Source: Croceivirga lutea
GTDB lineage: Bacteria > Bacteroidota > Bacteroidia > Flavobacteriales > Flavobacteriaceae
Length of the DNA stretch: 64,000 bases
Direction: 5' to 3'
Assembly: GCF_014235875.1 (NCBI RefSeq)
Contig: NZ_JACJUK010000003.1
Span: 248,001-312,000, forward strand
The translations under genes were made by a program, and so were the position numbers. Shown here piece by piece: positions 1-64,000 of this stretch; position 1 is the first letter of the stretch, and each line of letters begins with the position of its first letter. The notes beneath the pieces were generated by a model. That model ran no database searches and was not told the origin of the DNA. It saw only the letters and a program-made list of their open reading frames with translations.

Positions 1-3000
1 ATAATTACCAGTGAAGAATATATCAATTGCAAACGGAGCATTAGGGTCTAATTTATTTTTTACGATTATCTTAAAAACTTGAGGTTCATTAATAAAATAA
101 TAATCTTCGTCAGGTGCAGGTGTTATATAGACCAAATATTCCCTATCTACTCCATTTTCTCCATCATCAAGAGCAGTTAATTCTATAAAACCATCGGGGT
201 TATTACTATTTACTATGAGTGGCTGAGAGTTTACAATGAAGTCTGATGACAAATCCAAAGCAAATTCTTCATCTTCAATTATGAATTGAGGTTGGTATTC
301 AGTTCCTTCAATGGCATTAGAATCAGACTCAAAATTGATATTAAAAGTGTCTCCCTCTGTTATTTCTAAAGTTGGATAGTCTCCAATAATTATTGTATTT
401 TCAATACTTGGAGTTACTGTAAATACGGTACTTGAGGGTTCATTAATTGTAACTCTAATTCTTAAAAAACCGTCACCTGAGACATCTTCCCACTGATACC
501 CTACTGGTTGATCTAAAATGATATCGAGAACCTCGCCCGCATCATCACCATCATTGGCTACAATTACATAAGTTAAAGCTCCATCAGGATTTGCATTGGT
601 ATCTACCGTAACCTCAAATGAGGTTTCTGGCCCAGTATAATCTGCAGTTTGAGCAGTAGTATTACTCAAATCTAATGGTATGGTAAAAGAAGTTCCATCT
701 ATGCCATTTATAGCTTCTATTTGTATCTCTAAAGTCTGTCCTTCTAATATTTCATAATTATTTCCATTCGGTGTAGCTCCTATTACCGTTGTTCTCAAAA
801 GTATTGGTGCATTTAAAGCATCTGTCACCGTTACCACAAAAGTTTCTGGCGTTTGTATAGTATAATTTGCTGTATTCTCAGAAGCCACAGTTATGGTATA
901 GACTTGGTCACCAGTATCATTACCATCATCATTAGCAGTAAACTGAATACTTCCATCAGGGTTTACACCGTTATTAACTGTTATTGGTTGATTTAGACCC
1001 GAAATCGAAAAATCAGCGGTTGCATCAACGCCGTTTCTGGTTACCGTGATAATTGGATTATATACCGTTCCGTTTTGAGCAGTTGCATCTGCATTAAGGT
1101 TTAGATTAAAGGTTTGCCCCTCAGTTACGGTATAGTTTGGTAAACTACCTGCATTTGTTAGGTTAGCCGCAACAGTGTATGGTGTTGTTGGTTGGTCATT
1201 AATGGTAATGTCATAAACCGTAGTTCCGGTAAAAGAATAGTTTGAACCAACTGCTGTAAAAGTTAATTTTAAATTTTCTCCACCCAATTCTTCAATACCA
1301 TCATTCAGGATATCAATTTGCATAGTATTGTCTGGGTTTCCAGCCTTTACGGAATAGGTGTATTGTAGTGTTGGACTATTTTCCCTATTTGAAATATCTG
1401 CCTCAGTTGCCTCGCTACCAGAAAGAGAAAGTTGAACAATATATTCTTCACCTAAGGTTGCAATAGCGTCAGCTTCAAAATAAATTTCTAGTAGTCCGCC
1501 CTCAGTGATTTCGTAAGCTGTACAACAGGCTTCTGGGTCTATATCAACTACATCTCCACCAATAGAAGTTGTTACGGTAAATGGCTGATTACCACAATTT
1601 AAACTGTACGTAGTTGTTGGGTCTTTTGTCCAATTAGTATTGTTCTGAGCATCTGTTACATTGTCTACCTGAATACAAGATAAATTAGGATTGTTTTGTG
1701 CATTAAAAAAGGTAAAAACTCCAGGTGCTTCTTCTACAAAACTGTTAGAAATATTTAATTCAGAGATTTGGTTATCATTGATATAAAAGAGAAACAAGTT
1801 TGTTTGCTGAGATAAATCTATCTCGGTTAGATTATTTTCATCTAGCTCTAACACTTCTAGGTTACTATTTTGAGAAATATCAATTGTGGAGATTGAATTG
1901 TTAGTTAATAATAGATGAGTTAACAAAGGATTTTGAGTAACATCTATAGTTGAAAAATTATTAAATTCTAAGTCTAAAAATTCCAAAGTTGAATGAGGCC
2001 TAACATCAATTAAGGAAATAGAATTATATCCAATATCCAATAGTTCTAAGCTTAGGTTATTGGAAATATCCAATTCTGTCAGATTGTTTTCTCCCAAAGT
2101 CAAACTAATTAGATTGGTATTTTGACTTAAATCAATATCACCAATATTATTACCGTAAAGGCTTAACGTTGTTAACGAGGAAAGTGGAAGTACATCTATT
2201 TCCGAAATATTATTGTTGTTAAGAGACAAGGAATCTAAATTCACGTTTTGCGTTACGTCTAAAAAGCTCAGATTCTCCCAAATTTGTAAAGATGCTAATT
2301 GCGGGAATTCCGTAACTGAAAAACTATCTAACCCATTACCTGTTAACGTAATATTGGTCAGATTTGAAAATGACAAAAAAGAGACATCATTTAAATTAGG
2401 GTTATTCTGAAAAATTATCAAATTCAAATTTGGGTTAGGGCCAAGATATGGTGTGATGGATAGGGGTTGGTTTTGAATATCAATACCTTCTATATCATCT
2501 GTAAAATCCTGAATACCCGTTAACTCATTAATATTGTAGGAACCATCTGTAATATTAAAACCGTTAAATCTTCCTTGAAAATTTAAATTTGAAGTCAAAA
2601 CTCTTCCATCTGGCACTCCTGAATCCCAAGAGTTATCAATTAAAAATTGTTCAAATCCAACATCTGGTACCAAAGTAAAAGCAGCTTCTGCACATGTGGT
2701 GGTTGAGTAATTACCAATATTGTCTTCTTCCCAATTAGGATTGGTTTGCGCATTAGTTAAATTGCTCACCTGAATACAAGTTAAATTAGGATTATTAACA
2801 GCCCTAAACGTATTTATGTTGGTATCATTAGAAGAGATGTCAACATGAGTAATTAAACTATTATCGCCAAAACGTAGAAACTCTAAGTCTGCATTAGGAT
2901 GAAATTTTAAACTAGTTAATTCATTGTTCTGAATACCTACTATTTGCAACGCACTGTTTGTTGAAAAATCAGCAACGCGTATTAAATTATTGTCTAAACC

Positions 3001-3387
3001 CACATAAGTAAGTGCGGTTAATCCGGTAACATCTAACATTTCAACCGTACGGTCACTGGAGCTATTATGCCAGCATCTAATCTCTTGAAGATTGGTGTTT
3101 TTGGTAAAATCTAAAACAACAATGCTATTGTCAATGGCTTCAAAATACTCTAAATTAGTAAAAGCCTCAATACCGGTAATATCAGTGATTTTTGGGTTTT
3201 GATTAGACATTTCTAACCTGGTCACCGCCGCTGCTGATGAGGTCAAAATGCGTCCGTCTAAAACATCATCATAGCCTTGATTAATTAAAGCTTGCTCAAA
3301 TGCAGCGTCTGGAATAAAGGTATAGTTTTGACTATGCAATTTTAAGGTTGCAAAGAACACTAGACTTATAAATAATAGTTTTCTCAT
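1..3387 (-). CDS. Large secreted LRR / Calx-beta-like surface protein (C-terminus beyond window)
   Basis: The frame is open from an ATG at 3387 to the left edge (1129 codons, no stop), so the protein is partial. Residues 1-19 form a signal peptide ending in LHSQ. Residues ~20-590 carry leucine-rich-repeat-like units of the form 'NxNLxxLxLxxNxIxxID', in two blocks that each end in a similar Cys-containing module (PNLTCIQV near residue 199 and PNLSCIQV near residue 560). Residues ~595-1129 are repeated beta-sandwich units with 'YTVTEGQTFNL' and 'NPDGxIxxTAxDDGxD' signatures, as in Calx-beta-type domains. Flavobacterial proteins of this build are usually cell-surface proteins exported by the type IX system, but the C-terminal sorting domain would lie outside the window, so that is inference. 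The gene starts 10 bp after the DUF5723 gene and is probably co-transcribed with it. Confidence 0.85.
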   Translation of the reverse strand, partial: MRKLLFISLVFFATLKLHSQNYTFIPDAAFEQALINQGYDDVLDGRILTSSAAAVTRLEMSNQNPKITDITGIEAFTNLEYFEAIDNSIVVLDFTKNTNLQEIRCWHNSSSDRTVEMLDVTGLTALTYVGLDNNLIRVADFSTNSALQIVGIQNNELTSLKFHPNADLEFLRFGDNSLITHVDISSNDTNINTFRAVNNPNLTCIQVSNLTNAQTNPNWEEDNIGNYSTTTCAEAAFTLVPDVGFEQFLIDNSWDSGVPDGRVLTSNLNFQGRFNGFNITDGSYNINELTGIQDFTDDIEGIDIQNQPLSITPYLGPNPNLNLIIFQNNPNLNDVSFLSFSNLTNITLTGNGLDSFSVTEFPQLASLQIWENLSFLDVTQNVNLDSLSLNNNNISEIDVLPLSSLTTLSLYGNNIGDIDLSQNTNLISLTLGENNLTELDISNNLSLELLDIGYNSISLIDVRPHSTLEFLDLEFNNFSTIDVTQNPLLTHLLLTNNSISTIDISQNSNLEVLELDENNLTEIDLSQQTNLFLFYINDNQISELNISNSFVEEAPGVFTFFNAQNNPNLSCIQVDNVTDAQNNTNWTKDPTTTYSLNCGNQPFTVTTSIGGDVVDIDPEACCTAYEITEGGLLEIYFEADAIATLGEEYIVQLSLSGSEATEADISNRENSPTLQYTYSVKAGNPDNTMQIDILNDGIEELGGENLKLTFTAVGSNYSFTGTTVYDITINDQPTTPYTVAANLTNAGSLPNYTVTEGQTFNLNLNADATAQNGTVYNPIITVTRNGVDATADFSISGLNQPITVNNGVNPDGSIQFTANDDGNDTGDQVYTITVASENTANYTIQTPETFVVTVTDALNAPILLRTTVIGATPNGNNYEILEGQTLEIQIEAINGIDGTSFTIPLDLSNTTAQTADYTGPETSFEVTVDTNANPDGALTYVIVANDGDDAGEVLDIILDQPVGYQWEDVSGDGFLRIRVTINEPSSTVFTVTPSIENTIIIGDYPTLEITEGDTFNINFESDSNAIEGTEYQPQFIIEDEEFALDLSSDFIVNSQPLIVNSNNPDGFIELTALDDGENGVDREYLVYITPAPDEDYYFINEPQVFKIIVKNKLDPNAPFAIDIFFTGNY

Positions 3388-3397
3388 ACCAATATTT

Positions 3398-4855
3398 TTA
3401 AAGTTTGAATAGGGTTTGGTTAATCCCTATAAAGAGATAATTAAGCCCGCCTTCATTTACAAAATTGCTTACAGATAACCCCGCGGTTATAAATTTAAAA
3501 CGACCACCAATACCACCAGCAAATCCGCTGTCTACACCATAAGAAAGTGGTAAATAAAAACTCCAATTTGGGTTTTCCATTCGTGGGGTTACCGTTACCA
3601 TTTGGTTTCTCTGATTAGAAAAAGCATCGGTATTTTTTCGTATAGGGTGCATATAGTTTACATTAATGTAAATGTTCTGATTAGCGCTAAAAAGGTAATC
3701 TACATTTACGTTAACTGCAGTGGGTAAAGACACTTTCACTTCTCCGCGAGGTTGGCTTCTATTCACCTCTTCCCCTGTTTCTTCTCTTAACACTGCAATT
3801 AAGTTTTCATCCGGAAAATCTGAAGTTGCCAATGGTAATTGTGAAATTTGGTAGGTATCATTAACAATAGCTCCATCAGTATTAGGATTAGTTTCATAGG
3901 TAATACTGCCCAAATCAACTATTGCAGCCGCAACTTTGAGTTTGTATAAATTTACAGCAGCCTCACTCACTCCCCTGTCTAAACGGTTGGTAGTACTTGG
4001 CCTGTATTCCCATACCAAACCCGCATCACCACCTAGATTACCAGAAGTAGAGGTTGAATTAAAAAAACTATTAAATGGGCCAGCAAAAATATTATTTTCA
4101 TCAATTTGTGTGATGATATCAGCATTTGAATTAAAAGGATTCTCATAGGTATTTAAATACTTTAATGAGTCCGCAGAAATTGTTACTTGGTTAGGATTTT
4201 CTTGGGTTTTAGAAATAGAGAAATTGTCTCCTCTAATGTTTACCACACCTTGCCCTAGTAGTAATTTAGCAGTACCACCGATTTTAATCAGGTGTTTGTC
4301 AGAGTTTACCAACGTGTAAGAGATGTTTAAACCAACCTCACTCCAACTATGAGATGTATTTACAAAAGTATGTGGGTCGTTTTGAATGGGGCCGGTATTT
4401 TCAAAACCAGTTTTTGCATTTAATCCTTGCCAGAACTTACCACTAAAATTTGAATAATTTGTAAGCTGCCTTGCACGCAACAATAAGCCAAATGCCAATC
4501 TTTCTGTGGGTTTAAAAATTACCGAGGGGAGCAACCAATCTTGTTCAGTAAAGGCATTATGAAGGTTTTCATTACTAGTATTGTTTTCTTCAAATGATAT
4601 TGCATTGAAACCATTAGGACTTTTATTGTATTCTAAACTTAAAGCATCATTAACCCCAATAGCTGTAAAATTAAGACTAGAATACGATAAGCCATTAATA
4701 TGCCATTTACTCTTAGACTCGACTGAAAATGCTGGATTTGTAGCGATATTATAAATACCATTATAGTTATCAAAAGAAAGTCCTTGACTAGTTTGCCCAA
4801 AAGATGGGGAGACGACAAAAAGCCATAGGAGTAATATTGTTAATTTCGTTTTCAT
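3398..4855 (-). CDS. DUF5723-type outer-membrane protein
   Basis: A 485-residue protein with an N-terminal signal peptide (residues 1-20, ending SFGQ) followed by alternating hydrophobic/polar strands rich in Gly, Asn and aromatics, as in a beta-barrel. The segment 'GLSFDNYNGIYNIATNPA' shortly after the signal peptide, and the 'NVDYLF..NIYINVNYMHPI' and 'GGIGGRFKFITAGLSVSNF' stretches near the end, match what I know of DUF5723 family proteins, which resemble PorP/PorV-type barrels. It precedes the LRR/Calx-beta-like gene by 10 bp, so a role in presenting that surface protein is possible but only inferred from context. A near-palindrome lies upstream (4934-4949). Confidence 0.7.
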   Translation of the reverse strand: MKTKLTILLLWLFVVSPSFGQTSQGLSFDNYNGIYNIATNPAFSVESKSKWHINGLSYSSLNFTAIGVNDALSLEYNKSPNGFNAISFEENNTSNENLHNAFTEQDWLLPSVIFKPTERLAFGLLLRARQLTNYSNFSGKFWQGLNAKTGFENTGPIQNDPHTFVNTSHSWSEVGLNISYTLVNSDKHLIKIGGTAKLLLGQGVVNIRGDNFSISKTQENPNQVTISADSLKYLNTYENPFNSNADIITQIDENNIFAGPFNSFFNSTSTSGNLGGDAGLVWEYRPSTTNRLDRGVSEAAVNLYKLKVAAAIVDLGSITYETNPNTDGAIVNDTYQISQLPLATSDFPDENLIAVLREETGEEVNRSQPRGEVKVSLPTAVNVNVDYLFSANQNIYINVNYMHPIRKNTDAFSNQRNQMVTVTPRMENPNWSFYLPLSYGVDSGFAGGIGGRFKFITAGLSVSNFVNEGGLNYLFIGINQTLFKL

Positions 4856-4933
4856 AGAATGGTTGGTTTGCGCTTTAAAATATCCTATTTACCTGCTTTG
4901 TTCTAAATTATTGGTTTAAATAATTTTACGAAA

Positions 4934-4949
4934 TACCCTTTAGTAGGTA
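4934..4949. promoter_or_regulatory. Near-palindrome TACCC..GGTA upstream of the DUF5723 gene
   Basis: TACCCTTTAGTAGGTA lies 79 bp upstream of the DUF5723 start codon and just after the M48 protease gene. The sequence with its following TTTC matches 17 of 20 positions of the palindrome at 8776-8795. It could be an operator or a small hairpin; there is no poly-T run that would make it a clear terminator. Confidence 0.35.
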
Positions 4950-4959
4950 TTTCATTAAT

Positions 4960-6408
4960 TCACCGTATACTAACATTGGTTAGGGTTCGTGTTTGTTCCA
5001 TTTTACCTTCTTCTTGTAACACCCCTCTATTATTTCGTTCTTGAATAACCGTATTTATTTTACTGGGTAATAATTGTTGATTGAATTGTTGGTACTCCGA
5101 AAAAACAGTCTCACGAACAAACTCTTTATCTTTTTTAATAATGGGTTTCTCTTTTTTGAAATAGTGAATTTTTTCTTCTTCTATCATTCCTACAAGTAAA
5201 CCTGTAATTGTGCTGTAGTAATTTTTTGTAGTAATGGTAGCTCTAAACCAGGACTTATCTTTGGAACCCTTTTCAATAATAACCTCTGGCAATTCTAAAA
5301 CATAGCATTCTTGTTGATTAAACGGAACTCTCAAATAATTAAATTGAGCACGGTCTGGTTTTGAAGTTAATTTTAGGTGTTCAAAAAAGGCCATTAATCT
5401 TGGTTGTCTTGATGCTATAAATTGATGGTCTTCTACAGTTAGTATGTTTCCTGTTCCGTTGGGTGGTGCGCCCAACGACCAAGAGTTGCTATTTATGGGT
5501 CTTTTATAGAATAAGCTGTCTCCAGAAATACCGCTAGTTGTAACTACTCTAAACTTTTCGTCCTGATCCCCGTCTATAATGGTGTATTCACTTGGAGTCA
5601 AATCCATTTGTTGCATATAGGTATAACTACTGGTTTTGTAATTAGACAGCGTATGTTTTTCTTCGATTTGTACATCATATGCAATTCCTGAAACCGTATT
5701 TAACACCTTATAACCACCCAATTCTTTAGAATACCTATCTAAAATTAATTGTGGAGTAACATCACGTAAACGGGTGTCTTCGGTTAGCTGATTTGCCGAC
5801 TCTAATCTAAAACGAGACCATCCAATTTCCACGGCTTCTAAACGCTCAGCTTTTGGAGGATGCGTTCTAGTTCCTTTGATTGAAGCTTTGGCAAAACAAC
5901 TTTGAGCTTGTGAAAGCGAAGCGCCCATTTTTGCTAATTGAAATCCTAAAAACTTGTCAGCTTCTAACTCCCAATCTGGTCGGCTACCGCCACCTCTTAC
6001 TTCATGATCTAATTGAAAATGCGCAATTTCATGCGCTAAAACGCCAATAGCCGCCCAATTGGTAGTATTGCCAGATAATTGATTTAGCCATTCTTTATCA
6101 TAAACTATAAAATGTTCTTTTACACCCGCATCATTGGGAACCAACTGTGCCCTTGCATTTTTGATATTGGGACATTCGCTCATTTTAAATTGCAAATCGT
6201 ACAATCCCATTTGCTTTAAGATTCGGCTTACAATTTGAAAAGACCTTGAGCTTTCATCTACGTTATTAGACAAACAAGTTTCTTTGATTTGTTCTACAGT
6301 TTGAAAACCAAAAGCCTCAGCATCACTATCAAACCCAAAATAACCTTCTTGCCCAATGCTAAATTGGCTTAATACTAGAAATAGGCAAAAAGTATAATAC
6401 TTATTCAT
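4960..6408 (-). CDS. Exported M48-family zinc metalloprotease
   Basis: A 482-residue protein with a signal peptide (residues 1-20, ending SIGQ). The zinc motif HEIAH is at residues 126-130, and the downstream E-x-A-D signature (ELEAD, residues 147-151) supplies the third ligand, as in the M48 (Ste24/HtpX/LoiP-like) family. There is no multi-span membrane domain, so it resembles the soluble periplasmic BepA/LoiP-type members rather than HtpX. The C-terminal ~230 residues have no recognised domain and look beta-rich. Its start overlaps the stop of the upstream lipoprotein gene by 8 bp, which indicates translational coupling in a three-gene operon with a papain-like protease. Substrate unknown. 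Confidence 0.82.
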   Translation of the reverse strand: MNKYYTFCLFLVLSQFSIGQEGYFGFDSDAEAFGFQTVEQIKETCLSNNVDESSRSFQIVSRILKQMGLYDLQFKMSECPNIKNARAQLVPNDAGVKEHFIVYDKEWLNQLSGNTTNWAAIGVLAHEIAHFQLDHEVRGGGSRPDWELEADKFLGFQLAKMGASLSQAQSCFAKASIKGTRTHPPKAERLEAVEIGWSRFRLESANQLTEDTRLRDVTPQLILDRYSKELGGYKVLNTVSGIAYDVQIEEKHTLSNYKTSSYTYMQQMDLTPSEYTIIDGDQDEKFRVVTTSGISGDSLFYKRPINSNSWSLGAPPNGTGNILTVEDHQFIASRQPRLMAFFEHLKLTSKPDRAQFNYLRVPFNQQECYVLELPEVIIEKGSKDKSWFRATITTKNYYSTITGLLVGMIEEEKIHYFKKEKPIIKKDKEFVRETVFSEYQQFNQQLLPSKINTVIQERNNRGVLQEEGKMEQTRTLTNVSIR

Positions 6409-6889
6409 TAGATACGATTGTTTTTATAGCTTCAAAAAAATCAGAATTAGCGTTGGAAGTTACTACTCCCCTGGTGATGTCTCCAATCTTAATTTGCTCC
6501 ATACCTTCATAAAAGTTCAAAGTCAGAAAATAATCTGTTCCTTCTAATTTTAATCGATATGCATATTCAGAATAAGGGTCTACTACAAAGTTCTCATCTT
6601 TTGTAGCCTTAGTTAATTGCTGAATCAGAAGCTGAATTTCTTCAGGTGTTAAATTTCTTTTGAATTGTGCTTCTTTTATACCTTCATAATCAGAATTTAC
6701 CATATCATATAAACTTACGGTAGTAATAGCTGACAACTTTTCTATTTGCGAGGTATTCAATAAAGAAGTGGTTTGCGAAGCTTTAATTTCTAAATTATCG
6801 GCAACAGCTCCAGTTTTTGTCTTAGACATACAAGACAATGTGAGTATTGCAAAACTCACCACTAAGAAAGTAAGCCTGTAATTAGCCAT
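6401..6889 (-). CDS. Small lipoprotein of unknown function
   Basis: A 162-residue protein with an SpII signal: the hydrophobic stretch ends in 'LTLSC', predicting lipidation at Cys20. The mature part (~140 residues) is mixed alpha/beta; I do not recognise a family. The gene sits between two exported proteases, 3 bp after the papain-like gene and overlapping the M48 gene by 8 bp. A role as inhibitor, chaperone or membrane anchor for the proteases is possible from the arrangement only. Confidence 0.7.
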   Translation of the reverse strand: MANYRLTFLVVSFAILTLSCMSKTKTGAVADNLEIKASQTTSLLNTSQIEKLSAITTVSLYDMVNSDYEGIKEAQFKRNLTPEEIQLLIQQLTKATKDENFVVDPYSEYAYRLKLEGTDYFLTLNFYEGMEQIKIGDITRGVVTSNANSDFFEAIKTIVSNE

Positions 6890-6892
6890 GAC

Positions 6893-8344
6893 TTACGGAT
6901 TTTCTCTTCTAATATCTAAAACCAACATAGCTACTGAACCTTTTTCGAACTCGGCTGTAAAGCCCACTTTATCTTCTAAAAGCTTCATATCATTATTATT
7001 AATAAGCTTATCTCCTAATTGAGAATACACTTTATCTAGCAAAGAGCCAGAAGTACTCGAACTTATATTGCTCACAATATCATTTATAGGTAATTCTTCT
7101 AAAGAAAAGAGAACCACAGTATAATCAGAATCCACGCCATCATCATTTAAGCGATAAATACTTCCCTTAGAAGGTAATCTCACAAAAGAATCTTCTGAAC
7201 TTACGTAGGCGCTCAAGTTTTCTTGATGCGGAAATAACACATTAGCTCCTTTACCTACTTGATAGCCGAATACATATACATATGATGGTTTATTTACATT
7301 AGCATTCATAAAATAACGTTCCAACCCATACTTTTCTTTGGTTACATAATCGCCAATTCCAACGATTTCTTCATCAACTTCAACAGTTTGAAATTTTAGC
7401 GTATTTGGGTCAGCATTGTTTGCTAAGACTGCATCCATTGGACCTTTACCCCTTACGGTAATATCCAAAGAACCAGAAAGTTGATTTTTAGAGTTTACTT
7501 TTACGGGAAAAGGTATAATCTCATAAGCATAAGAAGTTCTTTCGGCAAAATCTTTATATCGTATCCAAGTAAAGCCATTATTTCCCCAGTCTGGGCCCCA
7601 ACTATTAACCACTTCAAAGGCACCACCAAACTTATCGTCATCAAAACTAACCACGCACATTGCATGACCGGCAGTACCAACTCCTTCTGTTGGCAGGTAT
7701 ACCTCTTCAGCACTTACAAAATCAGAATCTACTTTAAAACCAATTACAACTGGGTTATTACCAATAAGTGCCTTTTTTACTTGTTCGGTTTTTAAATCCA
7801 TTTCATCATCCTTATCAAAAAGCTTGGTATAGTCTTTAATCTTAAATTTTGGAGAATTCTCAAATAAACTTTCTGGCACTTCATCTGCGCACAGCACAGG
7901 AAAGTCATTAAAATAAGCCGCTCCAATAGTACTCATATGTTCTAGAGCTTTGCTTAAATAGGCACCTTTTAAACAGTCAAAATCACTAGTTACATTAGAA
8001 TTTAGGTAAGTAAATAATGGTGAGAAAGCCAAATTGGATATTTCGGTTTTATCAGACAATTGTTTTTGTCTTGCCTCGAGAATAGTTCTGGCATAATAGG
8101 CAGTGGCCCAACCCACACAAGTACCATATTCATCTTGTGATTTAATTTCTGGGGTAAAATCTCTCAAAGAGGCTGTAGAGATATCAGCTGTCACATCTTG
8201 AAAACCTAAGTCGGGAGATTTTAAGGGAGTTGCTTGGTATACTTCATCCGAATAGTCATCAATAATCAAACCCGTAGCTGGTATTTGAACTTGAGCAACT
8301 GAAAATAAGGGTAGAAGTAAAAATAGAATTGCTAACTTTTTCAT
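6893..8344 (-). CDS. Exported papain-like (C1) cysteine protease
   Basis: A 483-residue protein with a signal peptide (residues 1-18, ending SVAQ). The papain catalytic set is visible: Gln70 (oxyanion hole), Cys76 in 'SQDEYGTCVGW' with the usual Q-x5-C spacing, His227 in 'GTAGHAM', and Asn247 in 'VVNSWGPDWGNNGF'. The peptidase domain covers about residues 60-275; the remaining ~200 residues look beta-rich and resemble no family I can name. There is no long pro-region before the catalytic Gln, only ~45 residues. It is the first gene of an operon with a lipoprotein and an M48 protease, pointing to envelope or extracellular proteolysis. Confidence 0.85.
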   Translation of the reverse strand: MKKLAILFLLLPLFSVAQVQIPATGLIIDDYSDEVYQATPLKSPDLGFQDVTADISTASLRDFTPEIKSQDEYGTCVGWATAYYARTILEARQKQLSDKTEISNLAFSPLFTYLNSNVTSDFDCLKGAYLSKALEHMSTIGAAYFNDFPVLCADEVPESLFENSPKFKIKDYTKLFDKDDEMDLKTEQVKKALIGNNPVVIGFKVDSDFVSAEEVYLPTEGVGTAGHAMCVVSFDDDKFGGAFEVVNSWGPDWGNNGFTWIRYKDFAERTSYAYEIIPFPVKVNSKNQLSGSLDITVRGKGPMDAVLANNADPNTLKFQTVEVDEEIVGIGDYVTKEKYGLERYFMNANVNKPSYVYVFGYQVGKGANVLFPHQENLSAYVSSEDSFVRLPSKGSIYRLNDDGVDSDYTVVLFSLEELPINDIVSNISSSTSGSLLDKVYSQLGDKLINNNDMKLLEDKVGFTAEFEKGSVAMLVLDIRRENP

Positions 8345-8412
8345 TTTGTTGAGATTGGTTCGTTTTGAAATTAGACTTTTTGCTTTTCTTTAACAAATAA
8401 AATTGACAAGCG

Positions 8413-8682
8413 TTATAGAAACAACGAGTAAAGGACAACATCTCTAATGCTTTTAAAATTTCCTTTTCGGTAAATATTCTTACGATGGGTATCTACCGTA
8501 TTTTTAGAAATGTATAATTCAGCACTAATTTCATCACTGGTTAAACCATCGGCCATGTGCTTAATAATTTCAGTTTCGCGTCTTGTAAATACACCTTTTT
8601 TTATTTCAAATGTCTTTTTCATGTGGTACACTCGTTTACCAAGCTTTACCAAAGTGCTGTTATCTACGATTTCTAACTCCAT
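8413..8682 (-). CDS. Short LuxR-type HTH transcription regulator
   Basis: An 89-residue protein that is essentially a stand-alone LuxR/GerE helix-turn-helix: 'FTRRETEIIKHMADGLTSDEISAELYISKNTVDTHRKNIYRK' spans about residues 32-74, with the Glu of the first helix and the 'SKNTVDTHRKNI' recognition helix intact. There is no receiver or sensor domain, only ~30 upstream residues, so it could be a truncated relative or a naturally short regulator. It lies directly upstream of the papain/M48 protease operon, on the same strand. Its own upstream region contains a direct repeat (8741-8771) and a palindrome (8776-8791), plausible sites for autoregulation or control of dxs. Confidence 0.8.
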   Translation of the reverse strand: MELEIVDNSTLVKLGKRVYHMKKTFEIKKGVFTRRETEIIKHMADGLTSDEISAELYISKNTVDTHRKNIYRKGNFKSIRDVVLYSLFL

Positions 8683-8740
8683 ACTTCAAAATTTTTGGTT
8701 TCCTCTAAATTCCTTTAATAGCAATGGTTTACAAAATATT

Positions 8741-8771
8741 TGTCGTGAATGAAAATTCAAATGTCGTGAAT
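8741..8771. promoter_or_regulatory. Two direct copies of TGTCGTGAAT, 21 bp apart
   Basis: TGTCGTGAAT occurs at 8741-8750 and again, identically, at 8762-8771. The start-to-start distance of 21 bp equals two helical turns, which would place both on the same DNA face. They lie in the divergent spacer between the LuxR-type regulator and dxs. Binding of a regulator here is inferred. Confidence 0.45.
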
Positions 8772-8775
8772 AACA

Positions 8776-8791
8776 TACCCGTTAGAGGGTA
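8776..8791. promoter_or_regulatory. Palindrome TACCC-N6-GGGTA between the LuxR-type gene and dxs
   Basis: A perfect 5-bp inverted repeat around GTTAGA, 57 bp before the dxs start and followed by ATTTC. The run is not followed by a T-tract, so an operator is likelier than a terminator. A 17/20 match is found at 4934-4953. Confidence 0.45.
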
Positions 8792-8847
8792 TTTCTTACA
8801 ACTACTAATTATCTATTTTGCTTTAGGTTATTCCATATTTTTGAGAA

Positions 8848-10596
8848 GTGAAAAAATTACTAGATAACATTGATTCTCCAGAAGACCTAAAACAACTATC
8901 TCAAGGTAGTTTAATTGATTTAGCCAAAGAACTTAGAGAATTTATCATAAATATAGTTGCTACCAAAGAAGGACATTTGGGTGCCGGTCTTGGCGTAGTA
9001 GAACTAACCATAGCATTGCATTATGTGTTTAACACACCTACAGACAAACTAATTTGGGATGTGGGTCACCAAGCATATGGTCATAAAATCTTAACTGGAC
9101 GAAAAGAAATATTTAAAACCAATCGCCAATTAGGTGGAATAAGTGGTTTTCCAAAACGAGATGAAAGTAGTTATGATGCTTTTGGCACTGGTCATAGCTC
9201 ATCTTCTATATCTGCAATTTTAGGCATGGCGTTGGCCTCACAACTTAAAAACGAACACCATAAGCATATTGCGGTTATTGGTGACGCCTCCATAGCTAGC
9301 GGTATGGCATTTGAAGCATTAAATCATTTAGGAGAAACCAATGCCGATGTTCTGGTTATTTTAAATGATAATGCCATTGGTATTGATCCCAGTGTAGGAG
9401 CGTTAAAAAAATACCTAACTAATGTAAAAAAGGGTACTGCTAAAGAAGAAAACATTTTTGAATGTTTAAATCTGTCATATTCTGGACCAATTGATGGTCA
9501 TGACTTAGACCATTTAATAACTGAACTACAGCGACAAAAAGAATTAAAAGGTCCCCGATTATTGCATCTAATAACAACTAAGGGTAAAGGTTTACAAAAG
9601 GCAGAAGAAGACCAAGTAACTTACCATGCACCCGGAAAATTCAATTCTAAAACAGGTGAAAAAATCACTTATAGTGGAGAAAATCATCCTCCTAAATTTC
9701 AAGATGTATTTGGCCATACCATAGTTGAATTGGCACAATCCAACAAAAAAATTGTAGGTATCACACCTGCAATGCCTACGGGCAGTTCTTTGAAATTTAT
9801 GATGCAAAAGTTTCCAAATAGAGCATTTGATGTGGGTATAGCTGAACAGCATGCAGTAACATTGGCAGCTGGCATGGCTGCGGAAGGGCTGTATACCTAC
9901 TGTAATGTATATTCTACTTTTCTTCAACGAGGTTACGACCAAATAATACATGATGTAGCCTTACAAAAACTACCCGTGATTTTTTGTTTGGATAGAGCTG
10001 GGTTGGTTGGTCAAGACGGCCCTACACACCATGGGGTTTACGATATTGCCTATTTACGTTGTATTCCAAACATTACAATTTTTTCTCCACGTAATGAGGT
10101 GGAACTTCGAAACATAATGTATACAGCTCAACTAGGTCTAAATAACCCAATAGCAATTAGATACCCTAGAGGTAGAGGAAGTATATTAAATTGGCAACAG
10201 CCGTTTTCCAAAATAGAATTAGGCACTGGTGTAACCTTACGAGAGGGAAAGAAAATTGCCTTTTTAACCATAGGCCCAATTGGTAATATTGTTATAGAAC
10301 TAGCAGAAAAATACAATTTGGGTCATTATGATATGCGTTTTGCAAAACCTTTAGATAGCGAATTATTATTACAAATTTTTGATAAATATGATTACATAGC
10401 TACTCTAGAAGACGGTTGTAAAATTGGGGGTTTTGGTGCTTCAATTGTAAATTTTGCAAATGAAATGAACCAAACCAAAAACATAACCGTATTTGCCATA
10501 GAAGATTCTTTTATTGAACATGGCACAATTAAAGAATTGCATGAAATTTGCGGCCTAACAAAACAAAATTTAGAAGAATACATTGAAACCATCTAA
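8848..10596 (+). CDS. dxs: 1-deoxy-D-xylulose-5-phosphate synthase
   Basis: A 582-residue ThDP enzyme that condenses pyruvate and glyceraldehyde-3-phosphate to DXP, the first step of the MEP isoprenoid pathway, which also supplies precursors for thiamine and pyridoxal. Visible signatures are 'WDVGHQAYGHKILTGR' and 'FGTGHSSSSISA' in the N-terminal ThDP domain, the ThDP/Mg motif 'GDASIASGMAFEALNH.....LNDN' (GDA instead of the more usual GDG), and the transketolase-type centre 'VGIAEQHAVTLAAGMA' and 'DRAGLVGQDGPTHHG'. Length is slightly shorter than the ~620 residues of E. coli Dxs, normal for this phylum. The start is a GTG; no upstream in-frame ATG fits. The stop overlaps the next gene by 14 bp. 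Confidence 0.96.
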   Translation: MKKLLDNIDSPEDLKQLSQGSLIDLAKELREFIINIVATKEGHLGAGLGVVELTIALHYVFNTPTDKLIWDVGHQAYGHKILTGRKEIFKTNRQLGGISGFPKRDESSYDAFGTGHSSSSISAILGMALASQLKNEHHKHIAVIGDASIASGMAFEALNHLGETNADVLVILNDNAIGIDPSVGALKKYLTNVKKGTAKEENIFECLNLSYSGPIDGHDLDHLITELQRQKELKGPRLLHLITTKGKGLQKAEEDQVTYHAPGKFNSKTGEKITYSGENHPPKFQDVFGHTIVELAQSNKKIVGITPAMPTGSSLKFMMQKFPNRAFDVGIAEQHAVTLAAGMAAEGLYTYCNVYSTFLQRGYDQIIHDVALQKLPVIFCLDRAGLVGQDGPTHHGVYDIAYLRCIPNITIFSPRNEVELRNIMYTAQLGLNNPIAIRYPRGRGSILNWQQPFSKIELGTGVTLREGKKIAFLTIGPIGNIVIELAEKYNLGHYDMRFAKPLDSELLLQIFDKYDYIATLEDGCKIGGFGASIVNFANEMNQTKNITVFAIEDSFIEHGTIKELHEICGLTKQNLEEYIETI

Positions 10597-11677
10597 AAAC
10601 ATTTGGCGTTTATTGCTATTGCCTTTTTTTGCGATAGGATTTATGCAAAACCTTGAAGCACAACAACCACAGGTTTTAGACAGCCTTAAAAAACAACTCG
10701 ATAGCGTAAAAATTGACACTATTGTAATTCGTTGGCCTCAGAATAAAATTAATGTAGAAGCAAGAGGCATTGAACGTGTTAACGTTAACCCTAACAAAAT
10801 TTTAAAAAATTCTAAACCTTTAGACGAAAAGTTTAAACGCTTTGTGCCTTTTTCATTTTGGGACTCCGAAAACCAATTCAGCTTAAATATTAATGAAGTT
10901 GCTTTTGTGAACTGGAATGCCGGTGGAGACAATTCCATATCAGGGCTAGCAAATCTCAATTTTACTCGTAATTATAAATTCAATAAAGTTTCTTGGTCTA
11001 ATGAGTTAAGACTTAGATATGGCGTAAATGTACAAGAAGGCCGAAGTCTGCGTAAAACTGATGATTTTATACGATATACTTCTGTTTTTGGCTACAGAAA
11101 AGATACTATAACGCCTTGGTATTTTTCTGTCAAGTTTAATTTTAACACCCAATTTTCTAACGGTTATAAATATCCTGATAGAGATAATCCTATATCTTCA
11201 TTTATGGCACCCGGTTATTTGTTTTTAGGGGGTGGAGCTACCTTTATGCCTGAAGGAAAAAAATTTAACCTATACATTTCACCATTAACCCAAAAAGCCA
11301 CTTTTGTTTTAGATGAAGCGCTTTCCAACCAAGGAGCATTTGGTGTTGACCCAGGAGAAAATACTTTTATGGAACTTGGTTTTTTAATTACAAATACTTG
11401 GGAGAAAGAAATTCTCAAGAACATTTTAATGAAACATCGTTTGAATTTGTATACAGACTACCTTAAAAGTTTTGGAAATATTGATGTTGACTGGGAGATG
11501 AGTTTTAACTTAAAGGTAAATGATTACGTTAGTGCAAACATAGGAACCCATTTAATATTTGATAACGATATTAAGTTTGATGAAGTTACTGCTGATGACG
11601 GTACTGTAATTGACCCTGGTATTGCCAAAATTCAGTTTAAACAATTACTTGGAGTAGGTTTTGTTTATAAATTCTAA
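10583..11677 (+). CDS. DUF3078 outer-membrane-associated protein
   Basis: A 364-residue exported protein with a signal peptide (residues ~8-26, ending LEAQ). The core, from 'FWDSENQFSLNINEVAFVNWNAGGDNSISGLANL' through 'VSWSNELRLRYGV', is the DUF3078 signature and has the strand pattern of an outer-membrane barrel or porin-like sheet, ending in an aromatic residue (VYKF) as expected for barrel insertion. The assigned start is a TTG inside the 3' end of dxs, giving a 14-bp overlap; no later Met leaves the signal peptide intact. Function is not known. Its stop overlaps the convergent dGTPase gene by 4 bp. Confidence 0.8.
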   Translation: MKPSKNIWRLLLLPFFAIGFMQNLEAQQPQVLDSLKKQLDSVKIDTIVIRWPQNKINVEARGIERVNVNPNKILKNSKPLDEKFKRFVPFSFWDSENQFSLNINEVAFVNWNAGGDNSISGLANLNFTRNYKFNKVSWSNELRLRYGVNVQEGRSLRKTDDFIRYTSVFGYRKDTITPWYFSVKFNFNTQFSNGYKYPDRDNPISSFMAPGYLFLGGGATFMPEGKKFNLYISPLTQKATFVLDEALSNQGAFGVDPGENTFMELGFLITNTWEKEILKNILMKHRLNLYTDYLKSFGNIDVDWEMSFNLKVNDYVSANIGTHLIFDNDIKFDEVTADDGTVIDPGIAKIQFKQLLGVGFVYKF

Positions 11678-13032
11678 AGATGGTTACCCGTAACCATACC
11701 ATTAAGATTTACTGCAGCACCATCAGATAAACTTGCCACAAAACAACTAGCTTCTAATAGAATGGTATATAAGTCCATATCGGCAATAGTATCTAATTTT
11801 AACCCGCATGTTTTTAAAAGCAATTTATCATAATTAGAGGTATTCTCATTTTTAGCATTTAACATAGCTGTTGTTATGGCATCTAATAAATTGGAAATTA
11901 TTTTATACCCCGCTAATTCTTTTTCTATAACTTCATTAGATTGATACACCTTTTCAACGCAGAGTTTAATAATATCACTTATTTGGGGTTCAAATTTACT
12001 TTTGTCTAGTAAAGCGTGTTCAAATTCACCCTTTAAAATAGCTTCTTCATTCGCAAGAAAAATAGTGGCCGCATCATTTACCAAATTACCTATTGCTAGA
12101 GCTCGTAAATAACTCAATCTATCCTTAGCATTAGAGATTTGATTATACTTTTTAGTATCAATAGTGTCTTTAACCAGGTTAATTAAATACTCTAAAGCAT
12201 AGTCTTGAGAAATCAATCCAAGATTTATTCCGTCTTCAAAATCAATAATGGTATAACAGATATCATCTGCTGCTTCAACCAAAAACGTAAGAGGGTGGCG
12301 GTGAAAACGATCTCCTTCTGGTGTTTTCTGCAAGAGTCCCAAATCTTTAGTTAAATCTTTAAAAAATTCAGTTTGCGATTGAAAATATCCAAATTTTTTA
12401 TCAGATATAGCCGTAGTTGGTTTTTTAGGTAAAGACGCTTTTGGATATTTTAAAAAAGCACCCAAAGTAGCATAACTTAATCGTAATCCACCAGATACAC
12501 CATCTTTAGATTCTACCAATAATTTTAGTCCGTTAGCATTGCCTTCAAAATCTACTAAATCTTGATACTGAGGGCTGCTAAGCAATTCTTTAAACTGTTT
12601 GCCAGCACCATATTTAAAATAGGTGCCAATAGCTTTTTCTCCACTGTGACCAAAAGGTGGATTTCCAATATCATGAGCTAATGCAGCCGCCGCAACAATT
12701 GCTCCAAAATCATTGAATTTATACCCATATTCTGAAGTTAAAACTGGGTATTTTTGCAAAAGCTGTTTGCCAACTTTTCTACCTAAACTTCTTGCTACAA
12801 CAGATACCTCTAAACTGTGAGTTAAACGTGTATGCACAAAATTTCTATTTACTGCACTTGCCACAGGCAATGGCATTACCTGCGTTTTATCTTGAAGACT
12901 TCTAAATGCTGAAGAAAAAATAACTCGGTCATAATCCACATCAAAACCTAGTCGTGTTTCATCTTGTGCTGAGCGATGTCTTTTTTGCGTATCTCCAAAA
13001 CGTTTTAAAGAAAGTAGCTTTTCCCAGTTCAT
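11674..13032 (-). CDS. dgt: Deoxyguanosinetriphosphate triphosphohydrolase (dGTPase, HD superfamily)
   Basis: A 452-residue HD-domain protein that hydrolyses dNTPs, typically dGTP, to deoxynucleoside and triphosphate. Typical features are 'FSSAFRSLQDKTQV' (residues 39-52), the metal/phosphate motif 'NFVHTRLTHSLEVS' (His67, His72), the HD pair His120-Asp121 in 'ALAHDIGNPPFGHSGE', and a later 'EAADDICYTIIDFEDG' that supplies the final Asp ligand. Length fits the Bacteroidota Dgt family. The start is an ATG with no upstream alternative. It is divergent from the phosphate transporter gene. Confidence 0.93.
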   Translation of the reverse strand: MNWEKLLSLKRFGDTQKRHRSAQDETRLGFDVDYDRVIFSSAFRSLQDKTQVMPLPVASAVNRNFVHTRLTHSLEVSVVARSLGRKVGKQLLQKYPVLTSEYGYKFNDFGAIVAAAALAHDIGNPPFGHSGEKAIGTYFKYGAGKQFKELLSSPQYQDLVDFEGNANGLKLLVESKDGVSGGLRLSYATLGAFLKYPKASLPKKPTTAISDKKFGYFQSQTEFFKDLTKDLGLLQKTPEGDRFHRHPLTFLVEAADDICYTIIDFEDGINLGLISQDYALEYLINLVKDTIDTKKYNQISNAKDRLSYLRALAIGNLVNDAATIFLANEEAILKGEFEHALLDKSKFEPQISDIIKLCVEKVYQSNEVIEKELAGYKIISNLLDAITTAMLNAKNENTSNYDKLLLKTCGLKLDTIADMDLYTILLEASCFVASLSDGAAVNLNGMVTGNHL

Positions 13033-13102
13033 TAAATTCTCATATTTGTGGCTAAGATAACAACAGTTACGCAGGCTCAGTGAAGCAATTCACGTAGATT
13101 TG

Positions 13103-13118
13103 GTAACATTTTATTAAC
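13103..13118 (+). promoter_or_regulatory. Possible Pho-box-like TAAC repeat upstream of the Pi transporter
   Basis: GTAAC at 13103-13107 and TTAAC at 13114-13118 start 11 bp apart, the period used by PhoB-type regulators, and lie 48 bp before the phosphate transporter start. The motif is short and AT-rich, so chance is a real alternative. Confidence 0.25.
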
Positions 13119-13166
13119 GTGTAAGCGGAATTATAGTATGAATTTTGCGTACTTTCAAAATCAACC

Positions 13167-15440
13167 ATGGCAGAGAACATCTACATCTTTATGGTTATAG
13201 CATTAGCAATTCTTGCAATAACCGATCTTGTTGTTGGTGTCAGCAATGACGCTGTAAACTTTTTAAATTCGGCTTTAGGTTCCAAAGCTATTTCATTTAG
13301 AACCATAATGATAGTTGCCAGTATTGGTATTGCCTTTGGCGCTATGTCTTCTAGTGGTATGATGGAAGTTGCCCGAAAGGGGATTTTTAATCCAAGTGAA
13401 TTTGTATTTGCAGAGATCATCATAATTTTTATGGCTGTAATGATAACCGATGTTTTGCTTCTAGACTTTTTCAACACACTTGGTATGCCTACCTCAACTA
13501 CAGTTTCTATTGTATTTGAATTATTAGGAGCAGCCGTTGCTATGGCTTTAATAAAAACAGTTGGTACTGCTGGTGGGGTAGAGACCCTAGGAAATTATAT
13601 TAACACGGCAAAGGCTACTGAAATTATCACGGGTATTCTACTTTCGGTCGCAATAGCATTTACCATTGGAGCCATAGTACAATTAATTTCAAGACTATTA
13701 ATAACCTTTAACTTTAACAAACAACCAAAATACGTAAGTGCCATTTTTGGTGGCTTTGCTATAACCTCTATCGTATACTTTATTTTGGTTAAAGGCCTAA
13801 AAAGTGCTGAGCTTTTTAATGGTAACTTAACTGGATTCGCTGCTGAGAATCCAAGCTTATTTTTGCTAATAAATTTTGGTGTTTGGACCATTGTTTCTTG
13901 GGTACTTTCTACAAATTTTAAGGTTAACATTTATAGGGTAATTATCACGTTAGGAACCTTTGCACTAGCTATGGCATTCGCAGGTAATGATTTGGTGAAT
14001 TTTATTGGTGTACCTATAGCTGCTTTACAATCGTTTCAAGATTGGCAAGCTTCAGGTATTGCAGCAGATGAATACACCATGGAAGGTTTAGCGGTAGCGG
14101 TTAGAACTTCTCCTTATTTATTATTATTGTCTGGTTTAATCATGATTGGTACCCTTTGGTTCTCAACTAAAGCTAGATATGTTACAGAAACAGAGATAAA
14201 TCTTGCAAGAGAAGGTGAGGGAGAAGAACGTTTTCAACCTAATTTCTTATCTAGAATTATAGTAAAATTTTCAGTTATTGCGTTTGATAGTGTTTCGGCA
14301 GTATTTCCTAAAAGCGTTCACGAAAGTTTCAATAAACGCTTTGTTAAACCCAATGTTTACATTCCAAAAGGGAAACAACATGACCAACCAGCGTTTGATA
14401 TGGTTAGAGCTTCTGTAAACTTAATGGTTGCCAGCGTACTTATTTCTATTGCTACATCAATGAAATTACCACTTTCTACAACCTATGTAACGTTTATGGT
14501 GGCTATGGGTTCTTCTTTGGCAGATAGAGCTTGGGGCTCAGAAAGTGCCGTATACAGAGTGGCTGGGGTATTGAATGTTATTGGCGGTTGGTTTTTTACC
14601 GCAATTTGCGCCTTTGTTGCTGCTGCTATAATTGCATACATAATTTATGCTGGAGGCATTTGGGGACTTTCTGTGCTGTTACTAATTGCTGCTGTACTAT
14701 TAACCCGCAATTTTATGTCTCACAACAAGAGAAATAAAGAAAGTAAAGTAGAAGAGGTTTTAAGAAGGTCTGAAAGTAGTTCCATACAAGGTGTTATCAG
14801 AGAAAGTACTGCAACCATTGTGAACTTCGTTGAAAGAACCAACAAAATTTACACCCAAACAATTGATGGTTTAGCTAGACACAACCTTGATAATCTCAAA
14901 AAGAACAACAAGGATATCAATAAACTCACCAAAGAAATTGATAACCTGCAGAATAATATCTTCTATTTTATTAAAAATCTAGATGAATCTAGCGTCGGCG
15001 GAGCAAGTAACTTTTATATTAAGCTTTTATCCTTACTCCAAGATATGTCCCAGTCACTAGAATATCTTGCAAAATCTAGTTATAAACACGTAAATAACAA
15101 TCACAAAAAGTTAAAATATAATCAGATAAAAGAATTAAAAGATTTAGACCAGCGTTTAGAAAGCTTACTTCAAAAAATTTCTACCACTTTTGAGAATAAT
15201 AAATTCGACGACATTGCCGGTATTTTAAATACTAAGGATGAGCATTTGAACTTGGTCAATAGAAAGATTGAACAACAAATTGCTAGAACGCGAACCGAAG
15301 AATTAAGTCCTAAAAACACCACACTTTATTTTTCTATCTTAACAGAAAGCAACGACATTATTAAGACTACAATGAAGTTACTAGAGTTGTACTACACTGA
15401 GCATGATAGTTCTGTGGAACCAGCAAAAATTGAAAAATAA
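13167..15440 (+). CDS. PiT-family inorganic phosphate transporter with C-terminal PhoU-like domain
   Basis: A 757-residue membrane protein. Residues ~1-510 are a PiT/PHO4 permease with about 11-12 hydrophobic segments and both signature repeats: the N-terminal 'VGVSNDAVNFLNSALGSKAI' (residues 23-42) and a second near residue 275 containing 'FAGNDLVNFIGVPIAA'. It would import Pi with H+ or Na+. Residues ~530-745 are hydrophilic and helical (ERTNKIYTQTIDGL, DINKLTKEIDNLQNN, LEYLAKSSYKHVNNNHKKL), as in the PhoU-like tail of Bacteroidota PiT proteins; in other bacteria a separate PhoU/Pit accessory protein often fills this role. The gene lies 11 bp before a DUF6503 gene. Confidence 0.92.
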   Translation: MAENIYIFMVIALAILAITDLVVGVSNDAVNFLNSALGSKAISFRTIMIVASIGIAFGAMSSSGMMEVARKGIFNPSEFVFAEIIIIFMAVMITDVLLLDFFNTLGMPTSTTVSIVFELLGAAVAMALIKTVGTAGGVETLGNYINTAKATEIITGILLSVAIAFTIGAIVQLISRLLITFNFNKQPKYVSAIFGGFAITSIVYFILVKGLKSAELFNGNLTGFAAENPSLFLLINFGVWTIVSWVLSTNFKVNIYRVIITLGTFALAMAFAGNDLVNFIGVPIAALQSFQDWQASGIAADEYTMEGLAVAVRTSPYLLLLSGLIMIGTLWFSTKARYVTETEINLAREGEGEERFQPNFLSRIIVKFSVIAFDSVSAVFPKSVHESFNKRFVKPNVYIPKGKQHDQPAFDMVRASVNLMVASVLISIATSMKLPLSTTYVTFMVAMGSSLADRAWGSESAVYRVAGVLNVIGGWFFTAICAFVAAAIIAYIIYAGGIWGLSVLLLIAAVLLTRNFMSHNKRNKESKVEEVLRRSESSSIQGVIRESTATIVNFVERTNKIYTQTIDGLARHNLDNLKKNNKDINKLTKEIDNLQNNIFYFIKNLDESSVGGASNFYIKLLSLLQDMSQSLEYLAKSSYKHVNNNHKKLKYNQIKELKDLDQRLESLLQKISTTFENNKFDDIAGILNTKDEHLNLVNRKIEQQIARTRTEELSPKNTTLYFSILTESNDIIKTTMKLLELYYTEHDSSVEPAKIEK

Positions 15441-15451
15441 CAACAATTAAC

Positions 15452-16168
15452 ATGATAGTTAGATTCTATTTTTTCTTGTTAATTTTTCTAGTATTCACTA
15501 AGATTACAGCCCAAGATATTAGTGGTTCTGAACTCCTTACTAAAGCCATTGCTTTTCACGACCCTAATAACAACTGGAGTACTTTTAATGATTCTTTTAA
15601 AGTGGTAATGAAAACTCCAAAAGGTAATGATAGACATAGTACCATTACTATCAATTTACCAAAACAACTTTTTAACTTAAACGTTGTTATTGCTGATGAT
15701 TCGTATACTTATGCAATTGATAAAGACACATGCGCAGTAACCTTTAACGGTAATAGGTCTATACCAGAAAATGCAAAAGAAAAGTATGGTTTAAGTTGTG
15801 AGCGTGCTTCTATGTTTAAAAATTATTATACCTATCTATACGGCTTACCTATGAAGCTTAAAGACCCTGGAACCACTATTGATGAAAAAGTTGTAGCCAA
15901 GAATTTTAAAGGAAAAGAATATTTAGTGTTAAAGGTTACTTATGACAAGAAGGTAGGTGATGATACCTGGTATTTTTATTTTGACCCAATTTCTTATGAA
16001 ATGAAACTTTATCAGTTTTATCATGATGAAAGTAAAAACGATGGGGAGTACATTTTGCTTGAAAGCCTAGAAACTATCAATGATATTAAAATGCCAAAAA
16101 TTAGAAAATGGTATTATAACAGTGATGATACATTTTTAGGAACTGATATGCTTTCGAAGAACCTCTAA
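15452..16168 (+). CDS. DUF6503-type exported protein
   Basis: A 238-residue protein with a signal peptide (residues 1-20, ending ITAQ). The mature part is beta-rich and resembles DUF6503 proteins: 'ELLTKAIAFHDPNNNWSTFNDSFKV' near the N-terminus, 'YYTYLYGLPMKLKDPG' in the middle and 'DDTWYFYFDPISYEMKLYQFYHD' near the end. A LolA/LppX-like half-barrel fold would fit the pattern, but that is inference. It begins 11 bp after the phosphate transporter stop, so co-transcription is likely; the stop abuts the convergent nadD stop. Confidence 0.72.
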   Translation: MIVRFYFFLLIFLVFTKITAQDISGSELLTKAIAFHDPNNNWSTFNDSFKVVMKTPKGNDRHSTITINLPKQLFNLNVVIADDSYTYAIDKDTCAVTFNGNRSIPENAKEKYGLSCERASMFKNYYTYLYGLPMKLKDPGTTIDEKVVAKNFKGKEYLVLKVTYDKKVGDDTWYFYFDPISYEMKLYQFYHDESKNDGEYILLESLETINDIKMPKIRKWYYNSDDTFLGTDMLSKNL

Positions 16169-16753
16169 TTACTTGTAAAAGTTCATTTCATCAATATAGT
16201 TCCAAACTGCAGCTGGCAACATAGGTCGGATGTTATTCCCCGCTTTAATAGCTTTACGAATAAAGGTTGATGAAATCTCAACTATAGGCGCATCTACCTT
16301 ATAAATCTTAGCATGATTCATAAGCTCATGAGTTGTTTTACCATCAGAAATTCGTGGATATACTACCACTTGGTATTGGTCTAGAATTACCTCGTAATTC
16401 TTCCATTTATGAAAGTTTTTTAAGTTGTCTTCACCCATAATTAACGAAAACTGATATCCATCAGCATACTTTTCTTGTAAATGAACAAGCGTATCCACTG
16501 TATAGTTGGGTTGGGGTAAATTAAACTCAATTGTACTGGCTTTAAGCTTATCATAATCTTCAATAGCTTCTAACACCATTTGGTATCTATGATGATTATC
16601 TAAAAGGCTCTTTTTTACTTTAAACGGACTCTTAGGTGTGATAACAAACCAAACTTCATTTAAATCTGAAAATTCAGCCATATAATTGGCAATTATGAGA
16701 TGACCAATATGAATGGGATTAAAGGTGCCAAAGTAAAGACCTACTTTTTTCAT
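16169..16753 (-). CDS. nadD: Nicotinate-nucleotide adenylyltransferase
   Basis: A 194-residue nucleotidyltransferase that converts nicotinate mononucleotide and ATP to deamido-NAD. 'LYFGTFNPIHIGHL' carries the GTFNP loop and the HxGH motif (residues 15-18), and the C-terminal 'ISSTFIRKAI' (around residue 160) is the ISxTxxR ATP-binding motif. Length is typical. The start overlaps the gmk stop by 4 bp, so gmk-nadD are translationally coupled, and yicC lies upstream in the same operon. Confidence 0.95.
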   Translation of the reverse strand: MKKVGLYFGTFNPIHIGHLIIANYMAEFSDLNEVWFVITPKSPFKVKKSLLDNHHRYQMVLEAIEDYDKLKASTIEFNLPQPNYTVDTLVHLQEKYADGYQFSLIMGEDNLKNFHKWKNYEVILDQYQVVVYPRISDGKTTHELMNHAKIYKVDAPIVEISSTFIRKAIKAGNNIRPMLPAAVWNYIDEMNFYK

Positions 16754-17349
16754 TCTTCTTCTAAACTGGGTATGCTGGCACCAACGTAATTAGCCACTAA
16801 TTGATGGGCTTCATGTAAAGCAATGTCTAAATCGTAGTTTTTGATGATACTGTCAAACTGTGGTGCTGTTGCCATTTCAACCGAAGCCTTTGCCACTCGC
16901 ATATTTATTTTGTCTTCGCTTTCTGTACTGCGTTTTTTTAAGCGAATCTTTAGCTCATCAACACTTGGTGGTTTCACAAAAACGGCTAAGGTTTCTTCAG
17001 GAAATTTCTTTTTAATTCGTAGACCACCAACCACATCAATATCAAAAATCACATTTTTACCTTCTGCCCATAAACGTTCAACCTCTGATTTTAACGTTCC
17101 GTAAAAGCAATCTCGGTATACTTCTTCCCATTCTAAAAAGTCATCATTTTTAATATGATTTTTAAACTCAGACTTGGTCATAAAGTAGTAATGCTCTCCG
17201 TCTTTTTCTTTTCCTCTTTTTGGTCTAGACGTTGCTGAAACTGAAAAGGCCAAATTAAGTTCTGGCTGCGCTAACAAATGTCTCACAATGGTAGTTTTAC
17301 CACTGCCAGATGGCGCCGAAAATATGATAAGTTTACCTCCTTCTGTCAT
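16750..17349 (-). CDS. gmk: Guanylate kinase
   Basis: A 199-residue P-loop kinase that phosphorylates GMP/dGMP with ATP. The Walker A segment 'SAPSGSGKTT' is at residues 11-20, the GMP-binding 'SATSRPKRGKEKDGEHYYF' follows, and 'DIDVVGGLRIK' and 'RLKKRSTESEDKINMR' form the later conserved blocks including the lid arginines. Overlaps yicC upstream and nadD downstream by 4 bp each, so a yicC-gmk-nadD operon. The yicC-gmk pairing is widespread in bacteria. Confidence 0.96.
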   Translation of the reverse strand: MTEGGKLIIFSAPSGSGKTTIVRHLLAQPELNLAFSVSATSRPKRGKEKDGEHYYFMTKSEFKNHIKNDDFLEWEEVYRDCFYGTLKSEVERLWAEGKNVIFDIDVVGGLRIKKKFPEETLAVFVKPPSVDELKIRLKKRSTESEDKINMRVAKASVEMATAPQFDSIIKNYDLDIALHEAHQLVANYVGASIPSLEEE

Positions 17350-18203
17350 AAAACATTTAGCATTTGTTCTTTTATTTTTTCGAGCTCATCTTTCATTTGA
17401 ACTACCAATTGTTGCATTGGCGCGTAATTAGCTTTTGAACCAATTGTATTGATTTCTCTACCTAATTCTTGACTTATAAAACCTAATTTTTTACCATTAG
17501 AATCACTGGTGTTTAGTGTTTCTTCAAAATAATTTAGATGATTATTCAAACGAACCTTTTCTTCGGTAATATCATATTTTTCAAGATAATAGATGAGTTC
17601 TTGCTCAAATCTATTTTGATCAACATCGGTTTTTAAATCAGATACGGCCTTTTCTAAGCGCTCTCTGATTGCGTCTAGCCGATTTTTATCCATGACTTCT
17701 ACCTGAGAAAGTAATTCTCTAATAGCTTTAACTCTTAAAGAAAAGTCATCTTCTAGTACCTTACCTTCGGTTTGTCTAAAATCTTGAATTGCCTCTAAAG
17801 CCTTGCTCAATGTTGCTCTTATAGCACTTAACTCCTCCTCTTCTATTTCGTCTTTATCAGTAGTTAATGTATCTGGCATGCGAAGCGCTAATTCTAAAAG
17901 CTTAACATCATCTCCGCCTGCAATAGCCTTAAGTTCATCCATAAATTTAAGTACAACAGGGGTGTTAATAGAAGCTGAGGCCTCTTTACCCGTAAACTCA
18001 ACAGAAAGTGTAAAATCAACTTTACCGCGCAGGAGAGCATCAGAAATTTGTTTTCTGAACTCCAATTCAAATTCGCGATAAACTTGAGGTAATCTTGCGG
18101 TTAAATCGAGATTCTTGCTATTAAGTGATTTTATCTCTACTGTGATTTTTTTAGAAGGCAACTGCATGGTGTGCTTTCCAAAACCCGTCATGGATTTAAT
18201 CAT
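17346..18203 (-). CDS. yicC: YicC-family endoribonuclease
   Basis: A 285-residue protein with the family N-terminus 'MTGFGK' (in 'MIKSMTGFGKHTMQL'), the middle 'EVKSLNSKNLDLTARLPQ', and the C-terminal 'RFEQELIYYLEKYDITEEKVRLNNHLNYFEE' and 'GKKLGFISQELGREINTIGSKA' blocks. Known members are RNases that act in RNA turnover, including sRNA decay in E. coli. First gene of the yicC-gmk-nadD operon; length is standard. Confidence 0.93.
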   Translation of the reverse strand: MIKSMTGFGKHTMQLPSKKITVEIKSLNSKNLDLTARLPQVYREFELEFRKQISDALLRGKVDFTLSVEFTGKEASASINTPVVLKFMDELKAIAGGDDVKLLELALRMPDTLTTDKDEIEEEELSAIRATLSKALEAIQDFRQTEGKVLEDDFSLRVKAIRELLSQVEVMDKNRLDAIRERLEKAVSDLKTDVDQNRFEQELIYYLEKYDITEEKVRLNNHLNYFEETLNTSDSNGKKLGFISQELGREINTIGSKANYAPMQQLVVQMKDELEKIKEQMLNVL

Positions 18204-18301
18204 AAGCTAATTTGGATTTGAACAAAGGTAAATAAAGCTAGCCTTAAAATGATTACATCCAAAGCTAGCTCTTAAATTTAATTTTCTAAATAAAGTTAGT
18301 A

Positions 18302-19117
18302 CTACAACTCTCTAACCCAAATATTACGGTAGCTTACTCTACTATTATCTCCATGATCTTGTAAACGTAACGGACCTCTACCATGGGCAGGATTTTTAGG
18401 CCATCCTATATACGGTGTTGTTCCCTTAATTTCAACATGGTCTTGAACCAATACCCCATTATGAATAACTGTTAACGTACCTGACTTTATTTTGGCCCCA
18501 TCATCATTGAATTCTGGTGCGTGATAAATAATATCATAAACATTCCAGTCACCCGTCTCAGAAGAAGCCATAGCTAAAGGTATGTGTTGCTTGTAGATAG
18601 ATGCTACTTGACCATTTACATAAGTTGGATTGTCGTTATTGTCCAAAACTTGAACTTCATATAGATTGTTCAAGAAAATTCCACTATTACCCCTACTCTG
18701 GTTTTCACCTTGCACCTCTGCCGGTGAACGCCACTCAATATGTAATTGCACACTACCAAAGTTTTGTTTGGTTTGTATGTCTCCAGTTTTATTGGCCACG
18801 GTCATACTGTTATCATCATTTATAGTCCATTTGGCCGCGGTACTATCCAATGTACTAATCCAATTGTCTAAAGAACTACCATCAAATAACACAATTGCAT
18901 CACTAGGTATACCTCTTTTAGATAGTGTTACCCTTGGAGGAACGGGCTCGTAAATTTCAGTTTCTTCGGGTTTTGTTGGTTCTTCACCTTGATATTCTTC
19001 GTAAACAATTCCTTCTACCGGTTTCTCCGCTTCTTCTAGAACAGTTTCTTTAGAGGCATTTGTATTACATGATGCAACTAAACCAAGTATTAGAAGCGAT
19101 TTTATATAATTTTTCAT
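18302..19117 (-). CDS. DUF1080 (3-keto-disaccharide hydrolase-like) lipoprotein
   Basis: A 271-residue lipoprotein (lipobox 'LVASC', Cys17). An acidic linker rich in Glu and Pro follows (to ~residue 70), then a concanavalin-like DUF1080/PF06439 domain: 'LFDGSSLDNWIS' at its start, 'LHIEWRSPAEVQGENQSRGNSGIFL' in the centre, 'YEVQVLDN' and the C-terminal 'GPLRLQDHGDNSRVSYRNIWVREL'. Family members cleave 3-keto-glycosides or bind carbohydrate. Last gene of the isomerase-DUF1080-DUF1080 operon, only 2 bp after its neighbour. The two are diverged paralogues: this one has the longer acidic spacer. Confidence 0.88.
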   Translation of the reverse strand: MKNYIKSLLILGLVASCNTNASKETVLEEAEKPVEGIVYEEYQGEEPTKPEETEIYEPVPPRVTLSKRGIPSDAIVLFDGSSLDNWISTLDSTAAKWTINDDNSMTVANKTGDIQTKQNFGSVQLHIEWRSPAEVQGENQSRGNSGIFLNNLYEVQVLDNNDNPTYVNGQVASIYKQHIPLAMASSETGDWNVYDIIYHAPEFNDDGAKIKSGTLTVIHNGVLVQDHVEIKGTTPYIGWPKNPAHGRGPLRLQDHGDNSRVSYRNIWVREL

Positions 19118-19119
19118 TT

Positions 19120-19860
19120 TTATAATTGCTTGATTTTAATATTTCTGAATGCTACAACATCGCCATGGTCTTGCAATCCAATTTTACCTGTTTTATATGC
19201 ACCAAAACCTTCCCAACCATTAAATTTAGAATCTTCAACCATTTGATCCCACATTTCTCCATGAACAGGAAATTTTACGATTTCTGTACCATTTAAATTT
19301 ACAGTACCCTCGTTGGTTTTATGGTTAACTGTTAAAACACACGTATTCCATTCTCCCGCTGGCTTAACAACTTTTTCTGAAGGAGCAACCATATCGTACA
19401 AAGCCCCTGCCTGGTGCGTTGTACCATTTTTGGCATCTGGATGCCTTTCATCATCTAAAACCTGAATTTCTGGACCAGTTTCATAAGGTTGACCAAACTT
19501 TTCATCTTCATAAACGCCCCAAAATATTCCACTATTACCACCTTCTGCAATTTTCCACTCAACATGTAAAACAAAATTGGTATATGTTTTATTAGTAACA
19601 ATGTTATAGCTTTCACCCTCTGGTCGATTACTTGGAGGGTAAAAAACTAAGGCCCCGTCTTCAATTTTCCATGGCTCAGTAAGCTCCCCGCCTCTATAAT
19701 AGCTCCAATTATCAAAAGAAGTTCCATCAAATAAAACTTCCCATTGGTTTTCATCTGTTACAGTTTCAGTTGGTTCTTCTGCGGCCACCTCTTTTTTAGT
19801 TTCTTTTTGTTTACAGCTTACTATTGCTAAGGTTAGCAATAATATATATGTTAATCTCAT
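19120..19860 (-). CDS. DUF1080 (3-keto-disaccharide hydrolase-like) lipoprotein
   Basis: A 246-residue lipoprotein (lipobox 'IVSC', Cys16). The DUF1080 domain spans about residues 38-246: 'VLFDGTSFDNWSYYRGG', 'NFVLHVEWKIAEGGNSGIFWGVYED', 'PYETGPEIQVLDDERHPDAKNG', and the end motif 'GKIGLQDHGDVVAFRNIKIKQL'. In characterised relatives this fold removes the aglycone from a 3-keto-glycoside. The start overlaps the upstream isomerase gene stop by 4 bp, so the three genes are translationally linked. Confidence 0.9.
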   Translation of the reverse strand: MRLTYILLLTLAIVSCKQKETKKEVAAEEPTETVTDENQWEVLFDGTSFDNWSYYRGGELTEPWKIEDGALVFYPPSNRPEGESYNIVTNKTYTNFVLHVEWKIAEGGNSGIFWGVYEDEKFGQPYETGPEIQVLDDERHPDAKNGTTHQAGALYDMVAPSEKVVKPAGEWNTCVLTVNHKTNEGTVNLNGTEIVKFPVHGEMWDQMVEDSKFNGWEGFGAYKTGKIGLQDHGDVVAFRNIKIKQL

Positions 19861-20909
19861 AATCCTAGAATTCGTTTTAGTTTTTCAGTATCAGTTTCAG
19901 CGCCTGCAAAATCGTCAAAGGTTTTTTGAGTTGCTTCAATAATATGGTCCTGAATAAATTTAGCCCCTTCTCGGGCTCCTTGTTCTGGACTTTTGATACA
20001 ACATTCCCATTCCATTACTGCCCAAACATCGCAACCGTATTGGGTCAATTTAGAAAATATGGTTTTAAAATCTATCTGGCCATCACCTAAAGAACGGTAT
20101 CTACCGGCACGATCTCCCCAATCATTATAGCCACCAAAAGCTCCTTTTTTACCAGTTGGATTAAACTCTGAATCTTTTACATGAAATGATTTTATAAACT
20201 CATGATAATGGTCTATGTAAGCAATGTAGTCTAATTGTTGTAACACAAAGTGACTTGGGTCATAAAGGATGTTTACACGCTTATGGTTACCGGTAGCCTC
20301 TAAAAACCGTTCAAAGGTGTCACCATCATGAATATCTTCACCTGGGTGAACCTCATAACAAACATCTACTCCTTCCTCATCATAATGGTTCAATATAGGA
20401 AGCCATCTGTCTGCCAATTCTTTAAAGCCCATTTCTACAAGACCCGGTGGCCTTTGTGGCCAAGGATGTGCCGTATGCCAAAGTAAAGAGCCAGAAAAAG
20501 TAGCATGTGCCTTAATACCTAATCTACGACTAGCAGTTGCAGCCTTTTTAACCGTTTCTATTGCCCATTGAGTTCTTTCTTTAGGTTTACCATGTAATTC
20601 CGCTGGGGCAAAGTTATCGAACATAATATCATATGCAGGATGCACTGCTACTAATTGTCCTTGAAGATGAGTAGATAGCTCCGTAATTTCTAGACCATAA
20701 GAATTTACTTTCCCTTTGAGCTCATCACAATAATCTTGACTTTCTGCTGCTTTGTCTAAATCGATAAGAAAATTTTCCCATGTTGGGATTTGAATTCCTT
20801 TGTAGCCTAAATCAGCTGCCCATTTGCACATACCATCTAAAGAGTTAAATGGTGCTTTTGAATCAACAAACTGTGCCAAAAAAACAGCTGGTCCCTTAAT
20901 TGTTTTCAT
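19857..20909 (-). CDS. Sugar phosphate isomerase/epimerase-like TIM-barrel protein
   Basis: A 350-residue cytosolic protein of the xylose-isomerase-like (AP endonuclease 2/IolE) TIM-barrel family. Visible features are 'MCKWAADLGYKGIQIPTW' (strand-helix start), 'GVDVCYEVHPGEDIHDGDTFERFLEATGNHKRVNILYDPSHF' with the metal-binding Glu/His and Asp, 'SFHVKDSEFNP' (His) and 'VWAVMEWECC' (Glu). No signal peptide, unlike the relative at 25652. It heads the operon with the two DUF1080 lipoproteins and probably acts on the keto-sugar or its product; the exact reaction cannot be read from sequence. Confidence 0.88.
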   Translation of the reverse strand: MKTIKGPAVFLAQFVDSKAPFNSLDGMCKWAADLGYKGIQIPTWENFLIDLDKAAESQDYCDELKGKVNSYGLEITELSTHLQGQLVAVHPAYDIMFDNFAPAELHGKPKERTQWAIETVKKAATASRRLGIKAHATFSGSLLWHTAHPWPQRPPGLVEMGFKELADRWLPILNHYDEEGVDVCYEVHPGEDIHDGDTFERFLEATGNHKRVNILYDPSHFVLQQLDYIAYIDHYHEFIKSFHVKDSEFNPTGKKGAFGGYNDWGDRAGRYRSLGDGQIDFKTIFSKLTQYGCDVWAVMEWECCIKSPEQGAREGAKFIQDHIIEATQKTFDDFAGAETDTEKLKRILGL

Positions 20910-20931
20910 AGGTGGTTGTATGTTATTTTTG
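20900..20931 (+). promoter_or_regulatory. Candidate flavobacterial promoter (TTG-N21-TAnnTTTG) for the ASCH gene
   Basis: TTG at 20900-20902 and TATTTTTG at 20924-20931 are separated by 21 bp, matching the Bacteroidota consensus TTG-N17-23-TAnnTTTG. It would read toward the gene at 21030 with a leader of about 90 nt, and it overlaps the start of the divergent isomerase gene. AT-rich sequence makes chance matches possible. Confidence 0.35.
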
Positions 20932-21029
20932 TTTTTTTAACGTTATTAATACGAATTTGTCGTTTTAGACGACCGAACTTGAAAAATACTAAATACCCCC
21001 GAACCCAACAATTCAAAAATCATAAATTG

Positions 21030-21491
21030 ATGATAAACAATTCGGTGGAAACACTTTGGAAACGATTTTTAGAAGCTAATCCTAAGTATGCCAAACAAGC
21101 TAAACCAAAATCTGGTTATTTTGGAGACAATGAAAAAGATGCTAATCAACTAGCAGAATTGGTTCAAAAAGATATTAAAAGAGCAACCTCACATTCGTTA
21201 TTAGGCCTTCAATTTAGGAAAGAAGCACTACCCAAACTTAACGATACGTTTATTGTTACCAATTGGGATGGTGATGCTAAATGTATTGTAAAAACAACAT
21301 CTGTAAAACTTATACCCTATTTTGGAATTCATGCTGAACATGCTAGATTGGAAGGCGAGGGTGACAAAAGTTTGGAATACTGGAAGCAGGTTCATTGGGA
21401 TTATTATAACCGAGAATTGAAACCATTTAACAGAACACCTAGAGAAAGCATGATTATTGTTTTTGAACGATTTGAAAAAATATTTGAATAA
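21030..21491 (+). CDS. ASCH-domain protein
   Basis: A 153-residue cytosolic protein beginning 'MINNSVETLWKRFLEANPKYAK'. The body resembles ASCH (PUA-like) proteins: 'ATSHSLLGLQFRKEALPKLNDTFIVTNWDGDAKCIVKTTSVKLIPYFGIHAEHARLEGEGDKSLEYWKQVHWDYY' with the family's hydrophobic strand then 'EGEGD..SLEYWKxVH' box. ASCH proteins are linked to RNA binding and some cleave modified nucleosides such as N4-acetylcytidine; here function is unassigned. The in-frame ORF extends upstream to 20916, but its first 38 residues look like translated spacer, so the ATG at 21030 is preferred. It stands alone inside the sugar region, ending in a strong terminator. Confidence 0.82.
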   Translation: MINNSVETLWKRFLEANPKYAKQAKPKSGYFGDNEKDANQLAELVQKDIKRATSHSLLGLQFRKEALPKLNDTFIVTNWDGDAKCIVKTTSVKLIPYFGIHAEHARLEGEGDKSLEYWKQVHWDYYNRELKPFNRTPRESMIIVFERFEKIFE

Positions 21492-21516
21492 AAAGAGCGG
21501 CATAAAGCCGCTCTTT
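21492..21516. terminator. Bidirectional intrinsic terminator
   Basis: A perfect 10-bp stem AAAGAGCGGC / GCCGCTCTTT around the loop ATAAA, followed by T residues on the plus strand and preceded by A residues that would serve the minus strand. It separates the convergent ASCH and Gfo/Idh/MocA genes. Confidence 0.85.
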
Positions 21517-21539
21517 TAGATTTCAGTTTAGTTTAAAAT

Positions 21540-22676
21540 TTAGTCTAAGTTGACCCATGTATTACCGTTTTTGTGACTTTCAACGGTTGCTTCAATAAAA
21601 TTCATTCCACGAACTCCATCACGCATTGTTGGATAAGCCCCATCATTTTGAGCTTCACCTCTAATGGCCCTGGCAGCGCCCAAATAAATATTTGCCATAC
21701 TATCAAAAATACCTTCAGGATGCCCAGCAGGTAATTTGGTTCCATCTAAAGAAAATTCAGAATTATAGGCATGACCTGGTTTGTATACTTGTAGCGGTTT
21801 ACCTTCTTCAAAAAAGTATAAAAAATTAGGTTTCTCTTGTTCCCAAACAAATCCACCTTTTTGGCCATAAATTCGTATTGCTAATCCATTTTCTTCACCG
21901 GTAGCTACTTGGCTACCACGAATAACACCTTTTACATGTTCTCCCATACGAATTAGCACAGTACCGTCAACATCCATTTGGTTGTCATCATATAGGTAGT
22001 TAAAATCACATAGTAAAGATTTAACTTCTAGTCCGGTAGTATATTCAACTAAATTAAAAGCGTGCACACCAATATCTCCCATACAAGAGCTAATTCCTGC
22101 TTTAGTAGGGTCTAATCGCCACACTGAAGAACGTTGCTCTTTATCATGTATAATTGGGTTAATCCATCCTTGATAATAACGTGCATCCACTTTATGAATT
22201 TTACCTAAAGCACCAGCTTTTATCATTTCGCGCATCTGGCGAACCATTGGATAACCGGTATAGGTATGGGTTAATGCAAAGACCTTACCTGATTTTTCAT
22301 GAGAATCTTGTAACGACTTTGCCTCTTCTAAATTCATCGTCATTGGCTTTTCGCAAATCACATGAAAACCATTATCCAATAATTTTTTGGCCATCGGATA
22401 GTGCAAAAAGTTTGGCGTTTGAACCGAGCAAACTTGTATACGCTCATTTTCAGGAAGCTTTAATTCTTCCTCAATTAACGTTTCAAAATCTTTATAAATT
22501 CTATTTGTGGGAATATCAATGTGTTTTGCAAACTCCAGACTTACTTCATGGTCTGGATTAAAAACCGCCCCAACAATTTCATAGTTGTCATTTATTTGAG
22601 AAGCAACTCTGTGTAAAATTCCAATTAGAGATTCTCCTCCACCACCTAAAATTCCTAATCTGATTTTCTTTGGCAT
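21540..22676 (-). CDS. Gfo/Idh/MocA-family NAD(P)-dependent oxidoreductase (cytosolic)
   Basis: A 378-residue oxidoreductase with an N-terminal Rossmann fold ('IRLGILGGGGESLIG', residues 4-18) and the family signature 'HVICEKPMTMNLEEA' with the catalytic Glu-Lys-Pro near residue 112. 'DPTKAGISSCMGDIGVHAFNLVEY' carries the D-x3-H pair of the active site. There is no signal peptide, so it acts in the cytosol, unlike the exported relatives at 40056 and 56035. It probably oxidises or reduces the C3 (or C2) position of a sugar. Likely operon with the downstream or upstream MFS genes: the next gene toward higher coordinates begins 39 bp away on the same strand. Confidence 0.92.
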   Translation of the reverse strand: MPKKIRLGILGGGGESLIGILHRVASQINDNYEIVGAVFNPDHEVSLEFAKHIDIPTNRIYKDFETLIEEELKLPENERIQVCSVQTPNFLHYPMAKKLLDNGFHVICEKPMTMNLEEAKSLQDSHEKSGKVFALTHTYTGYPMVRQMREMIKAGALGKIHKVDARYYQGWINPIIHDKEQRSSVWRLDPTKAGISSCMGDIGVHAFNLVEYTTGLEVKSLLCDFNYLYDDNQMDVDGTVLIRMGEHVKGVIRGSQVATGEENGLAIRIYGQKGGFVWEQEKPNFLYFFEEGKPLQVYKPGHAYNSEFSLDGTKLPAGHPEGIFDSMANIYLGAARAIRGEAQNDGAYPTMRDGVRGMNFIEATVESHKNGNTWVNLD

Positions 22677-22715
22677 TGTTTACTTTATTTTTTTGATTAA
22701 TAATTTTAATTGTAT

Positions 22716-23933
22716 TTAATGTGTATGTATTCTTCTAGCTTCAATTTTCTTTCTAATAGCGAATAGAATACCAAAAAGTACTACTAAGGCAAATGGGAAA
22801 AGCACCATAAAACCTAATACAGACCTACCAGCAGCAATATCGGCAGCCTCACCTACCAAACCAGAGGCTAAAGCAGTTGCTTTTTCAGTATCTAAACGTG
22901 AACCAATAATTGGATTCCAAATAGAAACAGCAAACATACCTGCACCACCCATTAACGACATACCTAGCGCACCTGTTTTAGAGATGTATTCAGAGGTAAA
23001 GCCAATCATGGTTGGCCAGAAATAACAAACTCCAAGAGCAAATAAGGCAGCTGCTACATATATCATTCCGCCATCTGCAATACTCATGAAGTAAATTGCT
23101 GAAGCAGTAATGATAGCAGACATTAATAAAACTCCAATAGGATTTAATTTATGTACCAGTGGGCCAGCAAAGAATCTACCTAAAGCCATGATACCAGTAA
23201 CTAGTGCAAGAACTAGCATAGGACTTGCCCCAGAACTACCTAAAATGGTTTCAACCCATTGTTGTGGTATAAATTCTGAAGTAGCGGTCAACGTCATACA
23301 TACAATCATAAATATGAACAAAGGGTCTGCTAGCGCCTTAATATTTAAAGAAGTATCTGATTCAATATTCTCACTCTGTGGAAATTTTTGCGTAAACACC
23401 AGTATACCATATATGATAGTTGGAATAAGCATGGTTGCTATTTGCAGTTGCCATCCTAATCCGGCATCAGTCATAAATTTAGAAACTAAAGAACCAATTA
23501 CTAAACCACCTGGAAACCAAACATGAAATTTATTTAACATGGCTGTTCTATTATTGGTATACATATCTGCAATCATTGGATTACAAGCTGCCTCAACAGA
23601 ACCGTTTGCCACACCAATAAAGAATGTAGAAATAATTAATGTCCAAAAACCACCTGCAAAAATGGTTAGTACTAGACCTAGCACATGACATATAAATGCA
23701 ATTATAAGTAAGTTTTTAGGCCCTATAGAATTATAGATTAGCCCACCTACAAGCATTGCAATAGGAAAACCTAAAAACGCCATACTATTGATATAACCTA
23801 ATTGTGTATTATTTATACCAAAATCAACGCCTAGTTGGGTTAAAATTCCTGCCCTAATTGCAAAAGTCATTGAGGTTACAATTAGCGAAACACATGCCGC
23901 TAAAAACAACTTGTTTTTGTTTATCTGCTCCAT
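22716..23933 (-). CDS. MFS transporter, probably sugar or sugar-derivative permease
   Basis: A 405-residue membrane protein with about 12 hydrophobic segments. The N-terminal half shows 'GINNTQLGYINSMAFLGFPIAMLVGGLIYNSIGPKNLLI' (MFS motif A-like between TM2 and TM3) and 'FFIGVANGSVEAACNPMIADMY' (TM4-5), as in FucP-like sugar transporters that keep an Asn-rich central channel. The substrate cannot be read from sequence; the neighbours suggest a sugar, keto-sugar or glycoside. Located between the cytosolic Gfo/Idh/MocA gene and the second transporter, all on the minus strand. Confidence 0.85.
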   Translation of the reverse strand: MEQINKNKLFLAACVSLIVTSMTFAIRAGILTQLGVDFGINNTQLGYINSMAFLGFPIAMLVGGLIYNSIGPKNLLIIAFICHVLGLVLTIFAGGFWTLIISTFFIGVANGSVEAACNPMIADMYTNNRTAMLNKFHVWFPGGLVIGSLVSKFMTDAGLGWQLQIATMLIPTIIYGILVFTQKFPQSENIESDTSLNIKALADPLFIFMIVCMTLTATSEFIPQQWVETILGSSGASPMLVLALVTGIMALGRFFAGPLVHKLNPIGVLLMSAIITASAIYFMSIADGGMIYVAAALFALGVCYFWPTMIGFTSEYISKTGALGMSLMGGAGMFAVSIWNPIIGSRLDTEKATALASGLVGEAADIAAGRSVLGFMVLFPFALVVLFGILFAIRKKIEARRIHTH

Positions 23934-23967
23934 TTTAAAATATTAGTTAGTTTATGTTTTTATTTGA

Positions 23968-25179
23968 TTAGTTATTAAGTTGAATTTTTTCGTTTTTAAA
24001 GCTTAGTAAAAAGAAGATAAAAACTACGGCTGAAATTGCTGAAGGTATTAACCATATATTCTTCCATTGATGTAATCCAGTTTCTAAGGTATAATTATCC
24101 ACAATACTACCGGCGATTTTAAAACCAATTAACATACCTACACCGTAGGTTGCTAGTGTTATTAGACCTTGCGCGGCACTACGTATTTTCTTTCCTGCTT
24201 TATAGTCTGTAAATATTTGCCCAGATACAAAAAAGAAATCGTAACAAATACCATGTAATACAATACCTAAAAAGAGCATCCAAATACTTTCGCCCGCATT
24301 TCCAAAAGCAAATAAAGCGTATCTAATTACCCAAGCAAGCATGCCAACCAACAAGGTAATTTTTAGACCAAATCGTTTTAAAAATATAGGTAGTAACAAT
24401 AATAAAAGTGCTTCTGAAATTTGCCCAAAACTCATATTACCAGCTGCATTTGCCATACCTACTTCATTTAAAAAAGGATTTGCGAAACTGTAATAAAATG
24501 CTAAGGGTATACAAATCAACACAGAAGACAAGAAAAATATCAAATAATTTTTGTCTTTTAACAAAGCAAGAGCATCTGCCCCAACTATATCACGGAAATT
24601 TGCTTTTTGTCCCTTTGCTGGTGGTGGAGTATTTGGTAGTGTAAAACTAAAAACACCCAAAAAGGCAGAAACTGCAGAAGCTAATAAAAATGTTTGTTGC
24701 AATTGCCCCTGAGATTCCCACAAAAGCACATACCCAATTAAAAGCCCTTGTAAAATCCAACCTATAGTACCCCAAAAGCGTATAGAAGCAAATTGTTTTG
24801 ACGGATCTTTCATTTGATTAAATGCCACAGCATTTACCAAAGCAAGAGTTGGCATATAAATAAGCATATAGCCCAACACATAGGGGTAAAAAACTGAAAA
24901 TTCAGTAGACATACTCATAACGTAAAGTAAAACTGCCCCTGAAAGATGTAATACCCCTAACAATTTCTGAGCTGCAAAATAGCGGTCAGCAATTAGACCT
25001 ATTACAAAAGGTGCCACAATTGCACCCCAAGCCTGAGTCATGTAAGCCGTACCTACCTCTCCTCCGGTTGAATTTAGATTGGTTCCTAAATACGTACCCA
25101 TAGTAACAAACCATGCACCCCAAACAAAAAATTCGAGAAACATCATTACTGATAGTTGAATTTTAACTTTGGTTTGCAT
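23968..25179 (-). CDS. NupG-like nucleoside/sugar permease (NHS family of MFS)
   Basis: A 403-residue MFS protein with 12 hydrophobic segments. The start 'QLSVMMFLEFFVWGAWFVTMGTYL' and 'AYMTQAWGAIVAPFVIGLIADRYFAAQKLLGVLHLSGA' match the nucleoside:H+ symporter (NupG/XapB) family; 'SIRFWGTIGWILQGLLIG' and 'YDFFFVSGQIFTDYKAGKKIRSAAQGLI' are further signatures. In Bacteroidota such permeases are often found in sugar loci, so the cargo here may be a sugar rather than a nucleoside. Ends 34 bp before the other MFS gene and abuts the DinB gene by 1 bp. Confidence 0.86.
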   Translation of the reverse strand: MQTKVKIQLSVMMFLEFFVWGAWFVTMGTYLGTNLNSTGGEVGTAYMTQAWGAIVAPFVIGLIADRYFAAQKLLGVLHLSGAVLLYVMSMSTEFSVFYPYVLGYMLIYMPTLALVNAVAFNQMKDPSKQFASIRFWGTIGWILQGLLIGYVLLWESQGQLQQTFLLASAVSAFLGVFSFTLPNTPPPAKGQKANFRDIVGADALALLKDKNYLIFFLSSVLICIPLAFYYSFANPFLNEVGMANAAGNMSFGQISEALLLLLLPIFLKRFGLKITLLVGMLAWVIRYALFAFGNAGESIWMLFLGIVLHGICYDFFFVSGQIFTDYKAGKKIRSAAQGLITLATYGVGMLIGFKIAGSIVDNYTLETGLHQWKNIWLIPSAISAVVFIFFLLSFKNEKIQLNN

Positions 25180-25180
25180 T

Positions 25181-25627
25181 TTACTTTCGCTTGTAAAATA
25201 TATAATCTAAGGATGGTGGTATGCTATCTAAGCTTCTCAACTCAGCTATAATTTGACCTCTATGATGGGTAGAATGATTAATGATATGAAACAAAATATC
25301 ATCTATTGCATTGATGTACATTTTACCCTCACTACTTTCATAATCTACTCGTAATTGAAAATCTTGAGTGTTTTTAAGAATGTCAAATGTCTTGCGTTGC
25401 ACATCGTAATGCACTTCTGACCAAGAATCTTTAGGATGCATATGCCAAACTGAGAAGACCACTTCTTCCTTCAATATTCTAGAATTCCAAATATGATGAG
25501 CGTTAAGAATATGACTAAACTTTTTTTCAATACTTATAGGTAGCTCGTTTTGCGCTAAACAAGCTTCAATAATTTTTTTATTTGCGTAAAAGTTGTAATC
25601 AAAAAGTTGCTCAAAAAACGCTCCCAT
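25181..25627 (-). CDS. DinB-superfamily metal-binding protein
   Basis: A 148-residue four-helix-bundle protein. It shows the three-His pattern typical of DinB/YfiT: 'FSHILNAHHIWNSRIL' in helix 2 and 'HIINHSTHHRGQIIAEL' near the C-terminus, with 'STHHRGQI' the strongest family signature. Relatives are thiol transferases or unassigned. It sits between the TIM-barrel lipoprotein and the NupG-like gene on the same strand, 1 bp from the latter, so it is in the operon, but a role in sugar use is unclear. Confidence 0.88.
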   Translation of the reverse strand: MGAFFEQLFDYNFYANKKIIEACLAQNELPISIEKKFSHILNAHHIWNSRILKEEVVFSVWHMHPKDSWSEVHYDVQRKTFDILKNTQDFQLRVDYESSEGKMYINAIDDILFHIINHSTHHRGQIIAELRSLDSIPPSLDYIFYKRK

Positions 25628-25651
25628 TTTGGTTCAAGAAGTTAAAAAATA

Positions 25652-26644
25652 TTAATGACCAACCTTTAACATTAATTCTTTAGTAGCTAGAATGCCCTCT
25701 TCTTCACTAAGTTCACTACCCTCATATTCAACACCAATATAGCCGGTATACCCAGCGTCTTTTACAATTTTCATCATTCTTTCATAATCTACTCTTACTT
25801 CATTTCCATTTTCATCAAAAACATAAGACTTTGCACTTACAGCTTTAGCATATGGCATTAATTCTTCTACACCCTTGTATTTGTCATATTCTTCTAAACA
25901 TTCAGAAGAATAATAATCTCCTTCTGTTCTCTTAATACAGAAATTTCCAAAATCTGGTAGGGTTCCACAATTAGGCATATTTACCTTTTGCATTACTTCA
26001 GCTAACCATTGTGCGTTAGAAGAAGGACCGCCATGATTTTCAACAATGATGTTAATATTTTTGTCTTTAGCATAAGTTGCCAATTGCGTTAAGCCATCTA
26101 CAGATGCTTCCATCCAAGCTTTTGGTTCTTGAGTTCCATTAAGATTAACTCGAATAGAATGACAGCCCATAGCAGCGGCAGCATCTACCCACTTATGATG
26201 ATTTTCCGCAGCTTCTTTTCGCTCTGCAGCATCAGCAGCGGCCAAATTACCTTGACCATCTATCATAATAAGTAAGTTTTTAAGTCCGTGTTTCTCTGCC
26301 TCAGCATTACTTTTATCAATAAAGTTTTGCATAGCCTCTTCAGAAAAATCGCTTGCCTTTAATTCTTCATAGTACAAGCCACTTACATACTCTAATCCTT
26401 CAAAACCCCATTCTTTAGCTTTTGCTGCAAATTCATAAGGGCTAATTTCTTTATCGAAAATCATTTTGTGCATTGACCACTGCGCAAGTGATAATTTAAA
26501 AAATGGTTCATTAGAATTCATAGTAGCTTCTACAGTTTCTTCTGATGTCGTGGTAGCTTCTTCTTTTTTGGTTTGTTTACAACTAAACAACACAAGTGCA
26601 AAAAATGCTAAAACAAGAAATCTAATTGTCTGATTTTTTTTCAT
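25652..26644 (-). CDS. Hydroxypyruvate-isomerase/epimerase-like TIM-barrel lipoprotein
   Basis: A 330-residue protein with a lipobox ('VLFSC', Cys22), followed by a Thr/Glu-rich linker to ~residue 45 and an AP-endonuclease-2-type TIM barrel. 'YEFAAKAKEWGFEGLEYVSG', 'KNINIIVENHGG' (Glu ligand), 'NCGTLPDFGNF' (Asp) , 'AKSYVFDENGNEVRVDY' and 'YIGVEYEGSELSEEEG' (final Glu) mark the barrel. The predicted lipid anchor would place an isomerase-type enzyme in the periplasm, which agrees with keto-sugar processing outside the cytosol. First gene of the minus-strand sugar operon; divergent from the GMC gene. Confidence 0.88.
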   Translation of the reverse strand: MKKNQTIRFLVLAFFALVLFSCKQTKKEEATTTSEETVEATMNSNEPFFKLSLAQWSMHKMIFDKEISPYEFAAKAKEWGFEGLEYVSGLYYEELKASDFSEEAMQNFIDKSNAEAEKHGLKNLLIMIDGQGNLAAADAAERKEAAENHHKWVDAAAAMGCHSIRVNLNGTQEPKAWMEASVDGLTQLATYAKDKNINIIVENHGGPSSNAQWLAEVMQKVNMPNCGTLPDFGNFCIKRTEGDYYSSECLEEYDKYKGVEELMPYAKAVSAKSYVFDENGNEVRVDYERMMKIVKDAGYTGYIGVEYEGSELSEEEGILATKELMLKVGH

Positions 26645-26781
26645 TTAGATTGATTTTTGGTTGTGTGAAATTCCTATCTACGAAAACGTTAGAGTAACAT
26701 ATTCTCAATTTTCTAAGGGATTAAATGTAGAAAATTAATTTAAGTTTTAATACTTTTAGGGAATAAACAATTTGCAACTGA

Positions 26782-28500
26782 ATGAGTAAATTCTATTACA
26801 ACGAAGAGCAGGAATCTTATGATGCTATAGTAGTTGGAACCGGCATAAGTGGCGGTTGGGCAGCTAAAGAATTATGTGAGAATGGGTTAAAAACACTTGT
26901 TTTGGAACGTGGCCCTATGGTTAAACACCGAGATGATTATAAAACAGCACATAAAGATCCTTGGGATTTTCCGCATAACGGAGAATTACCTGTAGAACAA
27001 CAGAAAAGACAAGAAAAACAAGCTAGAACTGGCTACACGGTCAAAGCCCCTCACCACCATTGGTTTGTTGATGATGTTGACCACCCTTATAATGAGGTAA
27101 AAAGATTTGATTGGATGCGTGGGTATCACTTAGGCGGACGTTCAATTATGTGGGGTAGACACAGTTACCGCTGGAGCGATATAGATTTTGCTGCTAACAA
27201 AAAAGAAGGCATAGCTGTTGATTGGCCTGTTCGTTATAAAGATATTGCCCCTTGGTATGACAAGGTAGAATCTTACATAGGCGTTTCTGGAGAACTTCTT
27301 GGTTTACCGCAATTACCAGATGGGCAATTTGAACCCATGATGGAACTTAATTGCGTAGAAGACCATGTTCGCCAAAAGGTTGCAGAAAGTTTTGGTGGCA
27401 GGGTTATCACTGCAGGTAGAGTTGCTCATATCAATAGTGATAAAAAATTTGAAGGTGACAGAAGGGTTCGTTGTCAATTTAGAAACCGATGTATAAGAGG
27501 GTGTCCTTTTGGAGCATACTTTAGCAGTTTATCTTCTACTTTACCAGCTGCGGAGCGTACAGGTAATATGACCTTAAGACCAGATTCTATTGTGCATGAG
27601 ATTATCTATGATGCTGACACCAAAAAAGCAACGGGAGTAAAAGTAATAGACCGCGAAACTAAAGAAGAATTTGAGTTTAAAGCCAAAGTAATTTTCTTAT
27701 GTGCATCAGCAGTTGCCTCCACTTCTATTTTAATGCAATCAAAATCTGACCGTTTTCCAAACGGATTAGGCAACGACTCTGGTGAGCTAGGTCACAATAT
27801 AATGGATCACCATTTTTTAGTAGGCGCTCGTGGAAAAATGGAAGGTTTTGATGATAAGTATTATAAAGGAAGAAAACCTAATGGTATTTATGTACCTAGG
27901 TTTAGAAACTTAGGTGGCGATTCTGATATGAAAGACTTTACCAGGGGTTATGGATACCAAGGTGGTGCCGGTAGAGGCGATTACGAAAATCTAGTAGCGG
28001 AAGCCAACTATGGTAAAGCATATAAAGATGCTATGTTGACCCCAGGTGGTTGGAACATGAATATGTTAGCCTTTGGGGAGATATTACCATATCATGATAA
28101 TAAAATGGTACTAGACTACGATAAAAAAGACCAGTGGGGTCTACCTACGGTAACTTTTGATGCAGAAATCAGACAAAACGAATTAAATATGCGTAAGGAC
28201 ATGCAAGATCAAGCTGTTCAAATGCTAGAAAAGTCTGGAGCAAAAGATATTGAACCTTATGACAACCCTTATGCTTTAGGTTTAGGTATTCACGAAATGG
28301 GAACCGCAAGAATGGGTAGTAGCTCAAAAACTTCGGTGGTAAATGAGTACAATCAGGTACATGCATGTAAAAATGTTTATGTAACCGATGGTGCATTTAT
28401 GACCTCAGCCTCTTGTGTAAATCCATCGTTAACATATATGGCATTCACTGCTAGGGCAGCAAACCATGCTGCAGATCAACTTAAAAAAGGAAATATATAA
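26782..28500 (+). CDS. GMC-family FAD oxidoreductase, large subunit (glycoside 3-dehydrogenase/gluconate dehydrogenase type)
   Basis: A 572-residue flavoprotein. The FAD-binding 'DAIVVGTGISGGWAAKELCENGLKTLVLERG' starts at residue 14, and the C-terminal GMC block 'GIHEMGTARMGSSSKTSVVNEYNQVHACKNVYVTDGAFM...NPSLTYMA' carries the catalytic His and Asn. A cysteine-rich segment, 'CQFRNRCIRGCPFGA' (around residue 231), is typical of the membrane dehydrogenases that pair with a small subunit. No own export signal is seen; it may leave the cell with the Tat-type small subunit, as in gluconate 2-dehydrogenase. It would oxidise a sugar hydroxyl, probably C3. TAATG overlap couples it to the next gene. 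I see no cytochrome c gene nearby. Confidence 0.9.
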   Translation: MSKFYYNEEQESYDAIVVGTGISGGWAAKELCENGLKTLVLERGPMVKHRDDYKTAHKDPWDFPHNGELPVEQQKRQEKQARTGYTVKAPHHHWFVDDVDHPYNEVKRFDWMRGYHLGGRSIMWGRHSYRWSDIDFAANKKEGIAVDWPVRYKDIAPWYDKVESYIGVSGELLGLPQLPDGQFEPMMELNCVEDHVRQKVAESFGGRVITAGRVAHINSDKKFEGDRRVRCQFRNRCIRGCPFGAYFSSLSSTLPAAERTGNMTLRPDSIVHEIIYDADTKKATGVKVIDRETKEEFEFKAKVIFLCASAVASTSILMQSKSDRFPNGLGNDSGELGHNIMDHHFLVGARGKMEGFDDKYYKGRKPNGIYVPRFRNLGGDSDMKDFTRGYGYQGGAGRGDYENLVAEANYGKAYKDAMLTPGGWNMNMLAFGEILPYHDNKMVLDYDKKDQWGLPTVTFDAEIRQNELNMRKDMQDQAVQMLEKSGAKDIEPYDNPYALGLGIHEMGTARMGSSSKTSVVNEYNQVHACKNVYVTDGAFMTSASCVNPSLTYMAFTARAANHAADQLKKGNI

Positions 28501-29153
28501 TGGAAAGAAGATCAGCACTAAAAAAAATAGGATTATCTTTTGGCTACGCTGTTGCAGCCCCAACGTTATTGAGTGTACTACAAAGTTGTGAAAGTAAAGC
28601 GGCGTATGCAGATTGGACACCAGCCTTTTTTGAAAAAGAAAAAGGATATGCCTTAGCACAAACATTAGATGTTATTTTACCAAAAACAGATACTCCTTCT
28701 GCTACAGAGTTAAACGTGCATGTTTTTATAGATTCTTTTATGAAAGAAGTTATGCCAGAAGAACAACAAAATCTGGTTAAAAAGAATATGGATGCGTTTT
28801 TTAACAAAGTTAAAGCGGATGCCGATTTGGAAAGCCTAATGGATGTTAAAGCAGAGCATATTACACCTTTATTAGATACCTATTTAAAAAAGCGTGATGA
28901 CGAAACTGAAAAAATGCATTCAGAGAGCATTTCTAACTACATGCAAGCTATTATGGCCGGTGGAGAAGCAGATTTAGATGAAGACATTTCTAGATTTTCT
29001 TTTGCGAATGATGTTAGAGATTTAGCTACATGGGCATATAAAAATACTGAGTTTATTGGAGAAGAAGTGCTAGCGTACTCTTCTATACCTGGTGAATATA
29101 TTGCGTGTGGTGATGCACAAGAACTTACCCAAGGTAAGGCTTGGTCATTGTAA
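28500..29153 (+). CDS. Gluconate 2-dehydrogenase subunit 3-like protein (small subunit of the GMC complex)
   Basis: A 217-residue exported protein. The N-terminus 'ERRSALKKIGLSFGYAVAAPTLLSVL' has the twin-arginine signal pattern, and a Cys follows at residue 30 (LQSC), so Tat export and lipid attachment are both possible. The mature part, 'LAQTLDVILPKTDTPSATELNVHVFIDSFMKEVMPEEQQ' then mostly helices, matches the gluconate 2-dehydrogenase subunit 3 family (LacC/GA2DH small subunit). It probably carries the folded GMC subunit through the Tat system. Its ATG overlaps the GMC stop (TAATG). Confidence 0.88.
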   Translation: MERRSALKKIGLSFGYAVAAPTLLSVLQSCESKAAYADWTPAFFEKEKGYALAQTLDVILPKTDTPSATELNVHVFIDSFMKEVMPEEQQNLVKKNMDAFFNKVKADADLESLMDVKAEHITPLLDTYLKKRDDETEKMHSESISNYMQAIMAGGEADLDEDISRFSFANDVRDLATWAYKNTEFIGEEVLAYSSIPGEYIACGDAQELTQGKAWSL

Positions 29154-29175
29154 TATATTTTTTTACTAAAAAATC

Positions 29176-29203
29176 AAAAGTCACTCAGTTGAGTGACTTT
29201 TTT
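29176..29203 (+). terminator. Intrinsic terminator after the GMC/small-subunit operon
   Basis: A perfect 11-bp stem AAAAGTCACTC / GAGTGACTTTT with the loop AGTT, followed by a T-run. It lies 22 bp after the stop codon of the small subunit. Confidence 0.88.
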
Positions 29204-29224
29204 GCTTTACAAACCCGCAAAATT

Positions 29225-29261
29225 AAAAAAATGCCCTTGACCTGTAGTCAAGGGCATTTTT
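29225..29261 (-). terminator. Intrinsic terminator reading on the minus strand after the structured RNA
   Basis: A hairpin with arms ATGCCCTTGAC and GTCAAGGGCAT (11 bp) around a 5-base loop. On the minus strand the stem is followed by seven T residues, on the plus strand by five, so both directions are possible but minus is favoured. It follows the structured RNA candidate by about 14 nt. Confidence 0.78.
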
Positions 29262-29274
29262 GCAACGCATTAAA

Positions 29275-29415
29275 GTGCGGCCAGGTTATTGAGTTATATT
29301 TTTTATTCTTAAATAAGGTAGTTCCCCCGAAACCTTATTTTAATACCTAAAAAATGCGCTACAATAACCCCACTATTTTGCATATACATACTTTTTGCAT
29401 GTTGGTTGGCCGCAC
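29275..29415 (-). ncRNA. Structured non-coding RNA, 6S-RNA-like architecture
   Basis: No protein frame fits, but three perfect complementary pairs nest in order. The closing stem pairs 29407-29415 with 29275-29283 (9 bp, GC-rich). The second pairs 29362-29369 with 29284-29291 (8 bp). An apical hairpin pairs 29332-29340 with 29311-29319 (9 bp) with a 12-nt C/G-rich loop. A large asymmetric bulge (37 nt) lies between the first two stems on the 5' side, and two ~19-20-nt unpaired stretches flank the apical hairpin. This closing stem / central bubble / apical hairpin plan is that of 6S RNA, and a terminator follows on the minus strand. The 6S identity is inferred; another small RNA or a long cis element is possible. 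I find no clean TAnnTTTG box upstream on the minus strand. Confidence 0.6.
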
Positions 29416-29455
29416 AATTTGATTTCAGAATAAACTCTTAGTTTTAATACCATAC

Positions 29456-29584
29456 TTAATTGGCAACAACCTCAACATTAGCAACAATTTCTGCTTCAGG
29501 TACATTTTGCTCCTTATTCATAACCATAGCAGCTATAAGTAATGCCGCTACCGCGCAGAAAAAAAACAACGCACACTTTTTCAT
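29456..29584 (-). CDS. Small hydrophobic 42-residue protein (candidate)
   Basis: An ATG-started frame of 42 codons. The sequence begins 'MKKCALFFFCAVAALLIAAMVM' (a signal-peptide or single-membrane-span helix, residues 3-22) and ends with an acidic, Val/Ala-rich tail 'NKEQNVPEAEIVANVEVVAN'. The Lys-Lys N-terminus and hydrophobic core are typical of real export signals. It lies 41 nt upstream of the structured RNA on the same strand, so the RNA may be made from its 3' UTR, and it is divergent from the LytTR regulator gene. It could still be a chance frame. Confidence 0.4.
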   Translation of the reverse strand: MKKCALFFFCAVAALLIAAMVMNKEQNVPEAEIVANVEVVAN

Positions 29585-29808
29585 TTCAAGATGGTTTTAG
29601 TTCAATTCGAAGTGAAGATACTTTGAAGAACCCCTATGAATTGGGCTGTTTGTATAATTGGCAAGAATTCCTGTATAGTTGGGAAAATGGTCTAAAAATC
29701 CATTTATAAAGAAATAAAACCATTTATAATTAATTGTCTACCATTGATACATAAGGGGTGGCTTGGTATTATCGAAAATTTACCTTTACCTTTCTTTAAA
29801 AATTAATA

Positions 29809-30543
29809 ATGATAGAAGCCGTATTGGTTGATGACGAAGCAAAGGCCTTAGAAAGTTTAAGTTGGGAACTCACCAATTTAAGCGATGAGGTTAAAATTAT
29901 TGCTTCATTTACCGATGCTCATGAGGCAATTAATTTCTTAGATAATAATACTCCAGATTGTCTGTTTCTAGACATTGAAATGCCTGTAATGGACGGTTTT
30001 CAATTTATTAAAAGTCTCAAAAAAGTCAACTTCCCAATTGTAATTACTACAGCTTATAACCAATACGCACTAAAGGCACTAAAGAATGAAGCTATAGATT
30101 ATTTATTAAAGCCTATTGATACTGATGATTTAAATGAAACCATTAGAAAAATAAAAAAGTATAATTCCAAAAATATATCTGTAGAACGCCTAGAAAAAAT
30201 TCTACTCAACTTCAATGCAAAAGCTCTGAACAAAAAAATAAGTATCAATACAGATGGTAAGCTTATCTTTTTAGAAAGCAATGAGATTTTGTATGCAGAA
30301 TCTGATGGAAATTACACCACCCTTTATTTAGAAGATGGTCATAAATTAGTACTGACCAAAAAATTGAAAGAAGTTAATCAAATGCTTCCTAGCGACAGTT
30401 TTTTTAGAATACATAATTCGTATGTTGTAAATCTTGAAAAAATCAAAGAATTTTTAAAAACAGATGGCTATGTTGTGCTTACCTCTGGTCAAAAAATTCC
30501 AGTTTCAAGACAAAAAAAATCTGATTTTCTAGATTTGCTATAA
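29809..30543 (+). CDS. LytTR-family response regulator
   Basis: A 244-residue two-component regulator. The receiver domain (residues 1-~120) has the acidic pair Asp8/Asp9, phospho-acceptor Asp55 ('LFLDIEMPVMDG'), Thr80 and the Lys101-Pro102 switch ('LLKPID'). A LytTR DNA-binding domain follows (residues ~140-244) with 'NEILYAESDGNYTTLYLEDGHKLVLTKKLKEVNQMLP' and 'FFRIHNSYVVNLEKIKEF'. The next gene, 12 bp downstream, is its probable kinase. ATTTACC-type repeats lie just upstream (29778-29790) and might be the binding site. Confidence 0.93.
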   Translation: MIEAVLVDDEAKALESLSWELTNLSDEVKIIASFTDAHEAINFLDNNTPDCLFLDIEMPVMDGFQFIKSLKKVNFPIVITTAYNQYALKALKNEAIDYLLKPIDTDDLNETIRKIKKYNSKNISVERLEKILLNFNAKALNKKISINTDGKLIFLESNEILYAESDGNYTTLYLEDGHKLVLTKKLKEVNQMLPSDSFFRIHNSYVVNLEKIKEFLKTDGYVVLTSGQKIPVSRQKKSDFLDLL

Positions 30544-30555
30544 CCTTTTAATTTA

Positions 30556-32514
30556 ATGAGTTGGTTAATACACCCCCATACCAAAATGTCATTAAAGAAA
30601 TGTCTATTTTTTATAGTAGTATTGACTTTGAGTAAAAATTTAATTGCTCAAACACTTCCTGAGGATTATATAACCGCCACACAAAGAATAATTGAGTTAA
30701 AACCCACTACCTACGCTGGATTAGATGAGGAACTAAAAAAGTATAGGTATGATACTATTTTAATGAATGATTTTTTAGCTAAGACTAAAAAACTCAATTA
30801 TCCTGAAGGCCAATCTTTTGCTTTAAATCAACTGGGTCGTGTTTATAGAAACACTTCAAAGTACAAGCGTTCATTAGAATATCATAAAGAAGCGTTGACA
30901 ATTGCACAAAAACTTAACAATGTTGAATTAGAGGTTTTTAGCTTAAACATGATAGGTGTTACCTATAGAAGAACAGATAGTTTACGATATGCTTTAGATT
31001 ATAGTCAACAAGCACGGGTTTTAGCAGAGTCTGTTGAAGAGCCAACGCTTCATTTAAAGCGTAGTATAAACGTTGCTAAAAACAGTATTGGAAATTTATA
31101 TCAATGGCTAGAGCAGTATGAAATGGCAATTGAAGAGTTTAAAAGTGCACTACAATCTGAAGCAGACTTAAACAATAAATTAGGTTTAGCAATTAACAAT
31201 CAAAATATAGGGGATTGTTACGAACATTTAGGAGAGCTTGATACGGCATTAAATTATTACAGAAAATCATTAGCCTATAACGAAGAAATTAAATCTGTTT
31301 ACGGGCAAGTAATTTGTAAAAACAGTATTGCGCAAATCTATTTAAAGCAAAACAAACCACAAACAGCCCTCACTTTACTAACTCCTCTTGTAGAACCAAT
31401 CACCAATATTGGAGATAACTTTATTATAAGCACCGTTCATATCAACTTAGGCTGGGCAAATGGTCAATTAGGTTATTTTGCAGCAGCCTATGAGCATCTG
31501 AACCAAGGATTGCGATTAGCTACAGAAAGTAATATACCAAACTTAAAAGCAGAAGCATTAAGTCATTTTTCTGAGTTAGCAGAAAAAACAGGAAACTACC
31601 GAGCCTCAAAAGAATATTTAGAACAGTCTTATGCCATAGAAAAAAGTTTACTTGATACAAGAAATATTAGATATATAAATGATATTCTATTGCGGTATGA
31701 GGCCGAAAAGAAGGATAATGAAATACTTAAACTTGCTAGTGAGAGCGAAATTTATAAACTTCAATTAAGAAAAAACCATACAAGTATCTTAATTGGAGTT
31801 TTGTTGCTTACCCTACTGGGCACTATGCTTTTTATACTTTACAGGCAATATAAATCTAATAGTGAAAAAAAGGTGTTGAGTTTAGAGCAAAATATGCTTC
31901 GAAGTCAAATGAATCCGCATTTTCTATTCAATTCGTTGAACTCTATTAAGCTATATATCATAAATAATGACCAGAAAAAGGCAGTTCATTATCTCAATAA
32001 ATTTTCAAAGTTGATACGCCGTATTTTAGAAGGTTCTTCTATGAAAGAAATTGCTTTAGATGAAGAATTAGAAACAGTAGAGCTTTACCTTAACATAGAA
32101 AACATAAGGTTTAACGAAGAAATTAATTATGAAATTCAAATTGAAGAAGGTTTAAATCCATCCGCTATTAAAATACCTTCTTTAATACTTCAACCTTTTT
32201 TAGAAAATGCTATTTGGCATGGATTATCACCCAAAGAAGGAGAGAAAAATCTATGGATTACGGTTTCAAAGAAAGATGATTATCACACAGAAATAAGAAT
32301 TAAAGATAATGGTGTAGGTCGCTCTGCTTCTGAAATAGCAAAACAGAAAAGAGTTCTTAAAAGAAAATCTGTTGGTATAGATATTACAAAAGAAAGGCTA
32401 GCTAATTTCTCAAGAGACTATCAGAATGATTTTGATATAACCATATCTGATTTATTTGATCAACAAGGGGTATCAACAGGTACACAAGTGGTATTAAAAA
32501 TACCAACTATTTAA
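30556..32514 (+). CDS. TPR-sensor histidine kinase (LytS/YehU-type, His_kinase PF06580)
   Basis: A 652-residue kinase. An N-terminal signal peptide (MSLKKCLFF..., ending LIAQ) exports a region of about six TPR-like repeats (residues ~80-390, e.g. 'LGRVYRNTSKYKRSLEYHKEALTIAQKL', 'NIGDCYEHLGELDTALNYYRKSLAYNE'). A single membrane span (residues ~411-431) leads to a cytosolic kinase: the PF06580 H-box 'MNPHFLFNSLNSIKLYI' (His455) and an ATPase N-box 'LQPFLENAIWHGLSP' (~550), then 'IKDNGVGRSAS'. ATG codons exist at 30556 and 30586; the latter gives a cleaner signal peptide. Its 3' end overlaps the convergent DUF3109 gene by 8 bp. Confidence 0.93.
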   Translation: MSWLIHPHTKMSLKKCLFFIVVLTLSKNLIAQTLPEDYITATQRIIELKPTTYAGLDEELKKYRYDTILMNDFLAKTKKLNYPEGQSFALNQLGRVYRNTSKYKRSLEYHKEALTIAQKLNNVELEVFSLNMIGVTYRRTDSLRYALDYSQQARVLAESVEEPTLHLKRSINVAKNSIGNLYQWLEQYEMAIEEFKSALQSEADLNNKLGLAINNQNIGDCYEHLGELDTALNYYRKSLAYNEEIKSVYGQVICKNSIAQIYLKQNKPQTALTLLTPLVEPITNIGDNFIISTVHINLGWANGQLGYFAAAYEHLNQGLRLATESNIPNLKAEALSHFSELAEKTGNYRASKEYLEQSYAIEKSLLDTRNIRYINDILLRYEAEKKDNEILKLASESEIYKLQLRKNHTSILIGVLLLTLLGTMLFILYRQYKSNSEKKVLSLEQNMLRSQMNPHFLFNSLNSIKLYIINNDQKKAVHYLNKFSKLIRRILEGSSMKEIALDEELETVELYLNIENIRFNEEINYEIQIEEGLNPSAIKIPSLILQPFLENAIWHGLSPKEGEKNLWITVSKKDDYHTEIRIKDNGVGRSASEIAKQKRVLKRKSVGIDITKERLANFSRDYQNDFDITISDLFDQQGVSTGTQVVLKIPTI

Positions 32515-33073
32515 GATATTCTTTAGCAACTTCCTCTAACTCTGAGTACCACTTTTGGCCAAATTTTCTAATTAAAGCGTCTTTCACAAATTTGTATATA
32601 GGCACTTTTAATTCGACACCGAGAGCACAAGCTGGGTCGCAAATTTCCCATTTGTGATAATTTACACCAATAAATTCAGAATACTCTCGAATTCTTACCG
32701 GATACATATGGCAAGAAATGGGTTTTTTCCACGTGGTTTTACCTTGATTATAAGCTTCTTCTAATCCGCATTTAGCAATGTTATTATCAAAAATAACATA
32801 AGCACATTCACTATTATTAACTAAGGGCGTTTCCCATTCCCCATCATAGCCCTTAACAAAAGCGCCTTGTTCTTCGATTGCTGCAACACCTTCTTTTCGC
32901 AAAAATGGTTTCACATCAGTAAAAATATCTACTAATATTTCAGTTTCGTGGTCCTCTAAAGGTGCACCAGAATCACCATCAACACAACAAGCACCTTTGC
33001 ATGCATTTAAGTTGCACACAAAATCATTTTCTAGTATTTCTTCAGAAATTAAAGTATTGCCAATTTGAAACAT
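32507..33073 (-). CDS. DUF3109-family cysteine-rich protein
   Basis: A 188-residue cytosolic protein. The cysteine motif 'VCNLNACKGACC' (Cys20, Cys25, Cys29, Cys30) near the N-terminus, with 'NIAKCGLEEAY', 'ISCHMYPVRI' and 'WEICDPAC' later, matches DUF3109, resembling the CxxxCCxxC-type Zn/Fe-S proteins of the YkgJ group. The family is conserved in Bacteroidota. Function is not established; Fe-S or zinc binding is inferred from the eight or so conserved cysteines. Confidence 0.88.
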   Translation of the reverse strand: MFQIGNTLISEEILENDFVCNLNACKGACCVDGDSGAPLEDHETEILVDIFTDVKPFLRKEGVAAIEEQGAFVKGYDGEWETPLVNNSECAYVIFDNNIAKCGLEEAYNQGKTTWKKPISCHMYPVRIREYSEFIGVNYHKWEICDPACALGVELKVPIYKFVKDALIRKFGQKWYSELEEVAKEYLK

Positions 33074-33119
33074 ATCTCAACAAAAAGACAAAGTTAACTT
33101 CTAATAAGGAATTTTTTGA

Positions 33120-33476
33120 TTAAGCGTCAATGCTTTTTAAGTAGTCATCTATCACCGACTTATTTTCAGCGATAAACTTGCTTAAAGAGGCAGAATAAGC
33201 ATTTGAGTTTAGTGCTTCTTTTAACTTACTCTTTTGTTTATCTTTTAATTCAGCATTTTCAATTGCCCAATGTATAGCTTCGAGCTTAAGTTTATTCTTT
33301 TCAAGCTTTTTTTGAAGTTGTTCATTTTTAGCAACTAAATTTCTATCGAAACGCTCTACCAAGTTACGCGTTCTTGTTTGTTCAATTGATAAATCTCTAT
33401 TTGATTTTGCTGTTTGGGCTAGGGTAGTAGCACTACATAACAATAATATAAATGTCAAGCCATAGATGAATTTCAT
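33120..33476 (-). CDS. Small exported protein, function unknown
   Basis: A 118-residue protein with a signal peptide (residues 1-21, ending TLAQ). The mature part is very rich in Lys, Glu and Asn and predicted helical ('NEQLQKKLEKNKLKLEAIHWAIENAELKDKQKSKLKEALNSN'), so a coiled-coil or small helical bundle is likely. No family recognised. The region upstream carries ATTTACC repeats (33549-33575). Confidence 0.65.
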   Translation of the reverse strand: MKFIYGLTFILLLCSATTLAQTAKSNRDLSIEQTRTRNLVERFDRNLVAKNEQLQKKLEKNKLKLEAIHWAIENAELKDKQKSKLKEALNSNAYSASLSKFIAENKSVIDDYLKSIDA

Positions 33477-33548
33477 AGTATTAAATTTGGGTTTTTATTC
33501 TCCCGAAAAATACTACTACTGCTTAAACACAAGCGTATTTAGATTAAA

Positions 33549-33575
33549 ATTTACCATTTACCGATGCTATTTACC
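33549..33575. repeat. Three ATTTACC repeats in a promoter region
   Basis: ATTTACC occurs at 33549, 33556 and 33569 in the spacer between the small exported protein and marC. The starts are 7 and 13 bp apart, so all three fall within 27 bp. A related ATTTACC-CTTTACC pair lies upstream of the LytTR regulator (29778-29790). Low complexity makes chance a real alternative. Confidence 0.3.
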
Positions 33576-33706
33576 CAACCGTCGATAGTAAGTGGTATTT
33601 AAAAGAAAATTGGGTGTAGACGAATGGTTGATTTTAGTCGATAAATGTTATCATTAAATAACAAAATGTTATCTAAAATTTAGCTTTTATACTGTCTTGT
33701 TTAACC

Positions 33707-33714
33707 TACATTTG
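33707..33714 (+). promoter_or_regulatory. -7 box TACATTTG for the MarC gene
   Basis: TACATTTG matches the Bacteroidota -7 consensus TAnnTTTG exactly, 24 bp before the ATG at 33739. Only a weak -33 match (TTA at 33680) is seen. The position argues against the upstream alternative start at 33697. Confidence 0.55.
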
Positions 33715-33738
33715 CAGCGTTTTTTAAAAAAGGGAAAA

Positions 33739-34314
33739 ATGAACCTAAATTTTAAAGAGATAGCAACAGCTACAATGGTACTTTTTGCAGTAATTGATAT
33801 ACTTGGCAGTATACCTGTTATTATTTCGTTGCGTAAAAAAGTGGGTCATATACAATCAGAAAAAGCATCGATTGTTGCCATAAGTATTATGATTGCTTTT
33901 TTATTTGTAGGGGAACGCATTTTAAATCTAATTGGAATTGACGTAAACTCATTTGCTGTAGCTGGTGCATTTATTATCTTTTTTCTAGCTATTGAAATGA
34001 TTTTAGGAATTACGCTGTATAAAGATGACCTACCAGAAACGGCTTCAATAGTACCTATTGCCTTTCCATTAATTGCTGGTGCGGGTACTTTAACGTCGAT
34101 TTTATCCCTTAGAGCGGAATATCATGTAGAAAACATAATTGTTGCCATTATTATTAATGTCATCTTCGTATATTTTGTTCTGAAATCATCTAAACGCATA
34201 GAAAAAGTGCTTGGCCAAAATGGTTTAGGTGTAATTAGAAAAGTTTTTGGCGTTATTTTAATGGCTATTGCAGTAAAACTTTTTGCTGCAAACATTGGCG
34301 GACTAATGTCATAA
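33739..34314 (+). CDS. MarC-family (UPF0056) membrane protein
   Basis: A 191-residue integral membrane protein with six hydrophobic segments. The sequence 'ATMVLFAVIDILGSIPVIISLRKKVG' at the start and 'IVPIAFPLIAGAGTLTSILSLRAEY' in the middle are MarC/YchE family hallmarks; the C-terminus ends 'GVILMAIAVKLFAANI'. Its function is unknown despite the historic link to multiple antibiotic resistance. The ATG at 33739 is chosen because the -7 box at 33707 lies inside the longer frame. A small membrane protein gene follows after 12 bp. Confidence 0.9.
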   Translation: MNLNFKEIATATMVLFAVIDILGSIPVIISLRKKVGHIQSEKASIVAISIMIAFLFVGERILNLIGIDVNSFAVAGAFIIFFLAIEMILGITLYKDDLPETASIVPIAFPLIAGAGTLTSILSLRAEYHVENIIVAIIINVIFVYFVLKSSKRIEKVLGQNGLGVIRKVFGVILMAIAVKLFAANIGGLMS

Positions 34315-34326
34315 TTAAATAAATTT

Positions 34327-34524
34327 ATGAGCAGAACACTACTTTTAATTTTAATGGTTGTAGCCTTAGGCCTAGCAACTTATAACGTAACTCTTTTAGA
34401 TTTTGAAAATCCCTTTGAAGGTAATAGTCTTATTGCCTGTATAGGTATTTTGGCTTCCTTATGTGCTATAGTGTTGTTATTGATATTGTATTTATCTAAA
34501 CAAATACATCAAAAACTAAAATAG
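34327..34524 (+). CDS. Small two-span membrane protein
   Basis: A 65-residue protein with two hydrophobic segments (residues ~3-22, 'TLLLILMVVALGLATYNVTLL', and ~36-58, 'IACIGILASLCAIVLLLILYLS') joined by a short acidic loop. It begins 12 bp after marC and is probably co-transcribed. No family recognised. The stop is 2 bp from the convergent S41 peptidase stop. Confidence 0.65.
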   Translation: MSRTLLLILMVVALGLATYNVTLLDFENPFEGNSLIACIGILASLCAIVLLLILYLSKQIHQKLK

Positions 34525-34526
34525 TT

Positions 34527-36152
34527 TTAAAAGGCTTCTAGCTGCCCTTCTTCTTGTAATTGTATTGCTAAACTATCTAAATCTAGCACTCGTTTTAGCA
34601 TTTGGTCGTGCTTACCCTTTATTGCATTTGCCAAATTTGGAGAGTACAATTGCTCGGCAATAGCTGCTTTTAAATACGATTTTATTTTACCCTCTTGCCC
34701 GTAATAATCCATTTTAATGTTGAGATTTGGGGCTGTGCAGTAATCTATAAATCGCTCAAAAATAATATCGTCAACCTTATAGTTTTCTATAAATTCATTC
34801 TGCGGATAATTGTAAAATCTTAACCGGTCATTCTCTAGAAACCAGAAAACAAAATCAGCTATATAGCCACTGGAATCAAGACTTTCTACACGTTCTTCAT
34901 CAAGAGTTCCAATGGGCACAAAAACATCTGGAATAATTCCGCCACCACCATAAACTACTTTGCCTTTAGGCGTTGTAAAACGTAAAGAATCTACCACTTT
35001 AATACTATCCATTGAAATTAATTCACCGCTTTGGTAACGTTGTAAAAAACGTTGATAATAATCATCATTACCATTTTCATAAGATTTCTGAATAGATCTA
35101 CCTGTAGGGGTGTAATACCTAGAAACGGTTAGCCTAACAGCAGAACCGTCACCCAAATCCATTTCACGTTGTACTAACCCTTTGCCAAAAGAACGTCTAC
35201 CTACAATTGTGCCTAAATCATTGTCTTGCAATGCTCCTGCAATAATCTCACTTGCTGAAGCCGACCGTTCATTAATAAGTACATAGATTGGTTTGTTCTC
35301 AAATGTGCCTCTTTTAGTGGCTAAGGCTCTTTTGATATTGCCTTTTTTGTTTTTGGTAAAGAAGATTAATTTATCTTTTTCTAAAAACTCATCAGCTAAT
35401 TTTTCTGCAATTCCGAGATAACCCCCTGGGTTATCCCGTAAATCTAAAACCAATTTTTGTGCTCCCTGAGCTTGTAATTTTCTAAGGGCAGTCTTAAATT
35501 CTGAAAAAGTAGATTCTGCAAAACGATTAATTTTAATAAAACCCATATCTGTAGTAAGCATATGGTAAGCCACCACACTTCTAATTGGCACAACATCTCT
35601 TTTAAGGGTGACATCAAAAAAACGGTCTTCGGCTTTTCTGTACACAGTTAGTTTAACCGAAGTTCCTATTTTACCTTTTAGTTTTTTAACCAATTTTGAA
35701 CTTAAAATTCGCTTACCATAAAGGGTATCACCATCTGCCATAAGAATTTTATCTCCAGCAATTATGCCCTTCTTATCACTAGGGCCATCTTTAATTGCTC
35801 GTAACACAGTTACGGTATCTCCTACCCTTCTAAATTGAATACCTATACCAACAAAATCACCCTTCATGTTCTCTGTAACACTTTCCATTTCGCTTTTAGG
35901 TATGTAAACTGAGTGTGGGTCTAATTTTTCTAGTATATTATTTACGGTGACATCAACAATACTATCTGTATCTATATCATCAACATAGGCATAATCTATA
36001 TAATCAATTAGTCTGTTGAGTTTATCTTTTTTAGAATTGGTTGAAAATAATTTTTCAGGAGAATCCGCAAAATGAAGTTTACCACCAATGAAAATACCAA
36101 TAGCCACCGCTAAGGCTAAAATGGTTGGAAATATATACCCGTATTTTTTCAT
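34527..36152 (-). CDS. ctpA: S41-family carboxy-terminal processing protease (CtpA-type)
   Basis: A 541-residue exported protease. A signal anchor (residues ~6-28) is followed by a helical stretch, a PDZ domain (residues ~75-165, 'VGIGIQFRRVGDTVTVLRAIKDGPSDKKGIIAGDKIL') and the S41 tail protease core, with 'MGFIKINRFAESTFSEF', 'LVLDLRDNPGGYL', the catalytic Ser ('RSASASEIIAGAL', ~residue 301) and Lys ('SFGKGLVQ', ~324). It trims C-termini of envelope proteins or removes damaged ones. The ~150-residue C-terminal extension after the core has no assigned domain. dCMP deaminase lies 13 bp upstream on the same strand. Confidence 0.93.
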   Translation of the reverse strand: MKKYGYIFPTILALAVAIGIFIGGKLHFADSPEKLFSTNSKKDKLNRLIDYIDYAYVDDIDTDSIVDVTVNNILEKLDPHSVYIPKSEMESVTENMKGDFVGIGIQFRRVGDTVTVLRAIKDGPSDKKGIIAGDKILMADGDTLYGKRILSSKLVKKLKGKIGTSVKLTVYRKAEDRFFDVTLKRDVVPIRSVVAYHMLTTDMGFIKINRFAESTFSEFKTALRKLQAQGAQKLVLDLRDNPGGYLGIAEKLADEFLEKDKLIFFTKNKKGNIKRALATKRGTFENKPIYVLINERSASASEIIAGALQDNDLGTIVGRRSFGKGLVQREMDLGDGSAVRLTVSRYYTPTGRSIQKSYENGNDDYYQRFLQRYQSGELISMDSIKVVDSLRFTTPKGKVVYGGGGIIPDVFVPIGTLDEERVESLDSSGYIADFVFWFLENDRLRFYNYPQNEFIENYKVDDIIFERFIDYCTAPNLNIKMDYYGQEGKIKSYLKAAIAEQLYSPNLANAIKGKHDQMLKRVLDLDSLAIQLQEEGQLEAF

Positions 36153-36165
36153 TGATTTTTTCGTT

Positions 36166-36603
36166 TTAAGCTAACTCCTCTATAATTGGTATATGCTCAA
36201 CTTCAACACCTGCACGAATAAGAAAATCTAAGCCTGAGGTATCTTTATAAGCCGTTTTATACACTACTCTTTTTATACCTGCTTGATGAACCAACTTACT
36301 ACATTCTTTACATGGCGATAACGTAATATATAACGTTGCTCCCGTACAAGATTGTGTTGAACTTGCCACTTTTAAGATGGCGTTGGCTTCTGCATGAAGC
36401 ACATACCATTTTGTATAACCTTCGTCATCTTCACAAAAGTTTTCAAAACCTGTTGGAGTTCCATTGTAACCGTCAGAGATAATCATTCTATCCTTTACAA
36501 TAATTGCGCCAACTTGTTTACGCTTACAATACGATAGTTTAGCCCATTCCATAGCCATTCTTAAATAAGCTTTATCGTATTTTAATTGCTTGCTTTCAGC
36601 CAT
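36166..36603 (-). CDS. dCMP deaminase (ComEB-like)
   Basis: A 145-residue zinc deaminase that converts dCMP to dUMP for thymidylate synthesis. The zinc motif His70-Ala-Glu72 ('VLHAEANAIL') and PCxxC (Cys98, Cys101 in 'SPCKECSKL') are intact. 'DGYNGTPTGFENFCED' is the family substrate loop. Length is standard. It precedes the S41 protease gene by 13 bp, in the same direction. Confidence 0.92.
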   Translation of the reverse strand: MAESKQLKYDKAYLRMAMEWAKLSYCKRKQVGAIIVKDRMIISDGYNGTPTGFENFCEDDEGYTKWYVLHAEANAILKVASSTQSCTGATLYITLSPCKECSKLVHQAGIKRVVYKTAYKDTSGLDFLIRAGVEVEHIPIIEELA

Positions 36604-36678
36604 ACAACTAGTTGAATTTTAAATATACCGGTCTAAAAACGCAACCGCAACCTTATTTTGTAAAAATTAACGTGGCCC

Positions 36679-37266
36679 TTAAGATGGGAACGTATCAATA
36701 AGCATTGGTATTGTTATTAGAACAATTAAAAAAGAAAGTACAGCAATAAATAAGCGCTGTTTTATTGCAATTAGGTCTTGTAGCACAAATGCTAACAACA
36801 AAACAGCTAATACAATTAGAACTTGTGCTATTTCAATTCCACTAGCAAAACCTAGTAAAGGCAAAAGTTTTTCGGTTTCTTCGGCCATCATCATATTAAA
36901 ATAATTTGAAAAGCCAAACCCATGAATTAATCCAAAAAATGCTGTTGAAATTGCATGAAAATAGATATTGGTTTGTTCTCTATTTATAAACACTAAATAT
37001 AAATTGTACAATGCGGTTAGTGCAATAGTAACTGGTATAAAAAACTCTATTATAGCACTATTAATTTGAAGTACCTCATAAGCTGACAAAGCAAGAGAGG
37101 TACAATGAGCAATGGTAAAAATTGTAGCTAGTAGTAATACCGCTTTCCATCTTTTAAATGTAAATGGCAAAGCCAAAGCAGTTAAAAATAAAATATGGTC
37201 ATACGCAGCAAAATCTAACACATGCTCTAAACCCAACTTTACATAAAAAACAAAATCATTACTCAT
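36679..37266 (-). CDS. HupE/UreJ-family membrane protein
   Basis: A 195-residue membrane protein with five or six hydrophobic segments. 'GLEHVLDFAAYDHILFLTALALPF' near the start and 'HAISTAFFGLIHGFGFSNYF' in the middle carry the conserved His pattern of HupE/UreJ, a family linked to nickel or cobalt transport for hydrogenase and urease. I see no Ni enzyme genes near it, so the metal role is inference. It lies between the DjlA-like gene and the dCMP deaminase gene. Confidence 0.85.
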   Translation of the reverse strand: MSNDFVFYVKLGLEHVLDFAAYDHILFLTALALPFTFKRWKAVLLLATIFTIAHCTSLALSAYEVLQINSAIIEFFIPVTIALTALYNLYLVFINREQTNIYFHAISTAFFGLIHGFGFSNYFNMMMAEETEKLLPLLGFASGIEIAQVLIVLAVLLLAFVLQDLIAIKQRLFIAVLSFLIVLITIPMLIDTFPS

Positions 37267-37286
37267 ACTAGCTGCCTGTTTTATAC

Positions 37287-38021
37287 CTAAATTCCTCTTT
37301 CTTTTTGAATGGTTTCGTAGGCTTTTTGAACCTCTTTAAACTTATCTTCAGCACCTTTTTTGATAGCTTCGTTTTTAGTAACCACCCTATCTGGGTGATA
37401 TTTTTTAGCCATAGTACGATAGGCTTTTTTTACCTCTTCATTTGAAGCTGATTTTTCAATCTCTAAAATTTTATAAGCTTGGTCAGCATCTTTAAAAAAC
37501 ATGGCCTTTATACTTTCAAAATCATTCGACCCAATTCTAAAAAAGCCTGCCAATTCTTTTAGCTTTATTATTTCTGCCTGACTAACTTGGCCATCTGCTT
37601 GTGCAATACCAAATAGAAAATGAAGTAATTGTAGGCGAACTTCATACCTAGTACGTTGATTTAGGTATTGACATATACGTTGTGCGTTAATTTCACGCTT
37701 TTTAATAACCTCATTAAATGTTCGAAAAATTGCATTAGCACGTTCTTTGCCGTAGGTAGCTACAAAATATTGGCGAACGTAGTCCAACTCTTTTTGACTT
37801 ACCTGACCATCTGCTTTAATAACAATAGAGCAAAGCGATAGTAAATTCAGTTCAAAATCTGCTGGCGATACGTTTTGTCTTGTTAAATCTTGAAAAATAG
37901 TACTACCACCTGCTTTGGAACTATTAAAGTTTTCAAAGAAGCTACCCAATAAAAAACCAAGTATAGCACCAGGAAATCTAAATAAACTATATCCAAGAAT
38001 GGCTGCAAACCATTTAACCAT
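37287..38021 (-). CDS. DjlA-like protein (TerB-like domain plus J domain)
   Basis: A 244-residue protein. An N-terminal hydrophobic segment (residues ~5-28, '[21 protein letters not shown]') is followed by a TerB-like helical domain (residues ~55-170, with two 'ADGQVSQxE' motifs that resemble acidic metal-binding loops) and a C-terminal J domain (residues ~180-244) with the HPD tripeptide 'KKYHPDRV'. This is the DjlA layout: a membrane co-chaperone for DnaK. The Gly-rich N-terminal helix suggests dimerisation in the membrane, as in E. coli DjlA. Confidence 0.9.
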
Positions 38022-38103
38022 GCTTTATAATTTAAGGCCTAAAGATACGTTTTTGCGTATGAAAGGTTTGTTAAGTACCATAGGTAAACTTCGACAAATC
38101 TTA

Positions 38104-38111
38104 TATCTTTG
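38104..38111 (+). promoter_or_regulatory. -7 box TATCTTTG for the bacilliredoxin gene
   Basis: TATCTTTG matches TAnnTTTG exactly, 20 bp upstream of the ATG at 38131. No good -33 TTG at the preferred spacing is visible. Confidence 0.45.
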
Positions 38112-38130
38112 AAAATCAAAATTATTGACT

Positions 38131-38541
38131 ATGTATCCAGAAGAATTGGTTGCTCCAATGAGACAAGATTTGGCCGTTGCCGGATTTGAAGAATTATATA
38201 CAAGTGAAGCCGTAGCATCTGCATTAGAAAAAAAAGGCACAACCTTAGTTGTTGTAAATTCAGTTTGCGGTTGTGCTGCTGCTAATGCCCGCCCTGCAGC
38301 AAAATTAAGCTTACAAAACAGCAAAAAGCCAGACAACTTGGTTACTGTTTTTGCTGGTGTTGACACTGAAGCTGTTAATACAGCTAGAGCGGCAATGATT
38401 CCTTTTCCACCATCTTCTCCGAGTATGGCACTTTTTAAAGATGGAGAATTGGTTCATATGATTGAAAGACACCATATTGAAGGTAGACCAGCAGAAATGA
38501 TTGCTGAAAACTTAATGGAAGCTTATAACGAGCATTGCTAA
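38131..38541 (+). CDS. BrxA/BrxB-type bacilliredoxin (UPF0403/YphP)
   Basis: A 136-residue thioredoxin-fold protein that in Firmicutes debacillithiolates proteins. The redox motif CGC is at residues 46-48 ('VVNSVCGCAAANARPA'), and 'TVFAGVDTEAVNTARAAM', 'PFPPSSPSMALFKDGELV', and 'MIERHHIEGRPAEMIAENL' are family blocks. An in-frame TTG two codons upstream (38125) is possible; the ATG at 38131 is preferred because of the -7 box. Confidence 0.93.
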   Translation: MYPEELVAPMRQDLAVAGFEELYTSEAVASALEKKGTTLVVVNSVCGCAAANARPAAKLSLQNSKKPDNLVTVFAGVDTEAVNTARAAMIPFPPSSPSMALFKDGELVHMIERHHIEGRPAEMIAENLMEAYNEHC

Positions 38542-38563
38542 AATTTAAAAGAGTTTATCATTT

Positions 38564-38588
38564 AAACCACTCTTAAACGGAGTGGTTT
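38564..38588 (+). terminator. Intrinsic terminator after the bacilliredoxin gene
   Basis: Stem AAACCACTC / GAGTGGTTT (9 bp) with the loop TTAAACG, followed by TTTAT. It separates bacilliredoxin from the acyltransferase and overlaps the longer frame of the latter, which supports the start at 38603. Confidence 0.75.
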
Positions 38589-38602
38589 TTTATTTTTATA
38601 GC

Positions 38603-39331
38603 GTGAAAATTTTATCCTATCCAATAACGGTAATTTACTTTTTCTTTTTTGGGTTGTGCCTAATTGTTTTTCATCCTATACAATGGTTTTGTTTTAACGT
38701 ATTAGGCTATAACCCGCACAGAAAGAGCGTTGCTATTTTAAACTGGTCTTTAATGCGCTGTCTAAATATTTTAGGAACGCGCTTCACCTTTAAAGGGAGA
38801 GAAAAAATTCCATTAAACACGCCCTTGATAATCGTTACCAATCATCAAAGCATGTATGATATACCCCCAATTATATGGTATATGCGTAAGTTTCATCCAA
38901 AGTTTGTGAGCAAAAAAGAATTGGGCAAAGGTATACCCAGCGTTTCCTATAATTTAAGACATGGTGGCTCTGTATTAATAGACAGAAAAAATCCAAGACA
39001 AGCCCTTACAGAAGTTGCTAAACTAGGTAAGTATATTGAAAAACATAATAGAAGTGCGGTAATATTTCCAGAAGGCACTCGAAGCAGAAATGGTGAACCA
39101 AAACCGTTTAAAACTAAAGGACTACAAATATTGCTGAAATATGCCCCTAATGCATTAATTGTGCCTATTAGTATTAATAATTCATGGAAAATATTGAAGT
39201 ATGGAAAATTTCCCATGGGCTTAGGCAACCACGTAAAATTTCAGGTTCATGAACCTATAGAAAATACGGGAGACCCCATAGAACTTATTGCAAAAATTGA
39301 AGCTACCATTACCTCAGGAATAAACGTATAA
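38603..39331 (+). CDS. plsC: 1-acyl-sn-glycerol-3-phosphate acyltransferase (PlsC-like)
   Basis: A 242-residue membrane enzyme that acylates lysophosphatidate to phosphatidate. It has the acyltransferase box HX4D ('TNHQSMYDIPP'), 'GGSVLIDRKNPRQA' and the 'FPEGTRSRNG' motif, then 'VPISINNSW'. Two N-terminal hydrophobic segments (residues ~5-35). The GTG at 38603 is used; a longer GTG frame from 38582 would place the start inside a terminator stem. The HD phosphohydrolase gene follows after 1 bp. Confidence 0.92.
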   Translation: MKILSYPITVIYFFFFGLCLIVFHPIQWFCFNVLGYNPHRKSVAILNWSLMRCLNILGTRFTFKGREKIPLNTPLIIVTNHQSMYDIPPIIWYMRKFHPKFVSKKELGKGIPSVSYNLRHGGSVLIDRKNPRQALTEVAKLGKYIEKHNRSAVIFPEGTRSRNGEPKPFKTKGLQILLKYAPNALIVPISINNSWKILKYGKFPMGLGNHVKFQVHEPIENTGDPIELIAKIEATITSGINV

Positions 39332-39332
39332 A

Positions 39333-39995
39333 ATGACGGATACTGAAATTGTAGAAAAAACTATAGCCTTTGTAAAAGAAACACTCAAAGGCGCTGAAGG
39401 TGGGCATGATTGGTTTCATATTCAGCGGGTTTTTAAAAACACGTTACTAATTTCAAAAGATGAAAACGTAGATATTCTTACCGTTAGTCTAGGTGCGTTA
39501 TTGCATGATATTGCTGATGCTAAGTTTTTTGATGGTGATGAAACCGTGGGTCCCAAAATGGCTGTAGCCTTTTTAGAATCAATTGCTGTTAACCAAGAAG
39601 TAATTACTCATGTTAAGAATATTATTGAGAATATCTCGTATAAAAACTCACTTGACAACAACTCCACTACTAAATTCTTCTCCAAAGAATTAGCTGTTGT
39701 ACAAGATGCTGACCGTTTAGATGCGCTAGGGGCTATTGGCATTGCACGTGCTTTTAATTATGGCGGTTTTAAAAATAGAGAACTCTACAATCCAGATGTG
39801 CCTCCACAACTCAATCTGTCTAAAGAAGCCTACAAAAAGTCAAATTCGCCTACCTTAAACCATTTTTACGAGAAGCTATTGTTGTTAAAAGATAAAATGA
39901 ACACCCAAACTGGTAAAAAATTAGCCGAAAAAAGGCATCAATACCTTCTTGATTTTTTAGAACAGTTTTATGCGGAATGGAATGGTAACGCCTAA
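39333..39995 (+). CDS. HD-domain phosphohydrolase
   Basis: A 220-residue predicted metal phosphohydrolase. The HD pattern is visible: 'GHDWFHIQRVFKN' (His), 'LGALLHDIADAKF' (His-Asp) and 'VVQDADRLDALGAIGIARAF' (last Asp), as in the YedJ/YpgQ group. Some relatives hydrolyse nucleoside triphosphates. It begins 1 bp after plsC and is likely translationally coupled. Confidence 0.88.
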   Translation: MTDTEIVEKTIAFVKETLKGAEGGHDWFHIQRVFKNTLLISKDENVDILTVSLGALLHDIADAKFFDGDETVGPKMAVAFLESIAVNQEVITHVKNIIENISYKNSLDNNSTTKFFSKELAVVQDADRLDALGAIGIARAFNYGGFKNRELYNPDVPPQLNLSKEAYKKSNSPTLNHFYEKLLLLKDKMNTQTGKKLAEKRHQYLLDFLEQFYAEWNGNA

Positions 39996-40055
39996 AATTT
40001 AAGCTTTTTAAGAACAGGTTTTTGTATCTTCAAGTCCAACTAAACTAAATGAAAA

Positions 40056-41480
40056 ATGCAAAGACGAAAGTTCATAAAAAATGCAACGGCATCTGCTGCG
40101 GCATTTACTATTGTTCCTAGCCATGTTTTAGGCAAAACCCATGTACCTCCGAGTGATACTCTCTATGTTGCTGGTTTTGGTGTTGGTGGTCGTGGTAGCG
40201 GTGTTATAAATGGTCTACATAATACGGGCAAAGTAAAGTTTGTAGCCTTATGTGATGTAGATGAAAGACGCGCTGGGGAAACATTTAAAAAATTTCCAAA
40301 AGCTAAAACCTACAAAGACTTTAGAAAAGTATATGATAAGCATTTAAAAGAGTTTGATGCTATAATGGTGGCCACACCAGACCATACGCATGCTAGTATA
40401 GCACTACCCTTTATGCGTGAGAAAAAGCATGCATATGTAGAAAAGCCCTTAACACATAATATTTACGAAGCACGTTTAATGACACAGGTAGCTCGTGAAA
40501 ATGGTATAGTTACGCAAATGGGTAACCAGGGGGCATCTAGTGACGATAGCCGTATTGCTAGAGAGTGGGTTGAAAGTGGTGTTATTGGTAAAATACATAC
40601 TATTGAATGCTGGACCAATAGACCTGTTTGGCCGCAAGGCGTGCCAAAACCAACCGAAAAACAACGTATACCCAAAGGTTTAGATTGGGATTTATGGTTA
40701 GGGCCAGCAGCAATGCGAGATTATAACGAAGCCTATTTACCTTTTAAATGGAGAGGATTCTGGGATTTTGGAACTGGAGCACTAGGAGATATGGGTTGCC
40801 ATATAATGGAAACCCCGTTCAGCGTATTAGATTTAGGTTATCCAAAAGAAGCTGAAGCCAGCTGCACAACGGTTTGGGTAGGCGATTTTGTTGAAGCCGA
40901 CTACAGTCATTCTTGCCCTCCTTCTTCTAAAATTCATTTAAAGTTTGCGCATGATTATCATGGAGACATACAATTAAACTGGTATGATGGTGGCCTTAAA
41001 CCAGACTTACCAGACGAATTAAAAGACGGTGAAACCATAGGTTCATCTGGTGGCGGTACCATTATGTATGGTGACAGAGGTACCTTAATTTTTGATACGT
41101 ATTCTCAAAACGCTCGATTTTTACCATCAGAGTTAAAAGAGATTTACAAGTCTCCTCAACCTAAATACACTAGAATAAAAGGTGGTATGGATGGACATAT
41201 TGCCAACTTTGTAGCGGGTTGTTTAACTGGTGTAGAGACCTCTTCTAACTTTGAAAAAGCAGGTAAATTAACTGAAACTGTTCTTATGGGTAATCTTGCC
41301 GTAAAAGCATATCAATACAAAAAATTAAAACCTGGTAAAAAGATTGGTGATTGGGACCCCTTTGAATATGAAGGTAGAAGAAAACTGCTATGGGATGGTG
41401 AAAACATGAAAATTACCAATTACGATAAAGCCAACGAGTGGGTAACACGTGAATACCGTAAAGGGTGGGAGTTAAAATAA
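40056..41480 (+). CDS. Exported Gfo/Idh/MocA-family oxidoreductase
   Basis: A 474-residue oxidoreductase with an N-terminal 'QRRKFIKNATASAAAFTIV', a Tat-like signal, which would send a folded NAD(P)-loaded enzyme to the periplasm. The Rossmann glycines are in 'VAGFGVGGRGSG', the family Glu-Lys-Pro motif is 'HAYVEKPLTHNIYEA', and 'WDFGTGALGDMGCHIMETPF' holds the active-site Asp and His. 'TQMGNQGASSDDSRIAREW' is characteristic of the large Bacteroidota/Planctomycetes subfamily. The gene stands alone, not beside a DUF1080 partner. Confidence 0.9.
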   Translation: MQRRKFIKNATASAAAFTIVPSHVLGKTHVPPSDTLYVAGFGVGGRGSGVINGLHNTGKVKFVALCDVDERRAGETFKKFPKAKTYKDFRKVYDKHLKEFDAIMVATPDHTHASIALPFMREKKHAYVEKPLTHNIYEARLMTQVARENGIVTQMGNQGASSDDSRIAREWVESGVIGKIHTIECWTNRPVWPQGVPKPTEKQRIPKGLDWDLWLGPAAMRDYNEAYLPFKWRGFWDFGTGALGDMGCHIMETPFSVLDLGYPKEAEASCTTVWVGDFVEADYSHSCPPSSKIHLKFAHDYHGDIQLNWYDGGLKPDLPDELKDGETIGSSGGGTIMYGDRGTLIFDTYSQNARFLPSELKEIYKSPQPKYTRIKGGMDGHIANFVAGCLTGVETSSNFEKAGKLTETVLMGNLAVKAYQYKKLKPGKKIGDWDPFEYEGRRKLLWDGENMKITNYDKANEWVTREYRKGWELK

Positions 41481-41504
41481 TACATCAACTTTAGTAAATA
41501 TTGT

Positions 41505-41540
41505 AAAAAGCATTGCATCTTATACGCAATGCTTTTTTTT
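41505..41540 (+). terminator. Intrinsic terminator after the exported oxidoreductase
   Basis: A 12-bp stem AAAAAGCATTGC / GCAATGCTTTTT with a 9-base loop, then a run of T. It lies 24 bp after the stop codon. Confidence 0.9.
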
Positions 41541-41558
41541 GCCTAAATTTAAGTTTAG

Positions 41559-41849
41559 ATGAGCGCCTATCAAGACATGAACAATAGTGTTAAGCAGAAC
41601 GCTAGCTTAAAACCCTCTCAACGCGCAAAATTTAAACAGTCTACAAAACGAAAGGTAATTAGATACCCCCGTTCAAAAACAATGTTGAAATTTAAAACAG
41701 TAACCGATTTTGAATTAAAAAATATAAAGGCCACAATAAACCAAGTGGCGCAACGAAAAATACAAAATGATATGTTTTTTCTAGTTTATCTACTTCTAGT
41801 AACACTTATCCTGCTTGTTGGTACGTTAATTTGGGTTTTTTCAATTTAA
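41559..41849 (+). CDS. Small single-span membrane protein
   Basis: A 96-residue protein with a basic N-terminal region (residues ~1-65, many Lys/Arg) and one C-terminal hydrophobic segment (residues ~72-93). The orientation suggests a cytosolic basic N-terminus. No family recognised. It is convergent with the radical SAM gene 10 bp away. Coding status is supported by an ATG directly behind a terminator and by a balanced composition, but not by homology. Confidence 0.6.
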   Translation: MSAYQDMNNSVKQNASLKPSQRAKFKQSTKRKVIRYPRSKTMLKFKTVTDFELKNIKATINQVAQRKIQNDMFFLVYLLLVTLILLVGTLIWVFSI

Positions 41850-41859
41850 TTTTAAGGTA

Positions 41860-42933
41860 TTAGAATAGTTTCATTTGCCCATCTTTAAAATCGGAATGCA
41901 AATCAGTTCTCAATTTTGGAAAAGTTTTATTCGCAAAATACTTCTGTTTTGCTAGTTTGGCCATAGCATGTATTTGTTCAGCTACTTTACCTTCCCCTTT
42001 AGAACGAACCCCAAAACGGCTGTCATTTAAAGTTCCTCCATGACAAGCTTGAATTAAGTGTAAAACTTTTTCCGCTTTATTGGGCATCGCTTTTCTAATC
42101 CAATCTGTAAACAATTGACCAATGGCGCCGTTTAAGCGTACAATGGTAAAACCAAACGATACTGCACCATGTGCTGCAGCGCTCTGTGCCAACTTTAATA
42201 ATTCGTGGCTATTAATGCCAGGTATCATCGGCGCTAACATAGCATTTACGGGTATACCATTATCAGATAAGGTTTGTATGGTTTGTAGTCGCTTTTTATT
42301 GGTTACGGTTCGTGGTTCTAATAATCTTCGGGTATCTTCAGACAATGAGGTTACTGAAATGTTCACTCCTATTAATTGCTCTTCATTTAATTTTTTTAGA
42401 ATATCCAAATCGCGCAATATCAAGGAGTTTTTGGTAATAATACCCACCGGATGCCGATACTTGTAAAAAACTTCTAAACATTGTCTTGTAATCTGGTACT
42501 GTTTTTCAGCAGGTTGGTAACAATCTGTGTTTCCAGACAACACAATGGTTTCTGCTTTCCAGTTCTTTTTTTTAAGATGATTTTCTAAAAGTTTAGGAGC
42601 GTCTTTTTTAATTAGAATTTTTCGTTCAAAATCTAAACCTGCGCTGTAACCCCAAAATTCGTGTGCATTGCGGGCATAACAATAAATACAACCATGTTCA
42701 CAACCTTGATACGGATTCATAGAGTAGTTCATACCCACATCCGGACTCGTTACTTTATTGACAATGGTTTTTGGAAAAATGGGTAAAAATTCGGTTTTGA
42801 TGTTTTCAGGCGCTTCACCCTCAATACGACAGAATTCGAGAAAATCGTCTCGTTTTTCATAGACTTCGCTCAAAAACCTATTGTGCACATTTAGCTGTGC
42901 GCCTCTACCTTTTTCAAAATGCTTTTTATTCAA
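41860..42933 (-). CDS. PA0069-family radical SAM protein
   Basis: A 357-residue radical SAM protein of the PA0069 (SplB-related) family. The cluster motif is CEHGCIYCYA (Cys78, Cys82, Cys85). 'NPYQGCEHGCIYCYARNAHEFWGYSAGLDFERKI', 'TDCYQPAEK', 'RTVTNKKRLQTIQTLSDNGIPVNAMLAPMIPGIN' and 'GQLFTDWIRKAMPNKAEKVLHLI' are family blocks. The biological substrate of this group is not established; spore-photoproduct-lyase-like DNA repair or RNA chemistry are suggested. Confidence 0.92.
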   Translation of the reverse strand: MNKKHFEKGRGAQLNVHNRFLSEVYEKRDDFLEFCRIEGEAPENIKTEFLPIFPKTIVNKVTSPDVGMNYSMNPYQGCEHGCIYCYARNAHEFWGYSAGLDFERKILIKKDAPKLLENHLKKKNWKAETIVLSGNTDCYQPAEKQYQITRQCLEVFYKYRHPVGIITKNSLILRDLDILKKLNEEQLIGVNISVTSLSEDTRRLLEPRTVTNKKRLQTIQTLSDNGIPVNAMLAPMIPGINSHELLKLAQSAAAHGAVSFGFTIVRLNGAIGQLFTDWIRKAMPNKAEKVLHLIQACHGGTLNDSRFGVRSKGEGKVAEQIHAMAKLAKQKYFANKTFPKLRTDLHSDFKDGQMKLF

Positions 42934-42972
42934 TTATTAGGATTTAATCCAAATTTATGGATTTTATCCTTA

Positions 42973-44520
42973 CTAATTTTGAAACTCTAATTCAACCAAC
43001 TGTTTCTTATTACCACGTTTGGCATAAAAAAGCATTATATCTTTTTCTTTGGTAACAAAAGGTTTAGAAACCATAAGTGGTAAACGAGCTTCTTTAGCAT
43101 CAATAATTTTCTCATAAGACAATTTACCGGCTTCATTTAAAGAAATCACAAATACATTACGGTTTTTACCAAAGCCTTGTCTAAAAACCATACGTTCATT
43201 ATTAAATACCTGTGGGTTTTCGGCAGCGGTACAAATAAAGAAATAGGTTTTACCATCTTTAGCGTAAGAGCTATAAGAAGCATATGCCCCATCACCTTGA
43301 GTTACTTCTAATTTGTTGATATTTCTTACCCAGTCTAGTTCACCTTGTGCATCTATTTTAGCACTAACAATATCGTTATGATGGTAACGCTCAATTTTCA
43401 TGCGTTGACCAGTGCCCGTATTTTGCATACTACTGGTCACAAAATACTCTTCAGCGTTAAAGATGATATCATTATCAGCGGTAACCTCAACCCCTTTAAA
43501 AATCAGATTCTTAATTACTTTTTCTTGGTCTCGTCCAAATTTATCATTCATAAATTCTTGAGTAAACGGATGGTATTTTTCTTTTGAAATAGCTAAAGTA
43601 GACGGATTTAATTGATAATAACTTAAACCGTTATACCTGTTATCTTTTCTATCTGCATAAAAGCCCACACAGACCAATTTGTTGTCTTTTAAAATAGGAT
43701 ATAACGCTTCTGGCAATTTACCAGGCTCTTGAAACGCTTGCGTTTGCGCATCAGATTCAGATACTTTTATTAATTCGTATTGGTATTTACGTTCTTCTGC
43801 CTTGAAACGTTTCTTTTTAAAATACGCTTTGCCCATTACATAGGCTTCACTCAAATCACTGCTAATGGCTAACTGCTCAAAGGCATAATTTTTTTCTTCG
43901 ACTTCCGCAGAAAAATCATATTCCCATCTTTTAGTTAAGCTAGCATCAAAAAGATGTAAAGTATGCTTATTAAGTTTTCCTTTTCTATGATGGGTGCTTA
44001 TTAAAAAGCCATTCTTTTGTTGATCAAAAAGTAGAATAGTTGAAAAGCCTTTTTTAAAATCTCGATTGTAGTAATTCTTACCAAAAGCACCTTTAACCAC
44101 ATCTGATTTTATAGCCAATAAACGTTTTGGTTTAAAATCATAGTTTAAGACTGAACTTTGGTGTACCCAATATTCATATTGTTCTTTTTCGAAATCGTAG
44201 TTAAAGAATAGCAGATTTAAAATACCGTTCTTAAAAAAACCGTCAACGAACTGCATACCGTTAAACTTGTAATTGTATTCTGAAATCAGATTTAAATCGG
44301 CATCATAACGTTCTATTAGATATCCTTTAGGTTTTAAAACCAGACCTTGATAGTACGAACGAACTAATAAGTAGCCACCATCACCGTCATCTGACATGGT
44401 CACCAGATTAGAGTACTTATGACGGTCGTTAAAAGTTTCTCCAAAATCATAGGATATAGGCATATCTTGAGCAAGGCAAGACCCAGCCACTAAAAGCAGA
44501 ATACAAAGTAGGTTTTTCAT
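42973..44520 (-). CDS. Exported protein with repeated beta-strand blocks, function unknown
   Basis: A 515-residue protein with a signal peptide (MKNLLCILLL..., ending CLAQ). The mature part is a series of beta-rich units with 'LLFxxQxNGFLIST', 'YYFKKKRFKAEER', 'DGAYASYSSYAKDGKTYFFICTA' patterns that fit a beta-propeller, but I do not recognise a family. The ORF extends 6 codons further upstream (44538); the internal ATG at 44520 gives the clean signal peptide. It starts directly after the enoyl-CoA hydratase gene. Confidence 0.68.
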   Translation of the reverse strand: MKNLLCILLLVAGSCLAQDMPISYDFGETFNDRHKYSNLVTMSDDGDGGYLLVRSYYQGLVLKPKGYLIERYDADLNLISEYNYKFNGMQFVDGFFKNGILNLLFFNYDFEKEQYEYWVHQSSVLNYDFKPKRLLAIKSDVVKGAFGKNYYNRDFKKGFSTILLFDQQKNGFLISTHHRKGKLNKHTLHLFDASLTKRWEYDFSAEVEEKNYAFEQLAISSDLSEAYVMGKAYFKKKRFKAEERKYQYELIKVSESDAQTQAFQEPGKLPEALYPILKDNKLVCVGFYADRKDNRYNGLSYYQLNPSTLAISKEKYHPFTQEFMNDKFGRDQEKVIKNLIFKGVEVTADNDIIFNAEEYFVTSSMQNTGTGQRMKIERYHHNDIVSAKIDAQGELDWVRNINKLEVTQGDGAYASYSSYAKDGKTYFFICTAAENPQVFNNERMVFRQGFGKNRNVFVISLNEAGKLSYEKIIDAKEARLPLMVSKPFVTKEKDIMLFYAKRGNKKQLVELEFQN

Positions 44521-44541
44521 TTGGGGTATGCTTTCCAATAG

Positions 44542-45324
44542 CTATGAACCTGGAAAATCAGCTTTACGTTTTTCTAAAAATGCAGTTGTACCTTCTTTAA
44601 AATCATTGGTTCCAAAGCACTTACCAAAAGCGTCAATTTCAACGGCATAGCCATTCAATTCACTTTTATAACCAGCATTTACGGCTTTTATTGCCTGAGA
44701 TATAGCCACAGAAGAATTATTCGATATCTTACCAGCCAACTTCTTACAAAGTGGTAGTATCTCTTCTTGTTCTACCACATAATTTACCAAGCCATAATCT
44801 AAAGCTTGTTCTGCAGAAATCATAGCAGCCGTAGTAATCATTTCAAACGCTCGACCTTTACCTACCAATTGTGGTAATCGTTGTGTGCCACCATAACCCG
44901 GTATTAGACCTAGAGTTACTTCTGGTAAGCCCATTTTTGCATTATAACTAGCCACTCTAAAATGACAAGCCATAGCCAGTTCTAAACCGCCACCTAAGGC
45001 AAAGCCGTTAACCGCTGCAATTACGGGTTTTGATAAATTTTCAACAAAATCAAATAAAATTTCTTGTCCTTTAGCAGCCAATTCACCCCCTTTTGCTATA
45101 CCAAAATCTGAGAATTCTGAAATATCAGCTCCTGCAACAAAGGCTTTTTCACCACTACCCGTAATTAAAATAACCTTAACTGTTTTGTCCTCTTCTAATT
45201 CTTTAAACGCCACGTGCAATTCATGTATGGTTTGCTTGTTGAGGGCATTTAGTTTTTTAGGTCTATCAATAGTAATGGTAGCAATGCTACCTTCTTCTTC
45301 AATATAGATGTTTTCGTAGTCCAT
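44542..45324 (-). CDS. Enoyl-CoA hydratase/isomerase (crotonase family)
   Basis: A 260-residue crotonase. 'ATITIDRPKKLNALNKQTI' is the first block; 'VAGADISEF', 'PVIAAVNGFALGGGLELAMACHFRVAS' and 'MGLPEVTLGLIPGYGGTQRLPQLVGKGRAFEMI' carry the oxyanion-hole Gly and both catalytic Glu positions. It hydrates short- or medium-chain trans-2-enoyl-CoA in beta-oxidation or a related pathway. No beta-oxidation genes lie beside it. Confidence 0.93.
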   Translation of the reverse strand: MDYENIYIEEEGSIATITIDRPKKLNALNKQTIHELHVAFKELEEDKTVKVILITGSGEKAFVAGADISEFSDFGIAKGGELAAKGQEILFDFVENLSKPVIAAVNGFALGGGLELAMACHFRVASYNAKMGLPEVTLGLIPGYGGTQRLPQLVGKGRAFEMITTAAMISAEQALDYGLVNYVVEQEEILPLCKKLAGKISNNSSVAISQAIKAVNAGYKSELNGYAVEIDAFGKCFGTNDFKEGTTAFLEKRKADFPGS

Positions 45325-45378
45325 AAAAGCGATATTCGTTTGTTGTAAATTTAAATAATGTAATAGAGAGAAATTCTT

Positions 45379-46827
45379 TTATTCCTTTGGAAATTTTACC
45401 GTAAAAACGGTTCCATGGCCTTCTTTAGAAGTAAATGCTATTTCCCCATTATAATTTTCGACTATGTTTTTAACCATTCCTAAACCAAGACCCATACCGC
45501 TTGATTTTGTCGTGAATTTTGGTTCAAAAATCTTTTCTTTTACCTCGTCTGCAATACCAATGCCATTGTCGGCAACACATATTTTAACCATATCATTTTC
45601 AGTAGCCACAGTAACCAAAATACGCGGGTTCGAAACTTCGGGTACAGCCTGAATTGCGTTTTTAACTAAATTAGTGACCACTCTAATAAGTTGTGTACGG
45701 TCTAATTTGGCAATTGCTTCTTCTGTATCTGCAATAAAATGAATGTAGGGTTCATTAAAAATATCTAGTGCCAATTTAGTTACATCTACCACGTTCAAAG
45801 TTTCTTTTTGCTGCGCTGGCATATCAGCAAAATTGGAAAAGGCAGATGCTATGTTTGTCATAATATCTATCTGTTGCACCAAAGATTTCGAAAACTCATT
45901 AACCTTTTGTTGAATATTTGGGTCGTCTGGGTCAAACTTACGTTCAAAACTTTGTACAGATAACCGCATTGGTGTGAGCGGATTTTTAATTTCATGAGCT
46001 ACCTGTTTTGCCATTTCTCTCCAAGCTTGTTCGCGTTCACTACGAGCTAGTTTTGCGGCACTGGCTTCTAATTCATCAATCATAGAATTATAGGATGCTA
46101 CTAGCTTACCAATTTCAATACTGGAATCTTCTACATGAATTTTTTCGTTACGCTGTGTTAAATTCATTTTTCGAAGCTTATCTGAGATAGTTTGTAACGA
46201 ACGGGTAATGTATTTAGAAATAAAGTAGGCAATCACAATTGCTATTACTAACATTACCACATACACCCCTCCTAAACGTACCAAAAACTCACGAAGCTCC
46301 ATATTGTTAAAAGAGTTGTCTTCATAGTAAGGCAAGTGAAGAATACCAATGGGTTTAAATTTTGGGTCGGTTATGTAATTATATGAAGTTTGGTAGTTAT
46401 CACCCGCTGCCGATTTCTTTTCAACAAAACGTTTACTAATACTCTCACGTAAACTATTAATAATTATGGGGTCTAAGCAATGACTTATAGAATCCTGTTC
46501 AAAACTAGGCTTGGAACTTTTAATTAGCTCACCCTCTAAATCGTAGATGCTAAAATTTACATTCTGAACATCAGCAATTTTATAGATTTCATTACTGAAA
46601 ATATATTTTAAATTTTTGGTGGTAGGTTCGTAGGTAGTTTCACGAATGGCATAGTTAATACTTTGTATAATTTGCTCTTCTTTACGTTCTAAACGATTTC
46701 TATGGTAATCTTGTGATTGTTCTCGGTATTGAAACACCGTTATAGCTGCAATAAGTACAGAAGCTATAACCACCAATAAAATCATGGCGACAAAAATTCG
46801 AGATCTAAGCGAAAGATTTTTGAGCAA
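45379..46827 (-). CDS. Membrane sensor histidine kinase with HAMP domain (NtrY/EnvZ-like)
   Basis: A 482-residue sensor kinase. Two hydrophobic segments (residues ~10-30 and ~178-200) frame a ~150-residue periplasmic sensor. A HAMP domain follows (~200-252), then the phospho-acceptor H-box with His278 ('[16 protein letters not shown]'), the N box '[11 protein letters not shown]', the G1 box '[12 protein letters not shown]' and the G2 box '[13 protein letters not shown]'. The 'EIKNPLTP' sequence is that of the NtrY-like group. No response regulator gene is adjacent, so it is an orphan here. Confidence 0.92.
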
Positions 46828-46919
46828 GTCGATTGGTTTTCAATAAAGTTAGCAAGAATCGCACCAAAAGTCACATTTTAACAGAAATCGTGCGCTAATT
46901 TTTTAGCCATAAAACGGTA

Positions 46920-47468
46920 TCATGCATCCGGATTTTTATCTCGTATACTTTTGTAAAGCTTTATACCCAACATTAGCAAAAGGCCTAAAACAAAGATTCC
47001 GACCACACCATAAATCCAGTTAAAAGCGCTTTTTAGTATTACCAAAAAAATTACGGCAAACAGAATTAGCGTTGTTACTTCATTAAAAATACGCATAAAC
47101 CTAGAGGTATATTTTATGTTGTCTCGCTGTAATTCTTTGACTATCAAATGACATTTAATGTGGTATGCCCACAATACTACCACAAACACCAACTTTACTT
47201 GCATCCAAGGCTGATATACTAAACCAGAATTTAAGTGTAACAGTATCAATGCAAAGAGCGTACATAATATTGCTGAAGGCCAAGTAATAATATTCCACAA
47301 TCGTTTGGTCATCAACTTTAATTGTGCAGTCAAAATTTCTTTTTCTGGCGATGGTTTTTCAGCTGCTTCAATATGGTAAATAAATAATCTAGGAATATAA
47401 AACAGTCCAGCAAACCAGGTTACTACAAATATCAAGTGAAGTGCTTTAATGTAAAAATATGCCTGCAT
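46920..47468 (-). CDS. hemJ: HemJ-type (UPF0093) protoporphyrinogen oxidase / CopD-like membrane protein
   Basis: A 182-residue membrane protein with four or five spans. Its start 'YFYIKALHLIFVVTWFAGLFYIPRLFIYHIEA' has the conserved His of the HemJ family, and the second block 'WPSAILCTLFALILL...WMQVKLVFVVVLWAYHIKCHLIVKELQ' has further His/Lys residues. The family replaces HemG/HemY in oxidising protoporphyrinogen IX in many bacteria. The divergent frame on the plus strand would overlap by 10 bp, but the start of that gene is better placed at 47597. Confidence 0.85.
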   Translation of the reverse strand: MQAYFYIKALHLIFVVTWFAGLFYIPRLFIYHIEAAEKPSPEKEILTAQLKLMTKRLWNIITWPSAILCTLFALILLHLNSGLVYQPWMQVKLVFVVVLWAYHIKCHLIVKELQRDNIKYTSRFMRIFNEVTTLILFAVIFLVILKSAFNWIYGVVGIFVLGLLLMLGIKLYKSIRDKNPDA

Positions 47469-47596
47469 ATGCTCTCAGATTTACATCACAAACTTACTAC
47501 AACCTTTTTAACTTTTTTGAAAACAAAGCAATTAACAATTTCTTAATGCATCCTATTGTATATATCTTCATCTTAGTAAAAACTAAGCTACCATTT

Positions 47597-48208
47597 ATGG
47601 GACCATTAACTAAAAATATACCTCTAGTATATTGTTGTTTCGCTTTCTTTATAGGAAACCTCTACCATAGTCATAGTCAAGATTCTATTCCAGACTACCA
47701 GCATGAAATAGCATTAAACACTATCTATTTACTTGCAGATGCATCTGCGTATTTAGTTTATGAAAACAGATTTAGTGATAAATTTTCTGCAGGAGCTGGC
47801 TTATGGTATGGACGATACGGAGATGGCAGTTCTGATTTTACAGACGGTTTTGGTGATGGTACGCGCGACTATGAGATTACACCATTTGCCCGTTGGTATG
47901 TAAGAGGTACGCAACGAACAAGTTTTTTTATTCAAGGTTTTGCGAGTATTTATGGAGGCCGTTATGACGGTATTAGTAGAGAAACCACAGCTGCTGGTTT
48001 TGGAGTTTATCGAAGAGGTATAAACAATTATACCAATCTTGCTTTGGGTGCTGCTATTGGTCAAGAATTTTTATTGTTCAAAAAGCGTGTTTCACTCGAA
48101 TTGGTTTTTGGATTGGGAGGCGATTTAATAGGGCGAAATTCGTATTACGATTACGATTGGGGCGTTTCAACTGCGCAATCTGGTATTAATATTGGGTATA
48201 GATTTTAA
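47597..48208 (+). CDS. Exported outer-membrane beta-barrel-like protein
   Basis: A 203-residue protein from ATG 47597 with a signal peptide (hydrophobic residues ~6-22, cut near SHSQ). The mature part has short alternating strands and Gly/aromatic motifs ('LWYGRYGDGSSDFTDGFGDGTRDYEITPFARWYV', 'FELVFGLGGDL', and a C-terminal 'SGINIGYRF'), ending in Phe as outer-membrane barrels do. An in-frame ORF extends up to 47459, but its extra 46 residues lack a signal and overlap hemJ. A lipoprotein gene follows 9 bp downstream. Confidence 0.7.
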   Translation: MGPLTKNIPLVYCCFAFFIGNLYHSHSQDSIPDYQHEIALNTIYLLADASAYLVYENRFSDKFSAGAGLWYGRYGDGSSDFTDGFGDGTRDYEITPFARWYVRGTQRTSFFIQGFASIYGGRYDGISRETTAAGFGVYRRGINNYTNLALGAAIGQEFLLFKKRVSLELVFGLGGDLIGRNSYYDYDWGVSTAQSGINIGYRF

Positions 48209-48217
48209 GATTTAGCT

Positions 48218-48757
48218 ATGAGAAAAATATTTGGAATTTTGAGCGTTTGCTTTTTGTTTGCAATAAGTAGTTGCATTTCTGATGACGATTTTTTTAGTCC
48301 CTTGATTACCATTGAAGATGGTTTTGTTTTTGATAATCAAGAAAATTATCAACTTGGCGATACCATTTATTTTACGTTAGAATTTAGCCGTTACCTTCCC
48401 GAAGAGGGCCAGCCAAATCTTTTAGACATCTTTGAGAGTACAGGTGCAAATGAGTTTTTCTATGACATTGAGTTCAGTAAATTTTCAAGCTTCTCTAACA
48501 GCTATCAACGAGTATTTGCAGAAGAGAGAAATTACTATTCACCTGATGGTGAAACCAATTCAGCCAGTTATAATCCTGTTACAGAAACCTACACTTCTAC
48601 CACCGCAATTGTTTTGGTGGAACCTGGGGAATATCAATTAAACTTCAATTTTACTTATTTTGGAAATTACAATTACACCCCAAACAACGTGTATTTGAAT
48701 ATTCAAAATATTGGTGTTAACACACCTCAAGAATATTTTTTCACAGTAACAGAATAA
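48218..48757 (+). CDS. Predicted surface-exposed lipoprotein
   Basis: A 179-residue lipoprotein with lipobox 'ISSC' (Cys19) followed at once by 'ISDDD'. An acidic cluster directly after the Cys is the surface-export signal known for Bacteroidota lipoproteins. The mature part is beta-rich with many Tyr/Asn ('NYQLGDTIYFTLEFSRYLPE', 'YNYTPNNVYLNIQNIGVNTPQEYFFTVTE'), but no family is recognised. It starts 9 bp after the barrel-like protein; the two are probably co-transcribed, and a terminator follows. Confidence 0.7.
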   Translation: MRKIFGILSVCFLFAISSCISDDDFFSPLITIEDGFVFDNQENYQLGDTIYFTLEFSRYLPEEGQPNLLDIFESTGANEFFYDIEFSKFSSFSNSYQRVFAEERNYYSPDGETNSASYNPVTETYTSTTAIVLVEPGEYQLNFNFTYFGNYNYTPNNVYLNIQNIGVNTPQEYFFTVTE

Positions 48758-48760
48758 AAA

Positions 48761-48795
48761 AATGGAGGGTTGTTTAAAAAAACATACCCTCCATT
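48761..48795. terminator. Bidirectional intrinsic terminator
   Basis: A perfect 10-bp stem AATGGAGGGT / ACCCTCCATT; the 15-base loop can itself pair TGTTT with AAACA. It lies between the convergent lipoprotein and propeller genes and is followed by T residues on one side and A residues on the other. Confidence 0.85.
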
Positions 48796-48830
48796 TAGTC
48801 ACTAACCCAATTTTTAAAGCTTTGGCTTGC

Positions 48831-51800
48831 TTATAAACTCAACGCACCAATACCAGCCTCCCACAATAACTTGTTATAAGCTGGTATGGTGTTATTTTTT
48901 AAATCTGTTGCCTTTGCCTTAAGTGTTTGCCACTCTTTTTCTAGCTCTGCTTTACGTTCCTTATTAGCGGTGTTCACTCTAGGCAAATCACTATTTGTCT
49001 GATTAATTAAGAATAAATACTCTGCTGTAAATTTATTTGGAAAGTTCTCTACATCATCATAGGCTTGCGACTTGCGCTGTACCATAGCCTCATCCCAAGA
49101 TTTTAATTTTGCTAATAACTCGGTTCCCTTTTGTTTTAATTCTTTGTCTTTAACTTTGGGTAAAATACCATTTAGTTTATTTTGAATAAGGTACAAGTTA
49201 TTTACTAGCTCATGCATGGTGGTAAGCTCTTTTTCCATCGCACTCATAAAAACATCAAACTCCTCATAATCCTCCGTTGAAACATTGTATGTAGTTATCT
49301 TTTTAATCACTGCCTTAGTAGTGACCGTTTTGCCATTAGCTTGTAGCGTGATGTTATAGGTGCCCGGAATTACTTTATGTCCCGTAAAACCGGCTTCGAT
49401 ATAGACTCCAGGTACGCCCGGCATGATAGGATGTTTCATATCCCACACAAAACGATTTAATCCTTCTTTTTTAGGCAATTGTGGTGCTCGTGGTGCACTC
49501 CCTCCGTTGTGTGGCACATAAGTGCTATCCTTTTTAGAGGTAAACGAACGAATCAATTCATTGTTTTCATCACGTATTTCTAAGGTGATGTTTGCTGAAT
49601 CATCCAACTTAGGCAACTCGTAATACAACACCACTCCGTTTGCTGGATTAATACCTTCAAAAGGATGTATACCTGTAAACTTATCGGTATTGCCACTCAT
49701 TGGGCTTCCCCACGACCCTAAGTAAGCGTCGTCTGGTTGATAGATTTTCACTTCATTACTATCCAATTTTTCATAAGTGGTGAGTACATCCAAATCGTCT
49801 AAAATCCAGAAAGACCTACCGGAAGTTGCTACGATTAAATCGCGCTCATGCACCTTTACATCCAAAATAGGCGTGGTTGGCAAGTTCAATTGAAAAGGCT
49901 CCCAATTGGCACCACCATTAAAGGAAATGTACATGCCCAGCTCAGTACCCGCATACAACAAATCTTTACGCTTGGTATCTTCTCGAACAACTCTGGTAAA
50001 TGCCCCATACGGTATTCCAGTGTTGATTTTCTCCCAAGAGGCGCCGTAATTAGTGCTCTTGTAAATGGCAGGAGTATAATCGTTAAACTTATATTTTGTT
50101 GTGGCAATGTAAATGGTGGCTGGATTGTGCGGCGATACTTCAATCGCATTAACCAAAGCCTCTCCTATGCCTTTAGGCGTGATATTTTCCCAAGTTTCAC
50201 CTCCATTTTTGGTTATATGAACCAAACCGTCATCACTACCTGTTAACAGTACGCCTTTTTCATGAGGTGACTCTATCATATACGCCAACGTACCATAATT
50301 TTCTGCACCAACGGCTTCGTTCGTATATGGGCCGCCACCATTACCCTGCTTTTCATCAATATTACGCGTTAAATCGGGTGAAATTTCTTCCCAATTCTTA
50401 CCCATATCGCGTGTGCGTAGTACCAACTGTGCCCCATGGTAATACGTACCAGGTTCGTGTTTGGAACCAATGATAGGTGCATTCCAATTGTATAGATACT
50501 TCATATTTCGGGCTTCCCTGCCTAAATATTGAATAGGTGCCGCCATAATTTTCGTAGAAGCTTTGCTTTCCATATCTAACACTTCTATAGTGCCTAAGTA
50601 ACTTCCGCCTAAAACATGTGTAGGGTTGTCTGGGTCAAACGCCAAAAAGGCACTTTCACCCCCTGCAGCGTAGGTCCAATCTTGTTCACTAATACTATAT
50701 CTACCTAAAGACCTGCTTGCAATACGTACCGAAGTATTGTCTTGTTGACCGCCATAAATGTTATACGGAAACAAATTGTCAACACTAATGCGGTAAAACT
50801 GAGCCGTAGGCATATGGTCTTGTGGCGACCATGTTTTAGCAAAATCAAAACTCACCGCTGCTCCGCCATCATTAGCAATGACCATATTATTAGAGTTGTC
50901 GGGATTAATCCATAAATCGTGATAATCTCCATGTGTGCCAGATAATCTCTCCCAAGTCTTTCCACCATCGGTAGAACGTAAAGCTGGTGCGCTTAACACA
51001 TAAACCGTATCGGTATCGTTGGGGTCTGCAAAGACTTCAATATAGTACCATGCGCGTTGCACCAACCGATTATCGCCACTCACCATTTGCCAAGAAGCAC
51101 CCGCATCGTTAGAAACAAACAATCCGCCTTTATCTTGGTTGGAATCGCTCTCTATTAAGGCATAAACTCGGTTAGAATCGGCACCACTCACTGCAATAGC
51201 CATTTTCCCCTTTTCTTGTGGTAATCCTTTATGGATTTTAGTCCAGGTTTCACCAGCATCGGTAGACTTGTACAGGCCGCTACCTTCACCACCACTAACT
51301 ACCATATTGGGTTTACGTTGATGTTGCCACATAGCAGCATACATTATTTCAGGATAGTTAGCATCTATAGATAGTTCTGAAGCGCCAGTTAGTTCATTTA
51401 CAAACAAGGTATTTTTCCATGTTTTACCACCATCAACCGACTTATAAATTCCACGTTCAGGATTGCCTTGAAACAATGCCCCCTGTGCCGCTACATAAAC
51501 GATATCTGGATTTGTAGGATGAATAATGATACGAGATATATGCTGGGTTTTGGTGAGACCAATATGCTTCCAAGTTTTACCTGCATCTGTAGACTTGTAT
51601 ACCCCATCGCCGTAGGAAGTCATTACCCCTCTAGGGGCATGTTCTCCCATACCACAATACACGATATTGGGATTAGAAGGAGCCACTGCCACCGCCCCAA
51701 CAGAACCCGTTTTAAAATAACCGTCAGAAATATTATCCCACTTTTGACCGGCCGTGGAGGTTTTCCAAAGTCCACCTCCGGTAGTTCCCATGTAATAGGT

Positions 51801-51959
51801 TAGCGGGTCACCAATAACACCGGTTGCCGTTACGGAACGTCCTCCTCTAAACGGACCAATATTTCGGTATTTAAGTGGACTAAAATAGTCGTTAGCGGTT
51901 TGAGCAAGACCTAAATACCCAAAAACACCCAATACAAGAACAAAAAGATATTTTTTCAT
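48831..51959 (-). CDS. Large exported VPS10/sortilin-like multi-propeller protein
   Basis: A 1042-residue protein with a signal peptide ([20 protein letters not shown]). It begins '[17 protein letters not shown]' then carries a series of Asp-box units ('S/TxDxGxTW': '[10 protein letters not shown]', '[10 protein letters not shown]', '[10 protein letters not shown]', '[10 protein letters not shown]', '[10 protein letters not shown]', '[10 protein letters not shown]', '[10 protein letters not shown]', '[10 protein letters not shown]'), typical of BNR/VPS10-like beta-propellers. A helical C-terminal segment (residues ~940-1020) follows. The frame extends 7 codons upstream to overlap the neighbouring gene, but the ATG at 51959 gives the signal peptide. 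It is a tandem paralogue of the next gene. Confidence 0.88.
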
Positions 51960-51969
51960 CATTACCAAA

Positions 51970-54900
51970 TTACTCCTCAATTGACAAATAATTTAAACCT
52001 AGCTGATTAAATTCAGCATTAAAGGCTTTCATTTCTTTTTCAACTAGAGCATCAAACTTGGCCAATTCTGAACTGATTTTAGTAGTCATTTCATTCTTAA
52101 CAGCAATATCTTGTGCTGTAGGTGGAAAATCATCAATACTTACCAAACTATTTAAATGCGCTAATTTGTTAGTAAGACGAATTGGAAAGTTCAATGGATC
52201 CTGATTACTTCTATTTTTAGTTTGATATAGCGCTTTTTCAACCTCACTAAATCCTTCTTTCATTTTCTTAGCCTTTTCAACCAACGTTTTGGTACGTTCA
52301 TCATCTTTATTTTGTTTGATAAACGCATCTAATTTCTCATTGATACCTCTTATCTTTTTGATGGATTGATGCGCCTTATCTACCGTCTCATTAATGCTCG
52401 TTATAAAATCGTACTGCTTTTGCATATCAGCTACAGAAACCTCAGCTCTTGGGTCAGGTAAAATTTTAAACCGTTCGGTTTGTGTGTTTCCATTCACGTT
52501 TAATGCAACTTGATAATCACCGGGAACCGCTTTGGCTCCATTAAAATTAGCCCACCAAAAAATCATACCCTTTAGTTTTTCTGCTCCTTTACCTCTGGTA
52601 TTCCAATTATGAATATTACCACCTTTTTCAACTTTAAGCATCTTATTTTTATCGGTTGCTTTTGTGCTAAAATTGGCCAAGGTGTCGCCGCTCATAGACA
52701 GATACGTTAGTTGTACGGTATCTTTTTCTTTGTCAAAATTATTTAGGTAAAAATGAGTTACCACACCCGCAGGGTGATTTTGACCTTCTGTTAAACTGGG
52801 TTTGTCTGCCGGTCTTGCTCTACCCTTAGTTCGATAGCTATCTTTTGGTGCAAATAATTTTACTGTACTTTCATTAGCAGCATTAGATAGCTGATGCAAT
52901 ACCGTTAAATCATCGATTATCCAAAGACTACGCCCCTGGGTTGCTACAATTAGATTGTTGTCTTTAATAGTTAAATCGGTAATTGGTACAATGGGTAAAT
53001 TCAATTGAAAAGGTTTCCAAGAAGCGCCATCATTAAACGAAATATACATCCCGGTTTCCGTACCTGCGTACAACAACCCTTTTTGTTTAGGGTCTTCGCG
53101 AACCACTCTAGTAAAATGCTCACTCTCTATACCGCTCGTTATTTTTGTCCACGACTTACCGTAATCAGTGGTTTTATAAAGATAAGGTGTAAAATCACCC
53201 AATTTATATCGAGTACCCGCAACATAACAAGTACCTTCATCAAAAGCCGAAGGTTCTACACTGTTAATCATCATCCATTCTGGCATACCCGTTGGGGTAA
53301 CATTTTCCCAAGTTTTACCCCCATCTTTGGTTAGATGTACTAATCCGTCATCACTACCTACCCAAAGTAAACCTTCTTTTAACGGACTTTCATTTGCTGC
53401 AAAGATGGTACAGTAATACTCTACCCCTGTATTGTCTTGCGTAATTGGTCCACCGCTACTCACTAGTTTATCAGGATCATTACGCGTTAAATCATCACTT
53501 AACAACTCCCAACTTTGCCCTTCGTTAGTACTAAGGTGCACATGATTACTAAAGGTGTACAATTTCTTAGGGTCATGTTTGCTAAAAATGATGGGGAAAT
53601 TCCACTGAAAACGGTATTTCATACCTTCAGCACCATACCCCATTGGATTATCTGGCCAAACGTTGATTCCCCTAGTGGTATTTGTTTCGTGATTCACTCG
53701 TGTTAAAAATCCGCCATAACTACCACCGTACACAATATCATTATTGGTTGGATCTACTGCAATATGTGCACTTTCACCCCCAGCTGTTGGCTCCCAATCT
53801 TTTTCTGAGATACTGCCACCGTCTGAACGGTGTTTAATACGTACCGTAGAATTGTCTTGTTGGGCTACATAAATACGATATGGAAAAGCGTTATCTGTAG
53901 TTACTCTGTAGAATTGTGCCGTAGGCTGATTGTAATACGTACTCCAGGTTTCGCCACCATCATAACTTACTTGTGCACCGCCATCATCACCAATAATCAT
54001 GCGTTTAGAGTTTTCTGGAGCTATCCATAAATCGTGATGGTCTCCATGAGGCGCATTAAATGTTTTAAAGCTTTTACCGCCATCAGTTGATTTATGGTAG
54101 CGCACGTTTAATACATATACCACATCTTCATCTTCTGTATCTGCATACACACGTGTATAATACCAAGCCCGCTGACGTAATTTACGTTCGCTATTCACTT
54201 TGGTCCACGTTTTACCTCCATTATCAGAACGGTATAATCCGCCTTCATTCTTATTTTCAACAATAGCAAACACCCGTTCAGAATTCACTGGAGAAACCGA
54301 CACCCCAATAATACCTAATGTACCTTTAGCAAAACCTTCGTTAGTTGATATTTCTGTCCAAGTTTCTCCGCTATCGGTACTTTTCCAAAGTGCAGAGCCT
54401 TCTCCACCACTACTTAAACTGTAAGGTGTACGTTGTGCACGCCACGTAGACGCATATAAAATTCTAGGGTTATTTGGGTCAAATGTTAAATCTACGGCAC
54501 CTGCCTGGTCATTAACAAAAAGCACCTGTTTCCAGCTTTGACCACCATCAGTACTTTTGTACACCCCACGTTCTTTGGTAGGCTTGTAAATATCACCTAA
54601 AACAGCAGCATAAACAGTGTTATAATCTTTAGGATGCACTCGTAAGCGCGGCACATGTCTACTTTTTTCAAGACCAGCTTTCATCCAAGTTTTGCCCCCG
54701 TCTTCAGTTTTCCAAATTCCATATCCGCTAGAGACATTACCTCTAAGGGTTTTTTCTCCTCCACCAACATAGATTACGTTAGGGTCACTTTGCGCCACTT
54801 CAACCGCACCAATACTACCTCCAAAATAACCGTCAGAAATATTTTTCCAGCTTCTACCACCGTCTAGAGTTTTCCAAACGCCACCGCCAGTGGCTCCAAA

Positions 54901-55110
54901 ATAAAACAGGTTAGGTTCGCCAGGAACTCCGGTTACCGCCGCAGACCTACCGCCACGGAACGGACCTACTAAACGGTATTCCAAACTAGAATACAGTTCT
55001 TCTTTAGGACCGGTATCTTGATTTTGTTTTCGGCGTTGTGAATGCCCCGATAATGTAAATAGGAAAGTAGCCAGTACTAACACACTGGCTTTGGCTGTGA
55101 ATGTTTTCAT
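51970..55110 (-). CDS. Large exported VPS10/sortilin-like multi-propeller protein (paralogue)
   Basis: A 1046-residue protein with a signal peptide (residues 1-24, ending GHSQ), then '[19 protein letters not shown]' and many Asp-boxes ('[10 protein letters not shown]', '[10 protein letters not shown]', '[10 protein letters not shown]', '[10 protein letters not shown]', '[10 protein letters not shown]', '[10 protein letters not shown]', '[10 protein letters not shown]', '[10 protein letters not shown]'). The layout, from the opening GGRS through the propeller series to a helical tail, matches the next gene downstream, so they are tandem duplicates that have diverged. It ends 10 bp before the other gene, so one operon. 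Bacteroidota proteins of this build are often called glycosyl-hydrolase-like or sortilin-like, but the function is not established. Confidence 0.88.
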
Positions 55111-55214
55111 GTTGATTGTTCTCTGAATTAGCTAGCATTAAATGTAGTGAAAATGCGCAAGATATTTTAAGACAATATTTTGTACTTTAAGAGATTCAAT
55201 CCAACAACTATCTA

Positions 55215-56009
55215 ATGAATAAAATTTATGTATTTGCTATGCTAGCCTGTATGCTGTTAGCTTGCAAGAACAAATCGACAACGTTAACTACTGAAACTAC
55301 TGCTGAAGTAGAAAAAACAGAAACCTCTGAATGGATATATTTATTTGACGGCACTTCAACAGAAGGTTGGAGAGGCTATGGTATGGATAGCCTTCCACCA
55401 GGATGGACCATAGTGGATAGCACCCTTACTTTTGATACTGAATTGGGCATGGAGCAAGACTATGAAGGCGGAAAAGACATTTTGTATGGTGCTGAAGAAT
55501 TTGATAATTTTGAATTGTATCTCGAATGGAAACTTCCAAAAGGCGGAAATAGTGGAATTTTTTACCATGTTAAAGAAGGATACGAAGGTCCACCAGTGGT
55601 CTCACCAGAATACCAATTAATTGATGATGAAAACTACGCTGACATTCATGATCTGGTAGGCTACAATTCTCAATTTGGCGCTGAACATCCAGAACTGCTT
55701 CAAGATTGGCAAAAAACTGGGGCCGACTACGCCATGCATACTGCTGATGACTCTCAAAAAGTGTTACATCCGGTTGGGGAATGGAATTCTTCTAAAATTG
55801 TGTTTACTCCAGAAAAAGTGGAACACTGGTTAAATGGTAAAAAACTACTAGAATTTGTGCCGTGGTCAGACGATTGGCATGCTAAAAAGAATTCGGGTAA
55901 ATGGGATAATGCTCCAGATTACGGAAAATTCAAGACCGGTTACATTGCATTACAAGACCATGCGAGTCCCATCTGGTTCAAAAACATCAAAATAAAAAAA
56001 TTAAACTAA
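55215..56009 (+). CDS. DUF1080 (3-keto-disaccharide hydrolase-like) lipoprotein
   Basis: A 264-residue lipoprotein (lipobox 'LLAC', Cys17). A short Thr/Glu-rich linker is followed by the DUF1080 domain: 'YLFDGTSTEGWRGYG' at residue ~43, 'FELYLEWKLPKGGNSGIFYHVKEG', 'VSPEYQLIDDENYAD', and the end motif 'TGYIALQDHASPIWFKNIKIKKL'. It is a third DUF1080 in the window and, like the others, probably acts in the periplasm. It lies 25 bp before an exported Gfo/Idh/MocA gene, so the pair probably forms a dehydrogenase-plus-lyase/hydrolase module. Confidence 0.9.
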   Translation: MNKIYVFAMLACMLLACKNKSTTLTTETTAEVEKTETSEWIYLFDGTSTEGWRGYGMDSLPPGWTIVDSTLTFDTELGMEQDYEGGKDILYGAEEFDNFELYLEWKLPKGGNSGIFYHVKEGYEGPPVVSPEYQLIDDENYADIHDLVGYNSQFGAEHPELLQDWQKTGADYAMHTADDSQKVLHPVGEWNSSKIVFTPEKVEHWLNGKKLLEFVPWSDDWHAKKNSGKWDNAPDYGKFKTGYIALQDHASPIWFKNIKIKKLN

Positions 56010-56034
56010 CTGAAAAAACTAAACTAACTGAATA

Positions 56035-57468
56035 ATGAATAAAAGAGATTTTCTAAAAAAAAGCGGTATAGGTGCCCTTGGCTTAATGGCAGCACCATCT
56101 GTCTTACATGCTAAATCCACCACTTCTCCAGATGGCAAACTACGCACAGCCCATATAGGCGTTGGTAATATGGGTGCTGAAGATTTGCGTGATATTTCTT
56201 CACACGCTCAAGTTGAAGTAGTAGCCTTGTGTGATGTTGATGCTATTAATTTATCTGCCGCCCGAAAATTGCACCCAAAAGCCCGTGTATTTTTTGACTA
56301 CCGGGTACTATTTGAAGAAATGGCTGATGAAATTGATGCCGTTATCGTTTCTACACCAGACCATACACATGCCCCAGCATCTCTATTAGCTATGGAGAAC
56401 AATAAACATGTGTATTGCCAAAAACCACTAACCCACTACGTTTCAGAATCTAGAGCTATGAATACTATGGCTAAAGAAAAAGGCCTTATAACGCAAATGG
56501 GTATTCAGGTACATTCGTTTTACGATTATATGTTGGCTACACTGTTGATACAAGATGGTATTATTGGCAAAGTACACACCGTACACGCATGGAGTCCAAA
56601 AAATTGGGGATATGATGGGGCTCCGCCCGAAGGTGAAGACGAAGTGCCACCACAAGTAGATTGGAACCTATGGTTAGGCACCTCAGCCAAAAGACCCTAT
56701 AAAGAAGGGTATTACCACCCAGGCAATTGGCGAAAGCTTGTAGATTATGGTTGTGGTACCTTGGGCGATATGGGGGTGCATATTTTTGACACTCCTTACA
56801 ATGCGCTTAATCTAGATGTGCCGATGACCATTAAAAACGAATGCAGAGCACCAAATGGATATGGTTTCCCTGTTAACAATACCGTGACTTATGAATTCCC
56901 GGGCACGAAATACACTGGAAAAACACTAAAATGGATTTGGTATGATGGTCCCGGAATGCCAAAAACACATGAAGATTTAATTCTACCAGGAGCAAAAACC
57001 ACCAAAAAGGTGGATCATAAAGCTCAAAGCATGGAGGAGCTAACATCGCTGGAAGCTAAAGCAATGGAAGAGGGACAATTGCCAGAACAAGGGGCCATGT
57101 TTATTGGCACAAAAGGGCGATTATTACTACCACATTTTATGCAGCTACCACGAAAAATTAAAAACGGAAAGTATGTAGATATATCAAAAGACATTGAACG
57201 ACTTACTGAAAAATACAATTTAAGTGAACCCTCTCGAAACTATGCTGCGGATGCACCCAAGCATTACCATCAGTTTGTAGATGCCTGCTTAGGAAAAGAT
57301 AAATGTTCTGCACCTTTTTCATATGCGGCGCGACTAACAGAAACTATTCTATTAGGTGTTATTGCTGGCCGTTTTCCAAACCAGACCTTACATTGGGATG
57401 CTGAAAACGCCAAGTTTGCTGAAGAAGAAGCCAATCAGTATTTGGCTGGTGACTATCGTGATTTTTAG
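56035..57468 (+). CDS. Exported Gfo/Idh/MocA-family oxidoreductase
   Basis: A 477-residue oxidoreductase with a short export signal of the form 'NKRDFLKKSGIGALGLMAAPSVLHAK' (Lys-Arg before the hydrophobic stretch, Tat-like). 'AHIGVGNMGAEDLRD' is the Rossmann start. The catalytic motif is 'VYCQKPLTHYVSE', with Gln in place of the usual Glu of EKP. 'YGCGTLGDMGVHIFDTPYNAL' contains the active-site Asp and His. It has the long C-terminal region seen in its window relative at 40056. It follows the DUF1080 gene by 25 bp and is probably coupled to it in transcription. Confidence 0.9.
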   Translation: MNKRDFLKKSGIGALGLMAAPSVLHAKSTTSPDGKLRTAHIGVGNMGAEDLRDISSHAQVEVVALCDVDAINLSAARKLHPKARVFFDYRVLFEEMADEIDAVIVSTPDHTHAPASLLAMENNKHVYCQKPLTHYVSESRAMNTMAKEKGLITQMGIQVHSFYDYMLATLLIQDGIIGKVHTVHAWSPKNWGYDGAPPEGEDEVPPQVDWNLWLGTSAKRPYKEGYYHPGNWRKLVDYGCGTLGDMGVHIFDTPYNALNLDVPMTIKNECRAPNGYGFPVNNTVTYEFPGTKYTGKTLKWIWYDGPGMPKTHEDLILPGAKTTKKVDHKAQSMEELTSLEAKAMEEGQLPEQGAMFIGTKGRLLLPHFMQLPRKIKNGKYVDISKDIERLTEKYNLSEPSRNYAADAPKHYHQFVDACLGKDKCSAPFSYAARLTETILLGVIAGRFPNQTLHWDAENAKFAEEEANQYLAGDYRDF

Positions 57469-57501
57469 GTTTTACATTAGTAATTACAATAGTTTAGTAA
57501 A

Positions 57502-57899
57502 GTCACTTCGAGTGAATTTTTGAAGTGCATACGAAACGCAGTGAAGCGTGAGAAATCTAGTTTGTTTTTGGTTTTTTGTCGATAAAGGTTGGCGACCGTA
57601 GGCGTGGTTGTGTATCCGATACTTTTTTCATCGCCAAAAAAGTATCCAAAAAGTCTAGGCTGATTTTATGATTCTTGAAATCTATCAAAGTTGTTGGTCC
57701 TCATCGCCCAGCCCGTTTCCGATGTTATCGGAATACTCTTTGGACGATTTCCTGCTGCTATACCCAACTACTTCTTGATTTACTACAAATCTGAAAATAG
57801 GCCGGGCTCCCTTTAATTGACCACTGTCATTCAAATGAACATGATAGTCTTTAAAGAATTCTATTTCGCAAGTGGATTCCTGCCTTCGCAGGAATGACA
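57502..57899 (+). repeat. Solitary copy A of the ~410-bp intergenic repeat
   Basis: About 400 bp with the same landmarks in the same order as the tandem copies at 60853-62053: an AAACGCAGTGAAGCGTGAGAAAT-type segment near the left end, the 11-bp hairpin (57618-57646), the TTCCGAT..ATCGGAA pair, and the inverted TTCCTGC..GCAGGAA element near the right end. Its left end differs slightly (CACTTCGAGTG instead of CATTTCGAACC). Frames inside it are repeat-derived and not likely genes. Confidence 0.8.
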
Positions 57900-58406
57900 A
57901 TAACTAACGAAAAGGTTAATGTGTGATTTTCTTTACAGAAGAATACATTGAGAAAGCTCGGAGTGGTACCTGTTTCGTGCAACGAAACGGCCGAGTTTCG
58001 AGATGGGTTTTACGAAGTAAAAATTCCTGCTGGAAAGTGTGCTTTCTTTTGCTTCGTTTTCTTTGCACAATCAAAGAAAATGAAGAGAACCAAGAGATTT
58101 ATCAATCGGCTCTCGCCTTATATCGAAATGACAAATCGTGATGCGTAGCATCAGTGCCATTCCCATGAAAATGAGAATCTAATACTATCAAAAAGAACTC
58201 CTTCCCCTGGTTAGGGGAAGGTGGACTGACGACAGTCAGGACGGAAGGGGTTGTGCTTGGAACTTAAATGTTACTTCGAGTGAATTTTTGAAGTGTAGGA
58301 GAAAATTAGTATCGAGAAGCTTTTTCAACTTAAATAGTTCTCGATTCAGCGCCGCTAACAAGACGCCACTCGAACTGACATAAAACTTCTTTTGTACCTT
58401 ACCCCT
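57900..58406. repeat. Mosaic of further intergenic repeat fragments
   Basis: This gene-free spacer between repeat copy A and the SRAP-type gene holds pieces of other dispersed elements: a segment with CGAAACGGCCGAGTTTCG-type self-complementarity near 57981, GATGCGTAGCATC (58139-58151), a TCCCATGAAAATG piece also found in copy D, a CTTCCCCT..AGGGGAAG inverted repeat near 58201-58220, and the ACTTCGAGTGAATTTTTGAAGTG segment also found at 57505. No protein-coding feature is convincing. Confidence 0.6.
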
Positions 58407-59171
58407 ATGTGTTACAACACCAAACAATCGCGTAAGAAGCTAGAGCTTAAAAAGTGGCTAAACGTAGAGCCCGCACTAAAAGATTCACAAACTGAATTGG
58501 AACTCATCTACTTTAATGCAAGCGGATGGAATCACCCCATAATGTGGATGGTACCTCAAGAGCATGCTAACAGTTTAGTACCTGCCATGTGGGGAATTAT
58601 GCCCAGTAAACAAAAGCAAACAGATTACAAGGCCTATTTTAAAAACCCAAAAACCTTTGGCGGTCTCAACGCGCAATCTGAAAAGCTTTTCGACCATTTT
58701 TTATACCGCTATTCTTGGGAACACCGGCGCTGTATTATTCCGGTTGATGGTTTTTACGAACCCCATAACACCAAGGTGAAAGTAAAGGGGCGCGACTTTA
58801 AAGTGCCGTTTTATTTTCATAAATCAGACAGTGACCCTTTATATTTAGCCGGTATTTACACCCAAACCGCTGATGACCGATGGACGTTTACCATACTCAC
58901 CAAGCCGGCCACGCCTATGTTTGCTAAGATTCATAACGATAAAAAAAGACGTCCGGTCATTATTCCGCAAGAAAACATAGATTCTTGGTTGCATAATGGT
59001 AATACTAGAGCAGATGTTCAAGAATTAGTAGAAGACGATTTGTGGGAAGGTGAACTCAGCGCCCATCCTGTAAGTAAAGATTTGTATAGTCGTACCGTTA
59101 ATAGTAATTACCCAGGCATAAGTGATAAAGTAGCCTACACAGAAGTTTCTATTGATTTTAACTCATTTTAA
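58407..59171 (+). CDS. SOS-response-associated peptidase (HMCES/YedK, SRAP family)
   Basis: A 254-residue SRAP protein that crosslinks covalently to abasic sites in single-stranded DNA. Cys2 directly follows the initiator Met in 'MCYNTKQS', as required for the thiazolidine bond. Other family residues are in 'LNAQSEKLF' (Asn), 'RRCIIPVDGFYEPHN' (Glu) and 'LSAHPVSKDLY' (His). An in-frame ORF reaches back to 58392, but only the ATG at 58407 makes Cys the second residue, so that start is chosen. It sits between repeat-rich spacers. Confidence 0.93.
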   Translation: MCYNTKQSRKKLELKKWLNVEPALKDSQTELELIYFNASGWNHPIMWMVPQEHANSLVPAMWGIMPSKQKQTDYKAYFKNPKTFGGLNAQSEKLFDHFLYRYSWEHRRCIIPVDGFYEPHNTKVKVKGRDFKVPFYFHKSDSDPLYLAGIYTQTADDRWTFTILTKPATPMFAKIHNDKKRRPVIIPQENIDSWLHNGNTRADVQELVEDDLWEGELSAHPVSKDLYSRTVNSNYPGISDKVAYTEVSIDFNSF

Positions 59172-59211
59172 TGGTAAAACATAGTGCCCAAAAAATCAAT
59201 AAAATGGTTAG

Positions 59212-60762
59212 TTAATCTACACGTTTGAGTTTTAAATCTTCAAAATCAAAACTAAAATCTGTTATAGGTGCAATAAATTTTAACGTAGCAGATTGCGCTT
59301 TTTCTTTTTCATCGAACACAAAATTCACAAAAACATCAGCATCAAAACTTCTATTATCCCATTTTGCCACAAAACTTGTCGCAGAAAACGGTAGTAATTG
59401 ACCCGTGATTTGTGGATTTCTTTCGCTTTCGATTCGCAACGAATTTCCATTTTGTGAAATAACTACATTCCCAAACCACGCATCTTTATAAGTACCCACA
59501 ATTTGATGGGCTTTAGGAAAAGTTCCGCTGTTTTTCACCTTATCTACCGTATCATAAACGGCTAGTTTTATACTGTCGTTCAAGTTAAGAAAGTTAGTAT
59601 GCTTTGTACCAAATTGCCCTAACCAGTTTCTATCATCATAACCCAAATAACTATCTTTTATGGTGTTTGTAATGGTAGTAAATGCTGCACCTACCATTTG
59701 ATTGGTTAGTACGACAATAGCTAAATCTAAATCTGGAATCATGGTAAACTGCGTTACCGTACCTAATAAACCTCCTGTATGGTAAACTTGCTTAAATCCG
59801 CCTTTTACATCGGTAACAAACCAACCTAAAGCATACCCTCTAAAGTTAGAATCGTAAATATCATTAATTCCTACTTTAAGTGGTGTTTGCAGCTGCCATA
59901 ACTCATGAAATTGCTCTTTACTTAATAGTTGCGTACCCTCTTTGGTGACAGCATCGTTCATTAAAAACTCAGCCCAGGTCAACATGTCTTTTACGGTACT
60001 AACAATACCACCTGCTGCATTTGCTGTTTCGCTCCAGTCGTGGGGTATTTGTATTACCTTACCCTCAGTTCTTATATGCGCATCTATGCTATTTGATTTA
60101 TCGGCAACCCGGTTGTAAGATGCCTTGCTAGCCAACATTCCAACCGGCTTCATAATTCGGTTTTCAATAAAATCTTCCCAAGTTTTTCCGCTAACACGGC
60201 GTAACACCTCTCCTGCTATAATGAACATATTGTTATTGTATCGAAACTCTGTTCTAAATCTGCTCTCTGGCGTTATGTGCTTTTGATTGTTTATGATGTC
60301 TTGAATTGAAAAATCACTTCCTTCCGGAAAAAACATTAAATCTCCAGAGCCTAGCCCTAAACCACTACGATGGGTAACTAAATCTCTTATCGTAAAAGCT
60401 TCTGTAACATAGGGGTCGTGTAATTGAAATTCAGGAATATACTTTCGCACCTTATCATCCCAAGCCAACTTACCTTCATCAATAAGCATGGCCAATGCAA
60501 AACAAGTGAACCCTTTACTATTAGAGGCCACACCCACTTTAGTATCTGCGTTCATCGGCTTTTGCGTGTTTAACGAACTCACCCCAAAACCTTTTGCATA
60601 TACTACTGCATTATCTTTTAGAATGCCTACGGCTATGCCAGGCACCTCAAAAGTAGCTCTTGTACGTTCTATTAGTTGGTCTAGTTCAGTTTCTTCAATT
60701 TGAGCGGTTAGTGAACTACTGATTAGAAATAGAAAAATCAACAAGCCTATTTTTTTACACAT
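59212..60762 (-). CDS. Exported serine hydrolase (class C beta-lactamase fold)
   Basis: A 516-residue protein with a signal peptide (residues 1-21). The beta-lactamase/transpeptidase motifs are visible: SxxK at Ser80-Lys83 ('GVASNSKGFTCF'), Y-x-N at Tyr175-Asn177 ('FRYNNNMFIIAGEVLR'), and an H-T-G-G box ('QVYHTGGLLGTV') in the place of KTG. The N-terminal catalytic domain (~35-390) is followed by a ~110-residue C-terminal beta domain, as in PF13354/DUF3471-type esterases. It may be an esterase, D-aminopeptidase or carboxypeptidase; substrate is not predictable. Its upstream spacer begins the tandem repeat array. Confidence 0.88.
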   Translation of the reverse strand: MCKKIGLLIFLFLISSSLTAQIEETELDQLIERTRATFEVPGIAVGILKDNAVVYAKGFGVSSLNTQKPMNADTKVGVASNSKGFTCFALAMLIDEGKLAWDDKVRKYIPEFQLHDPYVTEAFTIRDLVTHRSGLGLGSGDLMFFPEGSDFSIQDIINNQKHITPESRFRTEFRYNNNMFIIAGEVLRRVSGKTWEDFIENRIMKPVGMLASKASYNRVADKSNSIDAHIRTEGKVIQIPHDWSETANAAGGIVSTVKDMLTWAEFLMNDAVTKEGTQLLSKEQFHELWQLQTPLKVGINDIYDSNFRGYALGWFVTDVKGGFKQVYHTGGLLGTVTQFTMIPDLDLAIVVLTNQMVGAAFTTITNTIKDSYLGYDDRNWLGQFGTKHTNFLNLNDSIKLAVYDTVDKVKNSGTFPKAHQIVGTYKDAWFGNVVISQNGNSLRIESERNPQITGQLLPFSATSFVAKWDNRSFDADVFVNFVFDEKEKAQSATLKFIAPITDFSFDFEDLKLKRVD

Positions 60763-60852
60763 GAATAGTAGTTTTTATGAAATCTAAAGGTATGAAAGGA
60801 ATTAAATACGGAAAAGCAAGGTGGCTGAGGTTCTCGAAGCCACATATACAAA

Positions 60853-61233
60853 CGTCATTTCGAACCGAAACGCAGTGAAGCGTGAGAAATATAGTTTGTT
60901 TTTGGTTTTTGTCGATAAAGGTTGGCGACCGTAGGCGTGCTTTTGTCTCCGATACTTTTTTCATTGCCAAAAAAGTATCCAAAAAGTCTAGGCTGATTTT
61001 CCGATTCTTGAAATCTAACCAAGTATTTGGTCCGCATCGTCCAGACCGTTTCCGATGTTATCGGAATACTCTTTGGACGATTTCCTCCTGCGCTACCCAA
61101 CTACTTCTTGATTTACTACAAATCTGAAAATAGGCCGGGCTCCCTTTAATTAACCAATGTCATTCCCATGAACATGGGAATCTACTAAAATCAGTGTAAA
61201 GTAAAATGGATTCCTGCCTTCGCAGGTATGACA
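60853..61233 (+). repeat. Tandem copy B of the ~410-bp repeat
   Basis: Begins GTCATTTCGAACCG and ends with an AGG(T)ATGACA element. It contains the 11-bp hairpin at 60951-60979 with the loop CATTGCC. The spacer to copy C (GCGTTACAAAAGGCTTTCAG...) is itself shared with the next unit. Confidence 0.9.
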
Positions 61234-61262
61234 GCGTTACAAAAGGCTTTCAGAACGCTAAA

Positions 61263-61643
61263 TGTCATTTCGAACCGAAACATAGTGAAGCGTGAGAAAT
61301 CTAGTTTGTTCTTGGGATTTCTAAATAAAGGTTGATGTCAGTCGGCGTGCTTTTGTCTCCGATACTTTTTTCATCGCCAAAAAAGTATCCAAAAAGTCTA
61401 GGCTGATTTTCCGATTCTTGAAATCTAACGAAGTCTTTGGTCCGCATCGTCCAGACCGTTTCCGATGTTATCGGAATACGCTTTGGACGATTTCCCTCAA
61501 CCTTCTCAAATACTTCTTGATTTACTACAAATCTGAAAATAGGCCGGATTCCCCTTTAATTAACCTCTGTCATTTCGATGAACATGGGAATGTACTAAAA
61601 TGAGTGTAAAGTAAAATGGATTCCTGCATTCGCAGGAATGACA
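61263..61643 (+). repeat. Tandem copy C of the ~410-bp repeat
   Basis: Starts exactly 410 bp after copy B, with TGTCATT at the left end and AATGACA at the right (7-bp terminal inverted repeat). The 11-bp hairpin at 61361-61389 and the compound hairpin at 61446-61491 (ATCGTCCA / TGGACGAT around TTCCGAT / ATCGGAA) are intact. Confidence 0.92.
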
Positions 61644-61672
61644 GCGAAACAAAAGGCTTTCAGAACGCTAAA

Positions 61673-62053
61673 TGTCATTTAGAACCGAAACGCAGTGAAG
61701 CGTGAGAAATCTAATTTGTTCTTGAGATTTCTAAATAAAGGTTGGCGACCGTAGGCGTGCTTTTGTCTCCGATACTTTTTTCATCGCCAAAAAAGTATCC
61801 AAAAAGTCTAGGCTGATTTTCCGATTCTTGAAATCTATTAAAGTATTTGGTCCGCATCGTCCAGACCGTTTCCGATGTTATCGGAATACTCTTTGGACGA
61901 TTTCCTCCTGCGCTACCCAACTACTTCTTGATTTACTACAAATCTGAAAATAGGCCGGGCTTCCCTACAATTACTCCTGTCCTTCCCATGAAAATGGAAA
62001 TCTACTAAAATCGGTGGCAAGTAAAATGGTTTCCTGCTTTCGCAGGAATGACA
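61673..62053 (+). repeat. Tandem copy D of the ~410-bp repeat
   Basis: Starts 410 bp after copy C with TGTCATT (followed by TAGAACC instead of TCGAACC). The 11-bp hairpin is at 61771-61799, exactly 410 bp from that of copy C. The right end AATGACA is at 62047-62053. Confidence 0.92.
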
Positions 62054-62085
62054 AAAACAGAACAAAAAGCATCTAAAACGCTAAA

Positions 62086-62232
62086 TGTCATTTCGAACCG
62101 AAACGCAGTGAAGCGTGAGAAATCTAGTTTGTTTTTGGGATTTCTCAATCGGCTCGCACCTCATACCAGAATGACATCCTAACTCATTAAAATGCTATAA
62201 AAAAAAGGATTCCCGCTATCGCAGGAATGACA
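62086..62232 (+). repeat. Internally deleted copy E of the repeat
   Basis: Starts with TGTCATTTCGAACC 413 bp after copy D and ends with GCAGGAATGACA, but the centre (both hairpins) is missing, leaving ~150 bp. A further AATGACA occurs at about 62171, so two short elements may be joined here. Confidence 0.75.
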
Positions 62233-62258
62233 GCGTAAAAAATGGCGTATCCATCACC

Positions 62259-62816
62259 TTACTCCGCCCCTAACTCCTTCATCTTGGTGGAAATAAGATT
62301 GGCATACACTTCTATGGTATGGTCATAGGTATCGGCGTACACTTTATGCGTCCAGCGGTGGGCTTTTATTTTGTTCTTAATTATGTATAAATTCTTTTTG
62401 ACCGATTCTAAAGTAGCCAAGTTATCGGCATCGGCTAAATAGATGTAGTACTGCTCCAGAATTACATTCCCGTAATAGGCAATTGCAAACGTCTCATTAC
62501 GTCTACTATCAGGATATAATTTTTTAGAAAATTCTTGATTGCGCTTTAGCACGGTATCAAAGTCTTCTAGTAGTGCAGCCACATTCATTTCAATGCCCAC
62601 CACCATCTGTAGAATAGAAAGCTCTTCTTCGGTTAGGCGTTTGGCCATTAACCTATTTTTGAGCGAATGAATATTAGCTAAGGCCGCATCGTAGTTTTTC
62701 TGGGCGATGAGAATGTTGCTTTCTTCTACTTTTTTCATGGCATCCTCCCAAAAACGTGTCTGCCCATAACTAAGTCCGGCAACTACGAAGCAAAGCACTA
62801 AAAACCATTTTTGCAT
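62259..62816 (-). CDS. Small exported helical protein, function unknown
   Basis: A 185-residue protein with a signal peptide (residues 1-18, ending SYGQ). The rest is mainly helical, with TPR-like spacing ('NILIAQKNYDAALANIHSLKNRL', 'YYGNVILEQYYIYLADADNLATLESVKKNLY'). No family recognised. It sits between the repeat array and the deaminase gene, with a 79-bp spacer upstream. Confidence 0.65.
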   Translation of the reverse strand: MQKWFLVLCFVVAGLSYGQTRFWEDAMKKVEESNILIAQKNYDAALANIHSLKNRLMAKRLTEEELSILQMVVGIEMNVAALLEDFDTVLKRNQEFSKKLYPDSRRNETFAIAYYGNVILEQYYIYLADADNLATLESVKKNLYIIKNKIKAHRWTHKVYADTYDHTIEVYANLISTKMKELGAE

Positions 62817-62895
62817 ATGTTGGTAAATTTAAACGGGGAAGGTTAACACCCCTAAGATACTCCAATACGTTTTAGAACTAGGCGCAAGCCAAAAT

Positions 62896-63330
62896 TTATT
62901 CCCACACCGCCACGGCTTCTTCAGCCAATAGCTGGGTCATCTTAAATTCTTGGTGCCGCAATTGCGTATTCATCTGGTAATAGCAATCGGAATATACGTA
63001 ACCGTATTTTTTAGCATCTTGGGCCGAAGCGCCAAAATAAATGGCTTTAAACTGCGCCCAATGGCAGGCACCTAAACACATCATACAGGGTTCGCAACTG
63101 GTATAGAGTACACATTCTTGTAGCGCTTTTTTACCCAGTTTTTTAGCGGCGATTTGTATGGCATGTAGCTCAGCATGTTGGGTAAGGTCTTGCTCTTTTT
63201 TTACCTGGTTATGCACAGCACATACCACTTGGTCTTTTAATACAATGACCGCTCCAAAAGCACCGCCGGTGGGCGAAGCCTTGCCTTCTTTTGCTTTGGC
63301 AATAGCCATGCGCATATACGTTTTATGCAT
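62896..63330 (-). CDS. Nucleoside (guanine/cytosine-type) deaminase, CDA fold
   Basis: A 144-residue zinc deaminase with His52-Ala-Glu54 ('QHAELHAIQIA') and PCxxC (Cys82, Cys85, in 'CEPCMMCLGACHWA'). The 'CHWAQFKAIYFGASAQDAKKYGY' block is like guanine deaminase (GuaD) and TadA relatives, and the N-terminus 'MRMAIAKAKEGKASPTGGAFGAVIV' fits GuaD more than TadA. Exact substrate cannot be decided by eye. Confidence 0.88.
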   Translation of the reverse strand: MHKTYMRMAIAKAKEGKASPTGGAFGAVIVLKDQVVCAVHNQVKKEQDLTQHAELHAIQIAAKKLGKKALQECVLYTSCEPCMMCLGACHWAQFKAIYFGASAQDAKKYGYVYSDCYYQMNTQLRHQEFKMTQLLAEEAVAVWE

Positions 63331-63508
63331 GTTTAGTTTTTTGTTTTTAAAGATAGTAGGATTACTCCAGTAACTGGCGCTCTACTACCAGAAGTATGAG
63401 TGCGTACCAAAAAAGCTTAGAATTTTGTAGTGTTCTTCTGCCTAAAAAATCTTAAAACCCCAGTTAGATTATAGGTAAACCTCAAATTACGGAAATCTGT
63501 TTTTTGTT

Positions 63509-63569
63509 TAGGGGGGATTGGTTAATTTGGGGGTACCGAAACCTATTATTAATCTCCCCCTTTTGTATT
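63509..63569. other. Strong hairpin in the spacer before the type I R-M locus
   Basis: AGGGGGGATT near 63510 pairs with AATCTCCCCCT near 63550 (10 pairs, one bulged A), and GGTT / AACC can pair inside. A T-rich stretch follows. It could stop transcription into the R-M genes or act as a leader structure; no plus-strand gene lies before it. The rest of 63331-63508 holds nothing that I recognise. Confidence 0.45.
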
Positions 63570-63581
63570 ATTTATTTCTAA

Positions 63582-63677
63582 ATGAAATTCAACGAAGACT
63601 CTAGAGTAAAACTTCCTGCAATACTGCATTTAACCCAACTTGGGTATACCTACATTTTTTTAAAAAATGCTGTTTAG
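63582..63677 (+). pseudogene. Decayed 5' end of a type I restriction endonuclease gene (hsdR)
   Basis: The frame from ATG 63582 reads 'MKFNEDSRVKLPAILHLTQL' followed by 'GYTYIFLKNAV' and then TAG. Intact HsdR proteins begin with a similar 'F.EDSRVK.PA..HL..LGY.Y..L' segment and continue with a Trp-Asp-Glu-Glu-Thr motif. Here the codon after AV is TAG where TGG (Trp) is expected, and the next four codons still read DEET. After that the frame is lost, though a shifted frame ('NLFNIFFRRTLTLNLLNN') up to about 63760 is weakly reminiscent of the next HsdR residues. It is a point-mutated, truncated remnant rather than an independent small gene. Confidence 0.72.
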
Positions 63678-63781
63678 GATGAAGAAACCTGTTAACCTTT
63701 TCAATATTTTTTTTCGAAGAACATTGACTTTAAATCTTTTGAACAATATCATTAATCTTTAAATTTTAGTATTTAACATAA

Positions 63782-64000
63782 ATGGCAAAACAAGAAAAAA
63801 CCAAATCCATAGAAGAAACATTATGGCAAGCCTGTGACAAGCTTAGAGGCTCTGTAGAATCAAGCGAATACAAACACGTTGTACTAGGTTTAATCTTCTT
63901 AAAATTTGCCAGCGATAAATTTGAAGAACGTAAAAAAGAGCTCATTGAAGAAGGAAAAGAGAAATATGTAGAAATGAAGGATTTCTACAATATGAAAAAT
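63782..64000 (+). CDS. hsdM: Type I restriction-modification methylase subunit HsdM (5' end; continues beyond window)
   Basis: The frame from ATG 63782 runs open to the right edge (73 codons). It reads 'KSIEETLWQACDKLRGSVESSEYKHVVLGLIFLKFASDKFEERKKEL', which is the N-terminal helical domain (HsdM_N) of type I adenine methylases. The catalytic SAM-binding domain (NPPF motif) would lie outside the window. The decayed hsdR start just upstream implies an R-M locus with hsdS and an intact or lost hsdR further on. Confidence 0.93.
   Translation, partial: MAKQEKTKSIEETLWQACDKLRGSVESSEYKHVVLGLIFLKFASDKFEERKKELIEEGKEKYVEMKDFYNMKN

Follow-up and report, generated by a model that had tools for sequence, protein, structure and literature searches.

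The cluster analysed here occupies positions 18302-29153 of a window of 64,000 nucleotides, the whole stretch of DNA that was analysed, from Croceivirga lutea. All of its named genes are intact open reading frames in the list of reading frames, and their products pass the respective Pfam cut-offs. The genes and neighbouring features are as follows.

18302-19117, minus strand: DUF1080 (PF06439) lipoprotein b, probable 3-keto-glycoside lyase/hydrolase (Pfam 122.7 bits; PDB 4qhz, E 1.5e-76)
19120-19860, minus strand: DUF1080 (PF06439) lipoprotein a, probable 3-keto-glycoside lyase/hydrolase (Pfam 162.5 bits; 14 PDB matches)
19857-20909, minus strand: cytosolic PF01261 TIM barrel, probable 2-hydroxy-3-keto-glucal hydratase, HYD (PDB 8ro4)
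20916-21491, plus strand: ASCH-domain gene with an in-frame ATG at 21030 (PF04266, 71.2 bits, scanned as 21006-21491)
21492-21516, no strand assigned: hairpin, possibly a terminator, where the ASCH and Gfo genes converge (by eye)
21540-22676, minus strand: cytosolic Gfo/Idh/MocA oxidoreductase, probable 3-keto-glucose reductase (Pfam; PDB 3v5n, E 4.7e-93)
22716-23933, minus strand: MFS transporter (MFS2) that probably imports the cleavage product (PF07690)
23968-25179, minus strand: MFS protein (NUC), a nucleoside-H+ symporter by family and probably an alternative importer (PF03825, 398.6 bits)
25181-25627, minus strand: DinB-family protein (PF05163, 55.4 bits)
25652-26644, minus strand: lipid-anchored PF01261 TIM barrel with Ser270, related to the 3-keto-C-glycoside lyase alpha subunit (Pfam, profiles, alignment)
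26782-28500, plus strand: LacA-like GMC dehydrogenase with a C-x5-C-x3-C motif (Pfam; PDB matches)
28500-29153, plus strand: LacC-like small subunit (PF13618) with a twin-arginine N-terminus, read by eye (Pfam)
29176-29201, plus strand: terminator-like hairpin 3' of the small-subunit gene (terminator scan)

The gene list of a preliminary description of this DNA (two DUF1080 proteins, two TIM barrels, a Gfo enzyme, two MFS proteins and a GMC enzyme with its small subunit) agrees in positions and families with the reading frames and the Pfam results, including matches above the cut-offs for the GMC, PF06439 and PF01261 profiles; the DinB-family gene (25181-25627) and the ASCH gene had been overlooked. 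Of the two divergent operons proposed there, the GMC pair is indeed divergent from the other genes, but the remainder of this arrangement is probably too simple, because the ASCH gene lies on the plus strand between the leftward hydratase and Gfo genes and, together with the hairpin at 21492-21516, probably splits the leftward run into a hydratase-DUF1080-DUF1080 and a TIM-DinB-MFS-MFS-Gfo group. This hairpin is a reading by eye and carries no flag in the terminator scan, which reported 13 sites like that behind the small-subunit gene in the window, compared to 7.6 expected. A scan for sigma-70-type promoters was uninformative (31 found, 42.7 expected). The 11 genes contain neither a glycoside hydrolase family nor a SusC/SusD pair, the mark of polysaccharide utilisation loci, among their Pfam hits, as had been described before.

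Enzyme families and their conservation

The best PDB matches of the GMC protein are the large subunit of fructose dehydrogenase and a glucose dehydrogenase, and its cysteine motif is found in all of the 59 best GMC hits. As judged by family only, the gene pair corresponds to the LacA-type GMC enzyme and PF13618 small subunit of the known LacABC-DUF1080 clusters, and the Pfam results place DUF1080, transporter, reductase and two epimerase-like TIM barrel genes alongside it. The Pfam hits of the 11 genes include no cytochrome family, and hence no LacB-type cytochrome c, so the electron acceptor would need to come from elsewhere. PF13442 is matched at six places elsewhere in the genome. One of these, at C12:442749, encodes a cytochrome c lipoprotein of 159 amino acids that shares 51-57% identity with cytochromes encoded close to the GMC pair of six relatives, which makes it a candidate, and only a candidate, for the partner of the present pair.

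The histidine of the C-terminal LQ.H motif is kept in both DUF1080 proteins, namely in 46/46 of the orthologues counted for protein a, whose 14 PDB matches include 4jqt, 3h3l, 8v31, 8rr2 and 8tda, and in 33/33 of those counted for protein b. The cytosolic TIM barrel, in which no export signal was seen by eye and which has one match in its own genome, aligns over its full length (residues 1-350, E 2.8e-164) with PDB entry 8ro4, entitled "2-hydroxy-3-keto-glucal hydratase", and is probably such an enzyme, the label being taken from the name of that entry.

The hydratase occurs in 71 of the 149 Flavobacteriaceae genomes sampled, with one weak match left out. A DUF1080 match (E 1e-3) is present in 71/71 genomes with the hydratase and in 27/78 of those without it (Fisher test 2.7e-20, a value which ignores relatedness). 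In a set of 66 loci that represent different genera of the family and were picked for carrying the hydratase, the Gfo gene is found nearby in 65, the TIM lipoprotein in 61, the GMC gene in 60 and the small subunit in 58, and 64 have either MFS2 or NUC, the latter being mostly present in place of the former in the relatives. The ASCH and DinB-family genes are rarer (19/66 and 20/66). This grouping of genes is beyond chance. In 55 of these loci, a DUF1080 gene reaches 40% identity or more.

Related sets are found on plasmids of Pseudomonadota, where the hydratase is accompanied by Gfo, MFS, DUF1080, GMC and small-subunit genes in Pseudoalteromonas, and by Gfo, GMC, small-subunit and other TIM barrel genes in Ketogulonicigenium and Croceicoccus. 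Only the hydratase is close in these sets (65-69% identity, compared to 56%, 46% and 32% for GMC, 35-42% for Gfo and 25% or no match for the small subunit), so they should be regarded as alike rather than strictly orthologous; MFS2 shares 61% identity with the MFS protein of the Pseudoalteromonas cluster.

The lipid-anchored TIM barrel protein

The product of 25652-26644 carries a lipobox (LFSC, by eye), and its profile first matches 4ovx, a structure whose PDB title names no tested function, followed by the alpha subunits of 3-keto-C-glycoside lyases. Compared with a CGE-alpha-like protein of Croceicoccus, the profile probability is 97.3%, while it is 9.8% for an OGE-like TIM barrel of Pseudoalteromonas, which was labelled by its H-x-H motif and served as a stand-in for AtOGE; a relationship to this OGE-like protein was rejected, as was one to the hydratase (0.8%). 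The protein resembles the lyase alpha subunits (CGE/CGD/DgpC; PDB 7exz, 9m3b, 8qvc) residue by residue, keeping Glu202, His204, Asp231, Lys272 and Glu306. The full site of these subunits (Glu-Asp-His-Lys-Glu plus the catalytic His) is nevertheless incomplete, since Ser270 takes the position of a metal-binding His that is present in the C-glycoside lyases and also in the hydratase. The resulting Ser-x-Lys motif is found in 61/61 TIM lipoproteins, as VSAK in 60 and ISAK in one. Further differences from the lyases are the lipid anchor and the lack of a DUF6379 beta subunit, their partner, among the Pfam hits of the cluster genes.

One tentative reading, on the doubtful side, is that the TIM lipoprotein acts as a further extracytosolic 3-keto-glycoside lyase, descended from the lyase alpha subunits, devoid of a beta subunit, its metal site changed (His to Ser) or lost altogether, and tethered next to the dehydrogenase in many flavobacteria. 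With the DUF1080, OGE-like and CGE proteins counted in, the lyase might then represent an exchangeable part around constant hydratase and Gfo/GMC partners. The ranking of the lyase alpha subunits directly behind 4ovx is consistent with this reading, and the counterparts of the catalytic His149 and of Glu147, Asp179, Lys271 and Glu305 of the lyase AgCGD2 are invariant in 40/40 aligned members, which points to a functional active site. It is possible too, if rather unlikely, that the protein is an epimerase, or a relative that lost its metal-dependent activity, and not a lyase. Apart from Ser270 itself, this alternative draws on the dramatically lowered activity reported in the available text of PMC8563793 for two C-glycoside lyases after exchange of the corresponding His to Ala, on additional profile matches to "Art22" (8z1i, 1.5e-7), D-tagatose 3-epimerases (2.3e-6) and IolI, and on the absence of the lipoprotein, at 40% identity, from 5/66 family loci and 26/80 named loci, some of which lie on short contigs; the invariant active-site residues and the order of the best matches speak against it.

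The proposed route of glycoside degradation

Taken as a whole, the cluster quite probably encodes an oxidation-elimination-hydration-reduction route for glycosides. By homology, the GMC dehydrogenase would be exported in the folded state on its Tat-type small subunit and oxidise glycosides at C3 outside the cytosol, handing the electrons via an Fe-S site to a cytochrome c whose gene lies elsewhere. The DUF1080 lipoproteins, and perhaps the TIM lipoprotein, would then split the 3-keto-glycoside mainly by beta-elimination, yielding 2-hydroxy-3-keto-glucal, which DUF1080 proteins may also hydrate in place, along with the aglycone or the other sugar. After import of the glucal or the 3-keto-sugar by one of the two MFS proteins, the cytosolic TIM barrel should hydrate 2-hydroxy-3-keto-glucal to 3-keto-glucose, which is the assignment most strongly backed by sequence, and the cytosolic Gfo/Idh enzyme may finally reduce 3-keto-glucose to glucose. 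Against the route stand the lack of a cytochrome c gene among those seen in the cluster and 11/66 family loci in which the part read contains no DUF1080 gene with 40% identity or more; the published genetics, given below, is mixed.

The hydratase of an Agrobacterium-type pathway is present as judged from the similarity to 8ro4, and since the pathway reported in PMC10628242 also involves similar genes, cleavage most likely proceeds mainly by beta-elimination and not by plain hydrolysis. The preliminary description had proposed oxidation and cleavage outside the cytosol followed by import, which is in line with the exported GMC enzyme, the lipoproteins and the MFS proteins; it is the chemistry of cleavage that appears to differ. 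The role of C3 oxidant that it lists for Gfo/Idh-type enzymes is unlikely in this cluster, because the Gfo protein scores 34.7 bits with the glycoside 3-dehydrogenase model BT_2158_fam (NF058561), the cut-off being 750. A Gfo/Idh oxidant of the BT2158 type is thus lacking in the cluster, and with the elimination-hydration route adopted, the enzyme is probably a reductase of the last step.

It is improbable that the DUF1080 proteins simply hydrolyse 3-keto-glycosides outside the cell and that imported 3-keto-glucose is converted by the cytosolic TIM barrel as a sugar isomerase or epimerase. The Pfam name of PF06439, 3-keto-disaccharide hydrolase, agrees with such a scheme, as does the proposal of a DUF1080 protein as 3'-ketolactose hydrolase with two sugar epimerases beside it in Caulobacter (PMC9007349, as far as its available text goes), which are presumably TIM barrels as well. 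However, the cytosolic TIM barrel matches the named hydratase over its full length, and in the accessible part of PMC10628242 hydration is ascribed, on preliminary evidence, to AtHYD of Agrobacterium. It is very improbable that the cluster handles some other polyol or sugar, such as an inositol-like compound, with a GMC sugar/polyol dehydrogenase and with TIM barrels acting as dehydratase and epimerase. This scheme is favoured by PF03825, which hints at a nucleoside-type transporter, and by weak similarities to IolE and IolG. However, the cytosolic TIM barrel reaches 63.6 bits with IolE and Gfo reaches 47.9 bits with IolG, far below the respective cut-offs of 290 and 355, and DUF1080 matches accompany the hydratase in all 71 genomes.

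Relation to known systems

Two BT2158-like genes lie in the window outside the cluster (40056-41480 and 56035-57468). BT2156 of Bacteroides thetaiotaomicron is, as we assume, a TIM barrel. In that species, BT2156 and the DUF1080 protein BT2157 are described as alternative partners of BT2158 (PMC12385236, available text), and transposon defects for BT2156-BT2160 are cited in PMC11501099, where, in the part available, deletion of BT2157 or BT2158 caused no growth defect on raffinose-family sugars. The present cluster shares a DUF1080 protein with this system, but employs a GMC enzyme as oxidant instead of a Gfo/Idh enzyme, as far as the accessible texts allow comparison (PMC13273386, PMC12385236, PMC11501099).

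The Agrobacterium tumefaciens operon of four enzymes for glycosides (GlycDH, OGE, HYD and Gfo) follows the same sequence of oxidation, elimination, hydration and reduction, with a flavoenzyme as GlycDH, the Rhizobium form of which was expressed with a Tat protein (PMC10628242, available text). The hydratase-type TIM barrel and the Gfo reductase are common to both, whereas the lyase step would here be taken by DUF1080 proteins, and perhaps by the CGE-alpha-like lipoprotein, in place of OGE, and cleavage appears to be extracytosolic.

The gene set is already described in kind, since the LacABC-DUF1080 clusters published for Caulobacter, Indibacter, Algoriphagus and Halomonas, thus including Bacteroidota, are composed in the same way (PMC9007349, available text). 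These share the LacA-type GMC enzyme, the small subunit and DUF1080 with the present cluster, and in the Caulobacter example, for which fitness data are given, lacABC is likewise accompanied by genes for a reductase, a transporter and two epimerases. In contrast, no LacB was seen here, and the present cluster adds DinB, ASCH and a second MFS protein, which belongs to the nucleoside symporters. The same text leaves the fate of 3-ketogalactose open and reports that none of ten Pedobacter DUF1080 genes gave a phenotype on lactose.

The least ordinary part of the cluster is the TIM lipoprotein with Ser270, and the family of lipid-anchored TIM barrels around 4ovx gains a testable role. The distribution of the genes suggests that the non-hydrolytic route for glycosides, as established in other bacteria, has a common locus in Flavobacteriaceae, which, for want of a classical glycosidase gene, would escape CAZyme counts.

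Gene content and layout of the cluster

Every gene listed in the preliminary description is present as an intact open reading frame with a match above the Pfam cut-off, and two further genes, coding for ASCH and DinB-family proteins, had been overlooked:

18302-19117 (-), DUF1080 lipoprotein
19120-19860 (-), DUF1080 lipoprotein
19857-20909 (-), cytosolic TIM-barrel protein (probable hydratase)
20916-21491 (+), ASCH gene
21540-22676 (-), Gfo/Idh/MocA oxidoreductase (Gfo)
22716-23933 (-), MFS transporter (MFS2)
23968-25179 (-), MFS transporter of the nucleoside-H+-symporter family (NUC)
25181-25627, DinB-family gene
25652-26644 (-), lipid-anchored TIM-barrel protein
26782-28500 (+), GMC dehydrogenase
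28500-29153 (+), its small subunit (PF13618)

Two divergent operons, as proposed, probably understate the number of units: the leftward run is probably split in two, because the ASCH gene separates the hydratase-DUF1080-DUF1080 block from the TIM-DinB-MFS-MFS-Gfo block, giving four units together with ASCH and the GMC pair. DinB and ASCH genes occur in 20 and 19 of 66 Flavobacteriaceae loci, respectively. Among the 46 of these loci that lack ASCH and contain both Gfo and hydratase genes, the two are spaced by at most 200 bases in 41 (at most 30 in 30) and by more in five, which suggests a single ancestral operon. The genome carrying the window comprises 3.45 Mb in 19 contigs and presumably belongs in or near the [Muricauda]/Allomuricauda/Flagellimonas group, since its single hydratase is 91-93% identical to records under these names.

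Predicted pathway and electron acceptor

The cytosolic TIM-barrel protein aligned over its whole length (E 2.8e-164) with PDB 8ro4 ('2-hydroxy-3-keto-glucal hydratase'), which we take to be AtHYD. The Agrobacterium operon described in PMC10628242 codes for GlycDH, the TIM beta-eliminase AtOGE, the TIM hydratase AtHYD (on preliminary evidence) and a Gfo reductase, and the methods list a Tat protein beside Rhizobium GlycDH. Compared with this operon, the window shares the gene kinds apart from the lyase; the step performed by AtOGE in Agrobacterium must here be carried out by lipoproteins, either the DUF1080 pair or the TIM barrel. Because of this match in gene kinds, the likely route is oxidation, elimination, hydration and reduction, with the Gfo enzyme likely catalyzing the last step.

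Both DUF1080 proteins of the cluster belong to PF06439; the best solved relative of that at 18302-19117 is 4qhz, and that at 19120-19860 matched 14 distinct chains, with 4jqt at the top. The H275N variant of a Bacteroides lyase is deficient in hydration, according to PMC13273386; we infer that this lyase is BT2157 and its His275 the histidine of the C-terminal LQDH motif. The histidine of this motif is kept in 46/46 orthologues of 19120-19860 and 33/33 of 18302-19117, counted after rows below 40% identity or 200 aa had been dropped and with 5 and 8 rows, respectively, missed by the pattern and read by eye from the sequence ends.

The GMC protein aligned along its length with fructose dehydrogenase, Cys region included, and all 59 best GMC matches contain the motif C-x5-C-x3-C, presumably the site of a 3Fe-4S cluster as in the fructose and glucose dehydrogenase families. 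We saw no cytochrome c gene within the cluster, and most of 80 mapped loci likewise show none. In some relatives, such a gene shares the strand of GMC at a distance of 14 bases (locus L146), or lies at most 8 bases from the end of the small-subunit gene on the opposite strand (L147, L149, L152, L156), 493 and 1272 bases from that end (L157, L160), or next to a DUF1080 gene (L163); a cytochrome c of another family lies between hydratase and DUF1080 (L205, L207, L208) or adjoins the hydratase (L202). A candidate acceptor, whose relatives in several other flavobacteria are encoded close to the GMC pair, lies elsewhere in the genome:

C12:442749 (L120:15537-16016), 159-aa cytochrome c lipoprotein

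Its identity is 51-57% with the cytochromes of L147, L149, L152, L156, L157 and L160, dropping to 46% with their counterparts in L146 and L163. A mono-heme cytochrome c of Rhizobium radiobacter takes electrons from glucoside 3-dehydrogenase, as stated in PMC9915066.

Conservation in Flavobacteriaceae and beyond

Of 149 sampled family genomes, 71 carry the hydratase, not counting one weak match; in the phylum sample, 94/296 matched at E 1e-3, of which 57 had ≥62% identity and the other 37 ≤36%. The 66 family loci and 80 named loci, the latter being the best 80 of at least 587, including several short contigs and probably overlapping the former in species, compare as follows.

Loci containing each gene (family loci of 66; named loci of 80)
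Gfo: 65; 71
Lipid-anchored TIM barrel: 61; 54
GMC: 60; 60
Small subunit: 58; 56
DUF1080 (≥40% identity): 55; 62

A DUF1080 match was found in 71/71 genomes with the hydratase vs 27/78 without it (Fisher 2.7e-20, uncorrected for relatedness), and exceeded the family cut-off in 92 of the 98 genomes having one. The family loci contain NUC only (47), MFS2 only (13), both, as does the window (4), or neither (2); as mostly one replaces the other, the two transporters are suggested to do the same job. Of the 60 loci in which a GMC copy was counted, 13 have a second one, 8 of which carry it between hydratase and ASCH, a position where the window has none.

Hydratase matches were also found in 353 plasmid records (215 at 60-80% identity, 138 below 60%), from which five regions of our own choice were taken; the one from Rhizobium carries no annotation. 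The hydratase is found together with Gfo, GMC, small subunit and a TIM protein in Pseudoalteromonas donghaensis and Ketogulonicigenium robustum, both TIM proteins having a signal-like N-terminus by eye, and with MFS and DUF1080 in addition in the former. Croceicoccus marinus carries it with Gfo, GMC, small subunit, a GH3 gene in the same run, and a TIM protein adjoining DUF6379 that matched 8qvc at 7e-103 and DgpC1 (9m3b) at 1.1e-39; in Phyllobacterium, it occurs with genes for Gfo, LacI and ABC proteins, and GMC is not among the annotated genes. Identities to the window proteins are 65-69% for the hydratase, 35-42% for Gfo, and 56%, 46% and 32% for GMC; the small subunit is 25% identical to that of Ketogulonicigenium and has no match to the others. 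We read the lyase as apparently exchangeable and the hydratase as constant across these sets, in a small, chosen sample.

Further keto-glycoside genes and significance

The genome contains three GMC and three PF13618 places, and eight PF06439 matches, two of them within a single protein. Further candidates are:

Contig C14 (L117:6893-13214), second set of GMC, small subunit and twin-arginine Gfo; a DUF1080 gene lies some 2 kb past it
Window 40056-41480, BT2158-like Gfo/Idh gene with twin-arginine-like N-terminus
Window 55215-57468, third DUF1080 lipoprotein of the window, then a BT2158-like Gfo/Idh gene

The C14 GMC is 56% identical to that of the window. The BT2158-like genes scored 488 bits (40056-41480) and 302 bits (55215-57468) with the glycoside 3-dehydrogenase model BT_2158_fam (cut-off 750); several relatives have genes similar to the former in the vicinity of the cluster, and the latter gene, with the DUF1080 gene before it, is possibly a second keto-glycoside module of the window, of Gfo type. 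Sortilin/BNR repeats occur in two proteins, each about 1050 aa long, encoded side by side at 48831-55110, where G+C is higher (about 0.40 vs 0.33-0.36 before it).

The locus is real and widely conserved, and its kind is already in print. Added here are the putative assignment of the hydratase, the apparent lack of a cytochrome in the cluster together with a candidate elsewhere in the genome, lyases and transporters that seem to stand in for one another, and, in the lipid-anchored TIM barrel, an unusual Ser270 in place of the metal-His of 3-keto-C-glycoside lyases.
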